This document shows, piece after piece, positions 1 to 64,000 of a stretch of 64,000 nt of DNA. The DNA lies in assembly GCA_028571685.1 (NCBI GenBank), contig CM053146.1:17891431-17955430 (forward strand), read 5' to 3'. Made by a program: the position numbers and the translations under genes. Numbering within the stretch: position 1 is the first letter of the stretch; each line of letters starts with the position of its first letter. The notes below the pieces were generated by a model, which saw only the letters and a program-made list of their open reading frames with translations, searched no databases and was not told the DNA's origin. This DNA comes from Heterohyrax brucei. Its lineage: Eukaryota > Chordata > Mammalia > Hyracoidea > Procaviidae.

Positions 1-246
1 GGGAGTACTTAGCACTGTGAAAACAGCACTTTCGCCGAAGGAAATTTAGTTCTCTAAGTCCGTGAAACAGTGAACGGAGAACGTATGAGATTCTCAAGTT
101 TGGTAACACATAGAAACAAGCGAAAGTACACAGTGATTCATCTACCTAGAAAAGTTACAGAGGCTTACACAGAGAATTCCAAGGATAAGTACAAGAAAAT
201 AAGAGAGACTTAGAAAACTGGTAAAACCTACATTGTTCATAGAGTT
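1..246 (+). repeat. Reference 246-bp satellite unit (class A)
   Basis: I use this copy as the reference unit, phased from GGGAGTACTT. Counted composition is 96 A, 41 C, 53 G and 56 T: 38% GC, 61% purine and a strong excess of A over T on this strand. It contains an AGTACT hexamer (4-9) and a GAATTC hexamer (174-179), both present in most units. The class A signature, GCCGAAGGAAATTTAG followed by CTCTAAGTCCGTG, lies at about 34-64. The length is exactly 82 codons, which keeps reading frames in register across the array. I see no strong internal sub-repeat, only weak echoes such as ACAGTGAACAGAGAA and TTTACACAGAGAA. Confidence 0.93.
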
Positions 247-492
247 GGGAGTACTTAGCACTATGAAAACAGCACTTTCCCCGAAAGAAATTTAGTTCTC
301 TAAGACCGTGAAACAGTGAACAGAGAATGTATGAGTATCTCAAGATTGGTAACAGATAGAAACAAGAGAAAGTACACAGTGATTCATCTACCTAGACAAG
401 TTACAGAGGTTTACACAGAGAAAACCAAGTATAGGTACAAGAAAATAAGAGAGACTCAGAAAACTGGTAAAACCTACATTGTTGATAGAGTT

Positions 493-738
493 GGGAGTAC
501 TTAGCACTGTAAAAACAGCACTTTCGCAGAAAGAAGTCTACTTCTCTAAGACTGGGAAACAGAGAACAGAGAATGTATGAGTTTCTCAAGATTGGTAACA
601 GATAGAAACAAGCGAAAGTACACAGTGATTCATCTACCTAGAAAAGTTACAGAGGTTTACACAGAGAATTCCAAGGATAAGTACAAGAAAATAAGAGAGA
701 CTTAGAAAACTGGTAAAACCTACATTGTTGATAGAGTT
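493..738 (+). repeat. Example of class B unit
   Basis: Class B differs from class A mainly in the third of the unit after CAGCACTTTCG: it reads GCAGAAAGAA, then CTACTTCTCTAAGACTGGG, in place of the class A CCGAAGG and CTAAGTCCGTG. Several differences cluster within about 35 bp while the rest of the unit is nearly the same. A second polymorphic site further on (GAATTCC or GAAAACC) assorts independently of class, so units are mosaics of A and B segments. Both classes occur in both arms, in their own orientations. Confidence 0.85.
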
Positions 739-880
739 GGGAGTACTTAGCACTGTGAAAACAGCACTTTCGCAGAAAGAAATCTACTTCTCTAAGACTG
801 GGAAACAGTGAACAGAGAATGTATGAGTTTCTCAAGTTTGGTAACAGATAGAAACAAGAGAAAGTACACAGTGATTCATC

Positions 881-1230
881 TACATAGAAAAGCTACAGAG
901 GTTTACACAGAGAAAACCAAGTATAAGTACAAGAAAATAAGAGGGACTTAGAAAACTGGTAAAACCTACATTGTAGATAGAGTTGGGAGTACTTAGCACT
1001 GTAAAAACAGCACTTTCGCAGAAAGAAATCTACTTCTCTAAGACTGGGAAACAGTGAACAGAGAATGTATGAGTTTCTCAAGATTGGTAACAGATAGAAA
1101 CAAGCGAAAGTACACAGTGATTCATCTACCAAGAAAAGTTACAGAGGTTTACACAGAGAAAACCAAGGATAAGTACAAGAAAATAAGAGAGACTTAGAAA
1201 ACTGGTAAAACCTACATTGTTGATAGAGTT
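881..1230 (+). repeat. Bridging units shared with the 17.6-18.0 kb region
   Basis: The class B units here carry AAATAAGAGGGACTT, and the next unit, reaching into the 21-unit block, has GGGATACAGTG. The same pair is found at about 17.6-18.0 kb, roughly 16.7 kb away. They join the displaced segment on the left to the first 21-unit block on the right. Nothing other than satellite is present. Confidence 0.65.
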
Positions 1231-4200
1231 GGGAGTACTTAGGACTGTGAAAACAGCACTTTCGCAGAAAGAAGTCTACTTCTCTAAGACTGGGATACAG
1301 TGAACAGAGAATGTATGAGTTTCTCAAGATTGGTAACAGATAGAAACAAGAGAAAGTACACAGTGATTCATCTACCTAGAGAAGTTACAGAGGTTTACAC
1401 AGAGAATTCCAAGTATAAGTACAAGAAAATAAGAGAGATTTAGAAAACTGGTAAAACCTACATTGTTGAAAGACTTGGGAGTACTTAGCACTGTGAAAAC
1501 AGAACTTTCACCGAAGGAAATTTAGTTCTCTAAGTCCGTGAAACAGTGAACAGAGAATGTATGAGTTTCTCCAGTTTGGTAACAGATAGAAACAAGCGAA
1601 AGTACACAGTGATTCATCTACCTAGAAAAGTTACAGAGGTTTACACAGAGAATTCCAAGGATAAGTACAAGAAAATAAGAGAGACTTAGAAAACTGGTAA
1701 AACCTACATTGTTGATAGAGTTGGGAGTACTTAGCACTGTGAAAACAGCACTTTCGCCGAAGGAAAGTTAGTTCTCTAAGTCAGTGAAACAGTGAACAGA
1801 GAATGTATGAGTTTCTCAAGTTTGGTAACAGATAGAAACAAGCGAAAGTACACAGTGATTCATCTACCTAGAAAAGTTACAGAAGTTTACAAAGAGAATT
1901 CCAAGGATAAGTACAAGAAAATAAGAGAGACTTAGAAAACTGGTAAAACCTACATTGTTGATAGAGTTGGGAGTACTTAGCACTGTGAAAACAGCACTTT
2001 CGCCGAAGGAAATTTAGTTCTCTAAGTCCGTGAAACAGTGAACAGAGAATGTATGAGTTTCTCAAGTTTGGTAACAGATAGAAACAAGCGAAAGTACACA
2101 GTGATTCATCTAGCTAGAAAAGTTACAGAGGTTTACACAGAGAATTCCAAGGATAAGTACAAGAAAATAAGAGAGATTTAGAAAACTGGTAAAACCTACA
2201 TTGTTGATAGAGTTGGGAGTACTTAGCACTGTGAAAACAGCACTTTCGCCGAAGGAAATTTAGTTCTCTAAGTCCGTGAAACAGTGAACGGAGAACGTAT
2301 GAGATTCTCAAGTTTGGTAACACATAGAAACAAGCGAAAGTACACAGTGATTCATCTACCTAGAAAAGTTACAGAGGCTTACACAGAGAATTCCAAGGAT
2401 AAGTACAAGAAAATAAGAGAGACTTAGAAAACTGGTAAAACCTACATTGTTCATAGAGTTGGGAGTACTTAGCACTATGAAAACAGCACTTTCCCCGAAA
2501 GAAATTTAGTTCTCTAAGACCGTGAAACAGTGAACAGAGAATGTATGAGTATCTCAAGATTGGTAACAGATAGAAACAAGAGAAAGTACACAGTGATTCA
2601 TCTACCTAGACAAGTTACAGAGGTTTACACAGAGAAAACCAAGTATAGGTACAAGAAAATAAGAGAGACTCAGAAAACTGGTAAAACCTACATTGTTGAT
2701 AGAGTTGGGAGTACTTAGCACTGTAAAAACAGCACTTTCGCAGAAAGAAGTCTACTTCTCTAAGACTGGGAAACAGAGAACAGAGAATGTATGAGTTTCT
2801 CAAGATTGGTAACAGATAGAAACAAGCGAAAGTACACAGTGATTCATCTACCTAGAAAAGTTACAGAGGTTTACACAGAGAATTCCAAGGATAAGTACAA
2901 GAAAATAAGAGAGACTTAGAAAACTGGTAAAACCTACATTGTTGATAGAGTTGGGAGTACTTAGCACTGTGAAAACAGCACTTTCGCAGAAAGAAATCTA
3001 CTTCTCTAAGACTGGGAAACAGTGAACAGAGAATGTATGAGTTTCTCAAGTTTGGTAACAGATAGAAACAAGAGAAAGTACACAGTGATTCATCTACATA
3101 GAGAAGTTAAAGAGGTTTACACAGAGAATTCCAAGGATAAGTACAAGAAAATAAGAGAGACTTAGAAAACTGGTAAAACCTACATTGTTGATAGAGTTGG
3201 GAGTACTTAGCACTGTGAAAACAGCACTTTCGCTGAAGGAAATTTAGTTCTCTAAGTCCGTGAAACAGTGAACAGAGAATGTATGAGTTTCTCAAGTTTG
3301 GTAACAGATAGAAACAAGCGAAAGTACACAGTGATTCATCTACCTAGAAAAGTTACAGAGGTTTACACAGAGAATTCCAAGGATAAGTACAAGAAAATAA
3401 GAGAGACTTAGAAAACTGGTAAAACCTACATTGTTGATAGAGTTGGGAGTACTTAGCACTGTGAAAACAGCACTTTCGCCGAAGGAAATTTAGTTCTCTA
3501 AGTCCGTGAAACAGTTAACAGAGAATGTATGAGTTTCTCAAGTTTGGTAACAGATAGAAACAAGCGAACGTACACAGCGATTCATCTACCTAGAAAAGTT
3601 ACAGAGGTTTACACAGAGAATTCCAAGGGTAAGTACAAGAAAATAAGAGAGACTTAGAAAACTGGTAAAACCTACATTGTTCATAGCGTTGGGAGTACTT
3701 AGCACTGTGAAAACAGCACTTTCCCCGAAAGAAATTTAGTTCTCTAAGTCCGTGAAACAGTGAACAGAGAATGTATGAGTTTCTCAAGATTGGTAACAGA
3801 TAGAAACAAGAGAAAGTACACAGTGATTCATCTACATAGAGAAGTTACAGAGGTTTACACAGAGAATTCCAAGTATAAGTACAAGAAAATAAGAGAGACT
3901 TAGAAAACTGGTAAAACCTACATTGTTGATAGAGTTGGGAGTACTTAGCACTGTGAAAACAGCACTTTCGCCGAAGGAAATTTAGTTCTCTAAGTCCGTG
4001 AAACAGTGAACAGAGAATGTATGAGTTTCTCAAGTTTGGTAACAGATAGAAACAAGCGAAAGTACACAGTGATTCATCTACCTAGAAAAGTTACAGAGGT
4101 TTACACAGAGAATTCCAAGGATAAGTACAAGAAAATAAGAGAGACTTAGAAAACTGGTAAAACCTACATTGTTGATAGAGTTGGGAGTACTTAGCACTGT

Positions 4201-4801
4201 GAAAACAGTACTTTCGCCGAAGGAAATTTAGTTCTCTAAGTCCGTGAAACAGTGAACAGAGAATGTATGAGTTTCTCAAGTTTGGTAACAGATAGAAACA
4301 AGAGAAAGTACACAGTGATTCACCTACCTAGAAAAGTTACAGAGGTTTACACAGAGAATTCCCAGTATAAGTACAAGAAAATGAGAGAGACTTAGAAAAC
4401 TGGTAAAACCTACATTGTTGATAGAGTTGGGAGTACTTAGCACTGTGAAAACAGCAATTTCGCCGACGGAAATTTAGTTCTCTAAGTCCGTGAAACAGTG
4501 AACAGAGAATGTATGAGTTTCTCAAGTTTGGTAACAGATAGAAACAAGCGAAAGTACACAGTGATTCATCTACCTAGAAAAGCTACAGAGGTTTACACAG
4601 AGAAAACCAAGTATAAGTACAAGAAAATAAGAGGGACTTAGAAAACTGGTAAAACCTACATTGTTGATAGAGTTGGGAGTACTTAGCACTGTAAAAACAG
4701 CACTTTCGCAGAAAGAAATCTACTTCTCTAAGACTGGGAAACAGTGAACAGAGAATGTATGAGTTTCTCAAGATTGGTAACAGATAGAAACAAGAGAAAG
4801 T

Positions 4802-4900
4802 ACACAGTGATTCATCTACCCAGAGAAGTTACAGAAGTTTACATATAGAATTCCAAGTACAAGAAAATAAGAGAGACTTAGAAAACTGTTAAAACCTACA
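4802..4900 (+). repeat. 240-bp unit with a 6-bp deletion
   Basis: Where other units read CCAAGTATAAGTACAAG, this one reads CCAAGTACAAG (about 4853-4863). Six bases are missing between short direct repeats (AAGTA/TAAGTA), consistent with slippage. The upstream TTTACATATAGAATTC is also private. The same deletion appears near 5340, 23045 and 23535 and nowhere else that I found, so it is a clean marker of the 21-unit block. Confidence 0.85.
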
Positions 4901-5289
4901 TTGTTGATGGAGTTGGGAGTACTTAGCACTGTGAAAACAGCACTTTCGCAGAAAGAAATCTACTTCTCTAAGACTGAGAAACAGTGAACAGAGAATGTAT
5001 GAGTTTCTCAAGATTGGTAACAGATAGAAACAAGAGAAAATACACAGTGATTCATCTACCTAGAGAAGTTACAGAAGTTTACACATAGAATTCCCAGGAT
5101 AAGTACAAGAAAATAAGAGAGACTTAGAAAACTCGTAAAACCTGCAATGTGGATAGAGTTGGGAGTACTTAGCACTGTGAAAACAGCACTTTCGCAGAAA
5201 GAAATCTACTTCTCTAAGACTGGGAAACAGTGAACAGAGAATGTATGAGTTTCTCAAGATTGGTAACAGATAGAAACAAGAGAAAGTAC

Positions 5290-5380
5290 ACAGTGATTCA
5301 TGTACCTAGAGAAGTTACACAAGTTTACACATAGAATTCCAAGTACAAGAAAATAAGAGAGACTTAGAAAACTGGTAAAA
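5290..5380 (+). repeat. Second 240-bp unit with the same deletion
   Basis: The sequence CCAAGTACAAG replaces CCAAGTATAAGTACAAG at about 5339-5349, two units after the first short unit. It shares TTCATGTACCTAG and GTTACACAAG with its counterpart near 23.5 kb. The same deletion twice in one block suggests that a short unit was copied within the block before the block itself was duplicated. Confidence 0.8.
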
Positions 5381-6384
5381 CCTACATTGTTGATCGAGTT
5401 GGGAGTACTTAGCACTGTGAAAACAGCACTTTCACCGAAGGAAATTTAGTTCTCTAAGTCCGTGAAACAGTGAACAGAGAATGTACGAGTTTCTCAAGTT
5501 TGGTAACAGATAGAAACAAGCGAAACAACACAGTGATTCATCTACCTAGAAAAGTTACAGAGGTTTACACAGAGAATTCCAAGGATAAGTACAAGAAAAT
5601 AAGAGAGACTTAGAAAACTGGTAAAACCTACATTGTTGATAGAGTTGGGAGTACTTAGCACTGTGAAAACAGCACTTTCGCCCAAGGAAATTTAGTTCTC
5701 TAAGTCCGTGAAACAGTGAACAGAGAATGTATGAGTTTCTCAAGTTTGGTAACAGATAGAAACAAGCGAAAGTACACAGTGATTCATCTACCTAGAAAAG
5801 TTACAGAGGTTTACACAGAGAATTCGAAGTATAAGTACAAGAAAATAAGAGAGACTTAGAAAACTGGTAAAACCTACATTGTTGATAGAGTTGGGAGTAC
5901 TTAGCACTGTGGAAACAGCACTTTCGCCGAAGGAAATTTAGTTCTCTAAATCCGTGAAACAGTGAACCGAGAATGTATGAGTTTCTCAAGTTTGGTAACG
6001 GATGGAAACAAGCGAGAGTACACAGTGATTCATCTACCTAGAAAAGTTAAAGAGGTTTACACAGAGAATTCCAAGGATAAGTACAAGAAAATAAGAGAGA
6101 CTTAGAAAACTGATAAAACCTACATTGTTGATAGAGTTGGGAGTACTTAGCACTGTGAAAACAGTACTTTTGCAGAAAGAAATTTAGTTTTCTAAGTCCG
6201 TGAAACAGTGAAAAGAGAATGTAGCAGTTTCTAAAGATTGGTAACAGATAGAAATAAGAGAAAGTACACAGTGATTCATCTACCTAGAAAAGTTACAGAG
6301 GTTTACACAGAGAAAACCAAGGATAAGTACAAGAAAATAAGAGAGACTTAGAAAACTGGTAAAACCTACATTGTTGATAGAGTT

Positions 6385-9300
6385 GGGAGTACTTAGGACT
6401 GTGAAAACAGCACTTTCGCAGAAAGAAGTCTACTTCTCTAAGACTGGGAAACAGTGAACAGAGAATGTATGAGTTTCTCAAGATTGGTAACAGATAGAAA
6501 CAAGAGAAAGTACACAGTGATTCATCTACCTAGAGAAGTTACAGAGGTTTACACAGAGAATTCCAAGTATAAGTACAAGAAAATAAGAGAGACTTAGAAA
6601 ACTGGTAAAATCTACATTGTTGAAAGACTTGGGAGTACTTAGCACTGTGAAAACAGAACTTTCACCGAAGGAAATTTAGTTCTCTAAGTCCGTGAAACAG
6701 TGAACAGAGAATGTATGAGTTTCTCCAGTTTGGTAACAGATAGAAACAAGCGAAAGTACACAGTGATTCATCTACCTAGAAAAGTTACAGAGGTTTACAC
6801 AGAGAATTCCAAGGATAAGTACAAGAAAATAAGAGAGACTTAGAAAACTGGTAAAACCTACATTGTTGATAGAGTTGGGAGTACTTAGCACTGTGAAAAC
6901 AGCACTTTCGCCGAAGGAAAGTTAGTTCTCTAAGTCAGTGAAACAGTGAACAGAGAATGTATGAGTTTCTCAAGTTTGGTAACAGATAGAAACAAGCGAA
7001 AGTACACAGTGATTCATCTACCTAGAAAAGTTACAGAAGTTTACAAAGAGAATTCCAAGGATAAGTACAAGAAAATAAGAGAGACTTAGAAAACTGGTAA
7101 AACCTACATTGTTGATAGAGTTGGGAGTACTTAGCACTGTGAAAACAGCACTTTCGCCGAAGGAAATTTAGTTCTCTAAGTCCGTGAAACAGTGAACAGA
7201 GAATGTATGAGTTTCTCAAGTTTGGTAACAGATAGAAACAAGCGAAAGTACACAGTGATTCATCTAGCTAGAAAAGTTACAGAGGTTTACACAGAGAATT
7301 CCAAGGATAAGTACAAGAAAATAAGAGAGATTTAGAAAACTGGTAAAACCTACATTGTTGATAGAGTTGGGAGTACTTAGTACTGTGAAAACAGCACTTT
7401 CGCCGAAGGAAATTTAGTTCTCTAAGTCCGTGAAACAGTGAACGGAGAACGTATGAGATTCTCAAGTTTGGTAACACATAGAAACAAGCGAAAGTACACA
7501 GTGATTCATCTACCTAGAAAAGTTACAGAGGCTTACACAGAGAATTCCAAGGATAAGTACAAGAAAATAAGAGAGACTTAGAAAACTGGTAAAACCTACA
7601 TTGTTCATAGAGTTGGGAGTACTTAGCACTATGAAAACAGCACTTTCCCCGAAAGAAATTTAGTTCTCTAAGACCGTGAAACAGTGAACAGAGAATGTAT
7701 GAGTATCTCAAGATTGGTAACAGATAGAAACAAGAGAAAGTACACAGTGATTCATCTACCTAGACAAGTTACAGAGGTTTACACAGAGAAAACCAAGTAT
7801 AAGTACAAGAAAATAAGAGAGACTCAGAAAACTGGTAAAACCTACATTGTTGATAGAGTTGGGAGTACTTAGCACTGTAAAAACAGCACTTTCGCAGAAA
7901 GAAGTCTACTTCTCTAAGACTGGGAAACAGAGAACAGAGAATGTATGAGTTTCTCAAGATTGGTAACAGATAGAAACAAGCGAAAGTACACAGTGATTCA
8001 TCTACCTAGAAAAGTTACAGAGGTTTACACAGAGAATTCCAAGGATAAGTACAAGAAAATAAGAGAGACTTAGAAAACTGGTAAAACCTACATTGTTGAT
8101 AGAGTTGGGAGTACTTAGCACTGTGAAAACAGCACTTTCGCAGAAAGAAATCTACTTCTCTAAGACTGGGAAACAGTGAACAGAGAATGTATGAGTTTCT
8201 CAAGTTTGGTAACAGATAGAAACAAGAGAAAGTACACAGTGATTCATCTACATAGAGAAGTTAAAGAGGTTTACACAGAGAATTCCAAGGATAAGTACAA
8301 GAAAATAAGAGAGACTTAGAAAACTGGTAAAACCTACATTGTTGATAGAGTTGGGAGTACTTAGCACTGTGAAAACAGCACTTTCGCTGAAGGAAATTTA
8401 GTTCTCTAAGTCCGTGAAACAGTGAACAGAGAATGTATGAGTTTCTCAAGTTTGGTAACAGATAGAAACAAGCGAAAGTACACAGTGATTCATCTACCTA
8501 GAAAAGTTACAGAGGTTTACACAGAGAATTCCAAGGGCAAGTACAAGAAAATAAGAGAGACTTAGAAAACTGGTAAAACCTACATTGTTCATAGAGTTGG
8601 GAGTACTTAGCACTGTGAAAACAGCACTTTCCCCGAAAGAAATTTAGTTCTCTAAGTCCGTGAAACAGTGAACAGAGAATGTATGAGTTTCTCAAGATTG
8701 GTAACAGATAAAAACAAGAGAAAGTACACAGTGATTCATCTACCTAGACAAGTTACAGAGGTTTACACAGAGAAAACCAAGTATAAGTACAAGAAAATAA
8801 GAGAGACTCAGAAAACTGGTAAAACCTACATTGTTGATAGAGTTGGGAGTACTTAGCACTGTGAAAACAGCACTTTCGCAGAAAGAAATCTACTTCTCTA
8901 AGACTGGGAAACAGTGAACAGAGAATGTATGAGTTTCTCAAGATTGGTAACAGATAGAAACAAGAGAAAGTACACAGTGATTCATCTACATAGAGAAGTT
9001 ACAGAGGTTTACACAGAGAATTCCAAGTATAAGTACAAGAAAATAAGAGAGACTTAGAAAACTGGTAAAACCTACATTGTTGATAGAGTTGGGAGTACTT
9101 AGCACTGTGAAAACAGCACTTTCGCCGAAGGAAATTTAGTTCTCTAAGTCCGTGAAACAGTGAACAGAGAATGTATGAGTTTCTCAAGTTTGGTAACAGA
9201 TAGAAACAAGCGAAAGTACACAGTGATTCATCTACCTAGAAAAGTTACAGAGGTTTACACAGAGAATTCCAAGGATAAGTACAAGAAAATAAGAGAGACT

Positions 9301-10431
9301 TAGAAAACTGGTAAAACCTACATTGTTGATAGAGTTGGGAGTACTTAGCACTGTGAAAACAGTACTTTCGCCGAAGGAAATTTAGTTCTCTAAGTCCCTG
9401 AAACAGTGAACAGAGAATGTATGAGTTTCTCAAGTTTGGTAACAGATAGAAACAAGAGAAAGTACACAGTGATTCACCTACCTAGAAAAGTTACAGAGGT
9501 TTACACAGAGAATTCCCAGTATAAGTACAAGAAAATGAGAGAGACTTAGAAAACTGGTAAAACCTACATTGTTGATAGAGTTGGGAGTACTTAGCACTGT
9601 GAAAACAGCAATTTCGCCGACAGAAATTTAGTTCTCTAAGTCCGTGAAACAGTGAACAGAGAATGTATGAGTTTCTCAAGTTTGGTAACAGATAGAAACA
9701 AGCGAAAGTACACAGTGATTCATCTACCTAGAAAAGCTACAGAGGTTTACCCAGAGAAAACCAAGTATAAGTACAAGAAAATAAGAGAGACTTAGAAAAC
9801 TGGTAAAACCTACATTGTTGATAGAGTTGGGAGTACTTAGCACTGTGAAAACAGTACTTTCGCCGAAGGAAATTTAGTTCTCTAAGTCCGTGAAACAGTG
9901 AACAGAGAATGTATGAGTTTCTCAAGTGTGGTAACAGATAGAAACAAGAGAAAGTACACAGTGATTCACCTACCTAGAAAAGTTACAGAGGTTTACACAG
10001 AGAATTCCCAGTATAAGTACAAGAAAATGAGAGAGACTTAGAAAACTGGTAAAACCTACATTGTTGATAGAGTTGGGAGTACTTAGCACTGTGAAAACAG
10101 CAATTTCGCCGACGGAAATTTAGTTCTCTAAGTCCGTGAAACAGTGAACAGAGAATGTATGAGTTTCTCAAGTTTGGTAACAGATAGAAACAAGCGAAAG
10201 AACACAGTGATTCATCTACCTAGAAAAGCTACAGAGGTTTACACAGAGAAAACCAAGTATAAGTACAAGAAAATAAGAGAGACTTAGAAAACTGGTAAAA
10301 CCTACATTGTTGATAGAGTTGGGAGTACTTAGCACTGTAAAAACAGCACTTTCACAGAAAGAAATCTACTTCTCTAAGACTGGGAAACAGTGAACAGAGA
10401 ATGTATGAGTTTCTCAAGATTGGTAACAGAT
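6385..10431 (+). repeat. Rearranged relative of the 21-unit block (copy 2)
   Basis: From 6385 the sequence follows copy 1 at an offset of 5,154 bp. One unit of copy 1 (near 3353-3598) is then missing, giving an offset of 4,908 bp, and another unit (near 8753-8998) has been gained, restoring 5,154 bp. From about 9737 the order changes, with a pair of units carrying AAAATGAGAGAG and CAATTTCGCCGAC occurring twice (near 9.5 and 10.0 kb). The short 240-bp units are absent. All gains and losses are whole units. Confidence 0.75.
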
Positions 10432-13383
10432 AGAAACAAGCGAAAGTACACAGTGATTCATCTACCTAGAAAAGTTACAGAGGTTTACACAGAGAATTCC
10501 AAGAATAAGTACAAGAAAATAAGAGAGACTTAGAAAACTGGTAAAACCTACATTGTTGATAGAGTTGGGAGTACTTAGCACTGTGAAAACAGCACTTTCG
10601 CCGAAGGAAATTTAGTTCTCTAAGTCCGTGAAACAGTGAACAGAGAATGTATGAGTTTCTCAAGTTTGGTAACTGATAGAAACAAGCGAAAGTACACAGT
10701 GATTCATCTACCTAGAAAAGTTACAGAGGTTTACACAGAGAATTCCAAGGATAAGTACAAGAAAATAAGAGAGACTTAGAAAACTGGTAAAACCTACATT
10801 GTTGATAGAGTTGGGAGTACTTAGCACTGTGAAAACAGCACTTTCGCCGAAGGAAATTTAGTTCTCTAATTCCGTGAAACAGTGAACAGAGAATGTATGA
10901 GTTTCTCAAGTTTGGTAACAGATAGAAACAAGAGAAAGTACACAGTGATTCATCTACCTAGAAAAGTTACAGAGGTTTATACAGAGAATTCCAAGGATAA
11001 GTACAAGAAAATAAGAGAGACTTAGAAAACTGGTAAAACCTACATTGTTGATAGAGTTGGGAGTACTTAGCACTGTGAAAGCAGCACTTTCCCAGAAAGA
11101 AATCTCCTTCTCTAACACTGGGAAACAGTGAACAGAGAATGTATGTGTTTCTCAAGATTGGTAACAGATAGGAACAAGAGAAAGTACACAGTGATTCATC
11201 TACATAGAGAAGTTAAAGAGGTTTACACAGAGAATTCCAAGGATAAGTACAAGAAAATAAGAGAGACTTAGAAAACTGGTAAAACCTACATTGTTGATAG
11301 AGTTGGGAGTACTTAGCACTGTGAAAACAGCACTTTCGCTGAAGGAAATTTAGTTCTCTAAGTCCGTGAAACAGTGAACAGAGAATGTATGAGTTTCTCA
11401 AGTTTGGTAACAGATAGAAACAAGCGAAAGTACACAGTGATTCATCTACCTAGAAAAGTTACAGAGGTTTACACAGAGAATTCCAAGAATAAGTACAAGA
11501 AAATAAGAGAGACTTAGAAAACTGGTAAAACCTACATTGTTGATAGAGTTGGGAGTACTTAGCACTGTGAAAACAGCACTTTCGCCGAAGGAAATTTAGT
11601 TCTCTAAGTCCGTGAAACAGTTAACAGAGAATGTATGAGTTTCTCAAGTTTGGTAACAGATAGAAACAAGCGAAAGTACACAGTGATTCATCTACCTAGA
11701 AAAGTTACAGAGGTTTACACAGAGAATTCCAAAGGCAAGTACAAGAAAATAAGAGAGACTTAGAAAACTGGTAAAACCTACATTGTTCATAGAGTTGGGA
11801 GTACTTAGCACTGTGAAAACAGCACTTTCCCCGAAAGAAATTTAGTTCTCTAAGTCCGTGAAACAGTGAACAGAGAATGTATGAGTTTCTCAAGATTGGT
11901 AACAGATAAAAACAAGAGAAAGTACACAGTGATTCATCTACCTAGACAAGTTACAGAGGTTTACACAGAGAAAACCAAGTATAAGTACAAGAAAATAAGA
12001 GAGACTCAGAAAACTGGTAAAACCTACATTGTTGATAGAGTTGGGAGTACTTAGCACTGTGAAAACAGCACTTTCGCAGAAAGAAATCTACTTCTCTAAG
12101 ACTGGGAAACAGTGAACAGAGAATGTATGAGTTTCTCAAGATTGGTAACAGATAGAAACAAGAGAAAGTACACAGTGATTCATCTACATAGAGAAGTTAC
12201 AGAGGTTTACACAGAGAATTCCAAGTATAAGTACAAGAAAATAAGAGAGACTTAGAAAACTGGTAAAACCTACATTGTTGATAGAGTTGGGAGTACTTAG
12301 CACTGTGAAAACAGCACTTTCGCCGAAGGAAATTTAGTTCTCTAAGTCCGTGAAACAGTGAACAGAGAATGTATGAGTTTCTCAAGTTTGGTAACAGATA
12401 GAAACAAGCGAAAGTACACAGTGATTCATCTACCTAGAAAAGTTACAGAGGTTTACACAGAGAATTCCAAGGATAAGTACAAGAAAATAAGAGAGACTTA
12501 GAAAACTGGTAAAACCTACATTGTTGATAGAGTTGGGAGTACTTAGCACTGTGAAAACAGTACTTTCGCCAAAGGAAATTTAGTTCTCTAAGTCCGTGAA
12601 ACAGTGAACAGAGAATGTATGAGTTTCTCAAGTTTGGTAACAGATAGAAACAAGAGAAAGTACACAGTGATTCACCTACCTAGAAAAGTTACAGAGGTTT
12701 ACACAGAGAATTCCCAGTATAAGTACAAGAAAATGAGAGAGACTTAGAAAACTGGTAAAACCTACATTGTTGATAGAGTTGGGAGTACTTAGCACTGTGA
12801 AAACAGCAATTTCGCCGACAGAAATTTAGTTCTCTAAGTCCGTGAAACAGTGAACAGAGAATGTATGAGTTTCTCAAGTTTGGTAACCGATAGAAACAAG
12901 CGAAAGTACACAGTGATTCATCTACCTAGAAAAGCTACAGAGGTTTACACAGAGAAAACCAAGTATAAGTACAAGAAAATAAGAGAGACTTAGAAAACTG
13001 GTAAAACCTACATTGTTGATAGAGTTGGGAGTACTTAGCACTGTGAAAACAGCACTTTCGCAGAAAGAAATCTACTTCTCTAAGACTGGGAAACAGTGAA
13101 CAGAGAATGTATGAGTTTCTCAAGATTGGTAACAGATAGAAACAAGAGAAAGTACACAGTGATTCATCTACCTAGAGAAGTTACAGAGGTTTACACAGAG
13201 AATTCCAAGTATAAGTACAAGAAAATAAGAGAGACTTAGAAAACTGGTAAAACCTACATTGTTGATAGAGTTGGGAGTACTTAGCACTGTGAAAACAGCA
13301 CTTTCGCCGAAGGAAATTTAGTTCTCTAAGTCCGTGAAACAGTGAACGGAGAACGTATGAGTTTCTCAAGTTTGGTAACACAT
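10432..13383 (+). repeat. 12-unit higher-order block, first tandem copy (2,952 bp)
   Basis: This is twelve units of 246 bp followed immediately by a second copy. Marker variants include GGTAACTGATAG, CTAATTCCGTG, GTTTATACAGAG with GAAAGCAGCAC, GAATGTATGTG, ATTCCAAAGGCAAG and GGTAACCGATAG. Each reappears exactly 2,952 bp later, and I found no difference between the copies in the places compared. The block contains recognisable pieces of the 21-unit block (for example the CAATTTCGCCGAC unit), so it was probably assembled from it. Confidence 0.88.
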
Positions 13384-16335
13384 AGAAACAAGCGAAAGTA
13401 CACAGTGATTCATCTACCTAGAAAAGTTACAGAGGTTTACACAGAGAATTCCAAGAATAAGTACAAGAAAATAAGAGAGACTTAGAAAACTGGTAAAACC
13501 TACATTGTTGATAGAGTTGGGAGTACTTAGCACTGTGAAAACAGCACTTTCGCCGAAGGAAATTTAGTTCTCTAAGTCCGTGAAACAGTGAACAGAGAAT
13601 GTATGAGTTTCTCAAGTTTGGTAACTGATAGAAACAAGCGAAAGTACACAGTGATTCATCTACCTAGAAAAGTTACAGAGGTTTACACAGAGAATTCCAA
13701 GGATAAGTACAAGAAAATAAGAGAGACTTAGAAAACTGGTAAAACCTACATTGTTGATAGAGTTGGGAGTACTTAGCACTGTGAAAACAGCACTTTCGCC
13801 GAAGGAAATTTAGTTCTCTAATTCCGTGAAACAGTGAACAGAGAATGTATGAGTTTCTCAAGTTTGGTAACAGATAGAAACAAGAGAAAGTACACAGTGA
13901 TTCATCTACCTAGAAAAGTTACAGAGGTTTATACAGAGAATTCCAAGGATAAGTACAAGAAAATAAGAGAGACTTAGAAAACTGGTAAAACCTACATTGT
14001 TGATAGAGTTGGGAGTACTTAGCACTGTGAAAGCAGCACTTTCCCAGAAAGAAATCTCCTTCTCTAACACTGGGAAACAGTGAACAGAGAATGTATGTGT
14101 TTCTCAAGATTGGTAACAGATAGGAACAAGAGAAAGTACACAGTGATTCATCTACATAGAGAAGTTAAAGAGGTTTACACAGAGAATTCCAAGGATAAGT
14201 ACAAGAAAATAAGAGAGACTTAGAAAACTGGTAAAACCTACATTGTTGATAGAGTTGGGAGTACTTAGCACTGTGAAAACAGCACTTTCGCTGAAGGAAA
14301 TTTAGTTCTCTAAGTCCGTGAAACAGTGAACAGAGAATGTATGAGTTTCTCAAGTTTGGTAACAGATAGAAACAAGCGAAAGTACACAGTGATTCATCTA
14401 CCTAGAAAAGTTACAGAGGTTTACACAGAGAATTCCAAGAATAAGTACAAGAAAATAAGAGAGACTTAGAAAACTGGTAAAACCTACATTGTTGATAGAG
14501 TTGGGAGTACTTAGCACTGTGAAAACAGCACTTTCGCCGAAGGAAATTTAGTTCTCTAAGTCCGTGAAACAGTTAACAGAGAATGTATGAGTTTCTCAAG
14601 TTTGGTAACAGATAGAAACAAGCGAAAGTACACAGTGATTCATCTACCTAGAAAAGTTACAGAGGTTTACACAGAGAATTCCAAAGGCAAGTACAAGAAA
14701 ATAAGAGAGACTTAGAAAACTGGTAAAACCTACATTGTTCATAGAGTTGGGAGTACTTAGCACTGTGAAAACAGCACTTTCCCCGAAAGAAATTTAGTTC
14801 TCTAAGTCCGTGAAACAGTGAACAGAGAATGTATGAGTTTCTCAAGATTGGTAACAGATAAAAACAAGAGAAAGTACACAGTGATTCATCTACCTAGACA
14901 AGTTACAGAGGTTTACACAGAGAAAACCAAGTATAAGTACAAGAAAATAAGAGAGACTCAGAAAACTGGTAAAACCTACATTGTTGATAGAGTTGGGAGT
15001 ACTTAGCACTGTGAAAACAGCACTTTCGCAGAAAGAAATCTACTTCTCTAAGACTGGGAAACAGTGAACAGAGAATGTATGAGTTTCTCAAGATTGGTAA
15101 CAGATAGAAACAAGAGAAAGTACACAGTGATTCATCTACATAGAGAAGTTACAGAGGTTTACACAGAGAATTCCAAGTATAAGTACAAGAAAATAAGAGA
15201 GACTTAGAAAACTGGTAAAACCTACATTGTTGATAGAGTTGGGAGTACTTAGCACTGTGAAAACAGCACTTTCGCCGAAGGAAATTTAGTTCTCTAAGTC
15301 CGTGAAACAGTGAACAGAGAATGTATGAGTTTCTCAAGTTTGGTAACAGATAGAAACAAGCGAAAGTACACAGTGATTCATCTACCTAGAAAAGTTACAG
15401 AGGTTTACACAGAGAATTCCAAGGATAAGTACAAGAAAATAAGAGAGACTTAGAAAACTGGTAAAACCTACATTGTTGATAGAGTTGGGAGTACTTAGCA
15501 CTGTGAAAACAGTACTTTCGCCAAAGGAAATTTAGTTCTCTAAGTCCGTGAAACAGTGAACAGAGAATGTATGAGTTTCTCAAGTTTGGTAACAGATAGA
15601 AACAAGAGAAAGTACACAGTGATTCACCTACCTAGAAAAGTTACAGAGGTTTACACAGAGAATTCCCAGTATAAGTACAAGAAAATGAGAGAGACTTAGA
15701 AAACTGGTAAAACCTACATTGTTGATAGAGTTGGGAGTACTTAGCACTGTGAAAACAGCAATTTCGCCGACAGAAATTTAGTTCTCTAAGTCCGTGAAAC
15801 AGTGAACAGAGAATGTATGAGTTTCTCAAGTTTGGTAACCGATAGAAACAAGCGAAAGTACACAGTGATTCATCTACCTAGAAAAGCTACAGAGGTTTAC
15901 ACAGAGAAAACCAAGTATAAGTACAAGAAAATAAGAGAGACTTAGAAAACTGGTAAAACCTACATTGTTGATAGAGTTGGGAGTACTTAGCACTGTGAAA
16001 ACAGCACTTTCGCAGAAAGAAATCTACTTCTCTAAGACTGGGAAACAGTGAACAGAGAATGTATGAGTTTCTCAAGATTGGTAACAGATAGAAACAAGAG
16101 AAAGTACACAGTGATTCATCTACCTAGAGAAGTTACAGAGGTTTACACAGAGAATTCCAAGTATAAGTACAAGAAAATAAGAGAGACTTAGAAAACTGGT
16201 AAAACCTACATTGTTGATAGAGTTGGGAGTACTTAGCACTGTGAAAACAGCACTTTCGCCGAAGGAAATTTAGTTCTCTAAGTCCGTGAAACAGTGAACG
16301 GAGAACGTATGAGTTTCTCAAGTTTGGTAACACAT
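13384..16335 (+). repeat. 12-unit higher-order block, second tandem copy
   Basis: This is the second copy of the 2,952-bp block, joined directly to the first with no extra bases. It ends with GAACGGAGAACG and TAACACATAG, as the first does. Near-identity over almost 3 kb in a satellite points to a very recent duplication or to an assembly duplication; the sequence alone does not separate these. Confidence 0.88.
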
Positions 16336-17310
16336 AGAAACAAGCGAAAGTACACAGTGATTCATCTACCTAGAAAAGTTACATAGGCTTACACAGAGAA
16401 TTCCAAGGGTAAGTACAAGAAAATAAGAGAGACTTAGAAAACTGGTAAAACCTACATTGTTCATAGAGTTGGGAGTACTTAGCACTGTGAAAACAGCACT
16501 CTCCCCGAAAGAAATTTAGTTCTCTAAGTCCGTGAAACAGTGAACAGAGAATGTATGAGTTTCTCAAGTTTGGTAACAGATAGAAACAAGCGAAAGTACA
16601 CAGTGATTCATCTACCTAGAAAAGTTACAGAGGTTTACACAGAGAATTCCAAGTATAAGTACAAGAAAATAAGAGAGACTTAGAAAACTGGTAAAACCTA
16701 CATTGTTGATAGAGTTGGGAGTACTTAGCACTGTGAAAACAGCACTTTCGCCGAAGGAAATTTAGTTCTCTAAGTCCGTGAAACAGTGAACAGAGAATGT
16801 ATGAGTTTCTCAAGTTTGGTAACAGATAGAAACAAGCGAAAGTACACAGTAATTCATCTATCTAGAAAAGTTACAGAGGTTTACACAGAGAATTCCAAGG
16901 ATAAGTACAAGAAAATAAGAGAGATTTAGAAAACTGGTAAAACCTACATTGTTCATAGAGTTCGGAGTACTTAGCACTGTGAAAACAGCACTTTCGCAGA
17001 AAGAAATCTACTTCTCTAACACTGGGAAACAGTGAACAGAGAATGTATGAGTTTCTCAAGATTGGTAACAGATAGAAACAAGAGAAAGTACACAGTGATT
17101 CATCTACCTAGAAAAGTTACAGAGGTTTACGCAGAGAATCCAAGGATAAGTACAAGAAAATAAGAGAGACTTAGAAAACTGGTAAAACCTACATTGTTCA
17201 TAGAGTTGGGAGTACTTAGCACTGTGAAAACAGTACTTTTGCCGAAAGAAATTTAGTTCTCTAAGTCCGTGAAACAGTGAACAGAGAATGTATGAGTTTC
17301 TCAAGTTTGG
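16050..17310 (+). repeat. Segment copied at 18017-19277 (8-unit step), copy 1
   Basis: About 1.26 kb here recurs 1,967 bp downstream (8 x 246 minus 1). Markers are TTACATAGGCTTAC, CACTCTCCCCGAAAG, CATCTATCTAGAAAAG, GAGTTCGGAGTAC and TTTACGCAGAGAATCC. The last is a 1-bp deletion relative to GAGAATTCC and explains the odd step. Upstream and downstream the two copies diverge to different unit classes, so only part of the 8-unit period is truly repeated. Confidence 0.8.
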
Positions 17311-18016
17311 TAACAGATAGAAACAAGAGAAAGTACACAGTGATTCACCTACCTAGAAAAGTTACAGAGGTTTACACAGAGAATTCCCAGTATAAGTACA
17401 AGAAAATGAGAGAGACTTAGAAAACTGGTAAAACCTACATTGTTGATAGAGTTGGGAGTACTTAGCACTGTGAAAACAGCAATTTCGCCGACGGAAATTT
17501 AGTTCTCTAAGTCCGTGAAACAGTGAACAGAGAATGTATGAGTTTCTCAAGTTTGGTAACAGATAGAAACAAGCGAAAGTACACAGTGATTCATCTACCT
17601 AGAAAAGCTACAGAGGTTTACACAGAGAAAACCAAGTATAAGTACAAGAAAATAAGAGGGACTTAGAAAACTGGTAAAACCTACATTGTTGATAGAGTTG
17701 GGAGTACTTAGCACTGTAAACACAGCACTTTCGCAGAAAGAAATCTACTTCTCTAAGACTGGGAAACAGTGAACAGAGAATGTATGAGTTTCTCAAGATT
17801 GGTAACAGATAGAAACAAGCGAAAGTACACAGTGATTCATCTACCTAGAAAAGTTACAGAGGTTTACACAGAGAAAACCAAGGATAAGTACAAGAAAATA
17901 AGAGAGACTTAGAAAACTGGTAAAACCTACATTGTTGATAGAGTTGGGAGTACTTAGGACTGTGAAAACAGCACTTTCGCAGAAAGAAGTCTACTTCTCT
18001 AAGACTGGGATACAGT

Positions 18017-19277
18017 GAACAGAGAATGTATGAGTTTCTCAAGATTGGTAACAGATAGAAACAAGAGAAAGTACACAGTGATTCATCTACCTAGAGAAGT
18101 TACAGAGGTTTACACAGAGAATTTCAAGTATAAGTACAAGAAAATAAGAGAGACTTAGAAAACTGGTAAAACCTACATTGTTGATAGAGTTGGGAGTACT
18201 TAGCACTGTGAAAACAGCACTTTCGCCGAAGGAAATTTAGTTCTCTAAGTCCGTGAAACAGTGAACGGAGAACGTATGAGTTTCTCAAGTTTGGTAACAC
18301 ATAGAAACAAGCGAAAGTACACAGTGATTCATCTACCTAGAAAAGTTACATAGGCTTACACAGAGAATTCCAAGGGTAAGTACAAGAAAATAAGAGAGAC
18401 TTAGAAAACTGGTAAAACCTACATTGTTCATAGAGTTGGGAGTACTTAGCACTGTGAAAACAGCACTCTCCCCGAAAGAAATTTAGTTCTCTAAGTCCGT
18501 GAAACAGTGAACAGAGAATGTATGAGTTTCTCAAGTTTGGTAACAGATAGAAACAAGCGAAAGTACACAGTGATTCATCTACCTAGAAAAGTTACAGAGG
18601 TTTACACAGAGAATTCCAAGTATAAGTACAAGAAAATAAGAGAGACTTAGAAAACTGGTAAAACCTACATTGTTGATAGAGTTGGGAGTACTTAGCACTG
18701 TGAAAACAGCACTTTCGCCGAAGGAAATTTAGTTCTCTAAGTCCGTGAAACAGTGAACAGAGAATGTATGAGTTTCTCAAGTTTGGTAACAGATAGAAAC
18801 AAGCGAAAGTACACAGTGATTCATCTATCTAGAAAAGTTACAGAGGTTTACACAGAGAATTCCAAGGATAAGTACAAGAAAATAAGAGAGATTTAGAAAA
18901 CTGGTAAAACCTACATTGTTCATAGAGTTCGGAGTACTTAGCACTGTGAAAACAGCACTTTCGCAGAAAGAAATCTACTTCTCTAACACTGGGAAACAGT
19001 GAACAGAGAATGTATGAGTTTCTCAAGATTGGTAACAGATAGAAACAAGAGAAAGTACACAGTGATTCATCTACCTAGAAAAGTTACAGAGGTTTACGCA
19101 GAGAATCCAAGGATAAGTACAAGAAAATAAGAGAGACTTAGAAAACTGGTAAAACCTACATTGTTCATAGAGTTGGGAGTACTTAGCACTGTGAAAACAG
19201 TACTTTTGCCGAAAGAAATTTAGTTCTCTAAGTCCGTGAAACAGTGAACAGAGAATGTATGAGTTTCTCAAGATTGG
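18017..19277 (+). repeat. Segment copied from 16050-17310, copy 2
   Basis: This is the second copy at an offset of 1,967 bp, carrying all the markers of the first, with one noted difference (GAGAATTTCAAG near 18117 against GAGAATTCCAAG). Between the copies (about 17.31-18.02 kb) lie units with AAAATGAGAGAG, AAATAAGAGGGAC and TTAGGACTGTG that resemble pieces of the 21-unit block. After 19277 the sequence enters copy 3 of that block. Confidence 0.8.
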
Positions 19278-19420
19278 TAACAGATAGAAATAAGAGAAAG
19301 TACACAGTGATTCATCTACCTAGAAAAGTTACAGAGGTTTACACAGAGAAAACCAAGGATAAGTACAAGAAAATAAGAGAGACTTAGAAAACTGGTAAAA
19401 CCTACATTGTTGATAGAGTT

Positions 19421-22400
19421 GGGAGTACTTAGGACTGTGAAAACAGCACTTTCGCAGAAAGAAGTCTACTTCTCTAAGACTGGGAAACAGTGAACAGAGA
19501 ATGTATGAGTTTCTCAAGATTGGTAACAGATAGAAACAAGAGAAAGTACACAGTGATTCATCTACCTAGAGAAGTTACAGAGGTTTACACAGAGAATTCC
19601 AAGTATAAGTACAAGAAAATAAGAGAGACTTAGAAAACTGGTAAAACCTACATTGTTGAAAGACTTGGGAGTACTTAGCACTGTGAAAACAGAACTTTCA
19701 CCGAAGGAAATTTAGTTCTCTAAGTCCGTGAAACAGTGAACAGAGAATGTATGAGTTTCTCCAGTTTGGTAACAGATAGAAACAAGCGAAAGTACACAGT
19801 GATTCATCTACCTAGAAAAGTTACAGAGGTTTACACAGAGAATTCCAAGGATAAGTACAAGAAAATAAGAGAGACTTAGAAAACTGGTAAAACCTACATT
19901 GTTGATAGAGTTGGGAGTACTTAGCACTGTGAAAACAGCACTTTCGCCGAAGGAAAGTTAGTTCTCTAAGTCAGTGAAACAGTGAACAGAGAATGTATGA
20001 GTTTCTCAAGTTTGGTAACAGATAGAAACAAGCGAAAGTACACAGTGATTCATCTACCTAGAAAAGTTACAGAAGTTTACAAAGAGAATTCCAAGGATAA
20101 GTACAAGAAAATAAGAGAGACTTAGAAAACTGGTAAAACCTACATTGTTGATAGAGTTGGGAGTACTTAGCACTGTGAAAACAGCACTTTCGCCGAAGGA
20201 AATTTAGTTCTCTAAGTCCGTGAAACAGTGAACAGAGAATGTATGAGTTTCTCAAGTTTGGTAACAGATAGAAACAAGCGAAAGTACACAGTGATTCATC
20301 TAGCTAGAAAAGTTACAGAGGTTTACACAGAGAATTCCAAGGATAAGTACAAGAAAATAAGAGAGATTTAGAAAACTGGTAAAACCTACATTGTTGATAG
20401 AGTTGGGAGTACTTAGCACTGTGAAAACAGCACTTTCGCCGAAGGAAATTTAGTTCTCTAAGTCCGTGAAACAGTGAACGGAGAACGTATGAGATTCTCA
20501 AGTTTGGTAACACATAGAAACAAGCGAAAGTACACAGTGATTCATCTACCTAGAAAAGTTACAGAGGCTTACACAGAGAATTCCAAGGATAAGTACAAGA
20601 AAATAAGAGAGACTTAGAAAACTGGTAAAACCTACATTGTTCATAGAGTTGGGAGTACTTAGCACTATGAAAACAGCACTTTCCCCGAAAGAAATTTAGT
20701 TCTCTAAGACCGTGAAACAGTGAACAGAGAATGTATGAGTATCTCAAGATTGGTAACAGATAGAAACAAGAGAAAGTACACAGTGATTCATCTACCTAGA
20801 CAAGTTACAGAGGTTTACACAGAGAAAACCAAGTATAGGTACAAGAAAATAAGAGAGACTCAGAAAACTGGTAAAACCTACATTGTTGATAGAGTTGGGA
20901 GTACTTAGCACTGTAAAAACAGCACTTTCGCAGAAAGAAGTCTACTTCTCTAAGACTGGGAAACAGAGAACAGAGAATGTATGAGTTTCTCAAGATTGGT
21001 AACAGATAGAAACAAGCGAAAGTACACAGTGATTCATCTACCTAGAAAAGTTACAGAGGTTTACACAGAGAATTCCAAGGATAAGTACAAGAAAATAAGA
21101 GAGACTTAGAAAACTGGTAAAACCTACATTGTTGATAGAGTTGGGAGTACTTAGCACTGTGAAAACAGCACTTTCGCAGAAAGAAATCTACTTCTCTAAG
21201 ACTGGGAAACAGTGAACAGAGAATGTATGAGTTTCTCAAGTTTGGTAACAGATAGAAACAAGAGAAAGTACACAGTGATTCATCTACATAGAGAAGTTAA
21301 AGAGGTTTACACAGAGAATTCCAAGGATAAGTACAAGAAAATAAGAGAGACTTAGAAAACTGGTAAAACCTACATTGTTGATAGAGTTGGGAGTACTTAG
21401 CACTGTGAAAACAGCACTTTCGCTGAAGGAAATTTAGTTCTCTAAGTCCGTGAAACAGTGAACAGAGAATGTATGAGTTTCTCAAGTTTGGTAACAGATA
21501 GAAACAAGCGAAAGTACACAGTGATTCATCTACCTAGAAAAGTTACAGAGGTTTACACAGAGAATTCCAAGGATAAGTACAAGAAAATAAGAGAGACTTA
21601 GAAAACTGGTAAAACCTACATTGTTGATAGAGTTGGGAGTACTTAGCACTGTGAAAACACCACTTTCGCCGAAGGAAATTTAGTTCTCTAAGTCCGTGAA
21701 ACAGTTAACAGAGAATGTATGAGTTTCTCAAGTTTGGTAACAGATAGAAACAAGCGAACGTACACAGAGATTCATCTACCTAGAAAAGTTACAGAGGTTT
21801 ACACAGAGAATTCCAAGGGTAAGTACAAGAAAATAAGAGAGACTTAGAAAACTGGTAAAACCTACATTGTTCATAGAGTTGGGAGTACTTAGCACTGTGA
21901 AAACAGCACTTTCCCCGAAAGAAATTTAGTTCTCTAAGTCCGTGAAAGAGTGAACAGAGAATGTATGAGTTTCTCAAGATTGGTAACAGATAGAAACAAG
22001 AGAAAGTACACAGTGATTCATCTACATAGAGAAGTTACAGAGGTTTACACAGAGAATTCCAAGTATAAGTACAAGAAAATAAGAGAGACTTAGAAAACTG
22101 GTAAAACCTACATTGTTGATAGAGTTGGGAGTACTTAGCACTGTGAAAACAGCACTTTCGCCGAAGGAAATTTAGTTCTCTAAGTCCGTGAAACAGTGAA
22201 CAGAGAATGTATGAGTTTCTCAAGTTTGGTAACAGATAGAAACAAGCGAAAGTACACAGTGATTCATCTACCTAGAAAAGTTACAGAGGTTTACACAGAG
22301 AATTCCAAGGATAAGTACAAGAAAATAAGAGAGACTTAGAAAACTGGTAAAACCTACATTGTTGATAGAGTTGGGAGTACTTAGCACTGTGAAAACAGTA

Positions 22401-24574
22401 CTTTCGCCGAAGGAAATTTAGTTCTCTAAGTCCGTGAAACAGTGAACAGAGAATGTATGAGTTTCTCAAGTTTGGTAACAGATAGAAACAAGAGAAAGTA
22501 CACAGTGATTCACCTACCTAGAAAAGTTACAGAGGTTTACACAGAGAATTCCCAGTATAAGTACAAGAAAATGAGAGAGACTTAGAAAACTGGTAAAACC
22601 TACATTGTTGATAGAGTTGGGAGTACTTAGCACTGTGAAAACAGCAATTTCGCCGACGGAAATTTAGTTCTCTAAGTCCGTGAAACAGTGAACAGAGAAT
22701 GTATGAGTTTCTCAAGTTTGGTAACAGATAGAAACAAGCGAAAGTACACAGTGATTCATCTACCTAGAAAAGCTACAGAGGTTTACACAGAGAAAACCAA
22801 GTATAAGTACAAGAAAATAAGAGGGACTTAGAAAACTGGTAAAACCTACATTGTTGATAGAGTTGGGAGTACTTAGCACTGTAAAAACAGCACTTTCGCA
22901 GAAAGAAATCTACTTCTCTAAGACTGGGAAACAGTGAACAGAGAATGCATGAGTTTCTCAAGATTGGTAACAGATAGAAACAAGAGAAAGTACACAGTGA
23001 TTCATCTACCCAGAGAAGTTACAGAAGTTTACATATAGAATTCCAAGTACAAGAAAATAAGAGAGACTTAGAAAACTGTTAAAACCTACATTGTTGATGG
23101 AGTTGGGAGTACTTAGCACTGTGAAAACAGCACTTTCGCCGAAAGAAATCTACTTCTCTAAGACTGAGAAACAGTGAACAGAGAATGTATGAGTTTCTCA
23201 AGATTGGTAACAGATAGAAACAAGAGAAAATACACAGTGATTCATCTACCTAGAGAAGTTACAGAAGTTTACACATAGAATTCCCAGGATAAGTACAAGA
23301 AAATAAGAGAGACTTAGAAAACTCGTAAAACCTGCAATGTGGATAGAGTTGGGAGTACTTAGCACTGTGAAAACAGCACTTTCGCAGAAAGAAATCTACT
23401 TCTCTAAGACTGGGAAACAGTGAACAGAGAATGTATGAGTTTCTCAAGATTGGTAACAGATAGAAACAAGAGAAAGTACACAGTGATTCATGTACCTAGA
23501 GAAGTTACACAAGTTTACACATAGAATTCCAAGTACAAGAAAATAAGAGAGACTTAGAAAACTGGTAAAACCTACATTGTTGATGGAGTTGGGAGTACTT
23601 AGCACTGTGAAAACAGCACTTTCACCGAAGGAAATTTAGTTCTCTAAGTCCGTGAAACAGTGAACAGAGAATGTACGAGTTTCTCAAGTTTGGTAACAGA
23701 TAGAAACAAGCGAAACAACACAGTGATTCATCTACCTAGAAAAGTTACAGAGGTTTACACAGAGAATTCCAAGGATAAGTACAAGAAAATAAGAGAGACT
23801 TAGAAAACTGGTAAAACCTACATTGTTGATAGAGTTGGGAGTACTTAGCACTGTGAAAACAGCACTTTCGCCCAAGGAAATTTAGTTCTCTAAGTCCGTG
23901 AAACAGTGAACAGAGAATGTATGAGTTTCTCAAGTTTGGTAACAGATAGAAACAACCGAAAGTACACAGTGATTCATCTACCTAGAAAAGTTACAGAGGT
24001 TTACACAGAGAATTCGAAGTATAAGTACAAGAAAATAAGAGAGACTTAGAAAACTGGTAAAACCTACATTGTTGATAGAGTTGGGAGTACTTAGCACTGT
24101 GGAAACAGCACTTTCGCCGAAGGAAATTTAGTTCTCTAAATCCGTGAAACAGTGAACCGAGAATGTATGAGTTTCTCAAGTTTGGTAACGGATGGAAACA
24201 AGCGAGAGTACACAGTGATTCATCTACCTAGAAAAGTTAAAGAGGTTTACACAGAGAATTCCAAGGATAAGTACAAGAAAATAAGAGAGACTTAGAAAAC
24301 TGATAAAACCTACATTGTTGATAGAGTTGGGAGTACTTAGCACTGTGAAAACAGTACTTTTGCAGAAAGAAATTTAGTTTTCTAAGTCCGTGAAACAGTG
24401 AAAAGAGAATGTAGCAGTTTCTAAAGATTGGTAACAGATAGAAATAAGAGAAAGTACACAGTGATTCATCTACCTAGAAAAGTTACAGAGGTTTACACAG
24501 AGAAAACCAAGGATAAGTACAAGAAAATAAGAGAGACTTAGAAAACTGGTAAAACCTACATTGTTGATAGAGTT
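19421..24574 (+). repeat. 21-unit higher-order block, copy 3 (5,154 bp)
   Basis: This copy is collinear with 1231-6384 at a constant 18,190-bp offset over its full length, with only scattered single-base differences (for example GAGAATGCATGAG near 22945 against GAGAATGTATGAG, GAAAACACCACT near 21655 against GAAAACAGCACT). Both 240-bp units are retained near 23045 and 23535. The constant offset across 5 kb shows that no unit was lost or gained in either copy since they separated. Confidence 0.85.
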
Positions 24575-27500
24575 GGGAGTACTTAGGACTGTGAAAACAG
24601 CACTTTCGCAGAAAGAAGTCTACTTCTCTAAGACTGGGAAACAGTGAACAGAGAATGTATGAGTTTCTCAAGATTGGTAACAGATAGAAACAAGAGAAAG
24701 TACACAGTGATTCATCTACCTAGAGAAGTTACAGAGGTTTACACAGAGAATTCCAAGTATAAGTACAAGAAAATAAGAGAGACTTAGAAAACTAGTAAAA
24801 CCTACATTGTTTAAAGACTTGGGAGTACTTAGCACTGTGAAAACAGAACTTTCACCGAAGGAAATTTAGTTCTCTAAGTCCGTGAAACAGTGAACAGAGA
24901 ATGTATGAGTTTCTCCAGTTTGGTAACAGATAGAAACAAGCGAAAGTACACAGTGATTCATCTACCTAGAAAAGTTACAGAGGTTTACACAGAGAATTCC
25001 AAGGATAAGTACAAGAAAATAAGAGAGACTTAGAAAACTGGTAAAACCTACATTGTTGATAGAGTTGGGAGTACTTAGCACTGTGAAAACAGCACTTTCG
25101 CCGAAGGAAAGTTAGTTCTCTAAGTCAGTGAAACAGTGAACAGAGAATGTATGAGTTTCTCAAGTTTGGTAACAGATAGAAACAAGCGAAAGTACACAGT
25201 GATTCATCTACCTAGAAAAGTTACAGAAGTTTACAAAGAGAATTCCAAGGATAAGTACAAGAAAATAAGAGAGACTTAGAAAACTGGTAAAACCTACATT
25301 GTTGATAGAGTTGGGAGTACTTAGCACTGTGAAAACAGCACTTTCGCCGAAGGAAATTTAGTTCTCTAAGTCCGTGAAACAGTGAACGGAGAACGTATGA
25401 GATTCTCAAGTTTGGTAACACATAGAAACAAGCGAAAGTACACAGTGATTCATCTACCTAGAAAAGTTACCGAGGCTTACACAGAGAATTACAAGGATAA
25501 GTACAAGAAAATAAGAGAGACTTAGAAAACTGGTAAAACCTACATTGTTCATAGAGTTGGGAGTACTTAGCACTATGAAAACAGCACTTTCCCCGAAAGA
25601 AATTTAGTTCTCTAAGACCGTGAAACAGTGAACAGAGAATGTATGAGTATCTCAAGATTGGTAACAGATAGAAACAAGAGAAAGTACACAGTGATTCATC
25701 TACCTAGACAAGTTACAGAGGTTTACACAGAGAAAACCAAGTATAAGTACAAGAAAATAAGAGAGACTCAGAAAACTGGTAAAACCTACATTGTTGATAG
25801 AGTTGGGAGTACTTAGCACTGTAAAAACAGCACTTTCGCAGAAAGAAGTCTACTTCTCTAAGACTGGGAAACAGAGAACAGAGAATGTATGAGTTTCTCA
25901 AGATTGGTAACAGATAGAAACAAGCGAAAGTACACAGTGATTCATCTACCTAGAAAAGTTACAGAGGTTTACACAGAGAATTCCAAGGATAAGTACAAGA
26001 AAATAAGAAAGACTTAGAAAACTGGTAAAACCTACATTGTTGATAGAGTTGGGAGTACTTAGCACTGTGAAAACAGCACTTTCGCAGAAAGAAATCTACT
26101 TCTCTAAGACTGGGAAACAGTGAACAGAGAATGTATGAGTTTCTCAAGATTGGTAACAGATAGAAACAAGAGAAAGTACACAGTGATTCATCTACATAGA
26201 GAAGTTACAGAGGTTTACACAGAGAATTCCAAGTATAAGTACAAGAAAATAAGAGAGACTTAGAAAACTGGTAAAACCTACATTGTTGATAGAGTTGGGA
26301 GTACTTAGCACTGTGAAAACAGCACTTTCGCCGAAGGAAATTTAGTTCTCTAAGTCCGTGAAACAGTGAACAGAGAATGTATGAGTTTCTCAAGTTTGGT
26401 AACAGATAGAAACAAGCGAAAGTACACAGTGATTCATCTACCTAGAAAAGTTACAGAGGTTTACACAGAGAATTCCAAGGATAAGTACAAGAAAATAAGA
26501 GAGACTTAGAAAACTGGTAAAACCTACTTTGTTGATAGAGTTGGGAGTACTTAGCACTGTGAAAACAGTACTTTCGCCGAAGGAAATTTAGTTCTCTAAG
26601 TCCGTGAAACAGTGAACAGAGAATGTATGAGTTTCTCAAGTTTGGTAACAGATAGAAACAAGAGAAAGTACACAGTGATTCACCTACCTAGAAAAGTTAC
26701 AGAGGTTTACACAGAGAATTCCCAGTATAAGTACAAGAAAATGAGAGAGACTTAGAAAACTGGTAAAACCTACATTGTTGATAGAGTTGGGAGTACTTAG
26801 CACTGTGAAAACAGCAATTTCGCCGACAGAAATTTAGTTCTCTAAGTCCGTGAAACAGTGAACAGAGAATGTATGAGTTTCTCAAGTTTGGTAACAGATA
26901 GAAACAAGCGAAAGTACACAGTGATTCATCTACCTAGAAAAGCTACAGAGGTTTACCCAGAGAAAACCAAGTATAAGTACAAGAAAATAAGAGAGACTTA
27001 GAAAACTGGTAAAACCTACATTGTTGATAGAGTTGGGAGTACTTAGCACTGTGAAAACAGTACTTTCGCCGAAGGAAATTTAGTTCTCTAAGTCCGTGAA
27101 ACAGTGAACAGAGAATGTATGAGTTTCTCAAGTTTGGTAACAGATAGAAACAAGAGAAAGTACACAGTGATTCACCTACCTAGAAAAGTTACAGAGGTTT
27201 ACACAGAGAATTCCCAGTATAAGTACAAGAAAATGAGAGAGACTTAGAAAACTGGTAAAACCTACATTGTTGATAGAGTTGGGAGTACTTAGCACTGTGA
27301 AAACAGCAATTTCGCCGACGGAAATTTAGTTCTCTAAGTCCGTGAAACAGTGAACAGAGAATGTATGAGTTTCTCAAGTTTGGTAACAGATAGAAACAAG
27401 CGAAAGAACACAGTGATTCATCTACCTAGAAAAGCTACAGAGGTTTACACAGAGAAAACCAAGTATAAGTACAAGAAAATAAGAGAGACTTAGAAAACTG

Positions 27501-27650
27501 GTAAAACCTACATTGTTGATAGAGTTGGGAGTACTTAGCACTGTAAAAACAGCACTTTCACAGAAAGAAATCTACTTCTCTAAGACTGGGAAACAGTGAA
27601 CAGAGAATGTATGAGTTTCTCAAGATTGGTAACAGATAGAAACAAGCGAA
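24575..27650 (+). repeat. Rearranged relative of the 21-unit block (copy 4)
   Basis: The block starts like the others (TTAGGACTGTG, then GTTTAAAGACTTGGG where copy 1 has GTTGAAAGACTTGGG). One unit was lost near 25.2-25.4 kb by fusion of two neighbours. The sequence then follows the 7.5-8.2 kb region at an offset of 17,944 bp and the 9.0-10.4 kb region at 17,206 bp, so three more units (738 bp) were removed between those parts. It ends where the divergent core begins. Confidence 0.72.
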
Positions 27651-28459
27651 AGAACACAGTGATTCATGTACCTAGAGAAGTTACAGAGGTTTACACAGAG
27701 AATTCCAAGTATAAGTACAAGAAAATAAGAGAGACTTAGAAAACGGGTAAAACCTCCATTGTTCATAGAGTTGGGAGTACTTAGCACTGTGAAAACCTCA
27801 CTTTCGTAAAGAGAAATCTACTTCTCTAAGACCGCGAAACAGTTAACAAAGAATGTGTGAGTTTCTCAAGATTGGTAACAGATAGAAACAAAAGAAAGTA
27901 CACAGTGGTTCATCTACCTACAGAAGTTAAAGAGGTTTACACAGAGATAACCAAGGATAAGTACAAGAAAATAAGAGAGACTTAGAAAACTGGTAAAACC
28001 TACATTGTTGATAGAGTTGGGAGTACTTAGCACTGTGAAAACAGCACTTTCGCAGAAAGAAATCTACTTCTCTAAGACCGAAAAACAGTGAATAGAGAAT
28101 GTATGACTTTCTCAAGACTGGTAACACATAGAAACAAGAGAAAGAACACAGTGATTCATCTACTTAGAGAAGTTACTGTGGTTTACACAGAGAATTCCAA
28201 GTATAAGTACAAGAAAATAAGAGAGACTTAGAAAACGGTCAATATCTACATTGTTCATAGAGTTTCGAGTACTTACTACTGTGAAAACAGCACTTTCGCA
28301 GAAAGAAATTTACTTCTCTAAGACCGCGAAACAGTGAATAGAGAATGTATGAGTTTCTCAAGATTGGTAACAGATAGAAACAGGAGAAATAACACAGTGA
28401 TTCATCTACCTAGAGAAGTTACTGTGGTTTACACAGACAATTCCAAGTATAAGTACAAG

Positions 28460-29010
28460 AAAATAAGAGTGACTTAGAAAGCCTGTAAAACCTACATTGT
28501 TGATAGAGTTGGGAATACTTATCACTGTGAAAACATCACTTTCTCAGAAAGAAATGTAATTCTCTAAGACCGCAAAACAGTGAATAGAGAATGTATGACT
28601 TTCTCAAGATTGGTAACAGATAGAAACAAGAGAAAGTACACAGTGATTCATCTACCTAGAGAAGTTACTGTTTTTTACACAGAGAATTCCAAGTATAAGT
28701 ACAAGAAAATAAGAGAGACTTAGAAAACTGGTAAAACCTACATTGTTGATAGAGTCGGGAGTACTTAGCACTGTGAAAACAGCACTTTCGCAGAAAGAAA
28801 TTTTCTCTAAGACCGCGAAACACTGAATAGAGATTGTTTGACTTTCTAAAGATTGGTAACAGATAGAAACAAGACAAAGTACACAGTGATTGATCTACAT
28901 ACAGAAGTTACAGAGCTTTACACAAGGAATTCCAAGTATAAGTACAAGAAAATAAGAGAGACTTAGAAAACTGGTAAAACCTACATTGTTGATAGAGTTG
29001 GGAGTACTTA
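28460..29010 (+). repeat. Segment copied at 33857-34407
   Basis: This shares AAGAGTGACTTAGAAAGCC, TTTCTCAGAAAGAAATGTA, TTACTGTTTTTTACAC, GAGTCGGGAG and GAAATTTTCTCTAAGACC with the segment 5,397 bp downstream. That step is 22 units minus 15 bp, so short units lie in between. GAAATTTTCTCTAAG is a 3-bp deletion relative to GAAATCTACTTCTCTAAG. The copies differ at a small number of positions. Confidence 0.75.
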
Positions 29011-30049
29011 GCACTGTGAAAACAGCACTTTCATACAAAGAAATCTACTTCTCTAAGACCGAAAAACAGTGAATAGAGAATGTATGAGTTTCTCAAGATT
29101 GGTAACAGATAGAAACAAGAGAAAGTACACAGTGATTGATGTACATACGGAAGTTACACAGGTTTACACAAGGAATTCCAATTATAAGTACAAGACAATA
29201 AGAGAGAATTAGAAAACTGGTAAAACCTACATTGTTGATAGAGTTCGGAGTACTTAGCACTCTGAAGACAGCACTTTCGCAGAAAGAAATGTACTCTAAC
29301 ACGGCGAAACAGTGAATACAGAATGTATGAGTTTCTCAAGATTGGTAACAGATAGAAACAAGAGAAAGAACACAGTGATTCATCTACCTAGAGAAGTTAC
29401 TGCGGTTTACACAGAGAATTCCAAGTATAAGTACAAGAAAATAAGAGAGACTTACAAAACTCGTAAAACCTACAGCGTTGATAGAGTTGGGAGTACTTAG
29501 CACTGTGAAAACATCACTTTCGCAGAAAGAAATCTACTTCTCTAAGACCGCAAAACAGTGATGAGAGAATGTATGACTTTCTCAAGATTGGTAACAGATA
29601 GAAACAAGAGAAAGTACACATTGATTCATCTACATACACAAGTTACAGAGGTTTACACAGAGAATTCCAAGGATAAGTACAAGAAAATAAGAGAGACTTA
29701 GAATACTGGTAAAACCTACATTGTTGATAGAGTTGGGAGTACTTAGCACTGTGAAAACTGCACTTTCGCAGATAGCAATCTACTTCTCTAAGACAACGAA
29801 ACAGTGAATAGAGAATGTATGACTTTCTCAAGATTGGTAACAGATAGAAACAAGACAAAGAACACAGTGATTCGTCTACTTAGAGAAATTACTGTGGTTT
29901 ACACAGAGATTTCCAAGTATAAGTACAAGAAAATAAGAGAGACTTAGAAAACGGTCAATATCTACATTGTTCATAGAGTTGGGAGTACTTAGCACTGTGA
30001 AAACAGCACTTTCGCAGAAAGCAATCTACTTCTCTAAAACCGCGAAACA

Positions 30050-30340
30050 GTGAATAGAGAATCTATGACTTTCCCAGGATTGGTAGCAGATAGAAACAAG
30101 AGAAAGTACATACTGATTGATCCACATACAGAAGATACACAGGTTTACACAAGGAATTCCAAGTATAAGTACAAGAAAATAGGAGAGACTTAGAAAACGG
30201 GTAAAACCTACATTGTTGATAGAGTCGGAGTACTTAGCACTGTGAAAACAGCACTTTCGCAGAAGGAAATTTTCTCTAAGACCGCGAAACAGTGAATAGA
30301 GTTTGTTTGACTTTCTCAAGATTGGTAACAGATAGAAACA
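30050..30340 (+). repeat. Segment copied at 36427-36717, with 245- and 243-bp units
   Basis: The run GAATCTATGACTTTCCCAGG, GGTAGCAGATAG, GATTGATCCACATAC, AAAATAGGAGAG, GAGTCGGAGTAC and GAAATTTTCTCTAAG is shared with the segment 6,377 bp downstream. GAGTCGGAGTAC lacks one base relative to GAGTTGGGAGTAC, and the following unit lacks three bases, so the local lengths are 245 and 243 bp. Confidence 0.75.
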
Positions 30341-30559
30341 AGACAAAGTACACAGTGATTGATCTCCATACAGAAGTTACAGAGGTTTACACAAGGAATT
30401 CCAAGTATAAGTACAAGAAAATAAGAGAGACTTAGAAAACTGGTAAAACCTACCTTGTTGATAGAGTTGGGAGTACTTAGCACTGTGAAAACAGCACTTT
30501 CGTACAAAGAAATCTACTTCTCTAAGACTGAAAAACAGTGAATAGAGAATGTATGAGTT

Positions 30560-31110
30560 TCTCAAGATTGGTAACAGATAGAAACAAGAGAAAGAACACA
30601 GTGATTCGTCTACCTAGAGAAGTTACTGTGGGTTACACAGAGATTTCCAAGTATAAGTACAAGAAAATAAGAGAGACTTAGAAAACTCGTAAAACCTACA
30701 TTGTTGATAGAGTTGGGAGTACTTAGCACTGTGAAAACATCACTTTCGTAGAGAGAAATCTACTTCTCTAAGACCGCGAAACAGTTAACAGAGAATGTGT
30801 GAGTTTCTCAACATTGGTAAAAGATAGAAACAAAAGAAAGTACACAGTGGTTCATCTACCTACAGAAGTTAAAGAGGTTTACACAGAGAATTCCAAGTAT
30901 AAGTACAAGAAATTAAGAGAGATTTAGAAAACTGGAAAAACCTACATTGTTGATAGAGTTGGGAGTAGTTAGCACTCTGAAGACAGCACTTTCGCAGAAA
31001 GAAATGTACTCTAACACGGCGAAACAGTGAATACAGAATGTATGAGTTTCTCAAGATTGGTAACAGATAGAAACAAGAGAAAGAACACAGTGATTCATCT
31101 ACCTAGAGAA
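30560..31110 (+). repeat. Segment copied at 34734-35284
   Basis: The run GATTCGTCTACC, TTACTGTGGGTTACACAGAG, CACTTTCGTAGAGAG, GAATGTGTGAG, TCAACATTGG and the 243-bp unit is shared with the segment 4,174 bp downstream (17 units minus 8 bp), and with the two tandem segments at 36.9-40.1 kb. This module is therefore present four times in the core. Confidence 0.75.
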
Positions 31111-31203
31111 GTTACTGTGGTTTACACAGAGAATTCCAAGTATAAGTACAAGAAAATAAGAGAGACTTAGAAAACTCGTAAAACCTACAGCGTTGATAGA
31201 GTT
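30961..31203 (+). repeat. 243-bp unit
   Basis: Measured from GGGAG to GGGAG this unit is 243 bp. The missing bases lie in GAAATGTACTCTAACACGG where other units read GAAATCTACTTCTCTAAGACCG. It also carries GCACTCTGAAGACAGC. The same 243-bp form recurs near 29.3, 35.2, 37.4 and 39.1 kb, marking a small family of copied segments within the core. Confidence 0.82.
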
Positions 31204-33415
31204 GGGAGTACTTAGCACTGTGAAAACATCACTTTCGCAGAAAGAAATCTACTTCTCTAAGACCGCAAAACAGTGAATAGAGAATGTTTGACTTTCTCAA
31301 GATTGGGAACAGATAGAAACAAGAGAAACAACACAGTGATACATCTACTTAGAGAAGTTACTGTGGTTTACACAGAGAATTCCAAGTATAAGTACAAGAA
31401 AATAAGAGAGACTTAGAAAACGGGTAAAACCTACATTGTTGATAGAGTTGGTAGTATTTAGCACTGTGAAAACAGCACTTTCGCACAAAGAAATCTACTT
31501 CTCTAAGACCGCGAAACAGTTTACAGAGAATGTATGAGTTTCTCAAGATTGGTAACAGATAGAAACAAGAGAAAGTACACAGTGATAGATGTACATACGG
31601 AAGTTACACAGGTTTACACTAGGAATTCCAAGTATAAGTACAAGACAATAAGAGAGAATTAGAAAACTGGTAAAACCTAAATTGTTGATAGAGTTGGGAG
31701 TACTTATCACTGTGTAAACAGCACTTTTGGAGAAAGCAATCTACTTCTCTAAGACCGAAAAACAGTGAATAGAGAATGTATGACTTTCTCAAGATTGGTA
31801 ACAGATAGAAACAAGAGAAAGAACACAGTGATTCATCTTCCTAGAGAAGTTACAGAGGTTTACACAGAGAATACCAAGTATAAGTAAAGAAAATAAGAGA
31901 GACTTAGAAAACTGGTAAAACCTACATTGTTGATAGAGTTGGGAGTTCTTAGCACTGTGAAAACAGCACTTTCGCAGAAAGAAATCTACTTCTCTAAGAC
32001 CGCAATACAGTGAATAGAGAATGTATCACTTTCTCAAGATTGGTAACAGATAGAAACAAGAGAAAGTACACATTGATTCATCTACATACACAAGTTACAG
32101 AGGTTTACACTAGAAATTCCAATTATAAGTACAAGAAAATAAGAGAGACTTAGAAAACTGGTAAAACCTACATTGTTGATAGAGTTGGGAGTACTTAGCA
32201 CTGTGAAAACAGCACTTTCGGAGAAAGAAATCTACTTCTCTAAGACCGAAAAACAGTGAATAGAGAATGTATGACTTTCTCAAGACTGGTAACACATAGA
32301 AACAAGAGAAAGAACACAGTGATTCATCTACTTAGATAAGTTACTGTGGTTTACACACAGAATTTCAAGTATAAGTACAAGAAAATAAGAGAGACTTAGA
32401 AACGGTCAATATCTACATTGTTCATAGAGTTGGGAGTACTTAGTACTGTGAAAACAGCACTTTCGCAGAAAGAAATTTACTTCTCTAAGACCGCGAAACA
32501 GTGAATAGAGAATGTATGAGTTCCTCAAGATTGGTAACAGATAGAAACAGGAGAAATAACACAGTGATTCATCTACCTAGAGAAGTTACTGTGGTTTACA
32601 CAGACAATTCCAAGTATAAGTACAAGGAAATTAGAGAGACTTAGAAAACTCATAAAACCTACATTGTTGATAGAGTTGGGAGTACGTAGCACTGTGAAAA
32701 CATTACTTTTGCAGAAAGAAATCTAGTTCTCTAAGACCGCAAAACAGTGAATAGAGAATGTATGACTTTCTCAAGATTGGGAACAGATAGAAAGAAGACA
32801 AAGAACACAGTTATACATCTACTTAGAGAAGTTACTGTGGTTTACACAGAGAATTCCAAGTATAAGTACAAGGAAATAAGAGAGACTTAGAAAACGTGTA
32901 AAACCTATATTATTGATATAGTTGGGAGTACTTAACACTGTGAAAACATCACTTTCGCAGAAAGAAATCTACTTCTCTAAGACCGCAAAACAGTGAATAG
33001 AGAATGTGTGACTTTCTCAAGATTGGTAACAGATAGAAACAAGAAAAAGAACACAGTGATTCATCTACCTAGAGAAGTTACAGAGGTTTAAACAGAGAAT
33101 TCCAAGTATAAGTACAAGAAAATAAGAGAGACTTAGAAAACGCGTAAAACCTACATTGTTGATAGAGTTGGGAGTATTTAACACTGTGAAAACAGCACTT
33201 TCGCAGAAAGAAATCTACCTCTGCAAGACTGCGAAACAGTTAATAGAGAATGGATGAGTTTCGCAAGATTGGTAACAGATAGAAACAAGAGAAAGTACAC
33301 AGTGATTGATCTAAATACAGAAGATACACAGGTTTACATAAGGAAGTCCAAGTATAAGTACAAGAAAATAAGAGAGAATTAGAAAACTGGTAAAACCTAC
33401 ATTGTTGATAGAGTT

Positions 33416-33661
33416 GGGAGTACCTAGCACTGTGAAAACAGCACTTTCGCAGAAAGAAATCTACTTCTCTAAGACCGCGAAACAGTGAATAGAGATTGTA
33501 TGACTTTCTCAAGATTGGTAACAGATAGAAACAAGAGAAAGAACACAGTGATTCAACTACCTAGAGAAGTTACAGAGGTCTAAACAGAGAATTCCAAGTA
33601 TAAGTACCAGAAAATAAGAGAGACTTAGAAAACGGGTAAAACCTACATTGTTCATAGAGTT
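33416..33661 (+). repeat. Example of class C unit (divergent core)
   Basis: The core units carry CTCTAAGACCGCGAAACAGTG at the diagnostic site where class A has TAAGTCCGTG and class B TAAGACTGGG, and often GTGAATAGAGAATG instead of GTGAACAGAGAATG. The rest of the unit aligns without gaps. Class C dominates from about 27.7 to 41.7 kb on both sides of the inversion and was not seen in the homogeneous parts of either arm. Neighbouring C units differ from one another at more positions than A or B neighbours do, suggesting an older or less often homogenised layer. Confidence 0.8.
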
Positions 33662-33856
33662 GGGAGTAATTAGCACTGTGAAAACAGCACTTTTTCAGAA
33701 AGAAATCTACTTCTCTAAGACCGCGAAACAGTGAACAGAGAATGTATGAATTTCTCAAGATTGATAACACATTGAAAGAAGAGAAAGTACACAGTGATTC
33801 ATATACCTAGAGAAGTTACAGAGGTTTACACAGAGAATTCCAAGTATAGGTACAAG

Positions 33857-34407
33857 AAAATAAGAGTGACTTAGAAAGCCAGTAAAACCTATATTGTTGA
33901 TAGAGTTGGGAGTACTTATCACTGTGAAAACATCACTTTCTCAGAAAGAAATGTAATTCTCTAAGACCGCAAAACAGTGAATAGAGAATGTATGACTTTC
34001 TCAAGATTGGTAACAGATAGAAACAAGAGAAAGTACACAGTGATTCATTTACCTAGAGAAGTTACTGTTTTTTACACAGAGAATTCCAAGTATAAGTACA
34101 AGAAAATAAGAGAGACTTAGAAAACTGGTAAAACCTACATTGTTGATAGAGTCGGGAGTACTTAGCACTGTGAAAACAGCACTTTCGCAGAAAGAAATTT
34201 TCTCTAAGACCGCGAAACAGTGAATAGAGATTGTTTGACTTTCTAAAGATTGGTAACAGATAGAAACAAGACAAAGTACACAGTGATTGATCTACATACA
34301 GAAGTTACAGAGGTTTACACAAGGAATTCCAAGTATAAGTACAAGAAAATAAGTGAGACTTAGAAAACTGGTAAAACCTATATTGTTGATAGAGTTGGGA
34401 GTACTTA
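33857..34407 (+). repeat. Segment copied from 28460-29010
   Basis: This is the partner copy of the segment 5,397 bp upstream, with the same private variants in the same order. Beyond about 34.4 kb the two diverge: this copy has CACTATGAAAAC while the other has TTTCATACAAAG. Confidence 0.75.
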
Positions 34408-34733
34408 GCACTATGAAAACAGCACTTTCGCAGAAAGAAATCCACTTCTCTAAGACCGAAAAACAGTGAATAGAGAATGTATGAGTTTCTCAAGATTGGT
34501 AACAGATAGAAACAAGAGAAAGTACGCAGTGATTGATGTACATATGGAAGTTACACAGGTTTACACAAGGAATTCCAAGTATAAGTACAAGACAATAAGA
34601 GAGAATTAGAAAACTGGTAAAACCTACATTGTTGATAGAGTTGGGAGTACTTATCACTGTGTAAACAGCACTTTCGGAGAAAGCAATCTACTTCTCTAAG
34701 ACCGCAAAACAGTGAATAGAGAATGTATGACTC

Positions 34734-35284
34734 TCTCAAGATTGGTAACAGATAGAAACAAGAGAAAGAACACAGTGATTCGTCTACCTAGAGAAGTTAC
34801 TGTGGGTTACACAGAGATTTCCAAGTATAAGTACAAGAAAATAAGAGAGACTTAGAAAACTCGTAAAACCTACATTGTTGATAGGGTTGGGAGTACTTAG
34901 CACTGTGAAAACATCACTTTCGTAGAGAGAAATCTACTTCTCTAAGACCGCGAACCAGTTAACAGAGAATGTGTGAGTTTCTCAACATTGGTAACAGATA
35001 GAAACAAAAGAAAGTACAAAGTGGTTCATCTACCTAGAGAAGTTAAAGAGGTTTACACAGAGAATTCCAAGTATAAGTACAAGAAAATAAGAGAGATTTA
35101 GAAAACTGGAAAAACCTACATTGTTGATAGAGTTGGGAGTAGTTAGCACTCTGAAGACAGCACTTTCGCAGAAAGAAATGTACTCTAACACGGCGAAACA
35201 GTGAATACAGAATGTATGAGTTTCTCAAGATTGGTAACAGATAGAAAGAAGAGAAAGAACACAGTGATTCATCTACCTAGAGAA
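34734..35284 (+). repeat. Segment copied from 30560-31110
   Basis: This is the partner copy at 4,174 bp, again containing the 243-bp unit. It carries single-base differences such as GATAGGGTTGGGAG, which is shared with the 37.08 kb copy but not with the 30.7 kb copy, so the 34.7 and 36.9 kb copies look the more closely related. Confidence 0.72.
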
Positions 35285-36939
35285 GTTACTGCGGTTTACA
35301 CAGAGAATTACAAGTATAAGTACAAGAAAATAAGAGAGACTTAGAAAACCGGTGAAAACTACATTGTTGAAAGAGTTGGGAGTAGTTAGTACTGTGAAAA
35401 CAGCACTTTCGTAGAAAGAATTCTACTTCTCTAAGACCGCGAAACAGTGAATAGAGAATGTGTGAGTTTCTCAAGATTGGTAACAGAAACAAGAGAAAGA
35501 ACACAGTGATTCATCTACCTAGGGAAGTTACTGTGGTTTACACAGAGAATTCCACGTATAAGTACAAGAAAATAAGAGAGACTTAGAAAAGTCGTAAAAC
35601 CTACACTGTTCATAGAGTTGGGAGTACTTAGCACTGTGAAAACATCACTTTTGCAGATAGAAATCTACTTCTCTAAGACCGCAAAACAGTGAATAGAGAA
35701 TGTATGACTTAATCAAGATTGGTAACAGATAGAAACAAGACAAAGAATACAGTAATACATCTACTTAGAGAAGATACTGTGGTTTACACAAAGAATTCCA
35801 AGTATAAGTACAAGAAAAAAAGAGAGACTTAGAAAAATGGTAAATCCTACATTGTTGATAGAGTTCGGAGTACTTAGCACTGTGAAAATATCACTTTCGC
35901 AGAATGAAATCTACTTCCGTAAGACCGCAAAACAGTGAATAGAGAATGTATGACTTTCTCAAGATTGGTAACACATAGAAACAAGAGAAAGAACACAGTG
36001 ATTCATCTGCTTAGAGAAGTTACTGTGGTTTACACAGAGAATTCCAAGTAGCAGTACAAGAAAATAAGAGAGACTTAGAAAACGGTCAATATCTATATTG
36101 TTCATAGAGATGGGAGTACTTAGCACTGTGAAAACAGCAGTTTCGCAGAAAGCAATCTACTTCTCTAAGACCGCGAAACAGTGAATACAGAATGCATGAG
36201 TTTCTCAAGATTGGTAACAGATAGAAACAAGAGAAAGAACACAGTGATTCATCTACCTAGAGAAGTTACAGAGGTTTACACAGAGAATTCCAAGTATAAG
36301 TACAAGAAAATAAGAGAGACTTAGAAAACTGGTAAAACCTACATTGTTGACACAGTTGGGAGTACTTAGCGCTGTGAAAACAGCACTTTCGCAGAAAGCA
36401 ATCTATTTCTCTAAGACAGCGAAACAGTGAATAGAGAATCTATGACTTTCCCAGGATTGGTAGCAGATAGAAACAAGAGAAAGTACATACTGATTGATCC
36501 ACATACAGAAGATACACAGGTTTACACAAGGAATTCCAAGTATAAGTACAAGAAAATAGGAGAGACTTAGAAAACGGGTAAAACCTACATTGTTGATAGA
36601 GTCGGAGTACTTAGCACTGTGAAAACAGCACTTTCGCAGAAGGAAATTTTCTCTAAGACCGCGAAACAGTGAATAGAGTTTGTTTGACTTTCTCAAGATT
36701 GGTAACAGATAGAAACAAGAGAAAGTACACAGTGATTGATCTACATAGAGAAGTTACAGAGGTTTACTCAAGGAATTCCAAGTATAAGTACAAGAAAAAA
36801 AGAGAGACTTAGAATACTGGTAAAACCTACATTGTTGATAGAGTTGGGAGTACTTAGCACTGTGAAAACAGCACTTTCGCAGATAGCAATCTACTTCTCT
36901 AAGACAGCGAAACAGTGAATAGAGAATGTATGACTTTCT

Positions 36940-38345
36940 CAAGATTGGTAACAGATAGAAACAAGAGAAAGAACACAGTGATTCGACTACCTAGAGAAGT
37001 TACTGTGGGTTACACAGAGATTTCCAAGTATAAGTACAAGAAAATAAGAGAGACTTAGAAAACTCGTAAAACCTACATTGTTGATAGGGTTGGGAGTACT
37101 TAGCACTGTGAAAACATCACTTTCGTAGAGAGAAATCTACTTCTCTAAGACCGCGAAACAGTTAACAGAGAATGTGTGAGTTTCTCAACATTGGTAACAG
37201 ATAGAAACAAAAGAAAGTACACAGTGGTTCATCTACCTACAGAAATTAAAGAGGTTTACACAGAGAATTCCAAGTATAAGTACAAGAAAATAAGAGAGAT
37301 TTAGAAAACTGGAAAAACCTACATTGTTGATAGAGTTGGGAGTACTTAGCACTCTGAAGACAGCACTTTCGCAGAAAGAAATGTACTCTAACACGGCGAA
37401 ACAGTGAATACAGAATGTATGAGTTTCTCAAGATTGGTAACAGATAGAAACAAGAGAAAGAACACAGTGATTCATCTACCTAGAGAAGTTACTGCGGTTT
37501 ACACAGAGAATTCCAAGTATAAGTACAAGAAAATAAGAGAGACTTAGAAAACTCGTAAAACCTACAGCGTTGATAGAGTTGGGAGTACTTAGCACTGTGA
37601 AAACAGCACTTTCGCACAAAGAAATCTACTTCTATAAGACCGCGAAACAGTTTACAGAGAATGTATGAGTTTCTCAAGATTGGTAACAGATAGAAATAAG
37701 AGAAAGTACACAGTGATTGATGTACATACGGAAGTTACACAGGTTTACACTAGGAATTCCAAGTATAAGTACAAGACAATAAGAGAGAATTAGAAAACTG
37801 GTAAAACCTACATTGTTGATAGAGTTGGGAGTACTTATCACTGTGTAAACAGCACTTTTGGAGAAAGCAATCTACTTCTCTAAGACCGCGAAACAGTGAA
37901 TAGAGAATGTATGACTTTCTCAAGATTGGTAACAGATAGAAACAAGAGAAAGAACACAGTGATTCATCTTCCTAGAGAAGTTACAGAGGTTTACACAGAG
38001 AATACCAAGTATAAGTACAAGAAAATAAGAGAGACTTAGAAAACTGGTAAAACCTACATTGTTGATAGAGTTGGGAGTTCTTAGCACTGTGAAAACAGCA
38101 CTTTCGCAGAAAGAAATCTACTTCTCTAAGACAGCAAAACAGTGAATAGAGAATGTATGACTTTCTCAAGATTGGTAACAGATAGAAACAAGAGAAAGTA
38201 CACATTGATTCATCTACATACACAAGTTACAGAGGTTTACACAAGAAATTCCAATTATAAGTACAAGAAATTAAGAGAGACTTAGAAAACTGGTAAAACC
38301 TACATTGTTGATAGAGTTGGGAGTACTTAGCACTGTGAAAACAGC
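36940..38345 (+). repeat. 7-unit step repeat in the core, copy 1
   Basis: About 1.4 kb here is repeated 1,719 bp downstream (7 x 246 minus 3, the 3 bp coming from the 243-bp unit). Markers in order are CTGTGGGTTACACAG, CACTTTCGTAGAGAG, GAAATTAAAGAGG, GCACTCTGAAGACAGC, CCTACAGCGTTGATAG, CAGTTTACAGAG, CACTGTGTAAACAGC, CATCTTCCTAG and ACAAGAAATTCCAATTATAAG. The copies diverge at the end, where this one has GCAGATAGCAATC and the second GCAGAAAGAAATC. Confidence 0.82.
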
Positions 38346-38659
38346 ACTTTCGCAGATAGCAATCTACTTCTCTAAGACAGCGAAACAGTGAATAGAGAAT
38401 GTATGACTTTCTCAAGATTGGTAACAGATAGAAACAAGAGAAAGAACACAATGATTCGTCTACCTAGAGAAGTTACTGTGGTTTACACAGAGATTTCCAA
38501 GTATAAGTACAAGAAAATAAGAGAGACTTAGAAAACGGTCAATATCTACATTGTTCATAGAGTTGGGAGTTCTTAGCACTGTGAAAACAGCACTTTCGTA
38601 CAAAGAAATCTACTTCTCTAAGACCGAAAAACAGTTAATAGAGAATGTATGAGTTTCTC

Positions 38660-40065
38660 AAGATTGGTAACAGATAGAAACAAGAGAAAGAACACAGTGA
38701 TTCGTCTACCTAGAGAAGTTACTGTGGGTTACACAGAGATTTCCAAGTATAAGTACAAGAAAATAAGAGAGACTTAGAAAACTCGTAAAACCTACATTGT
38801 TGATAGAGTTGGGAGTACTTAGCACTGTGAAAACATCACTTTCGTAGAGAGAAATCTACTTCTCTAAGACCGCGAAACAGTTAACAGAGAATGTGTGAGT
38901 TTCTCAACATTGGTAACAGATAGAAAGAAAAGAAAGTACACAGTGGTTCATCTACCTACCGAAATTAAAGAGGTTTACACAGAGAATTCCAAGTATAAGT
39001 ACAAGAAAATAAGAGAGATTTAGAAAACTGGAAAAACCTACATTGTTGATAGAGTTGGGAGTACTTAGCACTCTGAAGACAGCACTTTCGCAGAAAGAAA
39101 TGTACTCTAACACGGCGAAACAGTGAATACAGAATGTATGAGTTTCTCAAGATTGGTAACAGATAGAAACAAGAGAAAGAACACAGTGATTCATCTACCT
39201 AGAGAAGTTACTGCGGTTTACACAGAGAATTCCAAGTATAAGTACAAGGAAATAAGAGAGACTTAGAAAACTCGTAAAACCTACAGCGTTGATAGAGTTG
39301 GGAGTACTTAGCACTGTGAAAACAGCACTTTCGCACAAAGAAATCTACTTCTCTAAGACCGCGAAACAGTTTACAGAGAATGTATGAGTTTCTCAAGATT
39401 GGTAACAGATAGAAATAAGAGAAAGTACACAGTGATTGATGTACATACGGAAGTTACACAGGTTTACACTAGGAATTCCAAGTATAAGTACAAGACAATA
39501 AGAGAGAATTAGAAAACTGGTAAAACCTACATTGTTGATAGAGTTGGGAGTACTTATCACTGTGTAAACAGCACTTTTGGAGAAAGCAATCTACTTCTCT
39601 AAGATCGCGAAACAGTGAATAGAGAATGTATGACTTTCTCAAGATTGGTAACAGATAGAAACAAGAGAAATAACACAGTGATTCATCTTCCTAGAGAAGT
39701 TACAGAGGTTTACACAGAAAATACCAAGTATAAGTACAAGAAAATAAGAGAGACTTAGAAAACTGGTAAAACCTACATTGTTGATAGAGTTGGGAGTTCT
39801 TAGCACTGTGAAAACAGCACTTTCGCAGAAAGAAATCTACTTCTCTAAGACAGCAAAACAGTGAATAGAGAATGTATGACTTTCTCAAGATTGGTAACAG
39901 ATAGAAACAAGAGAAAGTACACATTGATTCATCTACATACACAAGTTACAGAGGTTTACACAAGAAATTCCAATTATAAGTACAAGAAATTAAGAGAGAC
40001 TTAGAAAACTGGTAAAACCTACATTGTTGATAGAATTGGGAGTACTTAGCACTGTGAAAACAGCA
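38660..40065 (+). repeat. 7-unit step repeat in the core, copy 2
   Basis: This is the second copy at an offset of 1,719 bp, with the same marker order and a few differences (GATCGCG near 39604, GAAATAACACAG near 39667). It ends about 300 bp before the inversion point, so the most recent block duplication of the core lies against the inversion. Confidence 0.82.
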
Positions 40066-40165
40066 CTTTCGCAGAAAGAAATCTACTTCTCTAAGACCGC
40101 GAAACAGTGAATAGAGAATGTATGAGTTTCTCAAGATTGGTAACAGATAGAAACAAGAGAAATAA

Positions 40166-40541
40166 CACAGTGATTCATCTACCTAGAGAAGTTACTGTGG
40201 TTTACACAGACAATTCCAAGTATAAGTACAAGGAAATTAGAGAGACTTAGAAAACTCGTAAAACCTACATTGTTGATAGAGTTGGGAGTACTTAGCACTG
40301 TGAAAACAGCACTTTCTCACAAAGAAATCTACTTCTCTAAGAACGCAAAACAGTGAATAGAGAATGTGTGAGACGTAGATTTCTTTCTGCGAAAGTGCTG
40401 TTTTCACAGTGCTAAGTACTCCCAACTCTATCAACAATGTAGGTTTTACCAGTTTTCTAAGTCTCTCTTATTTTCTTGTACTTATACTTGGAATTCTCTG
40501 TGTAAACCTCTGTAACTTCTCTAGGTAGATGAAGCACTGTG
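40166..40541. repeat. Inverted repeat centred on the strand switch
   Basis: Left arm 40166-40332 and right arm 40375-40541 are reverse complements with nine mismatches in 167 bp and no gap (paired positions sum to 80707). Pairing can continue inward: bases 40333-40337 against 40370-40374 match at four of five positions, leaving a loop of 32 nt at 40338-40369. It also continues outward, because both sides are the same satellite. A single strand could fold into a very long hairpin here. This is the only point in the window where unit orientation changes. Confidence 0.93.
40368..40376. other. Inversion breakpoint
   Basis: The left-oriented unit is intact up to GAATGTGTGAG (ending 40372) and should continue TTTCTC; instead the sequence reads ACGTAGATTTCTTTC, the inverted unit entered at a different point. 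The three bases GAG at 40370-40372 fit both partners (left GTGTGAGTTTC, right TTAGAGAAGTAG), with one substitution (C for A at 40374). This looks like a join at 3-4 nt of shared sequence. The two half-units meet at different unit positions, so about 30 bp are left unpaired in the centre. Confidence 0.85.
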
Positions 40542-41770
40542 TTCTTTCTCTTGTTTCTATCTGTTACCAACCTTGAGAAACTCATACATTCTCTATTCAC
40601 TGTTTCGCGGTCTTAGAGAAGCAGATTCCTATCTGCGAAAGTGATGTTTTCACAGTGCTAAGTACTCCCAACTCTATCCACAATGTAGGTTTTACCTGTT
40701 TTCTAAGTCTCTCTTATTTTCTTCGTTTTAATCTTGGAATTCTCTGTGTAAACCTCTGTAACTTCTCTAGGTAGAAAAATCACTGTGTTCTTTCTCTTGT
40801 TTCTATCTGTTACCAATCTTGAGAAACTGATACATTCTCTATTCATTGTTTCATGTTCTTAGAGAAGTAGATTTCTTTCTGGGAAAGTGCTGTTTTCACA
40901 GTGCTAAGTACTCCCAACTCTATCAACAATGTAGGTCTTACTCGTTTTCTGAGTCTCTCTTGTTTTCTTGTACTTATACTTGGAATTGTGTGTGTAAACC
41001 ACAGTGACTTCTCTAGGTAGATTAATCACTGTGTTCTTTCTCTTGTTTCTATCTGTTACCAATCTTGAGAAAGTCATACATTGTCTATTCACTGTTTCGC
41101 GGTCTTAGACTAGTAGATTTCTTTCCGCGAAAGTGATGTTTTCACAGTGCTAAGTACTCCCAACTCTATCAACAATGTAGGTTTTTACCTGTTTTCTAAG
41201 CCTCTCTTATTTTCTTGGTTTTACCCTTGGAATTCTCTGTGTAAACCTCTGTAACTTCTGTAGGTAGATGAATCACTGTGTTCTTTCTCTTGTTTCTATC
41301 TGTTACCAATCTTGAGAAACTCATACATTCTCTATTCACTGTTTCGCGGTCTTAGAGAAGTAGATTTCTTTCTGCGAAAGTGATGTTTGCACAGTGCTAA
41401 GTAGTCCCAACTCTATTAACAATGTAGGTTTTACCTGTTTTCTAAGTCTCTCTTATTTTCTTGGCTTTACCCTTGGAATTCTCTGTGTAATCGTCTGTAA
41501 CTTCTGTAGGTAGATGAATCACTGTGTATTTGTCTTGTTTCTATCTGTTACCAATCTTAAGAAAATCATACATTCTCTATTCACTGTTTCGCGGTCTTAG
41601 AGAAGTAAATTTCTTTCTGCGAAAGTACTCTTTTCACAGTGCTAAGTACTCCCAACTCTATCAACAATGTAGGTTTTACCAGTTTTCTAAGTCTCTCTTA
41701 TTTTCTTGTACTTATACTTGGAATTCTCTGTGTAAACGTCTGTAACTTTTCTAGGTAGATGAATCACTGT
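40375..41770 (-). repeat. Divergent class C core, right of the inversion
   Basis: In this short stretch the diagnostic site reads CTGTTTCGCGGTCTTAG, the reverse complement of class C, and units carry private changes (TTTTCTTCGTTTTAATC, TTCTTGGTTTTACCC, GTGATGTTTTCACAG). Divergence between neighbours resembles that of the left core. At about 41.77 kb the sequence changes to homogeneous A and B units (CTGTTTCACGGACTTAG, CTGTTTCCCAGTCTTAG). It is about nine times shorter than the left core. Confidence 0.8.
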
Positions 41771-44374
41771 GTACTTTCTCTTGTTTCTATGTGTTACCAA
41801 TCTTGAGAAACTCATACATTCTCTGTTCACTGTTTCACGGACTTAGAGAACTAAATTTATTTTGGCGAAAGTGCTGTTTTCACAGTGCTGAGTACTCCCA
41901 ACTCTATCAACAATGTAGGTTTTACCAGTTTTCTAAGTCTCTCTTATTTTCTTGTACTTATACTTGGAATTCTCTGTGTGAAAGTCTGTAACTTTTCTAG
42001 GTAGCTGAATCACTGTGTACTTTCTCTTGTTTCTATCTGTTACCAATCTTGAGAAACCCATACGTACTCTGTTCACTGTTTCCCAGTCTTAGAGAAGTAG
42101 ATTTCTTTCGGCGAAAGTGCTGTTTTCACAGTGCTAAGTACTCCCAACTCTATCCACAATGTAGGTTTTACCAGTTTTCTAAGTCTGTCTTATTTCCTTG
42201 TAGTTATGCTTGGAATTCTGTGTGTAAACCTCTGTAACTTTTCTAGGTAGATGAATCACTGTGTACTTTCTCTTGTTTCTATCTGTTACCAGTCTTGAGA
42301 AAGTCCTACGTACTCTGTTCCCTGTTTCCCAGTCTTAGAGAAGTAGATTTCTTTCGGCGAAAGTGGTGTTTTCACAGTGCTATGTACTCCCAACTCTATA
42401 AACATTGTAGGTTTTACAGTTTTCTAAGTCTCTCTGATTTTCTTGTACTTATACTTGGAATTCTCTGTGTAAACCTCTGTAACTTTTCTAGGTAGATGAA
42501 TCACTGTGTATTTTCTCTTGTTTGTATCTGTTACCAAACTTGAGAAACTCATACATTCTCTGTTCACTGTTTCTCGGACTTAGAGAACTAAATTTTCTTC
42601 GGCGAAAGTGCTGTTTTCACAGTGCTAAGTACTCCCAACTCTATCAACAATGTAGGTTTTACCAGTTTTCTAAGTCTCTCTTATTACGTTGTACTTATAC
42701 TTGGAATTCTCTGTGTAAACCACTGTAACTTCTCTAGGTAGCTGAATCACTGTGGACTTTCTCTTGTTTCTATCTGTTACCAATCTTGAGAAACTCATAC
42801 ATTCTCTGTTCACTGTTTCCTAGTCTTAGAGATGTAGATTTCTTTCGGCGAAAGTGCTGTTTTCACAGTGCTAAGTACTCCCAACTCTATCCACAATGTA
42901 GGTTTTACCAGTTTTCTAAGTCTCTCTTATTTTCTTGTACTTATACATGGAGTTCTCTGTGGAAACTTCTGTAACTTCTCTAGGTAGATGAATCACTGTG
43001 TACTTTCTCTTGTTTCTATCTGTTACCAATCTTGAGAAACTCATACATTCTCTGTTCTCTGTTTCCCAGTCTTAGAGAAGTAGATTTCTTTCGGCGAAAG
43101 TGCTGTTTTCACAGTGCTAAGTACTCCCAACTCTATCCACAATGTAGGTTTTACCAGTTTTCTAAGTCTCTCTTATTTTCTTGTACTTATACATGGAATT
43201 CTCTGTGTAAACTTCTGTAACTTCTATAGGTAGACGAATCACTGTGTACTTTCTCTTGTTTCTATCTGTTACCAATCTTGAGAAACTGATACATTCTCTG
43301 TTCACTGTTTCCCAGTCTTAGGGAAGTAGATTTCTTTCGGCGAAAGTGCTGTTTTCACAGTGCTATGTACTCCCAACTCTATCCACAATGTAGGTTTTAC
43401 CAGTTTTCTAAGTCTCTCTTATTTTCTTGTACTGATACATGGAATTCTCCGTGTAAACTTCTGTAATTTCTCTAGGTAGATGAATCACTGTGTACTTTCT
43501 CTTGTTTCTATCTGTTACCAATCTTGAGAAACTCATACATTCTCTGTTCACTGTTTCCCAGTCTTAGAGAAGTAGATTTCTTTCTGTGAAAGTGTTGTTT
43601 TCACAGTGCTAAGTACTCCCAACTGTATCCACAATGTAGGTTTTACCAGTTTTCTAAGTCTTTCTTATTTTCTTGTACTTAAACTTGGAATTCTCTTTGT
43701 AAACCTCTGTAACTTATCTAGGTAGATGAATCCCTGTGTACTTTCTCTTGTTTCTATCTGTTACCAATCTTGAGAACTCATATATTCTCTGCTCACTGTT
43801 TCACGGACTTAGAGAACTAAATTTCTTTCGGCGAAAGTGCTGTTTTCACAGTGCTAAGTACTCCCAACTCTATCAACAATGTAGGTTTTAGCAGTTTTCT
43901 AATTCTCTCTTATTTTCTTGTACTTATACTTGGAATTCTCTGTGTAAACCTCTGTAACTTTTCTAGGTAGATGAATCACTGTGTACTTTCTCTTGTTTCT
44001 ATCTGTTACCAATCTTGAGAAACTCATGCATTCTCTTCACTGTTTCACAGTCTTAGAGAAATAGATTTCTTTTTGCGAAAGTGCTGTTTTCACAGTGCTA
44101 AGTACTCCCAACTCTATCAACAATGTAGGTTTTACCAGTTTTCAAAGTCTGTCTTATTTTCTTGTACTTAAACTTAGAATTCTCTTTGTAAACCTCTGTA
44201 ACTCTTCTAGGTAGATGAATCACTGTGTACTTTCTCTTGTTTCTATCTGTTACCAATCTTGTGAAACTCATACATTGTCTGTTCACTGTTTCACGGACTT
44301 AGAGAACTAAATTTCTTTTGGCGAAAGTGCTGTTTCACAGTGCTAAGTACTCCCAACTCTATCAACAATGTAGG
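41771..44374 (-). repeat. Right-arm A/B units, proximal part
   Basis: Homogeneous inverted units start here. They include the AAATTTATTTTGGCG pattern, the CATACGTACTCTG units, a unit with AACATTGTAGGTTTTACAG (a deletion relative to GTTTTACCAG; partner near 60.1 kb), the TATAGGTAGACGAATC run (43.2-43.8 kb; partners near 48.1, 51.1, 57.5 and 61.9 kb) and a unit with GCTGTTTCACAGTG (1-bp deletion; partners near 58.6 and 62.8 kb). No full higher-order period closes within this stretch. Confidence 0.78.
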
Positions 44375-47300
44375 TTTTACCAGTTTTCTAAGTCTCTCTT
44401 TTTTTCTTGTATTTATACTTGGAATTCTCTGTGTAAACTTCTGTAACTTCTCTAGGTAGATGAATCACTGTGTACTTTCTCTTGTTTCTATCTGTTACCA
44501 ATCTTGAGAAACTCATACATTCTCTGTTCACTGTTTCTCAGTTTTAGAGAAGTAGATTTCTTTCTGCGAAAGTGCTGTTTTCACAGTGCTAAGTACTCCC
44601 AACTCTATCCACAATGTAGGTTTTACCAGTTTTCTAAGTCTCTCTTATTTTCTTCTACTTATACTTGGAATTCTCTGTGTAAACTTCTGTAACTTCTCTA
44701 GGTAGATGAATCACTGTGTACTTTCTCTTGTTTCTATCTGTTATCAATCTTGAGAAACTCATACATTCTCTGTTGACTGTTTCCCAGTCTTAGAGAAGTA
44801 GATTTCTTTCGGCGAAAGTGCTGTTTTCACAGTGCTAAGTACTACCACATCTATCAACAATGTAGGTTTTACCAGTTTTCTAAGTCTATCTTATTTTCTT
44901 GTACTAATACTTGGAATTCTCTGTGTAAGCCTCTGTAACTTTTCTAGGTAGATGAATCACTGTGTACTTTCTCTTGTTTCTATCTGTTACCAATCTTGAG
45001 AAACTCATACATTCTCTGTTCACTGTATCCCAGTCTTAGAGAAGTAGATTTCTCTCGGTGAAAGTGCTGTTTTCACAGTGCTAAGTACTCCCAATTCTAT
45101 CAACAATGTAGGTTTTATCAGATTTCTAAGTCTCTCTTATTTTCTTGTACTTATACTTGGAATTCTCTGTGTAAACCTCTGTAACTTTTCTAGGTAGATG
45201 AATCACTGTGTACTTTCTCTTGTTTCTATCTGTTACCAATCTTGAGAAACTCATACATTCTCTGTTCACTGTTTCCCAGTCTTAGAGAAGTAGATTTCTT
45301 TCTGCGAAAGTCCTGTTTTCACAGTGCTAAGTACTCCGAACTCTATCCACAATGTAGGTTTTACCAGTTTTCTAAGTCTTTCTTATATTCTTGTACTTAT
45401 ACTTGGAATTCTCTGTGTAAACCTCTGTAACTTTTCTAGGTAGATGAATCACTGTGTACTTTCTCTTGTTTCTATCTGTTACCAATCTTGAGAAACTCAT
45501 ACATTCTCTGTTCACTGTTTCCCAGTCTTAGAGAACTAAATTTCTTTCGGCGAAAGTACTGTTTTCACAGTGCTAAGTACTCCCAACTCTATAAATAGTG
45601 TACGTTTTACCAGTTTTCTAAGTCTCTCTTATTTTGTTGTACTTATACTTGGAATTCTCTTTGTAAACCTCTGTAACTTCTCTAGGTAGATGAATCACTG
45701 TGTACTTTCTCTTGTTTCTATCTGTTACCAATCTTGAGAAACTCATACATTCTCTGTTCACTGTTTCACGGACTTAGAGAACTAAATTTATTTTGGCGAA
45801 AGTGCTGTTTTCACAGTACTAAGTACTCCCAACTCTATCAACAATGTAGGTTTTACCAGTTTTCTAAATCTCTCTTATTTTCTTGTACTTATACTTGGAA
45901 TTCTCTGTGTAAACGTCTGTAACTTTTCTAGGTAGATGAATCACTGTGTACTTTCTCTTGTTTCTATCTGTTACCAATCTTGAGAAACTCATACATTCTC
46001 TGTTCACTGTTTCACGGACTTAGAGAACTAAATTTATTTTGGCGAAAGTGCTGTTTTCACAGTGCTGAGTACTCCCAACTCTATCAACAATGTAGGTTTT
46101 ACCAGTTTTCTAAGTCTCTCTTATTTTCTTGTACTTATACTTGGAATTCTCTGTGTAAAAGTCTGTAACTTTTCTAGGTAAATGAATCACTGTGTACTTT
46201 CTCTTGTTTCTATCTGTTACCAATCTTGAGAAACCCATACGTACTCTGTTCACTGTTTCCCAGTCTTAGAGAAGTAGATTTCTTTCGGCGAAAGTGCTGT
46301 TTTCACAGTGCTAAGTACTCCCAACTCTATCCACAATGTAGGTTTTACCAGTTTTCTAAGTCTGTCTTATTTCCTTGTACTTATACTTGGAATTCTCTGT
46401 GTAAACCACTGTAACTTCTCTAGGTAGCTGAATCACTGTGTACTTTCTCTTGTTTCTATCTGTTACCAATCTTGAGAAACTCATATATTCTCTGTTCACT
46501 GTTTCCTAGTCTTAGAGATGTAGATTTCTTTCTGCGAAAGTGCTGTTTTCACAGTGCTAAGTACTCCCAACTCTATCAACAATGTAGGTTTTACCAGTTT
46601 TCTAAGTCTCTCTGATTTTCTTGTACTTATACTTGGAATTCTCTGTGTAAACCTCTGTAACTTTTCTAGGTAGATGAATCACTGTGTACTTTCTCTTGGT
46701 TGTATCTGTTACCAATCTAGAGAAACTCATACATTCTCTGTTCACTGTTTCACAGACTTAGAGAACTAAATTTCTTTCGGCGAAAGTACTGTTTTCACAG
46801 TGCTAAGTACTCCCAACTCTATCAACAATGTAGGTTTTACCAGTTTTCTAATTCTCTCTTATTTTCTAATACTTACACTTGAAATTCTCTGTGTACACCT
46901 CTGTAACTTTTCTAGGTAGATGAATCATTGTGTACTTTCTCTTGTTTCTATCTGTTACCAATCTTGAGAAACTCATACATTCTCAGTTCACTGTTTCCCA
47001 GTCTTAGAGAAGTAGATTTCTTTCTGCGAAAGTGTTGTTTTCACAGTGCTAAGTACTCCCAACTCTATCCACAATGTAGGTTTTACCAGTATTCTAAGTC
47101 TCTCTTATTTTCTTATACTTATACATGGAATTCTCTGTGTATACTACTGTAATTTCTCTAGATTGATGAATCACTGTGTATTTTCTCTTGTTTCTATCTG
47201 TTACCAATCTTGAGAAACTGATACATTCTCTCTTCACTGTTTCACGGACTTACAGAACGAAATTTTTTTCGGCGAAAGTGCTGTTTTCACAGTGCTAAGT

Positions 47301-49060
47301 ACTCCGAACTCTATCCACAATGTAGGTTTTACCAGTTTTCTAAGTCTCTCTTATTTTCTTGTACTTATACATGGAATTCTCTGTGTAAACTTCTGTAATG
47401 TCTCTAGGTAGATGAATCACTGTGTACTTTCTCTTGTTTCTATCTGTTACCAATCTTGAGAAACTCATACATTCTCTGTTCACTGTATCCCAGTCTTAGA
47501 GAAGTAGATTTCTCTCGGCGAAAGTGCTGTTTTCACAGTGCTAAGTACTCCCAACTCTATCAACAATGTAGGTTTTACCAGATTTCTAAGTCTCTCTTAT
47601 TTTCTTGTACTTATACTTGGAATTCTCTGTGTAAACCTCTGTAACTTTTCTAGGTAGATGAATCACTGTGTACTTTCTCTTGTTTCTATCTGTTACCAAT
47701 CTTGAGAAACTCATACATTTTCTCTTCACTGTTTCACGGACTTAGAGAACGAAATTTCTTTCTGCGAAAGTGCTGTTTTCACAGTGCTAAGTACTCCCAA
47801 CTCTATCCACAATGTAGGTTTTACCAGTTTTCTAAGTCTCTCTTATTTTCTTGTACTTATACATGGAGTTCTCTGTGGAAACTTCTGTAACTTCTCTAGG
47901 TAGATGAATCACTGTGTACTTTCTCTTGTTTCTATCTGTTACCAATCTTGAGAAACTCATACATTCTCTGTTGACTGTTTCCCAGTCTTAGAGAAGTAGA
48001 TTTCTTTCCGCGAAAGTGCTGTTTTCACAGTGCTAAGTACTCCCAACTCTATCCACAATGTAGGTTTTACCAGTTTTCTAAGTCTCTCTTATTTTCTTGT
48101 ACTTATACATGGAATTCTCTGTGTAAACTTCTGTAACTTCTATAGGTAGACGAATCACTGTGTACTTTCTCTTGTTTCTATCTGTTACCAATCTTGAGAA
48201 ACTGATACATTCTCTGTTCACTGTTTCCCAGTCTTAGGGAAGTAGATTTCTTTCGGCGAAAGTGCTGTTTTCACAGTGCTATGTACTCCCAACTCTATCC
48301 ACAATGTAGGTTTTACCAGTTTTCTAAGTCTCTCTTATTTTCTTGTACTGATACATGGAATTCTCCGTGTAAACTTCTGTAACTTCTCTAGGTAGATGAA
48401 TCACTGTGTACTTTCTCTTGTTTCTATCTGTTACCAATCTTGAGAAACTCATACATTCTCTGTTCACTGTTTCCCAGTCTTAGAGAAGTAGATTTCTTTC
48501 TGTGAACGTGTTGTTTTCACAGTGCTAAGTACTCCCAACTGTATCCACAATGTAGGTTTTACCAGTTTTCTAAGTCTTTCTTATTTTCTTGTACTTAAAC
48601 TTGGAATTCTCTTTGTAAACCTCTGTAACTTATCTAGGTAGATGAATCCCTGTGTACTTTCTCTTGTTTCTATCTGTTACCAATCTTGAGAACTCATATA
48701 TTCTCTGCTCACTGTTTCACGGACTTAGAGAACTAAATTTCTTTCGGCGAAAGTGCTGTTTTCACAGTGCTAAGTACTCCCAACTCTATCAACAATGTAG
48801 GTTTTAGCAGTTTTCTAATTCTCTCTTATTTTCTTGTACTTATACTTGGAATTCTCTGTGTAAACCTCTGTAACTTTTCTAGGTCGATGAATCACTGTGT
48901 ACTTTCTCTTGTTTCTATCTGTTACCAATCTTGAGAAATTCATGCATTCTCTGTTCACTGTTTCACAGTCTTAGAGAAATAGATTTCTTTTTGCGAAAGT
49001 GCTGTTTTCACAGTGCTAAGTACTCCCAACTCTATCAACAATGTAGGTTTTACCAGTTTT
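44375..49060 (-). repeat. 4.7 kb segment copied at 53719-58404, copy 1
   Basis: This is collinear with a segment 9,344 bp downstream (38 units minus 4 bp) over about 4.7 kb. Shared markers include TTTTTTTCTTGTATTTATAC, CTACCACATCTATC, CTATAAATAGTGTACG, AAATTTATTTTGGCG, GTAAAAGTCTG, CCCATACGTACTC, TTGGTTGTATC, TCTAATACTTACACTTG, TCTAGATTGATG and GAGAACTCATATATTC. The copies diverge at about 49.06 kb, where the partner has CAAAGTCTGTC. Confidence 0.83.
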
Positions 49061-50960
49061 CTAAGTCTCTCTTATTTTCTTGTACTTATACTTGGAATTC
49101 TCTGTGTAAACCTCTGTAACTTCTCTAGGTAGATGAATCACTGTGTACTTTCTCTTGTTTCTATCTGTTACCAATCTTGAGAAACTCATACATTCTCTGT
49201 TCACTGTTTCTCAGTTTTAGAGAAGTAGATTTCTTTCTGCGAAAGTGCTGTTTTCACAGTGCTAAGTACTCCCAACTCTATCCACAATGTAGGTTTTAGC
49301 AGTTTTCTAAGTCTCTCTTATTTTCTTGAACTTATACTTGGAATTCTCTGTGTAAACTTCTGTAACTTCTCTAGGTAGATGAATCACTGTGTACTTTCTC
49401 TTGTTTGTATCTGTTACCAATCTTGAGAAACTCATACATTCTCTGTTCACTGTATCCCAGTCTTAGAGAAGTAGATTTCTCTCGGCGAAAGTGCTGTTTT
49501 CACAGTGCTAAGTACTCCCAACTCTATCAACAATGTAGGTTTTACCAGATTTCTAAGTCTCTCTTATTTTCTTGTACTTATACTTGGAATTCTCTGTGTA
49601 AACCTCTGTAACTTTTCTAGGTAGATGAATCACTGTGTACTTTCTCTTGTTTCTATCTGTTACCAATCTTGAGAAACTCATACATTGTCTCTTCACTGTT
49701 TCACGGACTTACAGAACGAAATTTTTTTCGGCGAAAGTGCTGTTTTCACAGTGCTAAGTACTCCGAACTCTATCCACAATGTAGGTTTTACCAGTTTTCT
49801 AAGTTTCTCTTATTTTCTTGTACTTATACATGGAATTCTCTGTGTAAACTTCTGTAACTTCTCTAGGTAGATGAATCACTGTGTACTTTCTCTTGTTTCT
49901 ATCTGTTACCAATCTTGAGAAACTCATACATTCTCTGTTCACTGTTTCCCAGTCTTAGAGAAGTAGATTTCTTTCGGCGAAAGTGCTGTTTTCACAGTGC
50001 TAAGTACTACCACATCTATCAACAATGTAGGTTTTACCAGTTTTCTAAGTCTATCTTATTTTCTTGTACTTATACTTGCAATTCTCTGTGTAAACCTCTG
50101 TAACTTTTCTAGGTAGATGAATCACTGTGTACTTTCTCTTGTTTCTATCTGTTACCAATCTTGAGAAACTCATACATTCTCTGTTCACTGTATCCCAGTC
50201 TTAGAGAAGTAGATTTCTCTCGGTGAAAGTGCTGTTTTCACAGTGCTAAGTACTCCCAACTCTATCAACAATGTAGGTTTTACCAGATTTCTAAGTCTCT
50301 CTGATTTTCCTGTACTTATACTTGGAATTCTCTGTGTAAACCTCTGTAACTTTTCTAGGTAGTGAATCACTGTGTATTTTCTCTTGTTTGTATCTGTTAC
50401 CAATCTTGAGAAACTCATACATTCTCTGTTCACTGTTTCTCGGACTTAGAGAACTAAATGTCTTTCGGCGAAAGTGCTGTTTTCACAGTGCTAAGTACTC
50501 CCAACTCTATCAACAATGTAGATTTTACCAGTTTTCTAAGTCTCTCTTATTACGTTGTACTTATACTTGGAATTCTCTGTATAAACCACTGTAACTTCTC
50601 TAGGTAGCTGAATCACTGTGTACTTTCTCTTGTTTCTATCTGTTACCAATCTTGAGAAACTCATACATTCTCTGTTCACTGTTTCCTAGTCTTAGAGATG
50701 TAGATTTCTTTCTGCGAAAGTGCTGTTTTCACAGTGCTAAGTACTCCCAACTCTATCAAAAGTGTAGGTTTTACCAGTTTTCTAAGTCTCTCTTTTTTTC
50801 TTGTATTTATACTTGGAATTCTCTGTGTAAACTTCTGTAACTTCTCTAGGTAGATGAATCACTGTGTACTTTCTCTTGTTTCTATCTGTTACCAATCTTG
50901 AGAAACTCATACATTCTCTGTTCACTGTTTCTCAGTTTTAGAGAAGTAGATTTCTTTCTG
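48011..50960 (-). repeat. 12-unit right-arm block, first tandem copy (2,950 bp)
   Basis: This is twelve units, two of which carry single-base deletions (GAGAACTCATA near 48690 and GGTAGTGAATC near 50361), giving 2,950 bp. All landmarks recur 2,950 bp later. Upstream of 48011 the two alignments differ (TTTCCGCG against TTTCTGCG). The left end of this block overlaps the 4.7 kb segment, so block duplication and segment copying are nested events. Confidence 0.87.
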
Positions 50961-53910
50961 CGAAAGTGCTGTTTTCACAGTGCTAAGTACTCCCAACTCT
51001 ATCCACAATGTAGGTTTTACCAGTTTTCTAAGTCTCTCTTATTTTCTTGTACTTATACATGGAATTCTCTGTGTAAACTTCTGTAACTTCTATAGGTAGA
51101 CGAATCACTGTGTACTTTCTCTTGTTTCTATCTGTTACCAATCTTGAGAAACTGATACATTCTCTGTTCACTGTTTCCCAGTCTTAGGGAAGTAGATTTC
51201 TTTCGGCGAAAGTGCTGTTTTCACAGTGCTATGTACTCCCAACTCTATCCACAATGTAGGTTTTACCAGTTTTCTAAGTCTCTCTTATTTTCTTGTACTG
51301 ATACATGGAATTCTCCGTGTAAACTTCTGTAACTTCTCTAGGTAGATGAATCACTGTGTACTTTCTCTTGTTTCTATCTGTTACCAATCTTGAGAAACTC
51401 ATACATTCTCTGTTCACTGTTTCCCAGTCTTAGAGAAGTAGATTTCTTTCTGTGAACGTGTTGTTTTCACAGTGCTAAGTACTCCCAACTGTATCCACAA
51501 TGTAGGTTTTACCAGTTTTCTAAGTCTTTCTTATTTTCTTGTACTTAAACTTGGAATTCTCTTTGTAAACCTCTGTAACTTATCTAGGTAGATGAATCCC
51601 TGTGTACTTTCTCTTGTTTCTATCTGTTACCAATCTTGAGAACTCATATATTCTCTGCTCACTGTTTCACGGACTTAGAGAACTAAATTTCTTTCGGCGA
51701 AAGTGCTGTTTTCACAGTGCTAAGTACTCCCAACTCTATCAACAATGTAGGTTTTAGCAGTTTTCTAATTCTCTCTTATTTTCTTGTACTTATACTTGGA
51801 ATTCTCTGTGTAAACCTCTGTAACTTTTCTAGGTCGATGAATCACTGTGTACTTTCTCTTGTTTCTATCTGTTACCAATCTTGAGAAATTCATGCATTCT
51901 CTGTTCACTGTTTCACAGTCTTAGAGAAATAGATTTCTTTTTGCGAAAGTGCTGTTTTCACAGTGCTAAGTACTCCCAACTCTATCAACAATGTAGGTTT
52001 TACCAGTTTTCTAAGTCTCTCTTATTTTCTTGTACTTATACTTGGAATTCTCTGTGTAAACCTCTGTAACTTCTCTAGGTAGATGAATCACTGTGTACTT
52101 TCTCTTGTTTCTATCTGTTACCAATCTTGAGAAACTCATACATTCTCTGTTCACTGTTTCTCAGTTTTAGAGAAGTAGATTTCTTTCTGCGAAAGTGCTG
52201 TTTTCACAGTGCTAAGTACTCCCAACTCTATCCACAATGTAGGTTTTAGCAGTTTTCTAAGTCTCTCTTATTTTCTTGAACTTATACTTGGAATTCTCTG
52301 TGTAAACTTCTGTAACTTCTCTAGGTAGATGAATCACTGTGTACTTTCTCTTGTTTGTATCTGTTACCAATCTTGAGAAACTCATACATTCTCTGTTCAC
52401 TGTATCCCAGTCTTAGAGAAGTAGATTTCTCTCGGCGAAAGTGCTGTTTTCACAGTGCTAAGTACTCCCAACTCTATCAACAATGTAGGTTTTACCAGAT
52501 TTCTAAGTCTCTCTTATTTTCTTGTACTTATACTTGGAATTCTCTGTGTAAACCTCTGTAACTTTTCTAGGTAGATGAATCACTGTGTACTTTCTCTTGT
52601 TTCTATCTGTTACCAATCTTGAGAAACTCATACATTGTCTCTTCACTGTTTCACGGACTTACAGAACGAAATTTTTTTCGGCGAAAGTGCTGTTTTCACA
52701 GTGCTAAGTACTCCGAACTCTATCCACAATGTAGGTTTTACCAGTTTTCTAAGTTTCTCTTATTTTCTTGTACTTATACATGGAATTCTCTGTGTAAACT
52801 TCTGTAACTTCTCTAGGTAGATGAATCACTGTGTACTTTCTCTTGTTTCTATCTGTTACCAATCTTGAGAAACTCATACATTCTCTGTTCACTGTTTCCC
52901 AGTCTTAGAGAAGTAGATTTCTTTCGGCGAAAGTGCTGTTTTCACAGTGCTAAGTACTACCACATCTATCAACAATGTAGGTTTTACCAGTTTTCTAAGT
53001 CTATCTTATTTTCTTGTACTTATACTTGCAATTCTCTGTGTAAACCTCTGTAACTTTTCTAGGTAGATGAATCACTGTGTACTTTCTCTTGTTTCTATCT
53101 GTTACCAATCTTGAGAAACTCATACATTCTCTGTTCACTGTATCCCAGTCTTAGAGAAGTAGATTTCTCTCGGTGAAAGTGCTGTTTTCACAGTGCTAAG
53201 TACTCCCAACTCTATCAACAATGTAGGTTTTACCAGATTTCTAAGTCTCTCTGATTTTCCTGTACTTATACTTGGAATTCTCTGTGTAAACCTCTGTAAC
53301 TTTTCTAGGTAGTGAATCACTGTGTATTTTCTCTTGTTTGTATCTGTTACCAATCTTGAGAAACTCATACATTCTCTGTTCACTGTTTCTCGGACTTAGA
53401 GAACTAAATGTCTTTCGGCGAAAGTGCTGTTTTCACAGTGCTAAGTACTCCCAACTCTATCAACAATGTAGATTTTACCAGTTTTCTAAGTCTCTCTTAT
53501 TACGTTGTACTTATACTTGGAATTCTCTGTATAAACCACTGTAACTTCTCTAGGTAGCTGAATCACTGTGTACTTTCTCTTGTTTCTATCTGTTACCAAT
53601 CTTGAGAAACTCATACATTCTCTGTTCACTGTTTCCTAGTCTTAGAGATGTAGATTTCTTTCTGCGAAAGTGCTGTTTTCACAGTGCTAAGTACTCCCAA
53701 CTCTATCAAAAGTGTAGGTTTTACCAGTTTTCTAAGTCTCTCTTTTTTTCTTGTATTTATACTTGGAATTCTCTGTGTAAACTTCTGTAACTTCTCTAGG
53801 TAGATGAATCACTGTGTACTTTCTCTTGTTTCTATCTGTTACCAATCTTGAGAAACTCATACATTCTCTGTTCACTGTTTCTCAGTTTTAGAGAAGTAGA
53901 TTTCTTTCTG
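50961..53910 (-). repeat. 12-unit right-arm block, second tandem copy
   Basis: This is the second copy of the 2,950-bp block with the same two 1-bp deletions; the places compared are identical. After 53910 similarity to the first copy fades and the sequence follows the 44.4 kb segment instead. As with the left-arm 12-unit pair, near-identity suggests a very recent event or an assembly duplication. Confidence 0.87.
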
Positions 53911-56900
53911 CGAAAGTGCTGTTTTCACAGTGCTAAGTACTCCCAACTCTATCCACAATGTAGGTTTTACCAGTTTTCTAAGTCTCTCTTATTTTCTTCT
54001 ACTTATACTTGGAATTCTCTGTGTAAACTTCTGTAACTTCTCTAGGTAGATGAATCACTGTGTACTTTCTCTTGTTTCTATCTGTTACCAATCTTGAGAA
54101 ACTCATACATTCTCTGTTCACTGTTTCCCAGTCTTAGAGAAGTAGATTTCTTTCGGCGAAAGTGCTGTTTTCACAGTGCTAAGTACTACCACATCTATCA
54201 ACAATGTAGGTTTTACCAGTTTTCTAAGTCTATCTTATTTTCTTGTACTAATACTTGGAATTCTCTGTGTAAGCCTCTGTAACTTTTCTAGGTAGATGAA
54301 TCACTGTGTACTTTCTCTTGTTTCTATCTGTTACCAATCTTGAGAAACTCATACATTCTCTGTTCACTGTATCCCAGTCTTAGAGAAGTAGATTTCTCTC
54401 GGTGAAAGTGCTGTTTTCACAGTGCTAAGTACTCCCAATTCTATCAACAATGTAGGTTTTATCAGATTTCTAAGTCTCTCTTATTTTCTTGTACTTATAC
54501 TTGGAATTCTCTGTGTAAACCTCTGTAACTTTTCTAGGTAGATGAATCACTGTGTACTTTCTCTTGTTTCTATCTGTTACCAATCTTGAGAAACTCATAC
54601 ATTCTCTGTTCACTGTTTCCCAGTCTTAGAGAAGTAGATTTCTTTCTGCGAAAGTCCTGTTTTCACAGTGCTAAGGACTCCGAACTCTATCCACAATGTA
54701 GGTTTTACCAGTTTTCTAAGTCTTTCTTATATTCTTGTACTTATACTTGGAATTCTCTGTGTAAACCTCTGTAACTTTTCTAGGTAGATGAATCACTGTG
54801 TACTTTCTCTTGTTTCTATCTGTTACCAATCTTGAGAAACTCATACATTCTCTGTTCACTGTTTCCCAGTCTTAGAGAACTAAATTTCTTTCGGCGAAAG
54901 TACTGTTTTCACAGTGCTAAGTACTCCCAACTCTATAAATAGTGTACGTTTTACCAGTTTTCTAAGTCTCTCTTATTTTGTTGTACTTATACTTGGAATT
55001 CTCTTTGTAAACCTCTGTAACTTCTCTAGGTAGATGAATCACTGTGTACTTTCTCTTGTTTCTATCTGTTACCAATCTTGAGAAACTCATACATTCTCTG
55101 TTCACTGTTTCACGGACTTAGAGAACTAAATTTATTTTGGCGAAAGTGCTGTTTTCACAGTACTAAGTACTCCCAACTCTATCAACAATGTAGGTTTTAC
55201 CAGTTTTCTAAATCTCTCTTATTTTCTTGTACTTATACTTGGAATTCTCTGTGTAAACGTCTGTAACTTTTCTAGGTAGATGAATCACTGTGTACTTTCT
55301 CTTGTTTCTATCTGTTACCAATCTTGAGAAACTCATACATTCTCTGTTCACTGTTTCACGGACTTAGAGAACTAAATTTATTTTGGCGAAAGTGCTGTTT
55401 TCACAGTGCTGAGTACTCCCAACTCTATCAACAATGTAGGTTTTACCAGTTTTCTAAGTCTCTCTTATTTTCTTGTACTTATACTTGGAATTCTCTGTGT
55501 AAAAGTCTGTAACTTTTCTAGGTAAATGAATCACTGTGTACTTTCTCTTGTTTCTATCTGTTACCAATCTTGAGAAACCCATACGTACTCTGTTCACTGT
55601 TTCCCAGTCTTAGAGAAGTAGATTTCTTTCGGCGAAAGTGCTGTTTTCACAGTGCTAAGTACTCCCAACTCTATCCACAATGTAGGTTTTACCAGTTTTC
55701 TAAGACTGTCTTATTTCCTTGTACTTATACTTGGAATTCTCTGTGTAAACCACTGTAACTTCTCTAGGTAGCTGAATCACTGTGTACTTTCTCTTGTTTC
55801 TATCTGTTACCAATCTTGAGAAACTCATATATTCTCTGTTCACTGTTTCCTAGTCTTAGAGATGTAGATTTCTTTCTGCGAAAGTGCTGTTTTCACAGTG
55901 CTAAGTACTCCCAACTCTATCAACAATGTAGGTTTTACCAGTTTTCTATGTCTCTCTGATTTTCTTGTACTTATACTTGGAATTCTCTGTGTAATCCTCT
56001 GTAACTTTTCTAGGTAGATGAATCACTGTGTACTTTCTCTTGGTTGTATCTGTTACCAATCTAGAGAAACTCATACATTCTCTGTTCACTGTTTCACAGA
56101 CTTAGAGAACTAAATTTCTTTCGGCGAAAGTACTGTTTTCACAGTGCTAAGTACTCCCAACTCTATCAACAATGTAGGTTTTACCAGTTTTCTAATTCTC
56201 TCTTATTTTCTAATACTTACACTTGAAATTCTCTGTGTACACCTCTGTAACTTTTCTAGGTAGATGAATCATTGTGTACTTTCTCTTGTTTCTATCTGTT
56301 ACCAATCTTGAGAAACTCATACATTCTCAGTTCACTGTTTCCCAGTCTTAGAGAAGTAGATTTCTTTCTGCGAAAGTGTTGTTTTCACAGTGCTAAGTAC
56401 TCCCAACTCTATCCACAATGTAGGTTTTACCAGTATTCTAAGTCTCTCTTATTTTCTTATACTTATACATGGAATTCTCTGTGTATACTACTGTAATTTC
56501 TCTAGATTGATGAATCACTGTGTATTTTCTCTTGTTTCTATCTGTTACCAATCTTGAGAAACTCATACATTCTCTCTTCACTGTTTCACGGACTTACAGA
56601 ACGAAATTTTTTTCGGCGAAAGTGCTGTTTTCACAGTGCTAAGTACTCCGAACTCTATCCACAATGTAGGTTTTACCAGTTTTCTAAGTCTCTCTTATTT
56701 TCTTGTACTTATACATGGAATTCTCTGTGTAAACTTCTGTAATGTCTCTAGGTAGATGAATCACTGTGTACTTTCTCTTGTTTCTATCTGTTACCAATCT
56801 TGAGAAACTCATACATTCTCTGTTCACTGTATCCCAGTCTTAGAGAAGTAGATTTCTCTCGGCGAAAGTGCTGTTTTCACAGTGCTACGTACTCCCAACT

Positions 56901-58404
56901 CTATCAACAATGTAGGTTTTACCAGATTTCTAAGTCTCTCTTATTTTCTTGTACTTATACTTGGAATTCTCTGTGTAAACCTCTGTAACTTTTCTAGGTA
57001 GATGAATCACTGTGTACTTTCTCTTGTTTCTATCTGTTACCAATCTTGAGAAACTCATACATTTTCTCTTCACTGTTTCACGGACTTAGAGAACGAAATT
57101 TCTTTCTGCGAAAGTGCTGTTTTCACAGTGCTAAGTACTCCCAACTCTATCCACAATGTAGGTTTTACCAGTTTTCTAAGTCTCTCTTATTTTCTTGTAC
57201 TTATACATGGAGTTCTCTGTGGAAACTTCTGTAACTTCTCTAGGTAGATGAATCACTGTGTACTTTCTCTTGTTTCTATCTGTTACCAATCTTGAGAAAC
57301 TCATACATTCTCCGTTCACTGTTTCCCAGTCTTAGAGAAGTAGATTTCTTTCCGCGAAAGTGCTGTTTTCACAGTGCTAAGTACTCCCAACTCTATCCAC
57401 AATGTAGGTTTTACCAGTTTTCTAAGTCTCTCTTATTTTCTTGTACTTATACATGGAATTCTCTGTGTAAACTTCTGTAACTTCTATAGGTAGACGAATC
57501 ACTGTGTACTTTCTCTTGTTTCTATCTGTTACCAATCTCTAGAAACTGATACATTCTCTGTTCACTGTTTCCCAGTCTTAGGGAAGTAGATTTCTTTCGG
57601 CGAAAGTGCTGTTTTCACAGTGCTATGTACTCCCAACTCTATCCACAATGTAGGTTTTACCAGTTTTCTAAGTCTCTCTTATTTTCTTGTACTGATACAT
57701 GGAATTCTCCGTGTAAACTTCTGTAACTTCTCTAGGTAGATGAATCACTGTGTACTTTCTCTTGTTTCTATCTGTTACCAATCTTGAGAAACTCATACAT
57801 TCTCTGTTCACTGTTTCCCAGTCTTAGAGAAGTAGATTTCTTTCTGTGAACGTGTTGTTTTCACAGTGCTAACTACTCCCAACTGTATCCACAATGTAGG
57901 TTTTACCAGTTTTCTAAGTCTTTCTTATTTTCTTGTACTTAAACTTGGAATTCTCTTTGTAAACCTCTGTAACTTATCTAGGTAGATGAATCCCTGTGTA
58001 CTTTCTCTTGTTTCTATCTGTTACCAATCTTGAGAACTCATATATTCTCTGCTCACTGTTTCACGGACTTAGAGAACTAAATTTCTTTCGGCGAAAGTGC
58101 TGTTTTCACAGTGCTAAGTACTCCCAACTCTATCAACAATGTAGGTTTTAGCAGTTTTCTAATTCTCTCTTATTTTCTTGTACTTATACTTGGAATTCTC
58201 TGTGTAAACCTCTGTAACTTTTCTAGGTCGATGAATCACTGTGTACTTTCTCTTGTTTCTATCTGTTACCAATCTTGAGAAATTCATGCATTCTCTGTTC
58301 ACTGTTTCACAGTCTTAGAGAAATAGATTTCTTTTTGCGAAAGTGCTGTTTTCACAGTGCTAAGTACTCCCAACTCTATCAACAATGTAGGTTTTACCAG
58401 TTTT
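53719..58404 (-). repeat. 4.7 kb segment copied from 44375-49060, copy 2
   Basis: This is the partner copy at 9,344 bp. It keeps the order of all markers of copy 1 with scattered single-base differences, for example CTAAGGACTCCG near 54674, CTATGTCTCTC near 55948 and CTACGTACTC near 56886. The tandem 12-unit duplication lies between the two copies. Confidence 0.83.
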
Positions 58405-61400
58405 CAAAGTCTGTCTTATTTTCTTGTACTTAAACTTAGAATTCTCTTTGTAAACCTCTGTAACTTTTCTAGGTAGATGAATCACTGTGTACTTTCTCTT
58501 GTTTCTATCTGTTACCAATCTTGTGAAACTCATACATTGTCTGTTCACTGTTTCACGGACTTAGAGAACTAAATTTCTTTTGGCGAAAGTGCTGTTTCAC
58601 AGTGCTAAGTACTCCCAACTCTATCAACAATGTAGGTTTTACCAGTTTTCTAAGTCTCTCTTATTTTCTTGTACTTATACTTGGAATTCTCTGTGTAAAC
58701 CTCTGTAACTTCTCTAGGTAGATGAATCACTGTGTACTTTCTCTTGTTTCTATCTGTTACCAATCTTGAGAAACTCATACATTCTCTGTTCACTGTTTCT
58801 CAGTTTTAGAGAAGTAGATTTCTTTCTGCGAAAGTGCTGTTTTCACAGTGCTAAGTACTCCCAACTCTATCCACAATGTAGGTTTTAGCAGTTTTCTAAG
58901 TCTCTCTTATTTTCTTGTACTTATACTTGGAATTCTCTGTGTAAACTTCTGTAACTTCTCTAGGTAGATGAATCACTGTGTACTTTCTCTTGTTTGTATC
59001 TGTTATCAATCTTGAGAAACTCATACATTCTCTGTTCACTGTATCCCAGTCTTAGAGAAGTAGATTTCTCTCGGCGAAAGTGCTGTTTTCACAGTGCTAA
59101 GTACTCCCAACTCTATCAACAATGTAGGTTTTACCAGATTTCTAAGTCTCTCTTATTTTCTTGTACTTATACTTGGAATTCTCTGTGTTATCCTCTGTAA
59201 CTTTTCTAGGTAGATGAATCACTGTGTACTTTCTCTTGTTTCTATCTGTTACCAATCTTGAGAAACTCATACATTGTCTCTTCACTGTTTCACGGACTTA
59301 CAGAACGAAATTTTTTTCGGCGAAAGTGCTGTTTTCACAGTGCTAAGTACTCCGAACTCTATCCACAATGTAGGTTTTACCAGTTTTCTAAGTTTCTCTT
59401 ATTTTCTTGTACTTATACATGGAATTCTCTGTGTAAACTTCTGTAACTTCTCTAGGTAGATGAATCACTGTGTACTTTCTCTTGTTTCTATCTGTTACCA
59501 ATCTTGAGAAACTCATACATTCTCTGTTCACTGTTTCCCAGTCTTAGAGAAGTAGATTTCTTTCGGCGAAAGTGCTGTTTTCACAGTGCTAAGTACTACC
59601 ACATCTATCAACAATGTAGGTTTTACCAGTTTTCTAAGTCTATCTTATTTTCTTGTACTTATACTTGGAATTCTCTGTGTAAACCTCTGTAACTTTTCTA
59701 GGTAGATGAATCACTGTGTACTTTCTCTTGTTTCTATCTGTTACCAATCTTGAGAAACTCATACATTCTCTGTTCACTGTATCCCAGTCTTAGAGAAGTA
59801 GATTTCTCTCGGTGAAAGTGCTGTTTTCACAGTGCTAAGTACTCCCAACTCTATCAACAATGTAGGTTTTACCAGATTTCTAAGTCTCTCTTATTTTCTT
59901 GTACTTATACTTGGAATTCTCTGTGTAAACCTCTGTAACTTTTCTAGGTAGATGAATCACTGTGTACTTTCTCTTGTTTCTATCTGTTACCAATCTTGAG
60001 AAAGTCATACGTACTCTGTTCACTGTTTCCCAGTCTTAGAGAAGTAGATTTCTTTCAGCGAAAGTGGTGTTTTCACAGTGCTATGTACTCCCAACTCTAT
60101 AAACATTGTAGGTTTTACAGTTTTCTAAGTCTCTCTGATTTTCCTGTACTTATACTTGGAATTCTCTGTGTAAACCTCTGTAACTTTTCTAGGTAGTGAA
60201 TCACTGTGTATTTTCTCTTGTTTGTATCTGTTACCAATCTTGAGAAACTCATACATTCTCTGTTCACTGTTTCTCGGACTTAGAGAACTAAATGTCTTTC
60301 GGCGAAAGTGCTGTTTTCACAGTGCTAAGTACTCCCAACTCTATCAACAATGTAGATTTTACCAGTTTTCTAAGTCTCTCTTATTACGTTGTACTTATAC
60401 TTGGAATTCTCTGTATAAACCACTGTAACTTCTCTAGGTAGCTGAATCACTGTGTACTTTCTCTTGTTTCTATCTGTTACCAATCTTGAGAAACTCATAC
60501 ATTCTCTGTTCACTGTTTCCTAGTCTTAGAGATGTAGATTTCTTTCTGCGAAAGTGCTGTTTTCACAGTGCTAAGTACTCCCAATTCTATCAACAATGTA
60601 GGTTTTACCAGTTTTCTAAGTCTCTCTGATTTTCTTGTACTTATACTTGGAATTCTCTGTGTAAACCTCTGTAACTTTTCTAGGTAGATGAATCACTGTG
60701 TACTTTCTCTTGGTTGTATCTGTTACCAATCTAGAGAAACTCATACATTCTCTGTTCACTGTTTCACAGACTTAGAGAACTAAATTTCTTTCGGCGAAAG
60801 TACTGTTTTCACAGTGCTAAGTACTCCCAACTCTATCAACAATGTAGGTTTTACCAGTTTTCTAATTCTCTCTTATTTTCTAATACTTACACTTGAAATT
60901 CTCTGTGTACACCTCTGTAACTTTTCTAGGTAGATGAATCATTGTGTACTTTCTCTTGTTTCTATCTGTTACCAATCTTGAGAAACTCATACATTCTCAG
61001 TTCACTGTTTCCCAGTCTTAGAGAAGAAGATTTCTTTCTGCGAAAGTGTTGTTTTCACAGTGCTAAGTACTCCCAACTCTATCCACAATGTAGGTTTTAC
61101 CAGTATTCTAAGTCTCTCTTATTTTCTTATACTTATACATGGAATTCTCTGTGTATACTACTGTAATTTCTCTAGATTGATGAATCACTGTGTATTTTCT
61201 CTTGTTTCTATCTGTTACCAATCTTGAGAAACTCATACATTTTCTCTTCACTGTTTCACGGACTTAGAGAACGAAATTTCTTTCTGCGAAAGTGCTGTTT
61301 TCACAGTGCTAAGTACTCCCAACTCTATCCACAATGTAGGTTTTACCAGTTTTCTAAGTCTCTCTTATTTTCTTGTACTTATACATGGAGTTCTCTGTGG

Positions 61401-64000
61401 AAACTTCTGTAACTTCTCTAGGTAGATGAATCACTGTGTACTTTCTCTTGTTTCTATCTGTTACCAATCTTGAGAAACTCATACATTCTCTGTTCACTGT
61501 TTCCCAGTCTTAGAGAAGTAGATTTCTTTCCGCGAAAGTGCTGTTTTCACAGTGCTAAGTACTCCCACATCTATCAACAATGTAGGTTTTACCAGTTTTC
61601 TAAGTCTATCTTATTTTCTAGTACTTATACTTGGAATTCTCTGTGTAAACCTCTGTAACTTTTCTAGGTAGATGAATCACTGTGTACCTTCTCTTGTTTC
61701 TATCTGTTACCAATCTTGAGAAACTCATACATTCTCTGTTCACTGTTTCCCAGTCTTAGAGAAGTAGATTTCTTTGTGCGAAAGTGCTGTTTTCACAGTG
61801 CTAAGTACTCCCAACTCTATCCACAATGTAGGTTTTACCAGTTTTCTAAGTCTCTCTTATTTTCTTGTACTTATACATGGAATTCTCTGTGTTAACTTCT
61901 GTAACTTCTATAGGTAGACGAATCACTGTGTACTTTCTCTTGTTTCTATCTGTTACCAATCTTGAGAAACTCATACATTCTCTGTTCACTGTTTCCCAGT
62001 CTTAGAGAAGTAGATTGCTTTCTGTGAAAGTGTTGTTTTCACAGTGCTAAGTACTCCCAACTGTATCCACAATGTAGGTTTTACCAGTTTTCTAAGTCTT
62101 TCTTATTTTCTTGTACTTAAACTTGGAATTTTCTTTGTAAACCTCTGTAACTTATCTAGGTAGATGAATCCCTGTGTACTTTCTCTTGTTTCTATCTGTT
62201 ACCAATCTTGAGAACTCATATATTCTCTGCTCACTGTTTCACGGACTTAGAGAACTAAATTTCTTTCGGCGAAAGTGCTGTTTTCACAGTGCTAAGTACT
62301 CCCAACTCTATCAACAATGTAGGTTTTAGCAGTTTTCTAATTCTCTCTTATTTTCTTGTACTTATACTTGGAATTCTCTGTGTAAACCTCTGTAACTTTT
62401 CTAGGTAGATGAATCACTGTGTACTTTCTCTTGTTTCTATCTGTTACCAATCTTGAGAAACTCATGCATTCTCTGTTCACTGTTTCACAGTCTTAGAGAA
62501 ATAGATTTCTTTTTGCGAAAGTGCTGTTTTCACAGTGCTAAGTACTCCCAACTCTATCAACAATGTAGGTTTTACCAGTTTTCAAAGTCTGTCTTATTTT
62601 CTTGTACTTAAACTTAAAATTCTCTTTGTAAACCTCTGTAACTTTTCTAGGTAGATGAATCACTGTGTACTTTCTCTTGTTTCTATCTGTTACCAATCTT
62701 GTGAAACTCATACATTGTCTGTTCACTGTTTCACGGACTTAGAGAACTAAATTTCTTTTGGCGAAAGTGCTGTTTCACAGTGCTAAGTACTCCCAACTCT
62801 ATCAACAATGTAGGTTTTACCAGTTTTCTAAGTCTCTCTTATTTTCTTGTACTTATACTTGGAATTCTCTGTGTAAACCTCTGTAACTTCTCTAGGTAGA
62901 TGAATCACTGTGTACTTTCTCTTGTTTCTATCTGTTACCAATCTTGAGAAACTCATACATTCTCTGTTCACTGTTTCTCAGTTTTAGAGAAGTAGATTTC
63001 TTTCTGCGAAAGTGCTGTTTTCACAGTGCTAAGTACTCCCAACTCTATCCACAATGTAGGTTTTACCAGTTTTCTAAGTCTCTCTTATTTTCTTGTACTT
63101 ATACTTCGAATTCTCTGTGTAAACTTCTGTAACTTCTCTAGGTAGATGAATCACTGTGTACTTTCTCTTGTTTGTATCTGTTACCAATCTTGAGAAACTC
63201 ATACATTCTCTGTTCACTGTATCCCAGTCTTAGAGAAGTAGATTTCTGTCGGCGAAAGTGCTGTTTTCACAGTGCTAAGTACTCCCAACTCTATCAACAA
63301 TGTAGGTTTTACCAAATTTCTAAGTCTATCTTATTTTCTTGTACTTATACTTGGAATTCTCTGTGTAAACCTCTGTAACTTTTCTAGGTAGATGAATCAG
63401 TGTGTACTTTCTCTTGTTTCTATCTGTTACCAATCTTGAGAAACTCATACATTCTCTGTTCACTGTATCCCAGTCTTAGAGAAGTAGATTTCTCTCGGTG
63501 AAAGTGCTGTTTTCACAGTGCCAAGTACTCCCAACTCTATCAACAATGTAGGTTTTACCAGATTTCTAAGTCTCTGTTATTTTCTTGTACTTATACCTGG
63601 AATTCTCTGTGTAAACCTTTGTAACTTTTCTAGGTAGATGAATCACTGTGTACTTTCTCTTGTTTATATCTGTTACCAATCTTGAGAAACTCATAGATTC
63701 TCTGTTCACTGTTTCCCAGTCTTAGAGAAGTAGATTTCTTTCTGCGAAAGTTCTGTTTTCACAGTGCTAAGTACTCCCAACTCTATCCACAATGTAGCTT
63801 TTACCAGTTTTCTAAGTCTTTCTTATTTTCTTGTACTTATACTTGGAATTCTCTGTGTAAACCTCTGTAACTTTTCTAGGTAGATGAATCCCTGTGTACT
63901 TTCTCTTGTTTCTATCTGTTACCAATCTTGAGAAACTCATATATTCTCCGTTCACTGTTTCACGGACTTAGAGAACTAAATTTCTTTCGGCGAAAGTGCT
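58405..64000 (-). repeat. Right-arm A/B units, distal mosaic
   Basis: This stretch is a patchwork of units recognisable elsewhere: 58.4-59.9 kb resembles 49.4-50.3 kb, 60.0-60.2 kb resembles 42.3-42.5 kb, 60.2-60.5 kb resembles 53.3-53.6 kb, 60.7-61.2 kb resembles 56.0-56.5 kb, and parts of 61.2-63.4 kb follow 57.0-59.2 kb at 4,178 bp (17 units minus 4 bp). The array continues past the window end, so its edge is not reached. Confidence 0.75.
63984..63996. repeat. 13-bp palindrome in right-arm units (example)
   Basis: CTTTCGGCGAAAG is a perfect dyad, CTTTCG and CGAAAG around a central G. It recurs at the same unit position in right-arm copies that carry the CGGCG form and is broken in copies reading CTTTCTGCGAAAG. 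The left-arm class A equivalent, CTTTCGCCGAAGG (for example 29-41), has one mismatch. It could be a protein-binding site or simple chance; the sequence shows only the symmetry. Confidence 0.6.

Follow-up and report, generated by a model that had tools for sequence, protein, structure and literature searches.

A strand switch within a 246-bp satellite array of Heterohyrax brucei, present in two diverged copies and bordered by orphan monomers

The window, by which we mean the whole 64,000-nucleotide stretch of DNA analysed here (contig C7:17891431-17955430 of a 3.488-Gb assembly in 62 contigs), consists throughout of one satellite repeated in tandem, whose unit measures 246 bp (92% matches at this period in Tandem Repeats Finder). 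As an earlier note on this sequence had described, the array runs one way for about 40 kb and then flips: the monomers are forward to 40369 and reversed from 40370 (Table 1). The two arrays adjoin at these positions without a gap, and both GC skew and AT skew change sign at the switch. The same satellite thus lies in opposite orientation on the two sides of a continuous sequence, which is the arrangement that defines a strand-switch junction. The GAG at the join, previously singled out as a microhomology, is indeed common to both parent sequences when these are read directly; since 6.2% of random joins of the satellite consensus share at least 3 bp, it is weak evidence. A search of positions 39000-42000 returned no Rfam match at gathering score. 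Elsewhere in the assembly, a globin exon matched many haemoglobin beta chains at similar scores, which suits a placental mammal.

Table 1. Coordinates of the features of the window (positions are those of the 64,000-nucleotide stretch)
Feature	Position	Strand	Remarks
Forward 246-bp satellite array	1..40369	+	about 164 monomers; Tandem Repeats Finder, forward reach to 40372
Forward-side island of diverged monomers (classes B, H, E, G, one C)	27770..40369	+	clustering; left edge approximate
Left arm of inverted pair	40100..40337	+	226/238 paired
Patch where the two junction copies show 9 differences	40298..40347	+	flanked by 246 identical bases (40052-40297) and, on the right, by 1.25% divergence
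Loop between arms	40338-40369		32 nt
Junction signature, 22 bases spanning the join	40362..40383	+	includes the GAG of both parents; exact pattern search
Reversed 246-bp satellite array	40370..64000	-	about 96 monomers
Right arm of inverted pair	40370..40607	-	226/238 paired, 95% complementary
Five orphan monomers past the join (classes H, D, H, D, D)	40427..41656	-	nearest same-block relative 93.1-96.3%

The description of the flip as a single strand switch holds within the window only: along C7, point samples between 8 and 18.35 Mb revealed at least seven direction changes, a count that shorter inversions between samples would escape. The satellite was forward at 8.0 and 8.5 Mb, reversed at 9-11 Mb, forward at 11.5-12.75 Mb, reversed at 13.0-13.56 Mb, forward at 13.575-15.018 Mb, reversed to 17.5812 Mb, forward to 17.9318 Mb and reversed to 18.35 Mb, with every sample from 40370 of the window out to this last position in the reversed orientation. 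Of these changes, only those at 15.018 and 17.932 Mb were followed base by base through the join. Where the orientation passes from reversed to forward at 17.58 Mb there stand exactly 200 N (C7:17581231-17581430), which by convention have the look of a scaffold gap, so this direction change is no sequenced junction. Near this run, reversed stretches carry single-base losses relative to the consensus and resemble a low-quality contig end.

Satellite anchors were absent from the C7 samples at or below 7.75 Mb (8 samples) and from those at 18.8, 19.5 and 20.5 Mb. The edge of the array, which is diverged, was found at 18.4 Mb, where (C7:18400000-18402000) diverged forward monomers (five 246-base pieces, 77-94% identical to the nearest monomer) stand beside non-satellite sequence. 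Matches to the satellite were present on at least 11 contigs (C2, C3, C4, C7, C11, C13, C16, C18, C20, C22 and C25). On C3, samples were forward at 20.5-22.0 Mb, reversed at 24.0-26.8 Mb and forward again at 26.9 Mb, and two 1-kb samples (C3:26000000-26000999 and 28000000-28000999) were all N, as expected of large gaps or of sequence withheld.

The junction occurs twice on C7. A 376-base query of the junction region matched over its full length, among the best 40 of 2464 candidates, at itself and at C7:15018188-15018563 on the same strand, with 97% identity; we refer to the junction in the window as copy A and to this second one as copy B. In the 3.49-Gb assembly the 22-base join was matched exactly at two sites, which lie on the same strand of C7, 2.91 Mb apart, and at one to two mismatches no further site appeared among the matches listed. 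As a control, the pattern read backwards gave two matches at up to two mismatches, so that weak matches to the 22-mer are uninformative and exact ones informative.

We compared the copies over 154 kb surrounding copy A, which take in the window, and 110 kb surrounding copy B; neither stretch contains N. At a word size of 60 bases, Megablast between the two blocks returned one row, and monomer matrices over 1069 of the 1070 monomers were used in its place. The monomer left out, a 412-bp unit at C7:15001939 in the copy B block, was the sole one outside 230-260 bp. Direct runs between copies A and B adjoin the join on both sides (12 monomers at 0.993 on the left, 11 at 0.991 on the right) and recur farther out (13 monomers at 0.989 on the left, 20 at 0.991 on the right). 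These runs are broken by whole-monomer gains and losses, and several of those near 99% match more than one place, which counts against the explanation we favour below; with runs interrupted and matching elsewhere in this way, the outer limits of the shared region are not fixable. Right of the join, 16 differences separate the copies over 40348-41629 (1.25%), and the denser patch at the end of the left arm (Table 1) may be the scar of a conversion or monomer exchange. Copies A and B would thus descend from one join and have changed separately since. At rates of 1-2 x 10^-9 substitutions per site per year, their divergence would correspond to about 3-6 million years if they are paralogues.

Hierarchical clustering sorted the 1069 monomers into eight classes. 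None of the 1069 contains the core of the CENP-B box, every one being at least two mismatches from its nine core bases; by this motif the satellite is not a CENP-B-box centromeric satellite. No clear short higher-order repeat was seen in the main monomer class. The forward side of the window holds the main class and, from about 27770 up to the join, the forward island; past the join come monomers of classes H, D, H, D and D, and then main-class monomers. In copy B the reversed side likewise begins with HDHDD, and the forward island is interspersed with main-class monomers farther out. The suggestion that the switch marks a rearrangement or a boundary between subarrays is supported in the form of a rearrangement inside a distinct subarray, in that the join lies within an island of diverged monomers and is present in two copies.

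The five monomers past the join lack close relatives in their own block. In copy A their nearest own-block relatives reach 0.963, 0.931, 0.931, 0.943 and 0.935 (block median 0.996), and in copy B 0.959, 0.935, 0.927, 0.947 and 0.947, with a sixth monomer at 0.931. As a five-monomer window they have the lowest homogenisation rank in copy A (1 of 621) and rank 2 of 440 in copy B, where rank 1 is the same window shifted by one. Between the copies these orphans are 98.4-99.2% identical. A genome search with the last four (983 bases) recovered, among the best 39 of 5850 candidates, the query itself, copy B at 99% and then nothing above 92%; the best match after copy B in this list lay where the array ends on its right side, at 18.337-18.386 Mb. 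On the forward side, the first 14 monomers from the join have close relatives (0.967-1.0), and such a one-sided orphan zone is not what a simple homogenisation barrier predicts. Orphan-like monomers were also found at 17.925-17.927 Mb, at 17.980 Mb and at the border of a further island at 17.9965 Mb. As copies A and B are not independent, the association of switch and orphans rests on one event.

This further island, which starts at 17.9965 Mb, consists of the same diverged classes in reversed orientation. Parts of three stretches lying no farther than 18.096 Mb resemble the forward island in inverted order, mostly at 0.97-0.99, and reversed sequence at 17.997-18.015 Mb forms inverted runs of 4-7 monomers at 0.98-0.99 with the forward island, mainly that of copy B; sequence like the left arm is therefore present in reverse at least 65 kb to the right. 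Within the reversed island (C7:17996500-18015430) we observed a higher-order periodicity of 14 monomers: identity was 0.948 for a lag of 14 and 0.930 for a lag of 28, the median being 0.900. Separately, reversed main-class monomers at C7:17985000-17991500 form inverted runs of 3-5 monomers (0.965-0.986) with forward main-class monomers at 17.87-17.92 Mb in many places.

The two copies could be haplotypes of one locus that were falsely placed in tandem in the scaffold, a serious possibility that we lean only slightly against and that is compatible with the other steps of the explanation we favour below. The 200-N gap lies between the copies, and the near-identity of their orphans is what two alleles might show. 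Set against this, a divergence of 1.25% is high for alleles, and the reversed stretch as sampled continues for about 2.56 Mb after copy B (to the gap) and for about 0.45 Mb after copy A (to the edge of the array), although neither the divergence nor the stretch lengths are decisive in fast-changing satellite DNA.

The sequences beside the join were also examined as an inverted repeat. Their pairing without gaps around a 32-nt loop was confirmed; over 167-bp arms (40171-40337 and 40370-40536), for which nine mismatches had been given, we count 10 (157/167 paired), and arms of 238 bp contain 12. Beyond these arms, ungapped pairing continues to about 0.83 kb at lower identity. Folded as single-stranded DNA, the arm region reached -243.4 kcal/mol (z -42). 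The earlier wording, a near-perfect giant inverted repeat, does not fit the flanks of the join, where mirror identity is lost past the first monomer pair. This was apparent when 258 monomers cut from the window were compared all against all: forward and reversed monomers have a mean identity of 0.919 (95th percentile 0.958), while the mirror register averaged 0.902 over 60 pairs and 12 other offsets (-6 to +6) gave 0.902-0.905. Successive mirror pairs from the join had identities of 0.94, 0.88, 0.90 and 0.89, so the first pair alone stands out. No inverted collinear run of at least three monomers at 0.96 links the 20 kb on one side of the join to the 20 kb on the other, whether in copy A or in copy B.

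How unusual each arm is was gauged against other sites with its partner excluded. The right arm is matched at least as well by 32 of 155 forward sites in the window at 238 bp and by 88 of 160 at 167 bp. For the left arm, no reversed site in the window matches as well at 238 bp (0/91) and four do at 167 bp (4/92); farther right, at 17.955-18.015 Mb, where the satellite is reversed, its partner is equalled or exceeded at 5 of 229 sites (238 bp) and at 15 of 232 (167 bp). The right arm is ordinary, and the local excess is confined to one monomer's length, with no giant mirror repeat. The left arm, which belongs to a diverged class, is best paired next door within the window because both sides of the join hold such monomers. 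Monomers of this satellite family placed in opposite orientation account for most of the inverted repeat.

A local fold-back, in which template switching or sister-chromatid fusion copied the neighbouring array in reverse, had been put forward for the junction, and we consider it improbable. The pairing of the 238-bp arms around a short loop, the class H monomers on both sides of the join and the lack of any other equally good reversed site for the 238-bp left arm in the window would all fit such an event, the last of these also if the fold-back were very old. A recent fold-back or palindrome should possess in-register mirror arms over kilobases, which are missing here. It is refuted by a mirror identity no higher than the off-register values and by the absence of inverted runs within 20 kb, and the orphan monomers, too, are without mirror partners across the join.

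The reading we favour, and regard as likely, is that of an old strand-switch junction in a multi-megabase array, produced by one breakpoint and later present in two copies, whose reversed-side monomers escaped homogenisation. The direction switch itself looks real and may well be inherited. The breakpoint would have arisen once, either by joining, with microhomology of at most 3 bp, or by template switching between two widely separated parts of the array, probably with involvement of the diverged B/H/E/G subfamily, whose members run forward next to the join and in reverse from 17.9965 Mb onward. The junction region would later have been duplicated along the chromosome, unless the copies are haplotypes set end to end in the scaffold. 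In unequal crossing over, an exchange in register cannot run across a change of orientation; because neither in-register unequal exchange nor conversion can cross the switch, monomers on its reversed side may have escaped homogenisation and drifted into orphans. A search for the reciprocal junction of a balanced inversion with exact anchors, which miss variant monomers, gave 0 matches, so that a template switch copying a reversed island is equally plausible. We read the junction as an old one, left by an inversion or a template switch and protected from homogenisation since; features of this kind are known.

It is far less probable that the junction is a selected, functional inversion site acting as a landmark for chromatin or recombination. 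Such a role is suggested in a study of Tribolium madens, which describes strand switches with diverged, conserved units and presents macro-dyad symmetries of satellite arrays as documented in Tribolium only (PMC13081366). As in the Tribolium work, the switches here lie within an array, the units beside them are diverged, and these units are similar between copies of the site. The Tribolium sites are described there as numbering in the thousands, with dyads of a few to tens of kilobases and unrelated sequence, whereas we found two copies of the join, lying between one-orientation blocks of at least hundreds of kilobases as sampled. This resemblance and the strong single-strand folding of the arm region speak for such a role. 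Common descent, however, would account for the likeness of our two copies, and any inverted satellite would fold as strongly as the arm region does. Function is unnecessary to explain the junction and its orphans. The least probable account is an assembly or sequencing artefact, whether a chimeric or fold-back (hairpin) read or a wrong joining at the flip: the opposite border of the forward block is the 200-N run, so at least one direction change is an unsequenced join, but the present join is gap-free and occurs in a second, diverged copy, and the missing mirror collinearity contradicts a fold-back read, which would give near-identical arms over kilobases and not 0.90.

Orientation changes are familiar from human satellites. 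Non-alpha satellites of human pericentromeres such as HSat and beta satellite, unrelated repeats that form large arrays in which orientation changes several times, are a possible counterpart. Alpha satellite, with a unit of 171 bp, is likewise another satellite. A review of human centromeres (PMC9549924) describes inversions as rare in live arrays and commoner in divergent ones, in which structural disorder as a whole is greater, and an orientation change inside a pericentromeric array resembles what is reported here; the case on C7 differs in the number of direction changes sampled on a single contig, at least seven, some of which were not crossed in sequence. Among titles and the beginnings of abstracts we found no earlier description of this satellite, which is no proof of absence; for a 246-bp satellite only work on Chlamydomonas surfaced in such records, and the monomer sequence was not found in the text available. 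The accessible portions of PMC12597820 and PMC12058530 contain nothing on strand switches within satellite arrays.

How the units of a satellite stay alike, and what disrupts this, is a long-standing question. It is conceivable, if somewhat doubtful, that a strand switch acts as a barrier to homogenisation which leaves the adjoining monomers as lasting orphans, and that mammalian arrays contain conserved inversion sites like those suggested for Tribolium. Were this so, strand switches would provide landmarks that can be dated in arrays without other features. The present join, traceable in two copies that have diverged and bordered on one side by monomers not shared elsewhere, is a marker for ordering the events of an array: its formation would be the earliest, followed by the copying of the surrounding region (or the split of haplotypes) and after that by the local gain, loss and conversion of monomers. 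If other strand switches also prove to have orphans, changes of orientation would be shown to halt homogenisation.
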